Below, piece after piece: positions 1 through 38,900 of a DNA stretch of 38,900 nucleotides. Both the position numbers and the translations under genes were made by a program. Numbering within the stretch: the stretch's first letter is position 1; each line of letters begins with the position of its first letter. Below the pieces are notes generated by a model. It saw only the letters and a list, made by a program, of their open reading frames with translations, ran no database searches and had not been told where the DNA came from. Origin of the DNA: Magnetococcales bacterium. GTDB lineage: Bacteria > Pseudomonadota > Magnetococcia > Magnetococcales > JADFWU01. The stretch is from assembly GCA_015234045.1 (NCBI GenBank), contig JADFWU010000031.1, forward strand, positions 1 through 38,900, written 5' to 3'.

Positions 1-211
1 AAAACAAATTTGAAATCAACTTTCAATTGATAGATTCTGATTCTGATAATTTCTTTTATAAAACAGTATATTGTTTGTTGATAATTATAGTGCAGATAAG
101 CGTGTGTCCGACATTCCCGCAGAGACGGAAATATCGGTCGCCATAATTTATTAGATACTTTAAGTTTGTATCGGCGTTTTCCTGGCTTACAATTGGATGC
201 AAAAGGGATGT
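1..211. other. AT-rich stretch downstream of hemD
   Basis: This short stretch lies beyond the 3' end of hemD and is AT-rich. I see no credible coding frame, no RNA gene and no hairpin followed by a T-run that would clearly end the hemC-hemD transcript. A gene to the left of the window could extend its regulatory region into it. Confidence 0.4.
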
Positions 212-967
212 TCAAGTAAGTTTGGCAAACTCTGCTAATAGGCCTTTAACGCTCTGATTTTTGATGATCTGAATATTAGGAAAATCAGCGAATAGTGATG
301 CCTGAAACGGAAAATTGATCAAACAGGTAAACGCTGTGTCTGCTGCGTGACTACTGCGTAGTAGATCCAAAAAGTTTTCTGCCGTCTTCAGGCTTAATAA
401 TAAAACAGCAGGTACAATTTCTTTTTGAAGTGTTTGTTCAATGGCTTCAGGCATTGATTCTGCCGGGCTGGTCCGATAGGCAAAGACGAGGTTTACTTTA
501 TGGCCTGCTTCGGTCAATAGGGTGGTGAGTATCTCTTTGCCCTGTTCAGCGCGTAGGAATAAAAACCGTTTTATCTGTTTTGGCTCACTGGTTGACAGAA
601 TGAAACGAGCCAAAGATTCGGCATTAGACGGACCGTGATCAGGTGTCAGGCAGGTATAACCCGCTTTGCGGAGTGATTCGGCGCTTTTTTCACCAATAGC
701 GTAGAGTGGTGGCATGGTGTCAGGCGGTGTGGGCCAACGATCAAGAATCGGTTGAGCACCGTTGGCGCTGGTGAATAGTATCGCATCGTAGCGATCCAGA
801 TTATCCAGAGCGGATGCCAGCGGTTTTGGATCTTGTGGTGGTTGAATGCTCAAAAGCGGAGCAATTATGGATTGACCATTAAACTGTTTGATCAATTGGG
901 CCGTTTTTGCTGATTGATGAGCAGGTCTGGTTATGACGACTGTACGTTTTTTGAGATTGACTGCCAT
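212..967 (-). CDS. hemD: Uroporphyrinogen-III synthase
   Basis: Predicted cytoplasmic enzyme that cyclises hydroxymethylbilane with inversion of ring D to give uroporphyrinogen III, the branch point to heme, siroheme and cobalamin. The 251-residue length is normal. The N-terminal VVITRPAHQ segment, an ILFTSANGA motif near residue 65 and the LYAIGEKSAESLRKAG segment near residue 90 are typical of this poorly conserved family. The ATG lies 3 bp after the hemC stop, so the two genes are almost certainly co-transcribed and probably translationally coupled. The position directly after hemC is the standard proteobacterial order. No hemX or hemY follows before the left window edge. Confidence 0.93.
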   Translation of the reverse strand: MAVNLKKRTVVITRPAHQSAKTAQLIKQFNGQSIIAPLLSIQPPQDPKPLASALDNLDRYDAILFTSANGAQPILDRWPTPPDTMPPLYAIGEKSAESLRKAGYTCLTPDHGPSNAESLARFILSTSEPKQIKRFLFLRAEQGKEILTTLLTEAGHKVNLVFAYRTSPAESMPEAIEQTLQKEIVPAVLLLSLKTAENFLDLLRSSHAADTAFTCLINFPFQASLFADFPNIQIIKNQSVKGLLAEFAKLT

Positions 968-970
968 GGT

Positions 971-1912
971 TTAGGATGTCTCGGTTATTACTGCATTAAG
1001 AATCTCACCAGCACCCTGTTCCAAAAGCGCTTCCCCAACGTCAATACCCAACTGTACGGCATCGGAAATTGGTGCGGATTTTTCCATGGTAACCAGTGTG
1101 GCACCGTCCAGACTGCCGACCCGTCCGCGCAGGGAGAGTGTATCGCCATCAAGACGCGCATGGGCGGCAATCGGCACCTGGCAACCGCCTTCCAGCTTGT
1201 GCAAAAAGGATCGCTCGGCCAGTACGCGCACATGAGTTTCATGATGATCCAACGGTGCTAACAGGGATAAAATCCGCGTGTCATTGATCCGTGTTTCCAC
1301 GCCTACCGCACCTTGGCCCGCTGCGGGAATCATCCGATTGGGATCAAGCCATTCAACCACATGGTCGGTCATTTCAAGTCGTTTTACGCCAGCGGCTGCA
1401 AGAATGATTGCATCGAACGCACCGGATTTTAGTTTATCAATCCGTGTGTTGACATTGCCGCGCAGTGGAATAATCTCCAGATCAGGCCTGATGTTGAGAA
1501 TCTGTGCCTGGCGGCGCAAGGAAGAGGAGCCGACTTTAGCGTTTTTTGGTAGATCATCCAATCCGTTGAAATTGACCGAAAGCAGGGCATCCCGAGGATC
1601 TTCTCGTTCCAAAACCGTTGCCAGTCCCAGTCCTTCAGGGAATTCAGATGGCACATCTTTCATGGAATGCACCGCAATATCGGTGCGGCCATCCAGCATG
1701 GCTTCTTCCAGTTCTTTAACAAACAGTCCCTTACCGCCAACCTTGGCCAGTGGCACATCGAGAATCTTGTCACCTTTGGTCTTAATGATGACCAGTTCTA
1801 CAGACAAATCCGGGTTGTTGGCGATCAATTGACCTCGAACCCATTTGGCCTGCCAAAGCGCCAAAAGACTTCCGCGTGTGCCGATGCGTATGGTGTTGGT
1901 GGAAGCGGGCAT
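971..1912 (-). CDS. hemC: Porphobilinogen deaminase (hydroxymethylbilane synthase)
   Basis: Polymerises four porphobilinogen molecules into hydroxymethylbilane in the cytoplasm, feeding HemD encoded immediately downstream. The 313 residues match the family length. The N-terminal [14 protein letters not shown] motif, the HSMKDVP loop with the catalytic aspartate (D86), the RGNVNTR substrate-binding segment (about 151-157) and the EGGCQVP loop, whose C244 carries the dipyrromethane cofactor, are all present. AAAGGA lies about 9 nt before the ATG. The gene seems intact and first in the hemC-hemD unit. Confidence 0.97.
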
Positions 1913-1925
1913 GCTGTGTGATCCT

Positions 1926-1953
1926 TTCGTATTTCGTCCAGTCAGGTGGTCAA
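1926..1953 (-). promoter_or_regulatory. Candidate sigma70-type promoter for hemC-hemD
   Basis: On the minus strand, TTGACC (complement of 1948-1953) is followed after 16 bp by TACGAA (complement of 1926-1931), just upstream of the hemC start. The -35 box is good and the -10 box is weak. This is a sequence-only guess. Confidence 0.3.
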
Positions 1954-2000
1954 GTTATTCACTATACCTGCGATGCGTGCAAGGTTAACTGGTGCTATCG

Positions 2001-2507
2001 TTATTTGCGCGGATTATTTTTTCGCCAAGTGCGCGGATTTATCGGAGGATGGTCCGGTAATCCTGCCCATCCACCAACTTTTTGTTTACGTGCTGCTTTC
2101 TCCATCGGAAGATAGCGACGACTAAAATATTGATACGCCGTAGCCCAACCCTGGGATACCAAAGTGCCACCGATATCCTGATCCGACACCGAACAACGGG
2201 CCACCCAGCGCCGATGTTTATCCTGTGTGATTGATTTACACGTCACCTTTTGACCGCTTATCAACTTTTGCAGCGCTTTTTTTGCTTGCTGACCACAGTC
2301 AAATGTTTTTCCAGACCTGTCAGGGCAAGTTTGGTACAGTTCCCAAGCGTCAATACCAAACAGGCGAACATGTCTTTGACCCATTTTCATGCTATCGCCA
2401 TCCAGTACCTTGATTGTACCGGAGAACAGGCCAAACTGGTCGGCGAAAGCAGGTTGAGAAAAAACAATCCCTACTGAAATGATGAACGTGATAATATAAG
2501 AACCCAT
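2001..2507 (-). CDS. Exported thermonuclease-like (SNase domain) protein
   Basis: Predicted exported nuclease of the staphylococcal nuclease family (OB-fold, usually Ca2+-dependent, cleaving DNA or RNA). From the chosen ATG the protein starts with GSYIITFIISVGIVFSQPAFA, a good signal peptide ending in AFA. The SNase core follows: KVLDGDSM, HVRLFGIDAWE (active-site Arg and Asp region), the CGQQAKKALQKLI helix and DKHRRWVARC, the DRYGR-like segment with the second arginine. Four cysteines could form disulfides. In-frame starts also exist at 2531 and 2579. I prefer 2507 because it puts the signal peptide at the N-terminus. That start shares its CATG with the divergent gene at 2506. Confidence 0.82.
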   Translation of the reverse strand: MGSYIITFIISVGIVFSQPAFADQFGLFSGTIKVLDGDSMKMGQRHVRLFGIDAWELYQTCPDRSGKTFDCGQQAKKALQKLISGQKVTCKSITQDKHRRWVARCSVSDQDIGGTLVSQGWATAYQYFSRRYLPMEKAARKQKVGGWAGLPDHPPINPRTWRKNNPRK

Positions 2508-3168
2508 GAATATCTCTATTGGAAAAGTCATTCCATTGGCGATACTGATCATCGGTCTGGCAGTAATCGTGATGAACACTCAGACAGACGATCAGACGCG
2601 TATGGAAAAAAAGCCAGTGTCTTCCGATGCTACAATTACAGAAGCGTCTGACAGACAGGAAAAACAGGAAAACGCCGCGCTTAAGCCTGATGACACCACC
2701 AGTGTGGATGTTGGCACACGACCATTGCAACCGCTCTTTGATGTTATCAGCCGAAAACCCGAACAGCCATTACCAAAAACGTTAGCTCATCTGCCTGAAC
2801 AGGCGTTGGTGCCCGTGGATTTAGACGCTGGCCAGTGGAAAAACGCTGATCCAGAAACATTGGCGATTTTCCAACCGCCCGGCCATCTGCGCCGCTTCAT
2901 TCAATGGGATAAAATCACTGAACATGCCAATGGTGATGTCTCATTGATTGGACGTATTTATGGTCAGGGTACACGCTATCGGGTAATTATCACCAGTGGA
3001 GAAGCGGGCACCTTCGGACGTATTCCAACACCGGCCGGTGTGTTTAAGTTGGAAATACATGATCAGCAAACATGGCTTATGGATATGGACAGAGCAGGTT
3101 TGTTCAATCTGAGACAAATAGAACCCAATCGTCAGCTGAAACTCGACCCTGCTCGGACCGCGTTATGA
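2506..3168 (+). CDS. Membrane-anchored propeptide-like protein of the adjacent metalloprotease
   Basis: A 220-residue protein with an uncleaved signal-anchor helix (about 8-23), a polar low-complexity region (24-75) and a C-terminal domain (about 120-205) containing GDVSLIGRIYGQGTRYRVIITSGEAGTFGRI-type beta strands, then TPAGVFKLE and QQTWLMD. This pattern resembles the pro-domain that precedes the catalytic domain in many secreted reprolysin-like metalloproteases. An in-frame TAA two codons upstream makes ATG 2506 the first possible start, although its ribosome site is weak. The stop is 13 bp before the ATG of the metalloprotease. I infer that it is an inhibitor, chaperone or propeptide supplied in trans. 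No catalytic motif is visible. Confidence 0.65.
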   Translation: MNISIGKVIPLAILIIGLAVIVMNTQTDDQTRMEKKPVSSDATITEASDRQEKQENAALKPDDTTSVDVGTRPLQPLFDVISRKPEQPLPKTLAHLPEQALVPVDLDAGQWKNADPETLAIFQPPGHLRRFIQWDKITEHANGDVSLIGRIYGQGTRYRVIITSGEAGTFGRIPTPAGVFKLEIHDQQTWLMDMDRAGLFNLRQIEPNRQLKLDPARTAL

Positions 3169-3181
3169 TTTGGAATATCAA

Positions 3182-6100
3182 ATGAAAAATAAAACAGTAT
3201 CACTTTTTGGAACACTATTGACTTTGTTGTTGTCGCTATCGTGTATTTCCACGGCACACAGCGCAACCAATCAGATTGATCTGATGGTGCTCTATACGCC
3301 CGGTCTATCGGACCTTTATCCAAATGGTACGCTTCAAACGCGCATTAATCAGCTGGTCACGATTTCCAACCAAGCCTATGTGGATAGTGGTATCGATCTT
3401 GAACTGAGATTGGTGCATACAATGGAAGTGGATTATTCCGATGCCACATCCAATGAGAGTGCGTTAACTGCCCTGCGAACGGGTCTGGGAACGGCTTTTT
3501 CCGATATTGAGACAGTGCGAGCCAACTACGGCGCTGATTTGGTCACAATGATACGTGCATTTGATCTCAGTGAACAGGGTAGCTGTGGTCTGGGTGTATT
3601 CAGTTGGACGGGAAACAGTGATCGACAATTACAGAGCTCTCATGGGTACTCCGTGGTTGGTGAAGGCAAGGATGGTTCATCATTTTGTGATGATTACACC
3701 CTTGTCCATGAACTGGGCCACAATCTTGGCAATCTTCATGAGCGTGCTCAATACAGTGATGACACTGAAGGACTGTTTTCATACTCATTTGGCTATGGCA
3801 TTGATGGAGAATTCGGCACCATCATGAGCTACATTGATCCTTTGGAAGGTAAATTTTCCAGCCCGGATCTGACATGCGGAACGGATGGCGCTTATGCCTG
3901 TGGTGTCGCTATTACAGACACCGAAAACGCGGCGTATAATGTGTTATCCATGGCAACGGCTGCGCCACAGGTTGCGGCGTTTATGGATGCAAAAAGTTTT
4001 TCTGATGTGGATATGACAGTCAGCCAGGTTGAAGCGAGTGATCCAGCGGTACAGAGTGCCAATCTGACTTATACAATGACGGTAAGTAATCAGGGCACTG
4101 AATCGGCCAGCGAGGTGGTTACATCCTCTACGCTGGACAGCAATATGAGCTATGTATCCGCCACGCCGGAGCAGGGAAGCTGCACACAGAGCGGGTCAAC
4201 GGTAACCTGTCAGATCGGTACGATGGCGGGTGGTGCATCGGTGGATATCGTTCTGATTGTACAGGCTACGGAGTCGGGCAGTGTCAGTCATAGTGTTGTT
4301 GTGTCCAGCAGCACTGTGGATAGTGACACAAGTAACGGTACAAGCACTGAATCCACCACCATTTTAGCAGATACCGATGGCGACACCATTCAAGACAGTT
4401 CAGACAACTGTCCAAGCATTGCCAATACTGATCAACTGGATCAGGACAATGATAATAGCGGCGATGCCTGTGATACCGATGATGATGGTGATGGTATGCC
4501 AGATCTGTTTGAATCGGCATATGGTTTCGACAGTCTTGACAGCAGTGATGGTGCGCTTGATACCGATAATGACGGCTTGACCAACAGTGCTGAAGCAACG
4601 GCAGCTTCAAATCCGATTATTGCCGATACTGATGGCGATGGTGTTGATGATTCCGGTGATGGCAATCCACTGGTGCCGGCCAATGGTGTTGTACGTGTAG
4701 GGCACTATAATTCTTCCTTTACCGTCCTGCTCACCGATGAAGGGCGGGTTTGGACATGGGGTTTGAATGGTGATTCACAGTTGGGTGTTGACAGTGATTC
4801 TGTGTCGAGTCGTTCAACGCCTGAGTTGTTGGATATTACCGATGTGCGAGATATCTCTGCCGGCGGTGGCTTTGTTCTGGCAGCCAAGAAAGACGGAACA
4901 GTGTGGGCTTGGGGGTATAACGGTGCCGGACAGTTGGGTGATGGCACATCAACAATGCGGAGTTCTCCGGTTCAGGTGAACGGATTGACGCAGATCGTTG
5001 CGGTAGCAACCGGCGGCTCTCATAGCGTTGCTCTTAAAGCGGATGGCACGGTGTGGGCGTGGGGTTGGAACTCTTGTTACGATGAGAGCAATACGGTAGT
5101 GACCAATTGCGGTGTATTGGGTAACAGCACTGTGGATAGTCACAGTTTTGATCCGGTTCAGGTGGATAATCTGACCGGTATTGTCTCCATAACAGCGGGT
5201 TGGGCGCATACATTGGCTCTGGATTCAGACGGGGCTGTCTGGGGTTGGGGTGATAACGGCGATAACCAGCTTGGTAGGGATGATGTAACCAGCGTAACTA
5301 CGCCAAGTCAGGTTGCGGCGCTGCCTTCAACAGTCAGTCGGATTTCCAGCGGGTTGAGTTCGGTTTTGGCCAACACCAGTGATGGATTGGTTTATGGTTG
5401 GGGTTCAAATGGTTGGGGTCAGCTGGCAGAAACAGAGAGCTATGCCAACCGCACATCAGCGGGTCAACTCACGGCGTTGAGTGGAATTGCTCAAACAGAA
5501 ATGGGCACAGCCCATGCGCTGTTTTTGGACAGCGGCGGATCACTGACCGGTTTGGGTAAGAATCAAAATGGTGAATTGGGCGATGGTACGTCTGACAGTT
5601 ATGTTCATTCCAGTTTGGTGAGCAATACCAGTTTAAGCAATGTGACCAGCATGGCCGCAGGGCATGACTATTCAGCTGCAATTCTCGCTGATGGCACGGT
5701 ATGGGCTTGGGGTAACAATACCAACGGACAGCTAGGCACCGGTGATAACACGGCATCAACCACACCGGTTCAGGTAGTGGGTGCTGCGGGTGTTGGTTTG
5801 TTGGATGTTGGTGTTTGGACAGGGGAGGATAGCACCACTGAAACGGCATTGCCGATCACGGTCTCTTCCATTACTTGGCCTGAGTTGATTCGGGCTGATG
5901 CTGTGGCTTCTTTCTCCATTTCGGCCACTGCTTCCACGGGTTCCATCTCAACGGTAACTTGGAATTTCGGTGATGGTACGACATCTACCGGTGAGACTGT
6001 AACGCATACTTTTGCCAGTGATGATGAGTATGTCGTCAGTGTGACGGTTGAGGATGATGATGGCGATAGTTTAGCGCAATCATTCATCATTTCGGTACAG

Positions 6101-8368
6101 GAAGCCCGTTACACGATATCCGGTGCTCTTTCAGGTCTGGAAGTGAATAAAAGCCTGACGGTGGTAGCCTACTCTGAAACCAGTGGTACAACCGGTTCAG
6201 TGAGTATTACACCGGCAGATACCACTCATACCTTTCAAATCAGCGGACTGGCTCCGGCCAGTGATTACCGCGTTCAGGTGATCTCTGATAACTACGGTGA
6301 CGGCTATTTTGGCGGTACAGTGGGTGATGATGGTGTGGCACCGGTGAGTTGGTTGGCATCTACGGAAATTGATCTCTCTTCTGCCGATGTTTCCAATGTC
6401 AATCTAACCGTTTCCACTGGTCGGATGGTGCAAGTGACCTTGAACGCTGTATCAAGCGGTGATCAATTTGATCTGTTTGTTTGGTCGGATCAGGTTGATG
6501 CTCAAGGGATTCAGAGTGCCACGGTTACGGATTCCACGTTGGTGGTATCGTTTACCGGATTGCCTGCGGCAGATGATTATCGTCTGTTTATTCAAGAGGC
6601 TTCAGGAAACTATCCAGCCGGGTTCTACAGTGTGCTTACCGGTGGATTGACCGGCATTTATCGCGCTACTGATTTGGATCTCAGTACAAACGATGCAACG
6701 CTGTCCATAACGCTATCCAGTATCAGTCGTAGCATCAGTGGTTCGCTGAGTGGGCTGGCTGTTGATGGTGAAGCACAGATAGAGGCGTGGTCGCCCAGCA
6801 GTGGACAGGGCGTGATTATCACGGTACAGGGTGATGATCAGAGCTATGTCATCAATGGACTTTCTGCCAATGATGATTTCAGGGTCTGTGTTGATCCTCA
6901 AGATCAGGTTGGCGGGTGTTATGGTGGTGATGCGGGGATGGTTGGTTACACTCTTGCGGTGCCGGTGGATCTGTCTGAAGGTAATCAAAGCAACATTGAT
7001 TTAACGATGGCTACGGGCATTGATTTTTCCGGAACGGTAAGTGGATTGCCGAGCATGGAATCGGGGTGGGTTACGGTTTACTCCGCAAAAGAGAATCTAT
7101 GGCAATCGGTGCAGACCAACAGTGCTGGTGTGTTTAGCTTCTCCGGCCTTCCGGCTTCGGATGACTATTATGTAGAGGCTTGGGCGAAAGGGTATCCGGT
7201 CATAGAAGCACAGCGTGTTGATCTGAGTGCGGATACCAGTGATTACACAGTGACACTCGTTACTGGTGGAACGGTGACCGGTTCGATTTCTGGTCTATCA
7301 GCTGAAGATGTGGCCAAGGTGGAGATATGGTCAACCACAGGTGGTTTGAGTGGCGAAGGGGTTTATATTGCCAACTCGGACAGTGCGTTAAGCTATACCC
7401 TGACTGGTGTAAGGGCGTGCAGTGCGTGCATTGTTGTTGTTCAGACTGAGAACGGAATCTACTTCCGTGACAGTTCTGGCGCTACAGTGCAAAAACGTAC
7501 GTTAGCTGCGTCGATGAGTGTGATTTCTGGTCAAACCACCAGTGGTATGGATTTCAGCCTTGCTTCTACAACATCATATACGGTGTCTGGAACGGTTTCG
7601 GGCATTGATGACAGTCAGGAAGATCAACAGGTCGTGATTCGGGCATGGTCAACAGCGGATGGATATGCTGAGACGGTTATTCAAGGCAATGATACGTTCA
7701 CGCTGATGGGCTTGCCTGCGGATGCGTATTATCTGGTGGCATCAAGTGCAGCGTGGCCCACTCTGTTCTATGCCGGACCATCGGCAGATTGGACCAATGA
7801 TTTTGCATCGGCTACTACATTGTCTGTTGTTGGGAATGTGTCTGAGTTGTCAGTGGTATTGGATAGTGGTTATGCCATCACGGGAACGCTCTCAACGGGT
7901 TCTGCGGTTCTTTCAGGAATTACTGTGACAGCATTTAATGCGACAGATAAGGTATCCGGCAGTGCTGTTTCACGGGCGGATGGTACGTTTGAAATCACTG
8001 GGTTGCCGGATGGTAGCTATGTGCTTGAAGTTTCCGATACCACGTATGGAAATGGATCTGGCGCGGCAACGCTCAACGGTGCGGATAGTGCGGCGGGTAC
8101 GCTGACGGTCTCTTTTCCCGAAGGTATATTGACCGGCACACTCACAGGTACTTCAGTCAGTGGTCAATTGATTGAGGTGTTTGGTAGTGATGGTGTTTTT
8201 GTCAAAGCGGCAGTTTCAGACAGTAGTGGTGACTATCGTGTAGATGGGTTAAGCGTTGGCATCACGGTTACGGTCCGAGTGGACAGTGATGGAGATGGTA
8301 CCGCCAACGCAACGGGTCAGACAACGATTCTGGACGGGCAGGAAACCCAGTTGGATCTGACGCTGTAG
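3182..8368 (+). CDS. Giant secreted M12-like zinc metalloprotease with TSP3, RCC1, PKD and beta-sandwich repeats
   Basis: From ATG 3182 (1728 residues) there is a signal peptide of about 28 residues ending HSA. A zincin domain follows (about 30-270) with HELGHNLGNLH at 176-186 (three zinc histidines and the catalytic Glu) and the Met-turn segment GTIMSY at 212-217. Next come a DUF11-like domain (about 275-390), Asp-rich thrombospondin type 3 calcium repeats (about 395-500), roughly seven RCC1-type blades with V.AWG.N..GQLG motifs (503-870), a PKD domain with NFGDGT (893-974), and about eight Ig/carboxypeptidase-regulatory-like repeats of about 85-95 residues (975-1728) built on a SGTVSGL signature. 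No LPXTG, PEP-CTERM or autotransporter barrel is visible. The frame is also open to a TTG at 3170, but the ATG gives a clean signal peptide with GGA 7 nt upstream. It ends in tandem stops TAGTAATAA. Likely a secreted or cell-surface protease or adhesin; its substrate is unknown. Confidence 0.88.
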   Translation: MKNKTVSLFGTLLTLLLSLSCISTAHSATNQIDLMVLYTPGLSDLYPNGTLQTRINQLVTISNQAYVDSGIDLELRLVHTMEVDYSDATSNESALTALRTGLGTAFSDIETVRANYGADLVTMIRAFDLSEQGSCGLGVFSWTGNSDRQLQSSHGYSVVGEGKDGSSFCDDYTLVHELGHNLGNLHERAQYSDDTEGLFSYSFGYGIDGEFGTIMSYIDPLEGKFSSPDLTCGTDGAYACGVAITDTENAAYNVLSMATAAPQVAAFMDAKSFSDVDMTVSQVEASDPAVQSANLTYTMTVSNQGTESASEVVTSSTLDSNMSYVSATPEQGSCTQSGSTVTCQIGTMAGGASVDIVLIVQATESGSVSHSVVVSSSTVDSDTSNGTSTESTTILADTDGDTIQDSSDNCPSIANTDQLDQDNDNSGDACDTDDDGDGMPDLFESAYGFDSLDSSDGALDTDNDGLTNSAEATAASNPIIADTDGDGVDDSGDGNPLVPANGVVRVGHYNSSFTVLLTDEGRVWTWGLNGDSQLGVDSDSVSSRSTPELLDITDVRDISAGGGFVLAAKKDGTVWAWGYNGAGQLGDGTSTMRSSPVQVNGLTQIVAVATGGSHSVALKADGTVWAWGWNSCYDESNTVVTNCGVLGNSTVDSHSFDPVQVDNLTGIVSITAGWAHTLALDSDGAVWGWGDNGDNQLGRDDVTSVTTPSQVAALPSTVSRISSGLSSVLANTSDGLVYGWGSNGWGQLAETESYANRTSAGQLTALSGIAQTEMGTAHALFLDSGGSLTGLGKNQNGELGDGTSDSYVHSSLVSNTSLSNVTSMAAGHDYSAAILADGTVWAWGNNTNGQLGTGDNTASTTPVQVVGAAGVGLLDVGVWTGEDSTTETALPITVSSITWPELIRADAVASFSISATASTGSISTVTWNFGDGTTSTGETVTHTFASDDEYVVSVTVEDDDGDSLAQSFIISVQEARYTISGALSGLEVNKSLTVVAYSETSGTTGSVSITPADTTHTFQISGLAPASDYRVQVISDNYGDGYFGGTVGDDGVAPVSWLASTEIDLSSADVSNVNLTVSTGRMVQVTLNAVSSGDQFDLFVWSDQVDAQGIQSATVTDSTLVVSFTGLPAADDYRLFIQEASGNYPAGFYSVLTGGLTGIYRATDLDLSTNDATLSITLSSISRSISGSLSGLAVDGEAQIEAWSPSSGQGVIITVQGDDQSYVINGLSANDDFRVCVDPQDQVGGCYGGDAGMVGYTLAVPVDLSEGNQSNIDLTMATGIDFSGTVSGLPSMESGWVTVYSAKENLWQSVQTNSAGVFSFSGLPASDDYYVEAWAKGYPVIEAQRVDLSADTSDYTVTLVTGGTVTGSISGLSAEDVAKVEIWSTTGGLSGEGVYIANSDSALSYTLTGVRACSACIVVVQTENGIYFRDSSGATVQKRTLAASMSVISGQTTSGMDFSLASTTSYTVSGTVSGIDDSQEDQQVVIRAWSTADGYAETVIQGNDTFTLMGLPADAYYLVASSAAWPTLFYAGPSADWTNDFASATTLSVVGNVSELSVVLDSGYAITGTLSTGSAVLSGITVTAFNATDKVSGSAVSRADGTFEITGLPDGSYVLEVSDTTYGNGSGAATLNGADSAAGTLTVSFPEGILTGTLTGTSVSGQLIEVFGSDGVFVKAAVSDSSGDYRVDGLSVGITVTVRVDSDGDGTANATGQTTILDGQETQLDLTL

Positions 8369-8396
8369 TAATAAGGGCTTTGGACGTGGTTAAAGC

Positions 8397-8430
8397 AAAA
8401 AAAACCGATCTCCAGGGCTTTGGAGATCGG
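8397..8430 (-). terminator. Rho-independent terminator of the kinase/response-regulator operon
   Basis: CCGATCTCCA (8405-8414) pairs perfectly with TGGAGATCGG (8421-8430) across a 6-nt loop. Eight A residues at 8397-8404 become a T-run on the minus strand, so the hairpin terminates leftward transcription from the operon above. In the plus direction no T-run follows. Confidence 0.8.
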
Positions 8431-8481
8431 TAAAGGTGTTGGTGCAAAATCGGAATGGCAACACGCGCAGATAAGGAGCAT

Positions 8482-8518
8482 GGCGAGGCGGCCTTCCCCC
8501 AAAGGCTGGTGCCTCGCC
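8482..8518 (-). repeat. Nested GC-rich hairpin
   Basis: GGCGAGGC (8482-8489) pairs with GCCTCGCC (8511-8518). Inside it GCCTT (8491-8495) pairs with AAGGC (8502-8506). A C-rich run (8524-8532, G-rich on the minus strand) follows. It lies in the 3' untranslated stretch of the minus-strand operon, upstream of its terminator. It could be an extragenic palindrome or a structured RNA; only this copy is seen in the window. Confidence 0.45.
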
Positions 8519-8703
8519 GAAGCCTCCCCCCGCTGCAAACTCAAAATAAATGCATGTGGAGCTACTCTACGACTTTGTGGAATTCATTATATTCATCTTA
8601 AAAAATTTGGGAATCATCCTATGGACGATTCGGATGTGATTCTTTCACCGTACTTATTGTGGTTGTTTGTACTACATGTGGAGGGCGTTATGGATTAACT
8701 GTT

Positions 8704-9336
8704 CTAATCGACCAATCCGAATTTCATAGCATAGTGGGTGAGTTCGGAATTATTTTTCATGCCCATTTTTTCCAGAAGGCGAGTACGGTAGGTGCTGATG
8801 GTTCTTGGGCTGAGTCCAAGTTCTTCGGCGATGATACCGACGGTTTTGCCAGAGGCGAGATGGCGTAGGACGGTGAATTCACGATCGGACAGGCGTTCAT
8901 GTAACGCTTTATCCACATCGCTGTTCCACTCCATGAGCATGCGTTCGGCGAGGTCTGAGCTGATGTGCCGACCACCGGATACGACTTTGCGGATGGCTTG
9001 AACCAGTTGATCGGGCGCACTATCTTTGGTGATATAGCCGCTGGCACCGGCTTTTAGGAAGCGCAGAGCCATCAACTCTTCATCGTGCATGGTGAGAATG
9101 AGGATAGGCAGGTCAGGTTTACCTTGTCGGACACGTCGGAGCACTTCCAGGCCATCTTTTCCGGGCATTGAGACATCCAGCAGGACCACATCCCAGGACT
9201 CTTTCAGAATGCGTTGAATGGCTTGCTGTCCATCTGATGCTTCACCATCAACACGCATATCACCGGTTTCGGCAAGCATATGACTTAGGCCGGCACGAAC
9301 GATTGCATGGTCATCGGCTATAAAAATTCGGATCAT
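8704..9336 (-). CDS. LuxR/NarL-family two-component response regulator
   Basis: Cytoplasmic DNA-binding response regulator of normal length (210 residues). The N-terminal receiver has the acidic pair D8-D9, phospho-acceptor D54 in VVLLDVSMPG, T82 and K104. The C-terminal LuxR-type HTH (about 148-205) contains LSDREFTVLRHLASG, then IAEELGLSPRTISTYRTRLLEKM. It overlaps the 3' end of the kinase gene by 4 bp (ATGA), so the two are translationally coupled and form a cognate pair. Closest in layout to NarL/UvrY-type regulators; the target genes are not visible. Confidence 0.94.
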   Translation of the reverse strand: MIRIFIADDHAIVRAGLSHMLAETGDMRVDGEASDGQQAIQRILKESWDVVLLDVSMPGKDGLEVLRRVRQGKPDLPILILTMHDEELMALRFLKAGASGYITKDSAPDQLVQAIRKVVSGGRHISSDLAERMLMEWNSDVDKALHERLSDREFTVLRHLASGKTVGIIAEELGLSPRTISTYRTRLLEKMGMKNNSELTHYAMKFGLVD

Positions 9337-12044
9337 AATGTTTCGACTCGATCACTTTCCTGACGGGGCAGCCAGGCGATTATTTGTGCGCCTTTGCCGA
9401 TGGCGCTACGAACAGTGACATCGCCACCATATTGTCTGGCGCGTTCTACCATACCGCGAATGCCGAACGAATTGGTATTGAGCATGATTTCCGGGGCAAA
9501 GCCTTTGCCATCATCTTTGATGGTCAATACGATACGCTGTTTTTCCAACAGCAGAGCCACGGAGACCGATTCAGCATTGGCGTGTCGGGTGATATTGGTC
9601 AACGCTTCCTGTGCGATACGGAATAAAACGGTCTCTCGGCGTTCATCCATACGGATATTGGGCGAACCGGGTTTAATAATACAAGGGATTCTCATAACAC
9701 GATTGAATTCCCGAGCCAACCATTCGAGACCAGCAAGGAGTCCGAACTGATCTAATACTTTGGGGCGAAGGCTGGTAACGATGCGGCGCATGGTGAGGAT
9801 GGCTTCATCGGTGAGCACCAATAAATCTTCAATTTTGTTCGCTTGTTTTTGATTGTTTATCATTTGTTTATGCATAAATGACAGATCCAGTTTAAACTTG
9901 GTCAGGAAGCTACCGAGTTCATCATGGAGTTCACGTGAGATACGTTTTTGTTCCTCTTCGCGAACAGTTTGGATATGTCGTGTAAGTTCACGGAGACGAT
10001 CACTGGATTTAACGAGGGCTTCTTCAGCGCGTTTACGTTGTGTCATATCGGTAATAACGGCGAAACTGCCATTGAAATTATTATCTGAATCGTAGATTGC
10101 TCTGGGACTGATCATCAGGTTAATGCTATCACCGGAGCTATTAAGGCCTTCAATTTCATAGGGTCTGGCATCACCGGCCATTCTGGAGCGCCACTGAGAT
10201 TCGATTCTATGACGTTCATGTTCGGGCACCAGATCAATAACCGCACGTCCTAACAGATCATCACGATTGCACTGCATCAATTCGGTAATACGATGATTGC
10301 AGTAGGTGATGGTTCTGTTTCGATCGACGATGACGAGGCCATCATTGAGGTTTTCGACCAATTCACGGTATTTCTGTTCACTTTTTCTGAGGCTGGCTTC
10401 AGCGGTGTGTTGTCCGGTGGTATCGGTGAGCACCATCATGGCAGCGGATTGATCATCCCAAGGCAACGGCACAATACGCACATGCCACCAGACACCGCCA
10501 ACACTGCGAATATCGAATATATCCACATGATTTTGTTCAAAGATGGTATCCATGGCTTTCCAAAAGCGTACTTGGCCGGATTGGTCCAGGTGATCGAGAA
10601 AGCAGATGCCTTGCATCAGAGGCGGTTCCATATCGAAGCGATCACAGTTAATGAAGCGGATCACGCCGTGTCGGTCCACCAATTGGATCACATCGGGAGA
10701 GGTTTCGACCAATGAACGAAAACGTGCTTCAGAGGCGTGCAAGGCTTCTTGAGTTTGGTCTCTGCGTTTCATTTCAACATGGAGGCGACTGTTTTTCAGA
10801 TCTAGTTCAAGGAAATTTTGTTGAAGCAATGTGGCCACGGTTTGGAGATGGTTGGACAGGTGGCTCACCTCTTCGATGGGGCTTGAGGCGAAAGAGAGAG
10901 GTTTTTCGGTTAGGATGCGTTGTGGTAATTGCGCGGTGATTTCAGCGAGTTTGAATAGGCTACTGGTCATATGCTGGCTGATCAGAGAGGCCAGGAAGAT
11001 AGCCAGCACCAGTATGAACAGGGTATTGGTGAGTGTTTCTCCGAGCAGGTATTGATAATTTTTGATCAGTTCATTGGTTGGCAGCATCAATACCAAACGC
11101 CGGTTAAAGGCGGTGGTTTCCATGAAATAGCTGGCTTGATTCCAGCGATCCATTATGGGTATTGAGTCGGGTCCGAAGCGCAGTTCTACGCCATCACGAA
11201 TGGGTATCCGTTCACCGTTCCACCAATCGGGGTTACCACGATTGCCATGAGGGATTCGAAAGCAGCGTTGAACAATATCGCCTTCGCTATCAAACTCTAT
11301 ACCCATCAAGCCGGGATGGGTGGCGAGGTGCTTCAGCCATTTATAGGAGTGGGTATCATATTGATCCAGTGTGTCTGAATCGTGCGGATGGTTTTCTTTC
11401 CAGTGAATGGAGATATGAGCCATTTGTTCGACGACTTGGGATTCAGCATGTTTTCGGATGTCATGGGCATCGAAAACCACAGTGACCAACGCGGGCACGA
11501 TCACGAAAAAGGCCAATAGATTTGTCAGCATCAACCGTAGGTTTACGTGATGGATTTGGGTCCATTTTCGGGCGAGTTGAGAGAAAGGGATGAGGGTACA
11601 GACAAGGCTGGCCAGCAGGGCATTGACTACACTTTTAACAGCCTGTAATCCGATGAGCAGTTCGGGCGGCAGGGTGTACAGAGGCATCAAATAGGTCACA
11701 CAGAGCCAATAACCGGGCAGTCCGAATATGAGCCAGAATACGGCATCCACGAGCAAAATATTTTTGTAACTTCGACGAACAAGAAATCCGACAACAATGA
11801 TTTCGATAAGATAAACAGGCAGTGCGTGAGGGTGGCCGATGGTGATCCAGCCGGGTAAGGCGGCGCAGAGCAGGATGAATAAAGCGTAGGGAATGCCGAG
11901 GATTCGGACAGCGATCAAGGCGGCGGCATTGCCGATACCTATTTCCAGTCCAAACGGTAGCGGGAAAGCCATCCAATTTCCCAGCAGGCCGAGCAGAGCA
12001 AGAATGCTCAACAGAGGGATGCGTTTTCGGGGCTTGTTTTGCAC
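9333..12044 (-). CDS. NarX/DegS-type membrane sensor histidine kinase with two PAS domains
   Basis: An inner-membrane sensor of 903 residues. The N-terminal third has several hydrophobic helices resembling MASE-type integral membrane sensors (LEIGIGNAAALIAVRILG). A further helix, a periplasmic segment of about 130 residues and another helix come next, followed by two PAS domains. The HisKA_3 dimerisation domain has RISRELHDELGSFLTKFKL with phospho-accepting H707. The HATPase_c domain has ALTNITRHA, DDGKGF and FGIRGMVERA. GTG at 12044 is preferred because AAGAG lies 9 nt upstream; an upstream in-frame TTG at 12092 would add 16 residues without a better ribosome site. It drives the LuxR-type regulator that overlaps its stop. 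The signal is unknown. Confidence 0.92.
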   Translation of the reverse strand: MQNKPRKRIPLLSILALLGLLGNWMAFPLPFGLEIGIGNAAALIAVRILGIPYALFILLCAALPGWITIGHPHALPVYLIEIIVVGFLVRRSYKNILLVDAVFWLIFGLPGYWLCVTYLMPLYTLPPELLIGLQAVKSVVNALLASLVCTLIPFSQLARKWTQIHHVNLRLMLTNLLAFFVIVPALVTVVFDAHDIRKHAESQVVEQMAHISIHWKENHPHDSDTLDQYDTHSYKWLKHLATHPGLMGIEFDSEGDIVQRCFRIPHGNRGNPDWWNGERIPIRDGVELRFGPDSIPIMDRWNQASYFMETTAFNRRLVLMLPTNELIKNYQYLLGETLTNTLFILVLAIFLASLISQHMTSSLFKLAEITAQLPQRILTEKPLSFASSPIEEVSHLSNHLQTVATLLQQNFLELDLKNSRLHVEMKRRDQTQEALHASEARFRSLVETSPDVIQLVDRHGVIRFINCDRFDMEPPLMQGICFLDHLDQSGQVRFWKAMDTIFEQNHVDIFDIRSVGGVWWHVRIVPLPWDDQSAAMMVLTDTTGQHTAEASLRKSEQKYRELVENLNDGLVIVDRNRTITYCNHRITELMQCNRDDLLGRAVIDLVPEHERHRIESQWRSRMAGDARPYEIEGLNSSGDSINLMISPRAIYDSDNNFNGSFAVITDMTQRKRAEEALVKSSDRLRELTRHIQTVREEEQKRISRELHDELGSFLTKFKLDLSFMHKQMINNQKQANKIEDLLVLTDEAILTMRRIVTSLRPKVLDQFGLLAGLEWLAREFNRVMRIPCIIKPGSPNIRMDERRETVLFRIAQEALTNITRHANAESVSVALLLEKQRIVLTIKDDGKGFAPEIMLNTNSFGIRGMVERARQYGGDVTVRSAIGKGAQIIAWLPRQESDRVETL

Positions 12045-12147
12045 TTTTGATATCTCTTTAGACCTGTTGGGATGGTCTGCTTTGTAGCACAATCGGATAA
12101 TTTATTTTTTCCGCGACCCTTATCCAGTTTTAATCCGGGGATCTATT

Positions 12148-13956
12148 GTGTCACATCATAATCATACAGTGATTATTCGTTCTGAGCACGCCCGAGTTGT
12201 ACTTTTTGTGGTTTTTATACTTTGTGTGACGATAGGTGTTGAGTTTTTCGCGCATTTTGGGCTTTGGGGTTCGGCGTGGCGGTTTCATTTTTCAGCGATT
12301 GTATTGGTTGGATTTTTAGTGACGTTTTTTGTGTATTTTGTGCGTATTTATGTGATTGGCTATAGGCCGTTGCGAGTCATTAATCATACGCATGGTCAGT
12401 TTAGTCAGGTGATTATCAACTCAAGCATGCCCATGGCATTTATTTCTGACAATGGGACGTATCTTATCCGCAATGAACCATGGAAAACAGTGATAGAACA
12501 CTCTGGCGGTGCAGAGGGTTTGCGTTTACGTCAACAGGATTTGCCGGGGAATTATTCAATTCATGAGTGGGTCATAAAACCGTGTATGGCAGGTCGTATT
12601 GCGTCAGGTCATGGGAATGTTTTACAGGTGAACAGTGATCGAATGATGTCGTATCGCTGGCAGGCACAACCCATTTATGGGTGTCCTGGTGAGGTGAGTG
12701 GGATACTCATTTCGGTTTGGCGTGATGCGGTGGATGGTCTTGAAGAGACCGTTGTCAGTGTGGATCAGAGTCGAGAAGAGAATGAGGCGGCGCATGAGGC
12801 GAAAGACACATTTTTAGCGACCATGAGTCATGAGATTCGCACGCCATTGCATGGCATTGTTGGTGTTACTGAACTGTTATCGGACACGCGATTAACGCCG
12901 GAGCAGAAGCGCTACACCGGGATGATCCGCAAATCTGGCGCGGCTTTATTAGAGATTTTAAACAACATTCTTGACCTATCCAAGATTGAAGCGGAGCGGC
13001 TGGAATTTGAGGGTAAGGATTTTGATTTACATGCGTTGTTAGGTCATTTAACGGCGATGTTTGGCGAATTATCGGCACAGAAAGGGGTTGGTTTCAGGTG
13101 TCGGATTGCATCGAATGTACCGAAATACGTTCGGGGTGATAAGACGCGGGTGCGTCAGATTCTTATGAATTTATTATCCAACGCGATTAAGTTTACCGAG
13201 CACGGAGAAGTAACGCTTTCGGCACAGATGGATGAAGAGCGTGGGGGATGGTTGTTTCTTGATGTAAATGACAGTGGTATTGGCTTAGAGCCGGAGCAGA
13301 TTGGGCGTATTTTCGAATCATTTACGCAGGCGGACGGTTCGACTACGCGTCGATTTGGTGGGTCTGGGTTGGGTCTTACAATCAGCTTGAAATTGGCTCG
13401 GATGATGGGAGGGGCTATTTCCGTTCGGAGTCTACCGGGGCAGGGGAGTCGTTTTCGGCTGTTGTTGCCTGTTGCTGCACCATTGGATTATCCGCAGTTT
13501 ATTAAGGGGATCAATAAAGAAGAGGACGTTGGGCGTTTATTTTCTGGGGCGGATAAGCGTGTTTTGATTGCTGAGGATGATTCTATTAGTCGAGAGATAT
13601 TGGTTGGGATGTTACAGGGGTTGGGGATTGTTCATGTGGATGCGGTGACCAATGGTAAAGAGGCTGTTGGGCGGGTTAGGGATGGGAAGTATGATTTGGT
13701 ATTTATGGATTGTCGGATGCCGGTTATGGATGGGTATGAGGCGTGTCGGGTTTTGCGTCAGGATGAGGAAAAAGGTGATGATGGGGCGGGGTGGCGAACG
13801 CCGGTTGTTGCGATTACGGCGAATACGATGCCGGAGGATCGGGATCGGTGTTTGGAGGCTGGGATGGATGATTTGTTGACCAAGCCGGCGAAGAGGGCGG
13901 CGTTGTGGGAGGTGTTGAATCGGTGGTTAGGCAGGGGAAGAGGGGAGAAGCAGTAA
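12148..13956 (+). CDS. Hybrid sensor histidine kinase (PAS-like, HisKA, HATPase_c, receiver)
   Basis: A membrane protein of 602 residues with two N-terminal helices (about 16-36 and 48-70), a PAS-like segment (about 84-200), a HisKA domain with MSHEIRTPLHG (H228), HATPase_c with N-box NLLSNAIKF (341-349), DSGIG (375-379) and GGSGLGL (404-410), and a C-terminal receiver with D521 in VFMDCRMPVMDG and a K in LLTKPAK. The GTG start follows CCGGGG at suitable spacing. It is divergent from the NarX-like kinase, 103 bp away. The last 350 bp of the coding strand are strikingly poor in C and rich in G, unlike the NACHT gene next door. The phosphotransfer partner is not visible. Confidence 0.92.
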   Translation: MSHHNHTVIIRSEHARVVLFVVFILCVTIGVEFFAHFGLWGSAWRFHFSAIVLVGFLVTFFVYFVRIYVIGYRPLRVINHTHGQFSQVIINSSMPMAFISDNGTYLIRNEPWKTVIEHSGGAEGLRLRQQDLPGNYSIHEWVIKPCMAGRIASGHGNVLQVNSDRMMSYRWQAQPIYGCPGEVSGILISVWRDAVDGLEETVVSVDQSREENEAAHEAKDTFLATMSHEIRTPLHGIVGVTELLSDTRLTPEQKRYTGMIRKSGAALLEILNNILDLSKIEAERLEFEGKDFDLHALLGHLTAMFGELSAQKGVGFRCRIASNVPKYVRGDKTRVRQILMNLLSNAIKFTEHGEVTLSAQMDEERGGWLFLDVNDSGIGLEPEQIGRIFESFTQADGSTTRRFGGSGLGLTISLKLARMMGGAISVRSLPGQGSRFRLLLPVAAPLDYPQFIKGINKEEDVGRLFSGADKRVLIAEDDSISREILVGMLQGLGIVHVDAVTNGKEAVGRVRDGKYDLVFMDCRMPVMDGYEACRVLRQDEEKGDDGAGWRTPVVAITANTMPEDRDRCLEAGMDDLLTKPAKRAALWEVLNRWLGRGRGEKQ

Positions 13957-13958
13957 CC

Positions 13959-14146
13959 GGGATAGGTCTGGAAAGGGCCAAGGCCCTTTCCAGTGGGTCG
14001 AACAGGGCAAAGCCCTGTTTTAAAGAAAAAGGCGCGTAAGAATCCGGAGCATTTTTTGCCCAAAGGGCGGAAAATGCGTAGCGCCGTGATCCAAAGGATC
14101 ACACAACCGGAGGCCCAAAGGGCCGACAAACCCCCACCAAAAAACC
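13959..14146 (+). repeat. Hairpin-cluster element, copy A
   Basis: Starts two bases after the stop of the hybrid kinase and contains five tandem hairpins: 13968-13993 (12-bp stem, AA loop), 14002-14018 (ACAGGGC/GCCCTGT), 14031-14085 (GGCGC/GCGCC enclosing GCATTTT/AAAATGC and GCCC/GGGC), 14086-14102 (GTGATCC/GGATCAC) and 14112-14124 (GGCCC/GGGCC). Every hairpin after the first has an AAA loop. It is homologous, in opposite orientation, to 18141-18328, with compensatory changes in several stems. It also lies just beyond the NACHT stop on the other strand, so it may act as a terminator for both genes. Confidence 0.85.
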
Positions 14147-14150
14147 AAAA

Positions 14151-14190
14151 ATCTCACAAACAAACCAAAAATCTCACAAACAAACCAAAA
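14151..14190. repeat. Two tandem copies of a 20-bp A-rich unit
   Basis: ATCTCACAAACAAACCAAAA occurs twice in perfect tandem (14151-14170 and 14171-14190), between hairpin cluster A and the 3' end of the NACHT gene. A partial match precedes the first copy. Probably replication slippage; no function is evident. Confidence 0.8.
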
Positions 14191-14199
14191 AAAGCCCAA

Positions 14200-17100
14200 T
14201 CACCACAGGGATAAAAAGTGCTCTTGTTGTTGAATTATTTCAACAAATCGTTCGGGTTCAAGATCTTCTGCCCGCCAGAGGGCAGGGGGCATGCGTGTAT
14301 CATTGGGGTTTTTGAAAGCACACAGGTTCAGGCCATTACCGGACCATGTGACTTTTCGTTCGTTGGTGAGATTATCAATGGCCAGATGGCCGCCGCCAGC
14401 AGCTAGGATGACAATTTTTAACATTTTTCCTGACTCGATATCCCACCAAATAAAGGTTCTGTCCTCGCTTGCTGTTTGAATGAGTTGTCTATTGTCCAAA
14501 GTAATAAAGCGTGCATCTGTAATAGGTGCGCGGTGTCCTTTGAAACAGTTTATTTCCGTACCTTCTTCAGAATCCCAAAGTCGGGCGGTATTGTCTCGGC
14601 TTGCGGTGAGTATCTGTTTGCCATCTTTGGAGAATACAGCGCTTCGGACCCAATGATCGTGCCCCTTGAACATGTGAATGAGAGCGCCATTTTCAGCGGA
14701 GAAGATGCGAGCGGTGCGGTCATCAGAGGCGGTGACCACGCGATTCCCGTCGCTGGAAAAAGCGGCGCTATTGACGGAATCATCGTGCCCCTTGAGCATG
14801 TGAATGAGAGCGCCATTTTCAGCGGAGAAGATGCGAGCGGTGCTGTCATAAGAGGCGGTGACCACGCGATTCCCGTCGCTGGAAAAAGCGGCGCTATTGA
14901 CCAAATGATCGTGCCCCTTGAGCATGTGAATGAGAGCGCCATTTTCAGCGGAGAAGATGCGAGCGGTGCTGTCAGAAGAGGCGGTGACCACGCGATTCCC
15001 GTCGCTGGAAAAAGCGGCGCTTCGGACCCAACCATCGTGCCCCTTGAGCATGTGAATGAGAGCGCCATTTTCAGCGGAGAAGATGCGAGCGGTGCTGTCA
15101 TAAGAGGCGGTGACCACGCGATTCCCGTCGCTGGAAAAAGCGGCGCTATTGACGGAATCATCATGTCCCTTGAGGATATGAATGAGAGCGCCATCCACAA
15201 TGGAAATGATATGGGCGGTACCATCATCAAATCCGAGAACAGCATATTTACCATCTGGAGAAATATCACCACATTGCAGAGTATGAGTTCTGCCAACGTC
15301 CAAAGTTCTTGAGAGTAGGCCGCTGGTCAGATCCCAAAAGCAGATCCTGTTATCTGAACCGAACGTGCAATAGATCTGGTCATTAAATCGTAATACACCG
15401 CCAGTCAAATCAGTCACTGAATGTCCTTGTTGCAAAATGAGCGTACCATTTTGATTGCTCTCAATCAGCGCATCAGGGCAATTGATGCTGTGCGGTGTTA
15501 AGCAGCGCTTGACTTGGCTTTCATTCCATTGGCTATCTGATAGATCAGCCCAGGCAAAGCGGACAGCAGTGCATATGGCGTGATTGAAACAGGCGCTTTT
15601 TAGATCGGTTTTGATCAGATTGGCAGAATCAAGGGTTGCGTGACTGAAATCTGCACTTTCAAAACAACCTGATGAACCATTTGCATAATATAGATTGGCT
15701 TTTTGAAATAAAGCATTATTGAATTTTCCATGGCACAGAGAGGCACGGATAAGAGATGCGCGGCGGAAATTTGTTTTGTGTGCAGTAGAATTATTTAAGT
15801 TTGAAAAATCAAGTTGCGTATCGGCAAAATCAGCGCCACTGAGATCAGCGCCATGCAGGTTGGTATTCATCAGATTAGCACCGGAAAAGTGCCCGTTGAC
15901 CAAATAGGCACCGGATAGATCCATATCGTTCAAGCGGGCACCATGTAGCCGTGCTCTATCTGGCCAAAATGCCTGCATTCGTTCGGTAGGTGTGTTGGTG
16001 GCCCTATAGGTTTCATCAGGCCCGATATGATCCACTCGGGAAAGGTAAAGCGCCAAACGCAGGGCGTTTTCACTGATTTTTTCTTGGTACGTTTCTGAAA
16101 GGATCGCTTTGATCTCGGTTAAAAAATCCGGCCAGGGAATTTGAGTGTCCAGATAGTCACCAAAAAATTGAATGAGTTCGGGGCTGAGTGATGCTGTGCT
16201 CAATACGGAACGAAATGATTTTTTAGGATGTTGCCAACGCCGCACCAGATGACGCGCCATGAAATATTCCAAAAAACTCCGATGAGAAAAACGGTAGTTT
16301 CCATGGCTGTCTCGGGTAAGAAATGCGGCATAGCGCATTTCAAGATCTACTTTGATCGGGTCCAGCTCATCAGGAAATAGATCTCCCGCCTTACGCTCAA
16401 CAAGGGCCAGTAGTTCCCGGTAATGTATCTGATGTTTAGCATCTTTCCATAATTTCTCTGCTAACTCTTCAAGTAGAGCAATGCGTTGTTTGGCGTTGGT
16501 AACTCCGGTCTGTTGACCCAACCACTGATTGGTGAATTTTTCATAGAGCATGGTGGCTGTTACCCGCTCTGGATTCTCTTTCATCAAATCAGGCAGGTTC
16601 TTGAAAATCATTTCAAGAAGGACTGGACGCCGGGTTAGCTCGGTAAGGTCACTGGTTTTTTCAATGAATTCCTCTGCTTTTTTAAGTTGCTCTTTATCGT
16701 TAATGCGTGTGCTGAGGTAACGATCAACATCGTCTGAGCTGAAGTAGCAAAGCTGATCCAACGCCGCCTCATAAGAGCGGGCTTCCTTGCCAAGCAGGGA
16801 TAAATCATCACCAGTACGAAAGTAATCAGACTCAATTTGTTTAGTGTCTTTAAAAAAATGGGTTCGGCTGGTAATCAATACCCGGCCCTGACCTGTTTTC
16901 GAGGCCAGAGCCAAGGCTTTAAACTGACTATCCACACTCCGCCCAATGGTGGCCGCGCCCATCTCATCAAAGGCATCCAGCAGAAGAACAATCTCTCCCT
17001 TTTCCAACAGATAGAGAAATAGTTTTGGTGGACCAAACCACCCCCGTTCTTCTCGAAGTGCTTCTTGAATAAGATTCTCAAGGCTGGTGGCATTAGGGAA

Positions 17101-17793
17101 TTTTTTCAGATCAATGGCCAGCGGTTTTGGCGCTTCGGGATCACTCAACGCTTTTTCAGCCAATTCCGCAGCTAATTTATTGAAAAATACTGACTTTCCC
17201 GTTCCATAATCACCCAGTAAAAGCCACAATTTCTTACCAACTACGCCACGACTCCACTGTTGTGCATAAGGGAGAAGATCTGTTTTTTCATCACCGCTTC
17301 TATCTTCAAGCGCTACATGTTGATTAATGTAATGTTTTGCAACCGGATCACTTGAATATTGCAGGACCAGATCTGCCATATACTTTTTAAATTGAAACCG
17401 TTTTTCAAGAAGCTGATCAGGTGTAAAAGTATTAATATTCAACTTGCTGGCAGCTGTACGTGCCGGATAGGTAAAGCCGCGGGCAACAAACATTCCTCGC
17501 GCATGCATTCCCTTTGCTTCATCACCATCCAACCATATTTTAAATAGATGAATCTTCTCTTTGCTTATATCTTCTTTATGATCCTTACATTCCACTAAAA
17601 ATGGTGAATCATCAATATCATCCAACTTTCTTGCAACCAAATCGACCCGGTTACCATCAATTAACTGTTCTCGTTCCAAAGTGTAGCCAAGAAAGCTCAG
17701 GAGATTAGCGATATGGTTTTCAAACCGGTCACCTTTTTCTTTCGGATGTGGTTGTCCAGAACTTTTTGACAATTTATCTTTATCTTCACTCAT
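14200..17793 (-). CDS. STAND-type NACHT protein: Mrr/PD-(D/E)XK nuclease, NACHT, pentapeptide repeats, WD40 repeats
   Basis: A 1197-residue predicted cytoplasmic protein. Residues 20-135 form a restriction-endonuclease-like fold: KGDRFENHIANLL with E25, then D51 in GNRVDLVAR and E68-C-K70 in FLVECKD. NACHT NTPase: Walker A GDYGTGKS (194-201), Walker B IVLLLDAFDE (268-277), sensor RVLITSR ending at R310, winged-helix-like LTRRPVLLEM (387-396) and the FSHRSFLEYFMAR helix (502-514). Pentapeptide repeats A(D/N)LxxA cover about 616-755. WD40 repeats cover about 795-1150; four are almost identical 42-residue units with GHD and DSTARIF motifs. The layout (nuclease effector, signal-transducing NTPase, repeat sensor) matches STAND anti-phage or immune receptors such as Avs and bNACHT. 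A defence role is inference. It is a single gene with its own upstream region, enclosed by inverted hairpin clusters. Confidence 0.88.
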   Translation of the reverse strand: MSEDKDKLSKSSGQPHPKEKGDRFENHIANLLSFLGYTLEREQLIDGNRVDLVARKLDDIDDSPFLVECKDHKEDISKEKIHLFKIWLDGDEAKGMHARGMFVARGFTYPARTAASKLNINTFTPDQLLEKRFQFKKYMADLVLQYSSDPVAKHYINQHVALEDRSGDEKTDLLPYAQQWSRGVVGKKLWLLLGDYGTGKSVFFNKLAAELAEKALSDPEAPKPLAIDLKKFPNATSLENLIQEALREERGWFGPPKLFLYLLEKGEIVLLLDAFDEMGAATIGRSVDSQFKALALASKTGQGRVLITSRTHFFKDTKQIESDYFRTGDDLSLLGKEARSYEAALDQLCYFSSDDVDRYLSTRINDKEQLKKAEEFIEKTSDLTELTRRPVLLEMIFKNLPDLMKENPERVTATMLYEKFTNQWLGQQTGVTNAKQRIALLEELAEKLWKDAKHQIHYRELLALVERKAGDLFPDELDPIKVDLEMRYAAFLTRDSHGNYRFSHRSFLEYFMARHLVRRWQHPKKSFRSVLSTASLSPELIQFFGDYLDTQIPWPDFLTEIKAILSETYQEKISENALRLALYLSRVDHIGPDETYRATNTPTERMQAFWPDRARLHGARLNDMDLSGAYLVNGHFSGANLMNTNLHGADLSGADFADTQLDFSNLNNSTAHKTNFRRASLIRASLCHGKFNNALFQKANLYYANGSSGCFESADFSHATLDSANLIKTDLKSACFNHAICTAVRFAWADLSDSQWNESQVKRCLTPHSINCPDALIESNQNGTLILQQGHSVTDLTGGVLRFNDQIYCTFGSDNRICFWDLTSGLLSRTLDVGRTHTLQCGDISPDGKYAVLGFDDGTAHIISIVDGALIHILKGHDDSVNSAAFSSDGNRVVTASYDSTARIFSAENGALIHMLKGHDGWVRSAAFSSDGNRVVTASSDSTARIFSAENGALIHMLKGHDHLVNSAAFSSDGNRVVTASYDSTARIFSAENGALIHMLKGHDDSVNSAAFSSDGNRVVTASDDRTARIFSAENGALIHMFKGHDHWVRSAVFSKDGKQILTASRDNTARLWDSEEGTEINCFKGHRAPITDARFITLDNRQLIQTASEDRTFIWWDIESGKMLKIVILAAGGGHLAIDNLTNERKVTWSGNGLNLCAFKNPNDTRMPPALWRAEDLEPERFVEIIQQQEHFLSLW
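14637..15172 (-). repeat. Near-identical 126-bp tandem repeats encoding WD40 blades
   Basis: About 4.2 copies of a 126-bp unit (42 codons). The same landmark G recurs at 14762, 14888, 15014 and 15140. Copies are nearly identical, including at synonymous sites. Differences fall on a few codons: the two after GHD, the N/R before SAAF, and the residues around the second Asp (Y, S or D; S or R). Because 126 is a multiple of 3, the opposite strand also shows a long repetitive open frame, which is an artefact. Copy number could vary between strains. Confidence 0.95.
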
Positions 17794-18358
17794 AGCAATA
17801 TCACACCAATCCTATAAATAAATACACCACGCCCCAAAAAAAACAGCTTAACCCATTCTATCAGTTTGCATGGCGCGTTACTCTGTTCAATTAACGGCGG
17901 ATATCTGCTATTGCCTGGTTTTTCATAGGATTCAATTCCCTATGAAACAGCGCATTGTGCCCTAATCCGTGGCACCGCCTTGTGTTGAATGACAATGGTA
18001 AGTAAGCCGTTGATATGCTCAACCAGGCCACCATCTGTACCTCTTGTGTGGCTTTTTATATTGGTCTTATAGGCTGGTTTGGCGGGCTTGTTTTGTTGGT
18101 TTCTTATTTTGTGGTGCAGCCCTTTGGGGCTTTGTTGAGGGATTTTTTTTGGGGCGTTTGGTCGGCCTTTGGCCTCCGGTTGTGTGGCCCTTTGGGCCAC
18201 GGCGCTACGCATTTTTCGTGCTTTGCACAAAAAATGCTCCGGATGCTGACGCGCCTTTTTACTTTAAAACAGGGCTTTGCCCTGTACGACCCACTGGAAA
18301 GGGTCTTGACCCTTTCCAGACCTATCCCTTTGGTCGCTCGGCCTTTGGCCTCTCTCTT
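17794..18358. other. Gene-free region upstream of the NACHT gene
   Basis: Contains the 5' region of the NACHT gene (17794 to about 17950, AT-rich near the start, no convincing promoter boxes) and then hairpin-cluster copy B. Extra CC-AAA-GG style hairpins flank the copy at 18118-18131 and 18340-18350. Open frames in this stretch are low-complexity readings of the hairpins and I reject them as genes. Confidence 0.6.
18141..18328 (-). repeat. Hairpin-cluster element, copy B
   Basis: Read on the minus strand it begins about 30 bp after the stop of the ABC permease and aligns along its length with copy A (13959-14146). Stems: 18294-18319, 18269-18285, 18201-18255 (outer) with 18209-18237 (inner), 18184-18200 and 18164-18174. 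Versus copy A, paired positions change together: hairpin 1 C-G to T-A, hairpin 3 GCCC/GGGC to GTGC/GCAC, hairpin 4 GTGATCC/GGATCAC to GTGGCCC/GGGCCAC. The AAA loops and the spacers are largely conserved. It may also end the permease transcript. Confidence 0.85.
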
Positions 18359-20422
18359 CTACCGTCCTGCATTCAAATCCGAATGCAATAAATCCGATGG
18401 CGTCGTTCCCGGTCTCAACGGCAACTTCAAACCCAACAAAAACGCAACAACCATAACCACCATAAACACAGCACCAATGGTCACCATCACCTCCCAAAAC
18501 GGCAAAGGCAATACCTCCAATCCATGCCCCGGCGGTAACCGGTCCTGATACTCAGTCAAAATCTGATCAAACCCACGCTCTAAAAAGTGACGCAACAACG
18601 GCACAAGACCAAAAATCGTAATCAATGCCGCCGCTAACGTAGCCCAACCCAACTGAACCAATAACTTAGCGTGCAAAGTCAACCAAGTAAAACCATGGCT
18701 CAATAAAATACCGTAATGATTCCGGCGATGATCAACTAACGTGCCAATCTGAGCAAATAATAACGTAGAAAGCAACGCAATGAACGTGATCGCATAAACC
18801 GGAACCATGGTCGCTAAAATGTCACTGAGCAGATTAAAACGGTTCAACGCATCCTGATACATAGGATGAATGTTCAATGCCTGACGACCGTCTGGTGTCC
18901 GAATCGACATCAATGTCTCAATCACATCACTGATGCTGGTAGGATCTCGCGTAAACACATGAATCGCACCAAATGAGTTGCCATAACTCGTCACATCCCA
19001 AGGAACAAATTGCCCGTGCTCATCGCTGGCACTCTCCCAACTCGGACAAAGACTCCCACGCATGGCATCATTGCGCGGTAAACGATGACAGGGCATCCAT
19101 AACCAATTATGGCCGTCATGGTTTAATGTGTCTGGCTGCGCTTTCTCACCATCGCGTTGATCAATAGTGCCGTCAAAACCTTCCTGAGCCGGAGCAGAAA
19201 CCGCCCCACTGGCCGAACGGCCAAAAATCTTCGGTGGCTGACAGCGATCCGTCTGAATCTGTGGTAAACCACTCAAACCCGTCGCGTTGACCTCTTCCTG
19301 TACACACAACGCATATTGAATAATCTGATCCCGTGGATAGGATGGGTCCATCAATCGATCCCATTGATCACGGTCAGAAATACCCTGATTGCCCGGCGCA
19401 AATGTGAGTTCAGATAGATGATGTGCAGCTTGAAGCGCATGATATGTGCTCAATGGAAATAAAAATGCAATCTTCTCCATCGCCGGAATGTGACTCACCC
19501 AAGTGACCTTGAATGGTACTAAATGTTCCTCATGCGATACCGTAGCTTTCAACCATAAAGTCTCCAGCATCGTTAACGAATTCTGCCATAAACGCGGTGG
19601 AAGCTTGTTAAACTCCTCTTTGGATAAGAAAGGCTCCAGTGATTCGCGGTAAGCTCCGTAATCAAATTGCTCGGCGAAGAGATTCTCGCTCAAAATAATC
19701 TCAAGCGGTAAGCCAAGCCATTCAGGCTTTTCTTCAACAGTACCCTGATGTTTCGACTGTAACGTTGGTAAATTTTTACCAAAAATGATATTGGCCGCTT
19801 TGTCAAAAGGTGGTGTGCGCCACCAGGGCAAGTCGTCCTCAATATTGGCCTTCATGCCCGATTTGCCCAACTGCCATAACGGATCATCTGGATAAACCGC
19901 CCAACCCACAAAAGGTGGTGACGATTTCCAAACACTGCTATTGGGCATCTGAACCCGTGGACTGTTGTTGGCTAAACGGCGATAAGGATGTGCTGAAAAA
20001 AGAGGCTCCGGTTCCGCCGCCTGTACACCATGATTCGGTGCCGGTGCAGCCGGCACAGCCGGTTTGCTCAAACGATCCAACTGTTCCAACAGTTGACGCT
20101 GAATGCCCTCGTTGTTCTCCCAATGCGAAGTGACCCAAATCGGAACACCATGTGGACGCAATGTGCCCAATAATGAGTCCGTCAAACGATCCAAAAATCC
20201 TGATCGACTGCCGACTAATAATAACGCCAGACAAATCACCAATGAGAGTAGGAGCGTTAACCACGCAAAGTCACGCCCACCTTCCTCGCAACCAAATGGC
20301 TTGCAGCGAAATGATCGACGAAATGCCGTACTGCCCATGGAAAACCATACCGGCAATAGACGGATTCTTTTCTTGGCCGTGGGCGGTACAACCCCAGCCT
20401 GAGATGAATTTTGTTGGCTCAT
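18359..20422 (-). CDS. FtsX/MacB-like ABC transporter permease
   Basis: An inner-membrane permease of 687 residues. One transmembrane helix lies near the N-terminus (about 50-70), followed by a very large periplasmic domain (about 75-525) and three C-terminal helices (about 535-560, 585-605, 650-675), the last followed by LKLPLRPG. This one-plus-three topology is that of FtsX/LolC/MacB permeases, which act as mechanotransmission or lipoprotein-handling machines rather than classic import channels. The periplasmic domain does not look like a standard MacB domain. Its ATG overlaps the ATPase stop by 4 bp (ATGA). Partners are the ABC ATPase and the VWA protein encoded upstream. The substrate is unknown. 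Confidence 0.85.
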   Translation of the reverse strand: MSQQNSSQAGVVPPTAKKRIRLLPVWFSMGSTAFRRSFRCKPFGCEEGGRDFAWLTLLLSLVICLALLLVGSRSGFLDRLTDSLLGTLRPHGVPIWVTSHWENNEGIQRQLLEQLDRLSKPAVPAAPAPNHGVQAAEPEPLFSAHPYRRLANNSPRVQMPNSSVWKSSPPFVGWAVYPDDPLWQLGKSGMKANIEDDLPWWRTPPFDKAANIIFGKNLPTLQSKHQGTVEEKPEWLGLPLEIILSENLFAEQFDYGAYRESLEPFLSKEEFNKLPPRLWQNSLTMLETLWLKATVSHEEHLVPFKVTWVSHIPAMEKIAFLFPLSTYHALQAAHHLSELTFAPGNQGISDRDQWDRLMDPSYPRDQIIQYALCVQEEVNATGLSGLPQIQTDRCQPPKIFGRSASGAVSAPAQEGFDGTIDQRDGEKAQPDTLNHDGHNWLWMPCHRLPRNDAMRGSLCPSWESASDEHGQFVPWDVTSYGNSFGAIHVFTRDPTSISDVIETLMSIRTPDGRQALNIHPMYQDALNRFNLLSDILATMVPVYAITFIALLSTLLFAQIGTLVDHRRNHYGILLSHGFTWLTLHAKLLVQLGWATLAAALITIFGLVPLLRHFLERGFDQILTEYQDRLPPGHGLEVLPLPFWEVMVTIGAVFMVVMVVAFLLGLKLPLRPGTTPSDLLHSDLNAGR

Positions 20423-21207
20423 AGGTCCAAAGGATTACCTTGATCACGGCCCTGAAGATGACATCGACCATGAGACACAACCAACCGGTGCGTCACACGG
20501 CTATCCAAGGCGTCGGAAAGATGATGAGTCACCCACATGAATAGACGATTGCTCTCTCCAAGCCACTCTTCAACAATAGACATAACCTCTTTACGCGTGG
20601 CCGCGTCCAGGTTGCCTGTAGGCTCATCAGCAAATAGTACACATGGATCGTGGATCATCGCCTGGGCCAAGGCTACACGCTGTAGCTGACCGCCGGATAA
20701 TTCGTTCGGATAGCGTTCGAGAAGTTCAGAAACAGAATCCTCGCCGCCAATCGTACCGCCACCCTGACCGCACAGCAATACCCGGTTTACCATCCGGTAA
20801 ACTTTCTCATCCATCTCGGAATCAGATAAATTGCGCTGTAATGCCAATGGATAGCGTAAATTTTCACCCACTTTGAGATACGGTGAAAGTGTGCTCTTCT
20901 GATGGGCAAAACCAAAATAACTGCGCCGTACTTCTTTCATGGTCAAGCTTGATTTGCTCTTTACTAAACCATGCTGATCAAACGCAGCCGTATGTCCATC
21001 AGGAAAGGTCCATAAAACCTGACCCTCTTTAGGCAGTTTCAAAAATGAGGACAAATAGAGCAGGGTGCTCTTACCACTTCCGCTTCGACCCAAAACCGGC
21101 AGCCGCCCAGAAATGGCCTCCGCATCAATCTCAAGTCGATCTACTTCCAGATTGAACGTTTGTCCCCAGCCAACTTTGCTTGAGTCGATTCGGCAACCCC
21201 AGTTCAA
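20419..21207 (-). CDS. ABC transporter ATPase (LolD/MacB type)
   Basis: Cytoplasmic ATPase of 262 residues that powers the overlapping permease. Walker A is GRSGSGKS, the Q-loop region is FGFAHQKS, the signature is LSGGQLQRVALAQAM, Walker B is CVLFADEPTGNLD and the H-loop is VTHH. The GNLD extension after Walker B is typical of the LolD/MacB/FtsE group. The start is TTG at 21207, overlapping the stop of the VWA gene in a TTGA; AAAGGA lies about 8 nt upstream, which supports this unusual start and tight translational coupling. A short insertion occurs between the Q-loop and signature (GQGGGTIGGEDS). Confidence 0.92.
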   Translation of the reverse strand: MNWGCRIDSSKVGWGQTFNLEVDRLEIDAEAISGRLPVLGRSGSGKSTLLYLSSFLKLPKEGQVLWTFPDGHTAAFDQHGLVKSKSSLTMKEVRRSYFGFAHQKSTLSPYLKVGENLRYPLALQRNLSDSEMDEKVYRMVNRVLLCGQGGGTIGGEDSVSELLERYPNELSGGQLQRVALAQAMIHDPCVLFADEPTGNLDAATRKEVMSIVEEWLGESNRLFMWVTHHLSDALDSRVTHRLVVSHGRCHLQGRDQGNPLDL

Positions 21208-23867
21208 GGCAGATATTCCTTTGGAATCCAGTAACCACGCCGTCCACCAAATGAGTGTGATAGACGATACTCTTTATTAGGACCAAGTGGCTCCGCTTCA
21301 ATGGTACTCAAAATGCGCGGTAATGCCCGACCATTGGATGTAGCGTCAGGACAACGGGCTGGACTGTAAAAGCCCACTTTGAATACCGGTCGCGTAAAGT
21401 TGCGCTCAACCACTTCCAGCATCTCTTTTGAACGAATCGCCCAAAGTGCCAAGCGTCGTAACTCACAATTTGGCACCGCCTGAATGGTCATGCCTGCTTT
21501 GTCCAGAATCGGTTGCTGTTTGTTGTTTACCACAATTAAATGATTGCTATCGTCCCGAGCAACACGATTGGCCGAAATGGCCGCAACCTTGTAACTCAAT
21601 AATGGACTGTGACGACGAACCGGCAATCCACCACGACGCTGTGCATATTCCGCCGGCGTTTCACCCGATACATCAATCGGTGGCTTGCGAATCTCCTGCT
21701 GTAGACCCAATACCAATGCACTGATCAAAGCACGCCGTAACTGTTGCTCCGGTAACTCGTAATAGCCTTCAAAGCCACGCAAAATCCGAATCCACGAAGA
21801 AAGCGCACTGGATGAAATCCATAGCTCCTCAACGATATCGTCATTGGCTTCAATATAGCCAACCTGCGTGGTGTCAAACACCTGATCCCGGCAGTTTTTC
21901 ACATCTTTGCCACAGGCATCATGTTCCAAGACATGCCAAAATACACCCGGAATATCAACACGCTCACGGCGTAAACGATCAATAACCTGACTGAGCGCCT
22001 TACCACCGCGAACATCCAAAATGATCTCATTGATCAGTGTGCTACTGGCAAACTTGCCTACCGTCTGAACCAGTCTTGCCACCAACTTCTCTTCACCCAT
22101 GCGGAAGAAATGATCGTCCACATTGGAATCCGATGGCAAACTGTCACTCAACAAGCTGCGTGCCTGTGTCTCAAACTTCCGATACGCACGCATATAGGCT
22201 GTTGGATGCTTGGCCTGATCCTTACGGTTAGGCGTTTGAATAAAAAAGCTGATAACGTTGTTGCCCTTAACGCCCGGTGTGTCACCACCTAACAGCAATC
22301 GCGCCAAATCACCACGTGTTGTCGGGTTGCCATACTTATCAATGGAACGCGCACGACCATCCTCAAGAATGACTGTCTGACGACGCTTAAAACCATGGTC
22401 GCCAATCACAAACAAGAGCTTCAAATTTTCAGGACAGGAAACAATATCCTTCTGTAGCGTCTGAACCAGACCGCCATACATGTTCTCTTCGTAGTCGTCC
22501 TGATCATCCGCCGTGGACTGAACCTGAGCAATCTCTCGCTCAAAATCTTCATAAGCAGCAGTCCGAGACGCAGCATTCATCTCGCACATGTCCGGCAAAG
22601 GAAAACCTTCACCAACTCCTAAACCAGGACCAGAAGTAACCACCTTGTCGGCATAAGGATCACGATATACCCGAAAACCAAACCGAAATTCCGTCTCATC
22701 AAAGCCCGGCGTACTTTTCAGTGTGGCGATGATCTCTTGAATCACACCGCGCTTCTCAATATTACCGCGCACCGCATCAATAACCGCATCCATACTGGCC
22801 GTTGCATCCAGTAGGAAGAATACATCAACCTTCTTCTTGGCGGAAAGCGATTCAAGGGAATCCAACTGTTCAGGAATAATCTGACGTGCTAAATCAGACG
22901 AAATAGCAAACTTGCCGTTGCCCAACGCACGACCCACCAAACCCGGTTGCGCCAGCGCGACTTTATAGAACAAACGTTGATCGCTGTTCTTGTCCGCCAA
23001 ATCTTCAGGACGAACATGTTTGTCATTCTTGTCCACCAAGTCCAACACCGGAATACGCGATGGACTCTTGAACCAGGCATTGCCACCCTTAACAGGATTA
23101 CACGCTTCAGGATTCTGTGACACCGCATCCTTCAAACGCGAATACGCACAGATGGTGCCTGCATCATCGCCATAAGGCGATTTGATATGCTCGGCAGGAC
23201 GCAAACCAAACGCATTGTTCCAGCGAAAGCCATTGGATTTTTTAACCCAACCCAGCAGCATATCGCCCTCTTCCAGGCGGTACCGATCAGCCAATAAAAC
23301 AGACTGCTCACGCTCATCAAACACAAAATACATCTGGAAACGCGCTGCACCTTCGATGCATGCCTTCCCATCAACACAGCCTACCAATTCAGGATCACGA
23401 TAGACCGAAACCATTGGTTCGGACTGGTCCTGTTGACGCGCTGTAATATCTGTTTTAATAAAGAATTTTATTTCGAGACCCGTATCGCTTTTAATCGGCA
23501 GATTGCGACAGAGTAAATTTTCCTTATCAGCCCAACCGGTCTGTGATTTACCACCACGACCCGGCAGAGTTCGGAGTTGAACCCGTTTGCCTTTCTCCGA
23601 AAGAATTTCCGCCTGTAGATTAAACGGCAACTGAGCAGCGATCTTGCGCGTCTCAGCGTCAGCATGTAACGGCGTGTGATGACGCAATACACGTGCGACA
23701 CCAGCCCATTTCAAGCTGTTGTTATGATAGAAATTACTGAAATCAAACTCCGCGCAGGATCCCGGTGATGCCTGTACGTTCTCGGTGGAAACCAATAACG
23801 CCATGCACACCAGAAAACTGGTCACAATTTGAAGCGGTAATCGACGAAAATCCATAAAGGAAAACAT
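21204..23867 (-). CDS. Exported von Willebrand factor A protein with SH3-like domain
   Basis: A predicted periplasmic protein of 887 residues from ATG 23867, chosen because GAGGG lies 8 nt upstream; the frame is also open to a TTG at 23882. The signal peptide ends near ENVQA. A bacterial-SH3-like segment follows (about 50-120, ending near QTGWADKENLLC). A VWA domain begins near residue 347 with VFFLLDATASMDAV, where DATAS is the DxSxS-type MIDAS motif, and continues with FGFRVYRDP and LLFVIGDHG. The C-terminal 300 residues show no recognised domain. Many cysteines suggest disulfides in the periplasm. It overlaps the ABC ATPase gene by 4 bp, so it probably works with that transporter, perhaps as a metal-dependent binding or scaffold subunit. 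Confidence 0.83.
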   Translation of the reverse strand: MFSFMDFRRLPLQIVTSFLVCMALLVSTENVQASPGSCAEFDFSNFYHNNSLKWAGVARVLRHHTPLHADAETRKIAAQLPFNLQAEILSEKGKRVQLRTLPGRGGKSQTGWADKENLLCRNLPIKSDTGLEIKFFIKTDITARQQDQSEPMVSVYRDPELVGCVDGKACIEGAARFQMYFVFDEREQSVLLADRYRLEEGDMLLGWVKKSNGFRWNNAFGLRPAEHIKSPYGDDAGTICAYSRLKDAVSQNPEACNPVKGGNAWFKSPSRIPVLDLVDKNDKHVRPEDLADKNSDQRLFYKVALAQPGLVGRALGNGKFAISSDLARQIIPEQLDSLESLSAKKKVDVFFLLDATASMDAVIDAVRGNIEKRGVIQEIIATLKSTPGFDETEFRFGFRVYRDPYADKVVTSGPGLGVGEGFPLPDMCEMNAASRTAAYEDFEREIAQVQSTADDQDDYEENMYGGLVQTLQKDIVSCPENLKLLFVIGDHGFKRRQTVILEDGRARSIDKYGNPTTRGDLARLLLGGDTPGVKGNNVISFFIQTPNRKDQAKHPTAYMRAYRKFETQARSLLSDSLPSDSNVDDHFFRMGEEKLVARLVQTVGKFASSTLINEIILDVRGGKALSQVIDRLRRERVDIPGVFWHVLEHDACGKDVKNCRDQVFDTTQVGYIEANDDIVEELWISSSALSSWIRILRGFEGYYELPEQQLRRALISALVLGLQQEIRKPPIDVSGETPAEYAQRRGGLPVRRHSPLLSYKVAAISANRVARDDSNHLIVVNNKQQPILDKAGMTIQAVPNCELRRLALWAIRSKEMLEVVERNFTRPVFKVGFYSPARCPDATSNGRALPRILSTIEAEPLGPNKEYRLSHSFGGRRGYWIPKEYLP

Positions 23868-24027
23868 GGAACAAGCCCTCAAGCTTCAACTCAGCCTACC
23901 GAACAAGACGCAAACTATGAACAGTTTACTATTCGGTTTTGACGGCATTGTCCGTATAAATGGCCTCTGAGGCAACAGTTTACAATTCTAACGGTGAAGA
24001 AATACGATTTGATCGCACATACGGCAG

Positions 24028-25290
24028 CTAGGGTTGAGTAGTACCAACCTCATGAACCAGGCGAAATCCAGCAACCGAAATCATTGCAGGCATGCAGGTT
24101 TCTCGACTTGTCACTGACACTGCAACCCAATCATCTTCACCGATTAAATAGTAGCCATTGTCACATGGTGAACTGGACCATTCAGGCACACCACGCAACA
24201 GTTTTTCAGGCCGTTCATCCTCGGCAACACCTTGACTATAGATGACCGTAGCACCCCACTGAAGTCGGCTCGGCAAGGCAAAAGCACAGCCGGTCAGTTC
24301 GCTCAACCAGGTTGCATAGTCACTGGCCGCTTCCCAAGAGATGCCGCGCACGGATTTAGAGTTGGCATCATTACGATTCCAATGTAGACCAATACGCATC
24401 AGTAGATCATTTTTGTCAGGACTATCAGGCAGACTCTGAACATGATCTACATATTTTTTGAACTGTTTTGAGCTAACTTCATCTTTTTGAATGACAAACG
24501 GTGTGTCAATATCAATATAATTCAAACGATGTGCCTGTAAAAATAGTGCCGGATCAGAAGCTGAATCCAGCCCCGACAGATCATAACGCCCTGCCGGTAT
24601 CATGAATAACTCAACCTGAGTTTCACGGAGCGATTCTGGCTGGCAAGCAGGTGTTAACGTGATAGCACTGCTCTCCTTAACCGGTGCCATGACCTGTGCT
24701 TTTGTCTCACTCTCTCTTGGTTCAGGTCGAGAGTGAGGTTTTGATTCCGCCTTTGTCGTCAGTTCATTAAGTTCTGAAAGATCAGGAATATCAATGTTAT
24801 CCGTAACATTTTCCGGGGCAGCAGGAAGTGAATTGGATTCCGTTGTATCAGGCATTTCTTCAGCGGTCACCTCAGGTGCAGGTGATAGTATGTTCTCATT
24901 GGCCGCACTCGGCTCTGGAATAGGTTCAGCAATCTCAGAAAGCGGGCTCACAGGCGTATTCGGCACTGTGTCCAAAGTGGAAAGAGAGCTGTTGAGCGTT
25001 TGAACCGGTGTTGTGTTTTGTTTGACATCCGAGTTGCGTTTGGCAATAGATGGTGTTGTCGATGGTTCATCAGGCTGGTTAACCAAGGTCCAGCCGATCC
25101 AAAGAACCAGAGCAACTATAATGAGATGAACGAATCGATTACGCCCTGGACCACTGTTTGAACGCCGTTTATGACGATGGCCACGTGTGGTCAATGGTTC
25201 AGGTTTAGGCGGCGGCTGTTCTTCAACCACAGGTTGTGGTTTTGAGGGAGCAGCCTGGCCTGGCCGTTTTTCTGGGATTTTGATATCCAA
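24028..25290 (-). CDS. Membrane-anchored FGE/SUMF1-like (formylglycine-generating-enzyme fold) protein
   Basis: A 420-residue protein with a proline-rich cytoplasmic tail (1-50), one transmembrane helix (about 53-71), a long Ser/Thr/Pro/Glu linker (72-215) and a C-terminal FGE-sulfatase-like domain (about 225-415). Family hallmarks are the FVIQKDEVSSKQFKKYV start, VRGISWEAASDYATWLSELTG, FALPSRLQWG and the final AGFRLVHE. The paired catalytic cysteines of true formylglycine-generating enzymes are not evident, since only C399 lies near the expected site, so it may be a binding domain. An in-frame TAA two codons upstream leaves TTG 25290 as the first start, with no clear ribosome site. It lies 160 bp upstream of the VWA-ABC genes on the same strand and may belong with them. 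Confidence 0.75.
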   Translation of the reverse strand: MDIKIPEKRPGQAAPSKPQPVVEEQPPPKPEPLTTRGHRHKRRSNSGPGRNRFVHLIIVALVLWIGWTLVNQPDEPSTTPSIAKRNSDVKQNTTPVQTLNSSLSTLDTVPNTPVSPLSEIAEPIPEPSAANENILSPAPEVTAEEMPDTTESNSLPAAPENVTDNIDIPDLSELNELTTKAESKPHSRPEPRESETKAQVMAPVKESSAITLTPACQPESLRETQVELFMIPAGRYDLSGLDSASDPALFLQAHRLNYIDIDTPFVIQKDEVSSKQFKKYVDHVQSLPDSPDKNDLLMRIGLHWNRNDANSKSVRGISWEAASDYATWLSELTGCAFALPSRLQWGATVIYSQGVAEDERPEKLLRGVPEWSSSPCDNGYYLIGEDDWVAVSVTSRETCMPAMISVAGFRLVHEVGTTQP

Positions 25291-25736
25291 AGGTGGTTAC
25301 CGTTTAGATACAGATAGATGAATATAAAAGGGTGCCATTATAAATGCAGCCTTGGTATGAGGTTGTTTACATCTTATGTCGGTGGGCGGTAATGACACAA
25401 TGCTGATCAATAAATAATTTAAGCATCTCGGAATAAATCAATCCTCCATTCGCACACATAGACGCTCTTAGCACGGTGTGATGCAGTACTTGCTCATTTT
25501 GCTGGAAGAGCGTACGACACGCCACTTGGCCTGATCCTCGTTGATGATCGTACATCAGATTGCATCAAATTAGCGCAGATGTCACACTGTAAATAATGAG
25601 AGTAACTCTTCGGAATCATCGCCCTGATTAATTGACTGTCAGGTCCACTTGTTAGCGTCCAATTTGGAATACGCTATTCTTTTTAAATAAGAATATCCGT
25701 GCTTCTAAACAGGCTCTTGAGGTTGAAAATGGTATT
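25291..25736. other. Divergent intergenic region with a palindrome
   Basis: Separates the FGE-like gene (minus) from the small acidic-protein gene (plus) and should hold both promoters. A palindrome of TATTCTT (25675-25681) and AAGAATA (25689-25695) around an AT centre lies about 40 bp before the small gene and may be an operator. A three-codon leader frame (25729-25740) overlaps the start of that gene. A 62-residue minus-strand frame (25367-25555) has no family likeness and I do not call it. Confidence 0.45.
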
Positions 25737-25982
25737 ATGAGTGTGTTTGATCGACTGTTGGAGTCGTTGCGTCACAAACCTCTGACGGAACTTGAAGATT
25801 TGGCAAAATCCAGTGATTTTGAGCTTCCAGAGTTCGAACTGGATGAAGCCGAACGTGAACTTACCGAAGATGAAATGATCGATTTTATCGCTGATCTCCC
25901 CACTAAAGAGCGTAACTTCTTCATAAATGAACTGCGTCGTGAAGAGGAAGCTTATCTAAAAGGTGACGTGATCGAGGAGTAG
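25737..25982 (+). CDS. Small acidic protein of unknown function
   Basis: 81 residues, strongly acidic and predicted helical: SVFDRLLESLRHKPL, then an acidic stretch (DFELPEFELDEAERELTEDEM) and an amphipathic C-terminal part. No signal peptide, membrane helix or metal motif is present. I do not recognise a family. The frame contains no start codon between an in-frame TAG at 25653 and ATG 25737. The nearest Shine-Dalgarno-like GAGG (25719-25722) is 14 nt away but well placed for a mini-ORF at 25729 whose TGA overlaps this ATG. Regular codon use and composition suggest a real gene, perhaps an adaptor or antirepressor. Confidence 0.6.
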   Translation: MSVFDRLLESLRHKPLTELEDLAKSSDFELPEFELDEAERELTEDEMIDFIADLPTKERNFFINELRREEEAYLKGDVIEE

Positions 25983-26331
25983 TCCTGAGTGTCAAGGACT
26001 TCTTGCATAGATTCTTCATTTGGGAAGGTGGTCTTTCCCATCTGCTAACAAAATGTTTAGTTTCGCTTTTCCCTTCTCTGATAGTATTCGCTGGTATCAT
26101 AATTTATTCAAAAAAACTTCATAATATGTAGCTGACAGGGACTGTTGTCCGTCTTATTGTCTTGTGTTAAATTATCAATAAAAACAATTGAGTATGTATT
26201 TTGTTGATGAGAGTGAACTATTTTACATTGAAAAGTATGAATATTGTGTGACACTTTATTGATAGTACAATGGCTAAATGTGAATAAATCTTATCATTAG
26301 TGAACTATTCGTGAAATGCTCTCGTAACCCA
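25983..26331. other. AT-rich intergenic region before the PstS-like gene
   Basis: A hairpin GGGAAG/CTTTCCC around 26025-26042 could end the small-gene transcript but lacks a T-run. A possible promoter for the downstream gene is TTGTGT (26244-26249), 16 bp, TACAAT (26266-26271). I see no Pho-box repeat and no gene. Confidence 0.4.
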
Positions 26332-27252
26332 ATGAAAATTGGAAAAAAGATTTTACAGTCGATCCGAGTAATTGTGGGGATCATATTTGTCCAAGTTTTA
26401 TTCAACTTTGGTGTGATTTCTGTTGTCCAGGCAGTGGAAATTGTTCGTGTCAAAGGCTCAGACACCATGGTGCAGATTTCTCAGGCTTGGTCAGCGGAGT
26501 TTAATCGGAAGCATCCCGGTGTTGGTGTTGCGGTCATGGGTGGTGGTACAGGTGTTGGTATAGCCATGTTACTTAATGGACAGATAGAATTAGCCAATGC
26601 CAGCCGAGAAATAACTGCTCAAGAAATAGCTCAGGCCAAACAACGTGGTGTGGCATTAGTTCAACATGTGGTGGCCTATGATGCCATCGTCTCAGTTATG
26701 GTTCACCCTGACAATCCCATCTCATTGTTGAAGATTAGTCAACTTGCTGAGATCTATGGTGAAAATCCATCAATTACCCACTGGAATCAGTTAGGCATTG
26801 TTGTGCCAAACTGTCAGAGCCAGGAAATTATCATCGCGTCACGTCAAAACAGTTCAGGTACCTATGCGCATTTTCGTAACCGAATCATGGGCCATAGTCG
26901 TGATTTCCGACTCAATATGATTGAGCTGCAAAGCACCAAGGATCTGGTGCAGTTTGTTGGAAATACACCCTGTGCCATTGGTTATGGTGGCAGTAGTTAT
27001 CTGACATCAAAGGTGCGGCCTGTCTGTGTGACAGAACAGGATTCAAGCGCATGCGATTTAGAAAAACAGAACGCGTTCAGGGCCGGATCAGGTAGCTTTA
27101 TATCCAGGCCTCTCTATATCTACTCTGTTGGTGAGGTGGCAGACTACGCCCATTTATATCTTGATTGGGTTACAAGCAAACACGGGCAGTGTATCGCAAA
27201 AGCGCGAGGCTATACGCCCATTATGGATATTACCTGCACAGGGAGGTATTGA
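26332..27252 (+). CDS. PstS-like phosphate-binding periplasmic protein
   Basis: A predicted exported substrate-binding protein of 306 residues. From ATG 26332 it has a signal peptide ending VVQA. The PBP-like fold follows with the phosphate-contacting motifs VKGSDTM, GGGTGVGIAMLLNGQIELANASREI and RQNSSGTYAHF, the last being the RxxSGT loop. Its C-terminal part has four to five cysteines, unusual for PstS. An in-frame GTG at 26311 would add seven residues before the signal. No pstC, pstA or pstB follows. Instead DUF47 and Pit genes do, so it may deliver or sense phosphate outside a Pst transporter. Specificity for phosphate rather than another oxyanion is inferred. Confidence 0.85.
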   Translation: MKIGKKILQSIRVIVGIIFVQVLFNFGVISVVQAVEIVRVKGSDTMVQISQAWSAEFNRKHPGVGVAVMGGGTGVGIAMLLNGQIELANASREITAQEIAQAKQRGVALVQHVVAYDAIVSVMVHPDNPISLLKISQLAEIYGENPSITHWNQLGIVVPNCQSQEIIIASRQNSSGTYAHFRNRIMGHSRDFRLNMIELQSTKDLVQFVGNTPCAIGYGGSSYLTSKVRPVCVTEQDSSACDLEKQNAFRAGSGSFISRPLYIYSVGEVADYAHLYLDWVTSKHGQCIAKARGYTPIMDITCTGRY

Positions 27253-27333
27253 CCTTCATTAATTTAGCAGGTCCCAAACATCATTTCGGTCAGACGAAGT
27301 GATGAACAACATGTCGAGAAGGACACCAGTATC

Positions 27334-28014
27334 ATGGAAAACGCCAATCCACTCATGTCGATTTTCAGGACTTCTCCATTTGAAGTGCTGATTTCACATG
27401 CGAGCAAAGTCGTACAGTGTGCAAATTCGTTAACAGCGCTTTTCGCTGCCATGAAGGCAGATGATAGTGCAGCTATCGTACGTATCAAAGATGATATGTT
27501 TAGAATGGTCAGCGAAGCAGAAGCGCTTCGGGTTAACTTGCACGCTAATCTTCCTAAATCTCTTTTTCTACCGGTTAACCGCAATGTGTTGTTGGAGACA
27601 ATGAGTTTCCAAGACGGTATTGCAAGCGCAGCACTGGAAATCGTTGGTTTGGTTTCTCAGCGCAAGATGGTCGTACCCGACTGGATGGATGAGAAACTTA
27701 CCGTTTTTGTTACTTCCTGTTTAGACACTTGTGAACAGGTGGAAGCGCTTGTGCGCGAGATGAATAATTTGGTTGAGGCAGGATTCAAGGGACGGACTGC
27801 CGAGCGTGTACAGGAGATGATCCGCGTTCTTGGTGAAATGGAGAGTGAATCCGACAGGCAGGGCGATGCCATGGCCAGATGGTTGTTTGAGAACGAGGAG
27901 AAGATGGACCCGGTTTCTGTCATGTTCTGGTATCAGGTGATCCGGTGGGCTGGCAAGGTCGCGGATCGTGCTGAGGGTGTTGGTCAGCATATCAGTTTGA
28001 TGATTGCGAAATAA
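27334..28014 (+). CDS. DUF47/PhoU-like partner of the Pit transporter
   Basis: A cytoplasmic all-helical protein of 226 residues of the DUF47 (TIGR00153) family, related to PhoU and commonly encoded just upstream of Pit transporters, where it is thought to modulate them. Typical segments are SPFEVLISHASKVVQCA near the N-terminus, IKDDMFRMVSEAEALRVNLHANLPKSLFLPVNR in the middle, and VSVMFWYQVIRWAGKVADRAEGVGQHI at the C-terminus. GAGAAGGA lies 10 nt before the ATG. It is 71 bp upstream of pitA and should be co-transcribed with it. Confidence 0.9.
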   Translation: MENANPLMSIFRTSPFEVLISHASKVVQCANSLTALFAAMKADDSAAIVRIKDDMFRMVSEAEALRVNLHANLPKSLFLPVNRNVLLETMSFQDGIASAALEIVGLVSQRKMVVPDWMDEKLTVFVTSCLDTCEQVEALVREMNNLVEAGFKGRTAERVQEMIRVLGEMESESDRQGDAMARWLFENEEKMDPVSVMFWYQVIRWAGKVADRAEGVGQHISLMIAK

Positions 28015-28085
28015 TCGACTGATTGACAGAGAATTTTGGTCCTCTTTCTCAAAAAGGGGGGGCTGCATGACTGAAGGAGAGTATC

Positions 28086-29351
28086 ATGGAAATTATTGCC
28101 CAATATGGGGACGTCTTTATCTGGATCGCTGTTGCGGTTGGTTTATACGCAACATGGGGAATCGGTGCCAATGACGTTGCCAACGCCATGGGAACCTCAG
28201 TGGGTTCTGGTGCGATTTCTGTTAAACAGGCGATTGTTATCGCTGCTGTGTTTGAATTTGCCGGTGCGTTTATCGCTGGCGGTAGTGTGACCAAAACCAT
28301 TCGTAAGGGCATTATTGATCCCTCATCCATTATAGATAGGCCGGAGTTGTTGGTGTACGGCATGCTGGGCGCACTGCTCGGTACAGCTATTTGGTTGATG
28401 ATCGCATCACGTAAAGGCTGGCCAGTCTCCACAACCCACTCCATCGTGGGCTCTTTGGTTGGTTTTGCACTGGTGGGTATGGGTATTGATGCGGTCCAGT
28501 GGGACAAAATCGGTAGTATCGTTATGTCCTGGTTGGTATCACCATTGGTTGGCGGGACCTTTGCTTTTATCTTGATGATCAGTATTCAGAAATTGATCTT
28601 TGATACCGACAAACCCTTTGCTCAGGCGCGTAAATGGGCACCATTCTATGTCTTTTTGGTGGGTTTCATTGTCTGTTTGGTCACAATGTTCAAAGGTCTC
28701 AAGCATCTGAAAATTGAGTTGGACATGACCCAAAGTATCCTCAGTGCTGTTGTCTTTGGCTTGGTCGTTTCCGTTATCGGTAAACTCTTGGTTAATCGCG
28801 TAAAAGTTGATCAAAATGCTGATAAAGAGTCGGCGTTTTCCGGTGTTGAAGCGGTGTTTGCACCGTTGATGATCTTCACTGCTTGTGCCATGGCGTTTGC
28901 TCATGGTTCTAACGACGTGGCAAATGGCATTGGGCCGTTGGCTGCTGTTGTGAGTGTGGTTAACTCTGGTGGTGAGGTTTTGCAAAAATCTGAACTGCCC
29001 ATCTGGATTCTGATTCTTGGTGGTGGTGGTATCGTGCTGGGCTTGGCAACCATGGGTTACCGTGTGATGCAGACCATCGGTTCCAAGATTACTGTTCTGA
29101 CACCGACACGTGGTTATGCTGCAACACTGGCAGCGGCAACCACGGTTGTGATTGCTTCTAAGACCGGCCTGCCTGTTTCCACCACACATATTGCTGTGGG
29201 CTCGGTGATGGGTGTTGGTTTGGCGCGTGGTCTTGGCGCGTTGGATCTTCGGGTAATCGGTGGCATCGTGGTTTCCTGGGTCGCAACACTGCCTATCGCT
29301 GGCGTGATGTCTGCGTTCTTCTTCTTGGCGTTGAAAGGCTATTTTGGCTGA
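28086..29351 (+). CDS. pitA: Low-affinity inorganic phosphate transporter (PitA, PHO4 family)
   Basis: An inner-membrane symporter for phosphate, probably as metal-phosphate with H+ or Na+. It has 421 residues and about ten membrane helices. The two PHO4 signature repeats are clear: GANDVANAMGTSVGSGA near residue 27 and HGSNDVANGIGPLAAV in the second half, each paired with a PVSTTH motif (WPVSTTHSIVGS and LPVSTTHIAVGS). AAGGAGA lies 5 nt before the ATG. It is the last gene of the DUF47-pitA unit and is followed by a strong terminator. Sulfate permeases share the fold, but the DUF47 neighbour favours phosphate. Confidence 0.93.
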   Translation: MEIIAQYGDVFIWIAVAVGLYATWGIGANDVANAMGTSVGSGAISVKQAIVIAAVFEFAGAFIAGGSVTKTIRKGIIDPSSIIDRPELLVYGMLGALLGTAIWLMIASRKGWPVSTTHSIVGSLVGFALVGMGIDAVQWDKIGSIVMSWLVSPLVGGTFAFILMISIQKLIFDTDKPFAQARKWAPFYVFLVGFIVCLVTMFKGLKHLKIELDMTQSILSAVVFGLVVSVIGKLLVNRVKVDQNADKESAFSGVEAVFAPLMIFTACAMAFAHGSNDVANGIGPLAAVVSVVNSGGEVLQKSELPIWILILGGGGIVLGLATMGYRVMQTIGSKITVLTPTRGYAATLAAATTVVIASKTGLPVSTTHIAVGSVMGVGLARGLGALDLRVIGGIVVSWVATLPIAGVMSAFFFLALKGYFG

Positions 29352-29372
29352 TTACAACGGTAGGATACTGTA

Positions 29373-29420
29373 ACAAAAAAACCGGTGGCGCCTTCTTTTG
29401 GCTCTGCCGGTTTTTTTTGT
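29373..29420. terminator. Bidirectional rho-independent terminator
   Basis: An A-run followed by CCGG (to 29385) pairs with CCGG followed by eight T residues (29407-29420). It terminates pitA rightward, and its A-run supplies a T-run for the convergent hybrid kinase gene leftward. Confidence 0.85.
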
Positions 29421-29459
29421 TGCATAGAAATAGAGGAATGATTAATTTTTCCGTGGCTC

Positions 29460-31676
29460 TTAATTCAGAACTTTTTGAATCATTTTTGGAATGCGTCCTG
29501 ACTGTCTATTAAAAACGGCTTGGCGGATATCAGCGAGTACGGTTTTCCAGGGTGTGTCAAACGGCGTACAGGCTTTCTCCATGGTGAGACAGCGAGAGAC
29601 GATTTCTGAGGCTGCATAGGGTGGCAGTGTTGCGATCTCTTCCAGAACACCGCGCAATTGGGTTTCAAGTGCTTCAGGCAGGGCGGTGTACGCTCTATTG
29701 TTGAGCTCTGGCGTGGAAGGTGTTTTTTTATCAGTGAGATAATGCTGCAAGAGTGCATTGAGTCGGTTTAAGCTGATGGGCTTGGTAAGGTATTCATCCA
29801 TGCCTGCTTGACGGGCTTTTTGCGCCTGCTCAACAAAGGCATCAGCTGAGATGCCGATGATGGGTATTGCCTGGGTGGTGTGCTGTTCACGTAACAACCG
29901 AGTAGCACTCAAACCATCCATCACGGGCATGTGTAGGTCCATGAGAATCAGATCGGGCAGGGCGTTCATTGCCAGATCAACGCCTTGTTGTCCATTTTCA
30001 GCAGTGAGAATTGTGGCACCGGTTTCTTGTAACGCCGCCTTCATAACCTCTCGGTTTATGGCGTTGTCTTCGACCAACAAGATTCGGGTATGATTGGAAA
30101 ATAGTGCCTTCTTAGCGTGTTGGTTGTTGGTTGGACTATCGGGAAGCTGAGTAGTCTCAATAGGTAGATGTACTGTGAAGCAAGTGCCCTGATCGACCAC
30201 GCTGGAGACGTTAATGGTGCCGTTCATCGCCTCAACCAGATTCTTTACAATTGCCAAGCCCAAACCGGCACCGCCATGTAAACGGGTCTGAGAGTTGTTG
30301 ATTTGACTGAATGGTGCAAAGATGGTGTTGAGTTTCTTTTCTGGTATACCGCTGCCTTGATCTTGAACGCTCAGGATCAGTTGATCATCCTCCGCTGATG
30401 CCGCAATGCTCACTTCGTGATTTTCCGGCGTAAATTTCAGCGCATTGCCTACCAGATTCATCAATATCTGATTGATTCTGGTACGATCAGATAGTATCAA
30501 ACCAGGCAAATCATCTTCCAATATGTAGCGCAGCTTAATGCCTTGTTCTGAGGCTTGGTTTTTCTGAACATGGTACAGACTCTGAATTAGCAGACGAATA
30601 TCTATAGGATCACGTGATAGTGTGAGTTTTCCAGCTTCAATTTTGGATAGATCCAGCACATTGCTGATTATTTGGGCCAGATTCTCTCCGCTGGTGCGGA
30701 TGTTTTTTAGATAGTGGTAGAACTTTTCCGGAATCTCTGTTTTGTTACGCATCAAAATTTGCGAAAAACCCACAATAGCATTCAGTGGCGTGCGGATTTC
30801 ATGGCTGATATTGGCCAGAAAGTAGGTTTTGGCCTGACTGGCTGCTTCGGCCTCTTTTTTTGCTTGTTCCAGACGCGCATTGGTGGTGCGTAAGGTATCT
30901 TCCATGCTTTTACGTTTGCGGATATCACGAAATACGCACTGAATCAGTTTTCGTTCATTTTGGATAAATGTGCTCGCGGAGATATCCACAGGAATGCGCT
31001 CACCGTTTGCGGCGATCATTTCCGCATCAGCTAACACAGCTGCACCTGATGATATGTGCTGACGAAAAAGTTGTTCATACTCCGTGTGCTTTTCAGTAGG
31101 GTGCAGCACAGAGTGATGTTGCCCTATGATTTCTGTTTGATCACATCCAATGAGACGCGCCGCCGCATGATTGCAGTCCAGAATGGTGCCGGTTTTAGTA
31201 TCAGCGACAAAAATGGCATCCAAAGTATGTTGAAATAGTGCCTTATAGCGCTGTTCCGCACGATGTCGCAGAGTGAGATTGGCGTAAGCGAGGGCATGTG
31301 TACGCAGGCGGGCGATAAATTCCAGCTTTTCAGGAAGCTTGACCATATAGTCATTGGCACCACACTCAAAGGCTTGAACCTTGGTAGCCGGTGTGTCCGT
31401 CACAGATATAATTAATACGGGAAGTGCGGAAAAAAGCGGATGTTGGCGGATGTTGGCGAGAATTGTCAATCCATCAAGATGCGGCATTTCCAGATCCAAC
31501 AGCACAACAGAGGGTTGAATCTCCTCAATGGTTGTCATCGCCTGACGGGCATCCATTACGCTATGAAGGATGATGTCTGCATGATCAGAAAGCAGATTTT
31601 CAACCATGGCATGGATGAACGTCTGGTCATCAACCAGCAGCACTGTAAAAGGAGAACGATCCGGTTGGATAGCCAT
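29460..31676 (-). CDS. Soluble hybrid histidine kinase (receiver, PAS, HisKA, HATPase_c, receiver)
   Basis: A cytoplasmic signalling protein of 738 residues without membrane helices. The N-terminal receiver (about 10-130) has D61 in VVLLDLEMPH. A PAS domain (about 142-255) is followed by a coiled-coil-like linker, HisKA with ISHEIRTPLNA (H292), HATPase_c with NLVGNALKF, DQGSGIP and GGAGLGLA, and a C-terminal receiver with D580 in LILMDLHMPVMDG and LTKP. The remaining 80 residues may be a truncated phosphotransfer-like tail but contain no obvious Hpt histidine motif. It is monocistronic, ends at the shared terminator, and has a palindrome-like site upstream (31749-31769). Output partners are unknown. 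Confidence 0.92.
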   Translation of the reverse strand: MAIQPDRSPFTVLLVDDQTFIHAMVENLLSDHADIILHSVMDARQAMTTIEEIQPSVVLLDLEMPHLDGLTILANIRQHPLFSALPVLIISVTDTPATKVQAFECGANDYMVKLPEKLEFIARLRTHALAYANLTLRHRAEQRYKALFQHTLDAIFVADTKTGTILDCNHAAARLIGCDQTEIIGQHHSVLHPTEKHTEYEQLFRQHISSGAAVLADAEMIAANGERIPVDISASTFIQNERKLIQCVFRDIRKRKSMEDTLRTTNARLEQAKKEAEAASQAKTYFLANISHEIRTPLNAIVGFSQILMRNKTEIPEKFYHYLKNIRTSGENLAQIISNVLDLSKIEAGKLTLSRDPIDIRLLIQSLYHVQKNQASEQGIKLRYILEDDLPGLILSDRTRINQILMNLVGNALKFTPENHEVSIAASAEDDQLILSVQDQGSGIPEKKLNTIFAPFSQINNSQTRLHGGAGLGLAIVKNLVEAMNGTINVSSVVDQGTCFTVHLPIETTQLPDSPTNNQHAKKALFSNHTRILLVEDNAINREVMKAALQETGATILTAENGQQGVDLAMNALPDLILMDLHMPVMDGLSATRLLREQHTTQAIPIIGISADAFVEQAQKARQAGMDEYLTKPISLNRLNALLQHYLTDKKTPSTPELNNRAYTALPEALETQLRGVLEEIATLPPYAASEIVSRCLTMEKACTPFDTPWKTVLADIRQAVFNRQSGRIPKMIQKVLN

Positions 31677-32027
31677 GGTTTGACACTTTCCGGTGTGAAA
31701 ACTGCCCCAGTTCCCACAAAAGATATAGATAATTAGTTATAGATTTACTGTACACTTAATTAGTACACATTAGACTTTATATGTATGAATTGAGCAACAT
31801 AAAAATTTGAATTACGACTTTTTATAGAGGTGGCGGGATATGGTAAGCTATTTGAAAACAAATGAGAGATTAAGAGATAAAAAGGGTTGCCACAGGTAGA
31901 AGTGATTTGAGAAGAGAAAATAACTATTTGATTATCCAAGTGCAAAGTTTAAACCACCGATAAAAAAGGGCGGCATCAAAAGTGATGTCGCCCTTCTTGA
32001 TCAGTCAAGGTAAGGAAATGTCTGCAC
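31677..32027. other. Intergenic region with candidate operator and terminator
   Basis: Upstream side of the hybrid kinase gene. It has an imperfect inverted repeat around ACTTAATTAGT at 31749-31769 (TGTAC and GTACA flank the core), which could be an operator, and the insA-like terminator at 31962-31995. I see no insB remnant and no other gene. Confidence 0.4.
31962..31995 (-). terminator. Rho-independent terminator of the InsA-like gene
   Basis: AAGGGCG (31966-31972) pairs with CGCCCTT (31989-31995), extended by CATCA/TGATG inside. On the minus strand the stem is followed by a T-run (A-run 31962-31967 on the plus strand), about 30 bp beyond the InsA-like stop. Confidence 0.8.
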
Positions 32028-32345
32028 TCAAGCTCGGCTGGTCAATCCTGTAGTAGGGGTGGAGTGACCAAAACTTGTTAGCAGATCGAACACTTCAACA
32101 ACAGTGCCCGGACTGATATTCAATTTTTGAGCTGTTTCGCGGATATCATTTCCGCTCAGGGCCATTTCAATGATCTGGCGTTTCAGCTCTGGCATTTTGG
32201 GCCGGTTATGATAATCCAGCAGGAAAACCTGCCGCTCACAGTTCGGATTATGACAACGATACCGTTGGGTTCCGTTGGGTTGGCGGCCATATTTGACCAC
32301 ATTCAATCCATTGCAGTTAGGACAACATACTTGAATAGTCGCCAT
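32028..32345 (-). CDS. Solo IS1 InsA-like zinc-finger/HTH protein
   Basis: A 105-residue protein matching the InsA half of IS1-family transposases. An N-terminal zinc ribbon (CCPNC at 7-11, RYRC and NPNC near 28-36) is followed by an HTH (PELKRQIIEMALSGNDIRETAQKLNISPGTVVEV). In IS1, InsA binds the element ends, represses transcription and is fused to InsB by frameshifting. Here no InsB catalytic frame follows; a terminator lies 33 bp downstream. GGAGG sits 6-7 nt before the ATG, so it is well expressed by design. It is either an IS remnant or a domesticated regulator. The ends of an IS are not evident. Confidence 0.75.
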   Translation of the reverse strand: MATIQVCCPNCNGLNVVKYGRQPNGTQRYRCHNPNCERQVFLLDYHNRPKMPELKRQIIEMALSGNDIRETAQKLNISPGTVVEVFDLLTSFGHSTPTTGLTSRA

Positions 32346-32378
32346 GGATATCCTCCATGATTATTGTGTGATCATTCT

Positions 32379-32420
32379 ACCGTTTATAACAGTGCGTCAT
32401 TTGTTCGCGTATATAAACGG
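32379..32420. promoter_or_regulatory. Inverted repeat upstream of the InsA-like gene
   Basis: CCGTTTATA (32380-32388) and TATAAACGG (32412-32420) form a perfect 9-bp inverted repeat spaced by about three helical turns. The left arm also lies within a smaller imperfect palindrome (32379-32393). It sits 34 bp before the InsA-like start, where a self-repressing InsA would bind. No data tie the two. Confidence 0.4.
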
Positions 32421-32434
32421 AGTCCCAAGGTCAA

Positions 32435-32845
32435 TCAGTGTGTTATTCCGGCTGTCATCGGAATGGTTGCTTCCCAGGAGCTGGCAGGCCCATTGTCAAA
32501 ACGAGTAAGGGAAAAGGGAGACGAATTATAGGCTGCCACTCCCGAGAAGCAATCGGACAGAGACGGTATATCTACCGTACCGGTCCAAAGGGCGCTCACA
32601 GTTTCATTCAGTGCAGTCCGTCGCACAGAAGCAAGTGAGAATAGATCAGAAGGACGATGGCGCGGTGTATGGTCTTTACGCATACCATCCGCCAACTGTT
32701 TTGAAACGCTATTGTTCAAAGGAATCGTATTGAGTGGGTGGCGGCTGATGGAAGCAACCAATCGCCGGGGATTACACCCAACACTGACACCGATCTGGTT
32801 TGTTGTGGTATCACTCTCTGTTTTTTTCCGAATAATAATGGCCAT
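32435..32845 (-). CDS. Hypothetical protein
   Basis: A 136-residue open frame starting MAIIIRKKTESDTTTNQIGVSVG, rich in Ser, Thr and Asn, with no signal peptide, membrane helix or known motif. I do not recognise it. Support for translation is a good ribosome site (GGAGAGAGAC just before the ATG). It is divergent from the Crp/Fnr regulator gene 200 bp away. It ends 90 bp before the InsA-like start and could share its transcript. Composition looks less protein-like than its neighbours, so it may be spurious. Confidence 0.42.
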   Translation of the reverse strand: MAIIIRKKTESDTTTNQIGVSVGCNPRRLVASISRHPLNTIPLNNSVSKQLADGMRKDHTPRHRPSDLFSLASVRRTALNETVSALWTGTVDIPSLSDCFSGVAAYNSSPFSLTRFDNGPASSWEATIPMTAGITH

Positions 32846-32982
32846 GTCTCTCTCCGTACTCTGTTTTGATTTTTTATAGTTATTATTTTGTTTTTATTAG
32901 TATCAAGAGCTGTGCCAACTTTTTATATTAGTGTAACTTATTGATTTTTATTGTTGTGTATAAACAATGAGTACATTTGTTC

Positions 32983-33004
32983 CCTATTGGCATATGGCAA
33001 TAGG
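32983..33004. promoter_or_regulatory. 22-bp palindrome upstream of the Crp/Fnr-type regulator
   Basis: CCTATTG and CAATAGG arms surround a central CATATG with one mismatched pair. It lies about 40-50 bp before the regulator start, a typical operator position. The half-sites differ from the FNR/Dnr consensus TTGAT-N4-ATCAA. A second inverted repeat, ATTGTT/AACAAT, lies at 32950-32968. Confidence 0.5.
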
Positions 33005-33045
33005 AGAAAATATTTCCTGACCAGGCAAATCTTTCCCGGTACACT

Positions 33046-33723
33046 GTGTTTATGGATATGGATTGGCGCACTCTTGGACGTTCACCGCTGTTTTCTGCAC
33101 TGACCAAGCTGCAATTGGAACAGGTGCAAAAACATGCGCGTGTCTTGCAGTTTGGAGCCGGTGAGGTGTTGTTCCACCATAAAGATCCGGCAAAACGGTT
33201 CTATTTTCTCCGGGAAGGTCAGATAAAACTGTTCCGTGTATCCGCGAATGGTATGGAGAAAATTATGGAGCTTATAGTGGCGGGAGAGTTTTTCGCCACG
33301 GCTGTCATGTTTATGGAAGGGCGTACCTATCCGGTTTCCGCCGAAACTTTGTCCAAGTGTCAGGTATATGGTTTCGAAAACCGGGTATTTCTCGATGTGT
33401 TGCGTGAGTCACCGGAAACCTGTTTCCGCATCATGGGTGAGATGAGTCGCCGACTGCGTAATCAGGTGGTGGAAATTGATACGTTGAGCATGCAAAGTGC
33501 TTCGAGTCGTCTAGCGATCTATCTGTTAAATCAGATGGAAGGGAATGTGATCACTTTGGGAGCACCAAAGCGCATTGTGGCTGCACGACTGAGTATTCAG
33601 CCCGAAACATTTTCTCGGATTTTTCGCACACTGAAGAGTAAGAGCGTGATTGAGGAGCGTGGGCGCATCATTCAAGTACTGGATCATGAAGCGTTGCAGG
33701 CGTTTGCTGAGGGGCAAGGGTAA
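33046..33723 (+). CDS. Crp/Fnr-family transcriptional regulator, Dnr-like
   Basis: A 225-residue regulator with a cyclic-nucleotide-binding-type beta-roll (about 15-125), a dimerisation helix (about 125-150) and a winged HTH with IVAARLSIQPETFSRIFRTLKSKSVIEERG. The recognition helix carries ETFSR, the E-x-x-S-R pattern that reads TTGAT half-sites in FNR and Dnr. The N-terminal cysteine cluster of oxygen-sensing FNR is absent, so it is more like Dnr/heme-dependent NO or CO sensors. Starts are possible at GTG 33046, ATG 33052 and ATG 33058; none has a strong ribosome site. Its position beside cbb3-oxidase assembly genes suggests control of microaerobic or nitrogen-oxide respiration. Confidence 0.88.
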   Translation: MFMDMDWRTLGRSPLFSALTKLQLEQVQKHARVLQFGAGEVLFHHKDPAKRFYFLREGQIKLFRVSANGMEKIMELIVAGEFFATAVMFMEGRTYPVSAETLSKCQVYGFENRVFLDVLRESPETCFRIMGEMSRRLRNQVVEIDTLSMQSASSRLAIYLLNQMEGNVITLGAPKRIVAARLSIQPETFSRIFRTLKSKSVIEERGRIIQVLDHEALQAFAEGQG

Positions 33724-33765
33724 TTCTCCAATGCGCGACTGGGATGATTAATATTTTTCGTGGTC

Positions 33766-34476
33766 CTAATCAGACATTTCTGGCATAAAAAATCCACTCA
33801 GTTCCAGTCCATGGGACAAGGTCATACCTCCCAGAATAATTACCAGAATACCCGCAGCTTTGAGCATACGTTGACGGTGGGTTTGTCCCAGCAGTGTTGA
33901 GATAAAGCCGAATGCAGTCAATGGAAGCAGTGCGCCCAGTCCGAAAGCCGCCATCACCATCATGCCACCACTCCAAGAGCCGGTTGCCGCCGCTTTGGCC
34001 TGAAACATCCAGTGCATGGAGCAGGGTAACAGACCGGTGACAACGCCCAAAAGCAGCGTTGATAGAGGACCGCCTTTTTTCAAGAGCATGCTGGCAATCA
34101 TCACCAGACGTGAGCTTGGTTTGTTACCTTCTATAAAGAGAAAGCGTACGCCCAGCGCTCCCAGTCCCATCAAGATCATGGCTGCGCCTGCGATGATCTC
34201 TACCATGCCTGACATGCCGGCCAATTGGCTGGTAATGGTAAACAGGGAGCCGACCAAACCGATGGTTGCACCGATGATCATGTAGGTGCCGATTCTGCCA
34301 GTATGGTAAAGCAGATGGGGTGTCAGTCGTTTGGGATGCCAAACGGGCAGATGGCGAAGGGGTGCGGATTGATTGAGGGAGTAAGCGGCAATGAGACCGC
34401 CACACATGCCAACGCAGTGACCACTGCCTAATAGGCCACCGGTAAAGACCAGCCATAGTTCTGTCCAGGATGGCAT
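33766..34476 (-). CDS. TauE/SafE (UreH-like) membrane protein linked to cbb3 oxidase assembly
   Basis: An inner-membrane protein of 236 residues with about six helices. The N-terminal FTGGLLGSGHCVGMCGG motif and the internal LLLGVVTGLLPCSMHWMFQAKAAATGS motif are typical of the COG2836 group (sulfite exporter TauE/SafE, UreH-like domain). This group is routinely encoded next to ccoI/ccoS, and the paired Cys-Met motifs suggest metal, probably copper, handling. GGAGAG lies about 7 nt before the ATG. It is divergent from ccoI across a 247-bp region. Direct substrate evidence is lacking. Confidence 0.85.
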   Translation of the reverse strand: MPSWTELWLVFTGGLLGSGHCVGMCGGLIAAYSLNQSAPLRHLPVWHPKRLTPHLLYHTGRIGTYMIIGATIGLVGSLFTITSQLAGMSGMVEIIAGAAMILMGLGALGVRFLFIEGNKPSSRLVMIASMLLKKGGPLSTLLLGVVTGLLPCSMHWMFQAKAAATGSWSGGMMVMAAFGLGALLPLTAFGFISTLLGQTHRQRMLKAAGILVIILGGMTLSHGLELSGFFMPEMSD

Positions 34477-34723
34477 GGTTTCTCTCCAAATAATTTGTAG
34501 TGGTGTGTTATACGATGCAAAAATAAATGCGATACCCTTCTTCAGAGAGGAGTAATCTTTGGAAAGTTCCCACTATTGGTTTGAAATAATTGGCCAAGCC
34601 TTCAAAAGGGCTGGGAGCAGGCTTATCAAAAAATGCCCTGAACTATGACACTATATGACTGTCCAACCGGTCAGACACTATTTCCTGAATGCCAACGTTA
34701 AATGAATAAGACCGATCCAGCAT

Positions 34724-37189
34724 ATGACCACACCGACTCAATCCACTATCGCTTCTGAAGATACTTGCTATCACTGCGGATTAGCCATACCTGGCGGTGT
34801 TATCCATGAAGAGGTAGTGGATAATCAACGTCATCGGTTCTGCTGTACGGGGTGTCATGCGGCGTTTCAGATGATCCGCGGTGCCGGCCTGGATCATTTT
34901 TATGACCGCCGGGATGGGTTCACAGACCGACCGGATGATGCACGGGTCAACAGCCTGAGCGCCTTTGATGATCCCGCCTTTCAAGAGAAATATGTACAGA
35001 CCAATGCGGCTGGTCAGCAAGAGGTTCATTTGTTACTGGATGGGATTCACTGTGCAGCCTGCGTCTGGGTGAATGAAAAAATATTGCAACAAACGCCGGG
35101 TGTGGCTGAGGCACGGGTTAATTTTTCAACGCATAGAGCCCATGTTGTTTGGGATGGGGACAAGGCCGCGCTTTCAACGCTGATCGGTGCGGTGCGTCGG
35201 ATCGGCTATGATGCCGAGCCTTATGATGTGCACGCTGTGGAAGCCCGTTACCGTCGTTTTGATCGGGATATGTTGACGCGCCTGGGGGTTGGTGGTTTCG
35301 GTGCGGGCAATATCATGTTGATCGCTGTTGCGCTTTATGCCGGGTATTTCCAGGGGATTCAATCACAGTATAAAGACTATTTTCACTGGGTGTCGTTGAT
35401 TCTGGCAACACCGGTGGTGTTCTATTCCGGTTGGCCGTTTATGCGTGGTGCATTTAATGGTCTGCGAATGCGTCATCTCAATATGGATCTGCCCATCGCT
35501 TTGGGTGCGTTGGTGACCTACTTCTATAGTGTTGCGGTGACTGTGCGTGGGGTGGGAGAGGTCTATTTTGATTCTGTGGCTACTTTTGTCTTTGTTCTGT
35601 TGGTTGGGCGCTATTTTGAGAGTGCGGCGCGTCGAAAAGCGGCAGGGGCTACCGAACGGTTGTTGAGTTTGGAGCCGCAAACTGCGGTGGTGATTCGGGA
35701 CGGTAAAGAGCAGACCATTCCAGTACGACAGGTTGCTGTTGGTGATCATGTGGTGATTCGACCAGGAGATACCTTTCCTGTCGATGGTGTAATCATTCAA
35801 GGTAGTACTACGGTCAACAGTGCCATGTTGACCGGCGAAAGCCTGCCTGTTTTGTGTGGGGAGGGAGAACGGGTTTCCGGTGGTACGAGCAATGTGGATG
35901 GTTCGGTGATTGTTGAAGCCCAGCGGGTTGGTGCTGAAACCACATTGGCACGGATAGTTCGACTGGTGGAGCGTGCCCAGAGTGAGCGCCCACCGATTCA
36001 AACCTTGGCGGATCGTGTGGCTGCGCGTTTTGTTGGGGTGATTCTTGTTTTGGCTGCGGCAACATTGAGCTATTGGCTCTGGAGAGATCCTGCTCAAGCG
36101 TTGGAAAATACCGTGGCTTTGTTAATCATCACCTGTCCTTGTGCGCTTGGTTTGGCAACGCCCGCTGCGATGATTGTTGCTACGGGTAATGCGGCCCGAC
36201 AGGGTGTACTTATCCGCAGTGGTGAAGTGTTGGAGCGTTTGGCGCGTATTACACGGGTGGTGATGGATAAAACGGGTACGCTGACCCAGGGTATGCCGGA
36301 AGTGGTGGTCATTCATCCCATGGCCGGGCAATCAGAATCGGTCTTGCTTGCCACAATTGCAGGCGTGGAGCGTCATTCTGAGCACCCTTTGGCGCGAGCC
36401 GTGGTCTCTTTGGCCAACGCACGCAAAATTGAACCAGAAGATATGGATGGGCAGTTAAAGAATTATCCGGGGCGCGGTGTGGTGTTGCGTATGGAGGGTG
36501 GTGTTGTCTACCGGGTTGGTCGGGCCGAATTTGTCGGCGTGCAGGATTGGCAGGCACAGGTGCCGAAACATGAGGGACATCTGACTTGGATCTGGTGTCG
36601 TCGTGACGATACCATCATGGGTGTCATCGGACTGATGGATCAGCTAAAAATAGATGCCGCCGAAACTGTTCAACACTTGAAAAAGAATGGTCTGCCAGTT
36701 TCACTGCTATCAGGAGATCGCCAGGATGTGGTCTCATATATTGGTCAGCAAGCTGGTGTTGAACAGGCCATTGGTGATGCATTGCCCGATGAGAAAGCAG
36801 AAGCAATAAGCCTGTTGCAGGGCCAGGGACAGCGGGTTGCCATGATCGGTGATGGCATCAACGATGCACCAGCCTTGGCTAGAGCCGATCTGTCCATGGT
36901 GGTGGAACAGGCTTCCGATGTGTCAGTGGCAACGGCTGATGTGGTTATGCTTAATCAGAATCTTAAGTCTATTGTTACTCTGTTTTCTTTAGCTGAGAAA
37001 ACTATGCATATAATTCGGCAGAATTTTTTATTCTCGATTCTCTATAATGCCATTGCAATTCCGTTGGCTATGAGTGGCCATGTGTTGCCTATTGTAGCGG
37101 CGATTGCCATGCCGCTTTCCAGTCTAACCGTTGTGGGTAATGCGATGCGGCTTAGAAATATCGACTCAAAACAACGGGATGTTGAATAA
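34724..37189 (+). CDS. ccoI: Cu(+)-translocating P1B-type ATPase of cbb3 oxidase assembly
   Basis: An 821-residue inner-membrane copper exporter needed to load CuB in cbb3-type cytochrome oxidases (CcoI/FixI). A CcoI-specific N-terminal domain has CYHC (C15, C18) and CCTGC (C40, C41, C44). The HMA domain has HCAAC (C110, C113). Then come membrane helices, TGES (370-373), the transmembrane metal site CPC (471-473), the phosphorylation motif DKTGTLT (D515), HSEHPL (551-556) and GDGINDAP (D710, D714). The stop TAA overlaps the ATG of ccoS by one base. The structural ccoNOPQ genes are not in the window. Confidence 0.95.
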   Translation: MTTPTQSTIASEDTCYHCGLAIPGGVIHEEVVDNQRHRFCCTGCHAAFQMIRGAGLDHFYDRRDGFTDRPDDARVNSLSAFDDPAFQEKYVQTNAAGQQEVHLLLDGIHCAACVWVNEKILQQTPGVAEARVNFSTHRAHVVWDGDKAALSTLIGAVRRIGYDAEPYDVHAVEARYRRFDRDMLTRLGVGGFGAGNIMLIAVALYAGYFQGIQSQYKDYFHWVSLILATPVVFYSGWPFMRGAFNGLRMRHLNMDLPIALGALVTYFYSVAVTVRGVGEVYFDSVATFVFVLLVGRYFESAARRKAAGATERLLSLEPQTAVVIRDGKEQTIPVRQVAVGDHVVIRPGDTFPVDGVIIQGSTTVNSAMLTGESLPVLCGEGERVSGGTSNVDGSVIVEAQRVGAETTLARIVRLVERAQSERPPIQTLADRVAARFVGVILVLAAATLSYWLWRDPAQALENTVALLIITCPCALGLATPAAMIVATGNAARQGVLIRSGEVLERLARITRVVMDKTGTLTQGMPEVVVIHPMAGQSESVLLATIAGVERHSEHPLARAVVSLANARKIEPEDMDGQLKNYPGRGVVLRMEGGVVYRVGRAEFVGVQDWQAQVPKHEGHLTWIWCRRDDTIMGVIGLMDQLKIDAAETVQHLKKNGLPVSLLSGDRQDVVSYIGQQAGVEQAIGDALPDEKAEAISLLQGQGQRVAMIGDGINDAPALARADLSMVVEQASDVSVATADVVMLNQNLKSIVTLFSLAEKTMHIIRQNFLFSILYNAIAIPLAMSGHVLPIVAAIAMPLSSLTVVGNAMRLRNIDSKQRDVE

Positions 37190-37362
37190 TGGATGCGATC
37201 TATATTCTTTTGCCTGTGGCACTGTTTTTAGGTCTAATAGGGCTGATACTGATGATTTGGGCTCTGAAAAGTGGACAATTTGAAGATATGGAAGGTCCAG
37301 CGCATAGAATTCTGTTTGATGATGATGATGATTTGATCCCTGGGAAAAAATCAAAAAAATGA
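37189..37362 (+). CDS. ccoS: cbb3-type oxidase assembly protein CcoS
   Basis: A short gene (57 residues) directly after ccoI, with start and stop overlapping in TAATG. The protein has one N-terminal membrane helix (about 5-24, IYILLPVALFLGLIGLILMI), then the family signature WALKSGQFEDMEGPAHRIL and an acidic FDDDDD stretch, ending in a lysine-rich tail. CcoS is needed for mature cofactor incorporation into cbb3 oxidase and is typically encoded after CcoI. Length and motif are normal. Confidence 0.92.
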   Translation: MDAIYILLPVALFLGLIGLILMIWALKSGQFEDMEGPAHRILFDDDDDLIPGKKSKK

Positions 37363-37570
37363 CAACAGGTAACAGGTTGTTGAAAGATATTGAATTCAGC
37401 TGTCAGAATCTATAATATGTCCACTTGAAATCGGTGTCGATTTTCCAGTGTGTACTTGGCGATGTGTTCCCAAGGGGATTGCATCGCTTGTTAATAAGGT
37501 AACGGATGTCGTCTTTGTTGTGATTTTATGGGAATGAGGGATGGTCCCATGAATCAGTCTTCACAAGGAA

Positions 37571-38407
37571 GTGTCTATCCAATTAAAGGGAGGTCTGGAT
37601 CTTTGGTATCCAGAGCATAAGGAGCCCGCTTTTCTCATGTCTCCGTCACCAGCTGAAGAAATTTTTAAGAATAATGACCTGCTCTATGAGCATGATCTAC
37701 AAACTGTTCTCAAAGAAGTTGTTTCTGAAGAGTTTCCTGTTGAGATCTCTCTGGATCATCAGAAAAAGGTCTATCTAGCCCAGTTTTTACCGCCCTCGCA
37801 TGCCACGGATGCTGATCCAGATCAGACACATTCACTCTTTGTCATGCCAATGGAGCCAATGGCGGGTAAAAAACTGCAAATGAGTCGGAAAATCAAGATC
37901 CAGTTTGTTAAAGGGGTCTATTCTGCTGAAGGCATGGTGATGTTCAAGGGACTGCGGGTTGCGGCTGGTGAACAGCTGATTCAACTGACCTTCCCAAGAG
38001 CACTTAAAGTGACTTCCCGGCGCAAACTGCATCGCCATGAATTGGTCGAAGACTCTTCCAGCCATGTTCTTGTCAAATTGAAAGACAAACGCCTGTCTCG
38101 ATGTGAAGTGCGGGATGTTCACATGGAAGGGTTGTGTATGGTTGACGAGGAGTCAAAAGTCGCTTTTGAAAAGAACGACCAGTTCTATCTCAGCCTCAAT
38201 TCCAAGAAAATGGGTGCCCATGAGATCCCATTGTTTGGACGTCTCTGCTATACACATCGATTGGGAGATGTGGCTATCCATGGCGTTGAGTTTGTCAGCG
38301 TTGAAGATTATCTCAGCCTGAAGAGCTATATCGCTCGCATTCAGAGTATTGAACCGGCTGAAGAGGAATTGGATTTGGATGATCTTGTGAATGAGGTGTT
38401 TGGTTGA
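37571..38407 (+). CDS. YcgR-like PilZ-domain protein
   Basis: A predicted c-di-GMP-responsive protein of up to 278 residues. The N-terminal half (about 30-140) resembles the YcgR flagellar-brake N-domain. The C-terminal half (from about 148) resembles PilZ: SRRKLHRHE is the RxxxR motif, and VRDVHMEGLC stands where D/NxSxxG is expected, with His replacing Ser, so c-di-GMP binding is uncertain. The frame opens at GTG 37571 with AAGGA too close. ATG 37637 has AAGGAG 12 nt upstream and would give 256 residues. A 23-codon frame (37549-37620) with a good ribosome site overlaps the first part. I give the longest form, but the true start may be 37637. Confidence 0.72.
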   Translation: MSIQLKGGLDLWYPEHKEPAFLMSPSPAEEIFKNNDLLYEHDLQTVLKEVVSEEFPVEISLDHQKKVYLAQFLPPSHATDADPDQTHSLFVMPMEPMAGKKLQMSRKIKIQFVKGVYSAEGMVMFKGLRVAAGEQLIQLTFPRALKVTSRRKLHRHELVEDSSSHVLVKLKDKRLSRCEVRDVHMEGLCMVDEESKVAFEKNDQFYLSLNSKKMGAHEIPLFGRLCYTHRLGDVAIHGVEFVSVEDYLSLKSYIARIQSIEPAEEELDLDDLVNEVFG

Positions 38408-38447
38408 CAACTCGATGTTCAAGTTTTTTGGGCTTGACGAAGAGGGA

Positions 38448-38900
38448 ATGATGGCAACGTCACCCACGCGAGTTCCAGGTCAAGAAATCTTCGAGACCCT
38501 TCAACACCCTATGGCCATGGCGTTACCACCGTTTTCTAATGTACTATTTTCTCAGGCGGAACACCATCTGTTTGGGGAGATAGGTCATCATTTTCAGTCA
38601 ACCATTGCCGTTTGTTGAGACCTTCGTAGCAGAACTTGACCAGGGACTACGCAGATATCATGGGCGATATGCTGGGTTGTCGTGGAAACAGCGTTTTTGG
38701 CTATCGTTTTGTGTTATGGGCGTGATGATGACAAACTCTGTCTGCTGGCAGCGTTTTCGTCGTGCAGGTATGGGGCAATACAGGGTGGCTGCGTTATCCT
38801 GGATGTTTCGACATTCAAAAATACCATGGGCGTACTTGCTGGAAACCAGCATCCGGCATTTACTCAAAGTGCATGGATAAACAAAGGATTATGCCATAAA
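38448..38900 (+). pseudogene. Disrupted DDE transposase (IS4-like), cut by window edge
   Basis: Two overlapping frames join into one transposase N-terminus. The first, from ATG 38448 or 38451 (GAGGG just upstream), reads MATSPTRVPGQEIFETLQHP and runs to about FQST. The second continues LPFVETFVAELDQGLRRY, followed by MMTNSVCWQRF and ALSWMFRHSKIPW. The junction at about 38600 needs a one-base shift (ACCATTG where ACATTG would read T-L). A TAA at 38878 interrupts the same frame before TKDYAI. The family is probably IS4-like, judged from memory of similar N-termini. It starts 41 bp after the PilZ gene. The right part lies outside the window. Confidence 0.55.

What the first reader, a model, noticed from the sequence alone, without database searches (positions are those of the whole stretch)
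13959..14146. Hairpin cluster with compensatory changes and conserved G.U pairs: a candidate structured RNA family
Copies A (13959-14146) and B (complement of 18141-18328) share five hairpins, AAA loops and spacers. Differences fall in pairs that keep the stems: C-G to T-A in hairpin 1, GCCC/GGGC to GTGC/GCAC in hairpin 3, two pairs in hairpin 4, one pair fewer in hairpin 5. In hairpin 3, T opposite G occurs twice in copy A and once in copy B, where the other becomes T-A; such pairs are stable only as RNA U.G. This argues for selection on a transcript. Both copies begin just 3' of a stop codon, in the sense direction of that gene, so a 3'-UTR role (termination, mRNA stability, small-RNA source) is plausible.
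Basis: partly seen in the sequence, partly recalled or inferred. Interest (0 to 1): 0.72.

Follow-up and report, generated by a model that had tools for sequence, protein, structure and literature searches.

The report
Mobile five-hairpin repeat, Magnetococcales-type bacteria
The two hairpin clusters belong to a mobile, highly folded repeat family that has spread to dozens or hundreds of places, often just after genes, in the genomes of one bacterial order; the fold is truly conserved, but the copies hop around rather than staying with particular genes.

Summary
Copies A (13957-14146, +) and B (18145-18328, -) share five hairpins. In the four hairpins that align pair by pair, every A/B stem difference keeps pairing: five pairs changed on both sides, one U.G to U-A. 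Each copy starts 0-31 nt after a stop codon, in sense.

The reading changes once relatives are added. It is an interspersed repeat: 19 blastn matches in its own genome, matches in 30 of 48 genomes of its order, none in about 264 sampled genomes outside it. Across the order the sequence is largely replaced but the fold is kept (30 of 32 pairs with two-sided changes).

The copies are mobile. In one relative they lie inside 242-263-bp elements with inverted ends and 8-10-bp target duplications. For another, 34 of 35 orthologous sites in congeners are empty. B's own site has no full cluster in 27 relatives.

So: a new clade-restricted family of structured miniature mobile repeats, similar in kind to BOX/MITE and REPIN elements, with a 3'-end preference in the forms without inverted ends. 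A regulatory role in mRNA is possible but untested. The conserved-G.U argument is weak. Why the same core sits in vehicles with different ends is unexplained.

The parts
13957..14146 (+). Copy A of the repeat (five-hairpin core plus A-rich tail), beginning directly after the TAA of the histidine kinase gene 12148-13956
13968..13993 (+). Hairpin 1 of A (11 bp, CAAG loop)
14001..14019 (+). Hairpin 2 of A (AAA loop)
14031..14085 (+). Hairpin 3 of A: outer GGCGC/GCGCC stem, 13-nt 5' and 3-nt 3' internal loop, inner 13-bp stem with two T.G pairs; the layout conserved across the order
14086..14102 (+). Hairpin 4 of A (7 bp, AAA loop)
14112..14124 (+). Hairpin 5 of A (5 bp, AAA loop) followed by GAC
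18145..18328 (-). Copy B of the repeat, 30-31 nt after the TAG of the FtsX-like permease gene 18359-20422(-); faces A across 4 kb
18294..18319 (-). Hairpin 1 of B
18269..18285 (-). Hairpin 2 of B
18201..18255 (-). Hairpin 3 of B (outer and inner stem; one T.G and one T-A where A has two T.G)
18184..18200 (-). Hairpin 4 of B
18164..18174 (-). Hairpin 5 of B (4 bp, AAA loop)
18340..18350 (-). Extra small AAA-loop hairpin between the stop codon and B

Best explanation
A and B are two non-autonomous copies of a clade-restricted, mobile, highly structured interspersed repeat. SHOWN: the family is multicopy in the genome and the order; its five-hairpin core is kept by covariation while sequence turns over; copies are inserted into sites that are empty in relatives; one form has terminal inverted repeats (TIRs) and target duplications; other forms lack these and in G022 and G020 are doublets or have inverted double-hairpin ends; forms without TIRs sit mostly just 3' of genes, in sense or between convergent genes. 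INFERRED: the elements are moved in trans (the G019 form by a DDE transposase, judging from its 8-10-bp duplications; the form without TIRs by an unknown enzyme); copies survive best where they do least harm, between the 3' ends of genes; once there they are transcribed as part of the mRNA 3' end and fold into a row of hairpins that may slow 3'-5' exonucleases or attenuate read-through, as proposed for BOX and REP elements. The fold is kept because the element itself needs it (as ssDNA for copying, or as RNA to be tolerated) rather than because each host gene needs it.
For: Copy number: (30/48 genomes; the limit of 71 matches reached in three). Clade restriction. Covariation. Mobility: 12 of 18 complete TIR elements in G019 have target duplications with at least 7 matching bases, 0 of 306 in mispaired controls; 34 of 35 orthologous gene ends in congeners lack the cluster, with flanking homology resuming on the far side in many of them (e.g. 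proB-proA in L092, about 400-425 bp extra); B's host gene has no full cluster in 27 relatives. Doublets: all four facing pairs read in G022 share related spacers; all five close neighbours in G020 face each other; G020 long units end in inverted H2'-H1'. 3' preference.
Against: No transposase was tied to the family: no Y1-type transposase in the own genome, and the RAYT-like genes examined in relatives are not flanked by the cluster. No target duplication or exact end was found for A and B. The same core occurs with TAAACCGCA ends, with CAGGGCAATCGCATTTG ends and with no TIR, which a simple one-transposase MITE does not predict. The sense 3' bias in G020 could also mean host selection.
Confidence: 0.75

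Rival explanations
1. A host-selected 3'-UTR structured RNA: each cluster stabilises the upstream mRNA, ends transcription or yields a 3'-derived small RNA, and is kept for that reason.
For: Sense 3' position in G000 (13/16) and G020 (23/26, 17 within 30 bp of the stop); strong fold and covariation; no copy between divergent genes in the G020 set.
Against: 34/35 orthologous sites are empty; B's gene has no full cluster in 27 relatives; G019 copies keep the same fold although 12/18 have an upstream gene on the opposite strand; copies lie inside gene rows; no T-tract at A or B.
Confidence: 0.15
2. REPIN-like ssDNA element: the hairpins work as single-stranded DNA during copying by an HUH/Y1-type nuclease acting in trans; RNA folding is incidental. 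(A sub-version of the best explanation, so the two confidences overlap.)
For: Inverted doublets, 3' and convergent location as for REPs (PMC3733652), near-pure Watson-Crick stems without G.U enrichment in G020, Y1_Tnp genes in 33/48 genomes of the order.
Against: No Y1_Tnp match in the own genome, which is 93% complete; RAYT-like genes examined not flanked by the cluster; a TIR form with DDE-like duplications exists; units are far longer than REPs.
Confidence: 0.3
3. Stem complementarity is kept mechanically: template switching at replication forks repairs imperfect palindromes, giving 'compensatory' changes without selection on any fold.
For: Stems are almost perfectly Watson-Crick; in G020 whole stems are swapped (L091-L094 against the others).
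Against: The layout of H3 (outer stem, long 5' loop, inner stem, 3-nt 3' loop) is kept over the order although it is not palindromic; conserved T.G pairs in G000 were not corrected.
Confidence: 0.15

Closest known systems
BOX elements of Streptococcus pneumoniae (with RUP, SPRITE; PMC3049150)
   Same: Modular, folded, dispersed in high copy, thought non-autonomous mobile, over-represented between convergent genes, transcripts predicted to fold
   Different: No sequence comparison with BOX was run; here a five-hairpin core with an asymmetric internal-loop stem is conserved across a whole order of other bacteria
REPINs / REP-BIME elements (PMC3116915, PMC3733652)
   Same: Palindromic, 3' and convergent-gene location, inverted doublets as apparent replicative unit, within-genome turnover
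   Different: Arms of about 170 nt with several hairpins instead of 20-40 bp; no RAYT gene linked; no Y1_Tnp in the own genome
Bacterial MITEs
   Same: In G019 a 242-263-bp non-coding element with TIR CAGGGCAATCGCATTTG and 8-10-bp target duplications (ISAs1-like ends, from memory); in G000 a 292-bp form with TAAACCGCA ends
   Different: A and B themselves have no TIR; the core is shared by forms with unlike ends

Membership tests
MITE (non-autonomous DDE element) | Terminal inverted repeats | tested here: inconclusive
   Present in G019 copies and in some G000 copies (L025, L027), absent at A and B
MITE (non-autonomous DDE element) | Target-site duplication | tested here: inconclusive
   12/18 in G019, 0/306 control; not seen at A and B
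MITE (non-autonomous DDE element) | Autonomous partner with the same ends | not tested
REP/REPIN | Short (20-40 bp) palindrome with GTAG or CGTC tag | tested here: not met
   Cores are about 130-190 nt with five hairpins; no such conserved tag seen in the alignments
REP/REPIN | Inverted doublet as unit | tested here: met
   G022 and G020; in the window A and B face each other but 4 kb apart
REP/REPIN | RAYT gene in the genome, flanked by the repeat | tested here: not met
   No Y1_Tnp in G000; RAYT-like loci in relatives without adjacent clusters
BOX element | boxA-boxB-boxC modules of related sequence | not tested
   No BOX sequence was compared; resemblance is in organisation only
Known Rfam RNA family | Match at the gathering score | tested here: not met
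   No match in the window or in seven loci
Intrinsic terminator | GC-rich hairpin followed by a T tract | tested here: not met
   No terminator-like site at A or B

The most novel reading that the evidence does not exclude
The five-hairpin core is a functional structured module (RNA or single-stranded DNA) that has been carried by several unlike mobile vehicles within one bacterial order, and is kept because of what the core itself does, for example protecting or insulating the transcripts it lands in.
Probability: 0.25. Interest if true: 0.7.

Novelty: new variant of a known kind. Interest (0 to 1): 0.45.

Why it matters
It adds a large, apparently undescribed family of structured mobile repeats in what are probably the magnetotactic cocci. 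The family offers a natural test of why bacterial repeat elements keep elaborate folds: the same core exists with and without terminal inverted repeats, in and out of 3' ends, in dozens of genomes, with empty sites for comparison. It also warns that strong covariation plus a 3'-UTR position can come from a mobile repeat rather than a host regulatory RNA.

Tried and rejected
Rfam scan: nothing. RAYT/REP origin: not supported for the own genome. Intrinsic terminator: no T tract at A or B. Spread outside the order: an H4 pattern gave two stray hits in other taxa, model R2 none outside the order, the H1 pattern one single hit outside. The class search returned the same 48 genomes as the order and added nothing. 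Cargo between facing pairs: ordinary genes (an SmpB-like protein, a lipoprotein-like ORF), no transposase recognised (by eye). Literature: no paper on such repeats in this group found with the searches run. Integron attC sites and group II introns were considered from general knowledge and set aside because copies are scattered at ordinary chromosomal genes.

Full report
Check of the observation. Copies A (13957-14146, +) and B (18145-18328, -) align at 88% identity and hold the same five hairpins at the stated places. In the 43 base pairs of hairpins 1-4, the two copies differ at five pairs on both sides, always to another pair, and at one pair on one side (U.G to U-A); none is broken. Both fold far better than shuffled sequence (z -7.45 and -6.90). 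A begins right after the TAA of a sensor kinase gene, B 30-31 nt after the TAG of an FtsX-like permease gene.

It is a repeat family. The own genome (3.65 Mb, 117 contigs) holds 19 blastn matches to A. A covariance model of nine copies (R1) gives 29 matches at E<=1, of which about 16 are near full length and strong. Many copies are modular: hairpins 1-2 come in two versions, and parts are duplicated in tandem.

Relatives. Only the own genome is held in its family; the order holds 48 genomes. R1 finds clusters in nine of them; a broader model (R2, from 69 matches) finds them in 30 of 48, reaching the limit of 71 scored candidates in G019, G020 and G022. R2 finds none in about 264 genomes of the phylum outside the order (only 11 candidates per genome were scored). 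A pattern for hairpin 1 occurs up to 841 times in one order member, and once in one genome outside. One order member is a single contig of 4,719,581 bp; from memory this is the size of Magnetococcus marinus MC-1, so the order is probably Magnetococcales. No tool named it.

The fold is conserved, the sequence is not. On the 69-match alignment 97.7% of cells pair, 30 of 32 pairs have changes on both sides, and no shuffle or slide comes near (the alignment was fitted to the structure, so it leans that way). Independent alignments of nine own-genome copies and 27 G020 copies, made by MAFFT, point the same way with fewer varying pairs. The layout of hairpin 3 (outer GC stem, 8-13-nt 5' loop, inner stem, 3-nt 3' loop) recurs in the order members read.

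Mobility. In G019 the core lies in 242-263-bp elements with inverted ends CAGGGCAATCGCATTTG...CAAATGCG(A/C)TTGCCCTG; 12 of 18 have direct repeats with at least 7 matching bases (8-10 bp long) next to the ends, against 0 of 306 mispaired controls. In the own genome two copies have TAAACCGCA ends in a 292-bp element. For 14 G020 host genes, 35 orthologous gene ends were read in five congeners: one carries the cluster. In many of them homology resumes on the far side, with about 170-450 extra bp in G020, also inside gene pairs such as proB-proA. B's own host gene has orthologues in 42 of 48 genomes; in the 27 relatives read here none carries the full core, although G039 and G036 have a related double or single hairpin there.

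Units and place. In G022 the four facing pairs read share related spacers, and in G020 long units end with hairpins 2 and 1 inverted, as in REPIN doublets (PMC3116915). Forms without inverted repeats prefer sense positions 3' of a gene (own genome 13/16, p=0.011; G020 23/26, p=4e-5), with 17 G020 copies within 30 bp of the stop; the inverted-ended G019 form does not (6/18; G020 against G019 Fisher p=3e-4). These counts use simple ORF calling, the own-genome set mixes copies with and without inverted ends, and copies between convergent genes are sense to one neighbour by definition. REPs and BOX elements show similar 3' and convergent-gene preference (PMC3733652, PMC3049150).

Interpretation. 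The best account is a clade-specific family of structured miniature mobile repeats. What moves the forms without inverted repeats is unknown: the own genome has no Y1-type transposase, and RAYT-like genes in relatives are not flanked by the cluster. What the fold does is also open. Its retention in vehicles with unlike ends suggests that the core matters in itself, as RNA or as single-stranded DNA. No T-tract terminator is present at A or B, and copies lie inside gene rows, so termination is not the likely role. Attenuation or mRNA 3'-end protection is plausible by analogy only.

Verdict. Observation confirmed; the RNA-family reading is partly supported; the object is ordinary in kind (mobile folded repeats) but apparently undescribed, large, and unusual in its conserved multi-hairpin core.

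Noticed in passing
window 14200-17793 (-): 1197-aa protein with pentapeptide and WD40 repeats (a NACHT-type NTPase part is suggested only by reading the sequence), lying between the facing copies A and B; its WD40 part is built of 126-bp repeats up to 89% identical in DNA (14477-15232). It looks like a conflict-type gene with recently expanded repeats.
   Followed up: partly
window 18359-25290 (-): Gene row of FtsX-like permease, ABC ATPase, an 892-aa protein without Pfam match and an FGE-sulfatase-domain protein; the permease is conserved in 42 of 48 order genomes.
   Followed up: no
L022, L029, L035 spacers (own genome): Arrays of tiny perfect hairpins with AAA loops (GGCCAAAGGCC, CCCCAAAGGGGCGTAC and others) in other intergenic regions of the genome.
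   Followed up: no
L218 (G036): About 150-bp near-perfect inverted-repeat insertion with hairpin-1-like ends directly 3' of the orthologue of B's host gene.
   Followed up: no
L059, L074, L078, L082, L087, L092, L093 (G020), about 50-110 nt after the core: A sixth hairpin whose stem differs between copies and mostly stays complementary; L093 looks like a mismatched chimera (read by eye).
   Followed up: no
G024 (whole genome): 841 matches to the hairpin-1 pattern in one 4.5-Mb genome.
   Followed up: no

What the first reader, a model, noticed from the sequence alone, without database searches (positions are those of the whole stretch)
14200..17793. Single-protein STAND receptor with a nuclease effector and two stacked repeat sensors
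The protein joins a PD-(D/E)XK/Mrr-like domain (E25, D51, E68-x-K70), a NACHT NTPase (GDYGTGKS; LLLDAFDE), about 28 pentapeptide repeats and 7-9 WD40 repeats. STAND NTPases with N-terminal nucleases are established anti-phage receptors (Avs, bNACHT). A pentapeptide block between NACHT and WD40 is not the standard layout of the characterised ones I know. I infer an abortive-infection or anti-phage nuclease triggered by a ligand bound at the WD40 surface.
Basis: partly seen in the sequence, partly recalled or inferred. Interest (0 to 1): 0.8.

Follow-up and report, generated by a model that had tools for sequence, protein, structure and literature searches.

The report
Nuclease immune receptor with self-diversifying sensor
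This gene, from a magnetotactic-type bacterium, encodes an NLR-like receptor with a predicted DNA-cutting domain and a repeat sensor that varies at the same surface spots as fungal immune receptors; its relatives in at least three bacterial phyla sit in a conserved three-gene operon with a nitrilase and a DNA-binding protein, which this copy lacks.

Summary
One intact 1197-aa ORF (14200-17793, minus strand) joins an Mrr-type PD-(D/E)XK domain, a NACHT NTPase, about 30 pentapeptide repeats and a WD40 propeller. AlphaFold/Foldseek places the N-terminus among PD-(D/E)XK nucleases.

The 'single protein' label is true only of this copy. All 15 close relatives (38-46% identity; Magnetococcales, Desulfobacterota, Acidobacteriota, Burkholderiales, Accumulibacter, Competibacter) carry an extra N-terminal KGGVGR (ParA/MinD-like) domain. 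All have a winged-helix gene upstream, and 12 also a nitrilase gene. The window lacks all three; whether it lost them or never had them is unresolved.

The sensor is the strongest functional clue. WD40 blades within a protein are nearly identical, and their differences concentrate at seven positions per blade. In register these equal the seven diversifying positions of fungal HET-D/HET-E receptors (1 of 100,000 permutations).

Most likely function: a ligand-triggered, self-damaging nuclease of the NLR/bNACHT kind, probably anti-phage. No phage phenotype or defence-island context was found. PADLOC recognises neither the family nor its operon partners as a known system. Verdict: new variant of a known kind; the operon is the more novel part.

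The parts
14200..17793 (-). 1197-aa receptor: Mrr PD-(D/E)XK - NACHT - pentapeptide repeats - WD40 propeller
   Evidence: single copy in its genome
17344..17736 (-). N-terminal Mrr-like PD-(D/E)XK domain (aa 20-150; E25, D51, E68-C-K70)
   Evidence: PF04471 E=3.6e-10; AlphaFold2 alpha-beta-beta-beta-alpha-beta core, pLDDT 82; Foldseek to NucS/EndoMS, Can2, Card1, MspJI; conservation
16024..17241 (-). NACHT NTPase and its helical region (about aa 185-590)
   Evidence: PF05729 E=8.3e-7; conserved in all 15 relatives
17191..17214 (-). Walker A GDYGTGKS (aa 194-201)
16963..16986 (-). Walker B / NACHT signature LLLDAFDE (aa 270-277)
15505..15954 (-). About 30 consecutive pentapeptide repeats (aa 614-763), predicted beta-helix
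   Evidence: PF00805; strict five-residue strand period in the full-length model; register count
14341..15420 (-). WD40 propeller, about nine 42-aa units (about aa 792-1151)
   Evidence: PF00400; model with best full coverage by eight-bladed Tako8
14665..15168 (-). Four near-identical WD40 blades (aa 876-1043), varying at unit positions 4, 5, 7, 23, 25 (and 41)
   Evidence: 126-bp tandem repeat, 4.3 copies, 93%; codon table; variable-site analysis
17794..18358 (.). Upstream intergenic stretch where relatives have nitrilase gene, winged-helix gene and KGGVGR domain; none is detectable here
   Evidence: tblastn of partner genes A, B and domain K finds nothing in the whole window
13959..14118 (+). 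Left copy of a dispersed intergenic repeat, inverted relative to the right copy
18168..18328 (-). Right copy of the same dispersed repeat

Best explanation
A STAND/NLR-type receptor. At rest, the NACHT domain holds the Mrr-type nuclease inactive. A ligand, most likely a protein of an invading phage or other mobile element, binds the face of the WD40 propeller formed by the variable positions of each blade. NACHT then exchanges nucleotide and oligomerises, the nucleases are brought together, and they cut DNA, stopping or killing the infected cell. The pentapeptide beta-helix is a rigid spacer or second contact surface. Recognition changes quickly, because blades are duplicated and homogenised within a gene while seven surface positions per blade are diversified. 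In relatives the receptor also has a KGGVGR ATPase domain and is encoded with a winged-helix protein (probable regulator) and a nitrilase (probable second effector or signal enzyme). The window copy is a stand-alone version working through the nuclease alone. Shown here: the domains, conserved catalytic residues, predicted fold, operon and site-specific blade variation. Inferred: the ligand's nature, oligomerisation, DNA cutting, cell arrest and partner roles.
For: Domains and fold. Catalytic and Walker residues are conserved over 15 relatives in several phyla. Blade variation concentrates at unit positions 23, 7, 5, 4, 25, 3, 32, which in register (shift 7) equal the seven high dN/dS positions 10, 11, 12, 14, 30, 32, 39 used for fungal HET-D/HET-E (PMC12222747): 1 of 100,000 permutations, and each of five proteins on its own gives shift 7. 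Amino-acid versus synonymous variants are enriched at these sites in every protein (p 0.007-0.055). Blades outside these sites are more alike within a protein (0.81-0.99) than between proteins, even where the enzymatic cores are 85% identical (0.73). Conserved operon nitrilase - winged helix - receptor. Precedents: bNACHT25/32 with an N-terminal PD-(D/E)XK DNase needed for phage defence (PMC12169576); DRT1, a nitrilase effector causing abortive infection (PMC13275509).
Against: No defence-island context: the window neighbours are haem, phosphate, metal-transport and two-component genes, and most relatives' neighbours look like housekeeping genes. No PADLOC system model fits. No phage phenotype exists for any member in the papers found. 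The window copy lacks the KGGVGR domain and partner genes that every relative has at least in part, so it may not be functional alone. Only four near-identical blades exist in the window, so its own selection test is weak (p=0.055).
Confidence: 0.66

Rival explanations
1. The window copy is a decaying or dependent remnant of the three-gene operon: it has lost the KGGVGR domain, the winged-helix and the nitrilase genes and no longer works alone, or works only with partners supplied in trans.
For: All 15 relatives have at least part of these parts and the window has none. The start codon lies in what is the KGGVGR-Mrr linker of relatives and has no clear ribosome site (alignment). No partner gene was found elsewhere in its genome (though the tool warns that an empty answer is weak). 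Another member, L042, has a degenerate KGGVGR motif and degenerate nuclease and no nitrilase gene, so members do decay. The window branch is long.
Against: 1197 codons are open and catalytic, Walker and NACHT residues are all kept; blades are fresh duplications with variation concentrated at recognition sites, which suggests recent use; unlike L042, its nuclease site is intact.
Confidence: 0.2
2. A self/non-self or kin-recognition receptor (as in fungal heterokaryon incompatibility), or a receptor for conjugative elements, rather than a phage sensor.
For: Match of diversifying blade positions to fungal HET-D/HET-E, which act in allorecognition (PMC12222747, PMC4986451).
Against: Bacteria do not fuse cells; characterised bacterial NACHT proteins with such nucleases sense phage proteins (PMC12169576). 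No secretion or contact-delivery partner is seen next to the gene.
Confidence: 0.12
3. A regulatory or metabolic switch: the KGGVGR ATPase, winged-helix protein and nitrilase form a nitrogen-related regulatory unit, and the Mrr-like fold only binds DNA.
For: Operon partners are a MarR/DUF7343-like winged helix and a carbon-nitrogen hydrolase; housekeeping neighbours.
Against: Nuclease acidic catalytic residues are kept in 15 of 16; patchy spread over phyla and unrelated neighbourhoods for closely related copies (L043 and L044, cores 85% identical, no shared neighbour beyond the two partner genes); diversifying sensor blades do not fit a fixed metabolic ligand.
Confidence: 0.08

Closest known systems
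bNACHT25/bNACHT32 (bacterial NLR-related proteins, clade 6)
   Same: N-terminal PD-(D/E)XK DNase, central NACHT, C-terminal sensor; a conserved Asp (D48) needed for defence (PMC12169576)
   Different: Their C-terminus is a helical NCH1 domain; here pentapeptide repeats plus a diversifying WD40 propeller. Family members here also have a KGGVGR domain and an operon with winged helix and nitrilase.
Fungal HNWD receptors HET-D / HET-E (HET-NACHT-WD40)
   Same: NACHT plus near-identical WD40 repeats under concerted evolution, with diversification at the same seven blade positions (PMC12222747)
   Different: Effector is HET (cell death) in fungi and an Mrr-type nuclease here; fungal role is heterokaryon incompatibility; no pentapeptide block mentioned.
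WRAP STAND proteins of cyanobacteria (highly repetitive WD40 propellers)
   Same: Bacterial STAND ATPase with recently amplified WD40 blades and rapid turnover (PMC9218822)
   Different: Linked there to TIR/caspase partners, not to Mrr, KGGVGR or nitrilase.
Avs (AVAST) STAND antiphage proteins
   Same: STAND NTPase with N-terminal nuclease in several types (from general knowledge)
   Different: No Avs model matched among PADLOC hits; C-terminus here is pentapeptide plus WD40.
DRT1 / class 3 UG reverse transcriptases
   Same: Use a nitrilase domain as antiphage effector (PMC13275509); operon gene A is a nitrilase with conserved E, K, E, C
   Different: No reverse transcriptase here; the nitrilase is a separate gene and its role is unknown; window copy has none.
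VMAP ternary and related NTP-dependent conflict systems (Kaur et al. 2020)
   Same: STAND NTPases, Mrr-clade nucleases, MinD/ParA-like domains, pentapeptide and propeller repeats occur as components (PMC7159879)
   Different: No vWA-MoxR-VMAP core was recognised as part of this receptor's operon.

Membership tests
NACHT-type STAND NTPase (bNACHT) | NACHT domain with Walker A and the D-x-x-D-E type Walker B | tested here: met
   PF05729 29.4 bits against cut-off 26.7; GDYGTGKS and LLLDAFDE invariant or nearly so
NACHT-type STAND NTPase (bNACHT) | Tripartite layout: N-terminal effector, central NACHT, C-terminal sensor | tested here: met
NACHT-type STAND NTPase (bNACHT) | Ligand-triggered oligomerisation and phage protection | not testable with these tools
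   needs experiment
Mrr-type PD-(D/E)XK nuclease | Core fold and D...E-x-K residues | tested here: met
   PF04471 E=3.6e-10; Foldseek matches to PD-(D/E)XK nucleases; E25, D51, E68, K70
Mrr-type PD-(D/E)XK nuclease | DNA cleavage | not testable with these tools
   needs assay
Avs (AVAST) | Match to an Avs profile | tested here: not met
   PADLOC-DB 2.0 scans list no Avs family for the window protein or 14 relatives
WD40 receptors with high internal conservation (HNWD-like) | Near-identical WD40 repeats varying at specific surface positions | tested here: met
WD40 receptors with high internal conservation (HNWD-like) | N-terminal HET domain | tested here: not met
   N-terminus is Mrr-like
Nitrilase - winged helix - KGGVGR-Mrr-NACHT-pentapeptide-WD40 operon (family described here) | KGGVGR domain fused before Mrr | tested here: not met
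   absent from the window; present in 15 of 15 relatives, motif degenerate in L042 and frame broken in L048
Nitrilase - winged helix - KGGVGR-Mrr-NACHT-pentapeptide-WD40 operon (family described here) | Upstream winged-helix and nitrilase genes | tested here: not met
   absent from the window; winged helix in 15 of 15, nitrilase in 12 of 15 relatives (L041 and L048 contigs end first; L042 lacks it)
Nitrilase - winged helix - KGGVGR-Mrr-NACHT-pentapeptide-WD40 operon (family described here) | Homologous Mrr-NACHT core | tested here: met
   38-46% identity over the Mrr-NACHT core

The most novel reading that the evidence does not exclude
The family is an undescribed bacterial NLR-like immune operon with two enzymatic arms, a DNase on the receptor and a separate nitrilase, controlled by a ParA/MinD-like domain and a winged-helix protein, and with a WD40 sensor that diversifies by blade duplication and selection at the same seven positions as fungal NLRs; the window holds a streamlined solo version that shows the nuclease receptor can evolve apart from the nitrilase arm.
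Probability: 0.35. Interest if true: 0.8.

Novelty: new variant of a known kind. Interest (0 to 1): 0.62.

Why it matters
If right, bacteria and fungi converged on, or share, the same way to evolve a receptor: copy WD40 blades, keep them alike, and vary the same seven surface positions. That makes the bacterial family a tractable model in which ligand recognition could be read from blade positions and swapped between receptors. The operon also ties nitrilases, so far rare in antiphage defence, to an NLR-like receptor, and the solo window copy gives a natural experiment on whether that arm is needed.

Tried and rejected
Phage records: no match. First genome-contig scan with the single protein: no confirmed relative; the alignment query found 17 loci. 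IMG/VR: five contigs match mainly the NACHT/P-loop region, at 26-31%; not family members. Plasmid hits are Mrr-NACHT or NACHT proteins at 21-28% identity, too distant. Flanking inverted repeats looked like the ends of a mobile element, but they belong to a dispersed intergenic repeat (about 17 other places), also downstream of convergent genes elsewhere, so they are not evidence of mobility. GC of the gene (46.2%) does not differ from the contig (47.8%). Search for a KGGVGR remnant upstream: none. Tree to decide loss against ancestral absence: undecided (AU p 0.37 for grouping with the Magnetococcales copies, 0.61 for being sister to all; grouping with Desulfocapsa/Desulfosudis rejected, p 0.009). 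Sigma-70 promoter scan gave nothing upstream of the gene. PADLOC hit HEAT-ARM_XIII is a WD40-region match only (residues 968-1147) and not taken as membership.
Full report
What is there. The window is a whole 38.9-kb contig of a 3.6-Mb draft genome. Order peers that carry close relatives are named Magnetococcales, so the host is taken to be one as well; this is an inference from kinship codes. The ORF at 14200-17793, minus strand, is intact and 1197 aa long, and is the only copy in its genome. Pfam finds Mrr_cat (E=3.6e-10), NACHT (8.3e-7), pentapeptide and WD40 repeats in that order.

Fold. With 15 relatives as alignment, residues 1-185 model at pLDDT 82 with the alpha-beta-beta-beta-alpha-beta core of PD-(D/E)XK enzymes; D51 and E68 lie on two core strands. 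Foldseek's best PDB matches are NucS/EndoMS, AF1548, the CRISPR ancillary nuclease Can2, Cdn1, MspJI and Card1, which from general knowledge are PD-(D/E)XK proteins where the function is known. The full-length model (pLDDT 81, pTM 0.49, so relative domain positions are not trusted) shows nuclease, NACHT with helical region, a beta-helix with a strict five-residue period, and a propeller best covered by the eight-bladed Tako8 and by WRAP designs.

Relatives. An alignment query found 15 loci with 38-46% identity over the Mrr-NACHT core, in Desulfobacterota, Magnetococcales, Thermoanaerobaculia, Accumulibacter, Competibacter and Burkholderiales. Within the phylum it is rare: among 398 genomes only this one and two Magnetococcales had the full-length Mrr-NACHT match. 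E25 and E68 are invariant and D51 nearly so; K70 is Arg in L037 and L042.

The family is more than one protein. Every relative carries before Mrr a KGGVGR-type ATPase domain (NF047398, E about 1e-34 in the two scanned). Immediately upstream lies a winged-helix gene (MarR/DUF7343-like) in all 15, and before it, in 12, a carbon-nitrogen hydrolase whose Glu, Lys, Glu and Cys (E222, K280, E291, C314 in L034) are invariant in nine aligned sequences. In two others the contig ends before the place, and in L042 another gene sits there. In L035 the hydrolase reading frame holds a stop. Closely related copies (L043 and L044, cores 85% identical) share no other neighbour, as expected of a horizontally moving unit. 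In the window none of the three is detectable, nor are the two genes found elsewhere in its genome (the tool warns an empty answer is weak). The tree cannot tell loss from ancestral absence.

Natural variants. L042 has lost both the KGGVGR motif (FYSYSDAASRDD) and the nuclease motif (VEARDW, no D51) and lacks the nitrilase gene, but keeps NACHT, pentapeptides and WD40. L037 ends after the pentapeptides and has no WD40. Several contigs break inside the WD40 repeats.

The sensor. Four of the window's roughly nine 42-aa units average 90% identity. Among them, eight of the nine extra amino-acid variants fall at the seven positions 3, 4, 5, 7, 23, 25, 32 counted from the GH, with no synonymous codon variant there; the other 35 positions have one amino-acid and two synonymous variants. 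One codon differs at all three bases (AAT/CGA, position 7). In five proteins together the most variable positions are 23, 7, 5, 4, 25; the fungal set 10, 11, 12, 14, 30, 32, 39 (taken from PMC12222747, which cites earlier dN/dS work) fits best at shift 7 in every protein, and 1 of 100,000 permutations does as well. The register was found by best fit, not by aligning a fungal sequence; the spacing pattern is what matches. Amino-acid over synonymous variation is enriched at these sites in each protein (p 0.007-0.055). Blades are more alike within than between proteins, the mark of concerted evolution. Similar highly repetitive STAND-WD40 proteins are known in cyanobacteria (PMC9218822).

How it most likely works. 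From established knowledge of STAND proteins: ligand binding at the C-terminus, nucleotide-driven oligomerisation by NACHT, activation of the N-terminal effector. bNACHT25/32 show this with a PD-(D/E)XK DNase, with DNA degradation on infection and loss of defence in D48A (PMC12169576). Here the sensor is a diversifying propeller. The pentapeptide block is conserved in place, also in Magnetococcales STAND proteins with an NNH6-like N-terminus, so it is part of the chassis rather than an oddity; spacer or extra contact surface is a guess. For the operon, a nitrilase effector has one published antiphage precedent, DRT1, whose authors call nitrilases uncommon in defence (PMC13275509).

What weakens it. 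Neighbours of the window gene are haem, phosphate, metal-transport and two-component genes, and a scan of 36 neighbours of relatives gives scattered hits, mostly of kinds that also occur in housekeeping genes (methyltransferases, DnaG-like); one strong reverse-transcriptase-model hit was not followed up. No PADLOC system model fits the receptor or its partners. Repeat counts come from a draft assembly and may be wrong; PMC12222747 reports that such repeats are not reconstructed from Illumina-based assemblies.

Judgement. The biochemical reading (nuclease STAND receptor with a diversifying sensor) is well supported; the anti-phage role is likely but untested. It is a new variant of a known kind. 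I found no paper in the library that describes the operon; most subscription papers are not in that library, so priority is not established.

Noticed in passing
L024, L025, L027, L029, L030 (Magnetococcales loci): Large STAND proteins with an NNH6-like helical N-terminus, an EAL-like region in L030 (below cut-off), NACHT, and in those read through (L025, L030) pentapeptide repeats and many similar WD40 blades: the same chassis with another N-terminus.
   Followed up: partly
L086 (G000:C22:24000-42000), 3565-12082, minus strand: Two ParA/KGGVGR-like proteins with long TPR arrays (1026 and 1137 aa) with two overlapping unknown genes between them, in the window's own genome.
   Followed up: partly
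window 18359-25290, minus strand: Cluster of FtsX-like permease, LolD-like ABC ATPase, an 892-aa protein with a vWA-like 'DVFFLLDATASM' stretch and an FGE-sulfatase-domain protein next to the receptor gene; function unclear.
   Followed up: no
window 3170-8368, plus strand: 1732-aa protein with M12B-like metallopeptidase, DUF11, TSP3, RCC1, PKD and carboxypeptidase-regulatory-like domains.
   Followed up: no
window 13959-14118 and 18168-18328: Inverted pair of a dispersed intergenic repeat rich in short GGG...CCC hairpins, about 17 other places in the genome, often just after stop codons.
   Followed up: partly
window 14138-14191: 20-bp tandem repeat (2.8 copies) directly after the receptor's stop codon.
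   Followed up: no
L042 9140-14305: Competibacter member with both the KGGVGR motif and the nuclease site degenerate and no nitrilase gene, yet intact NACHT motifs and a long WD40 array.
   Followed up: partly
L037 8933-12268: Magnetococcales member that ends after the pentapeptide repeats and has no WD40 part in any forward frame just downstream.
   Followed up: yes
neighbours in alignment A7: One neighbour gene of a relative matches the PADLOC RT_UG29 model at E=1.7e-47; which gene it is was not traced.
   Followed up: no
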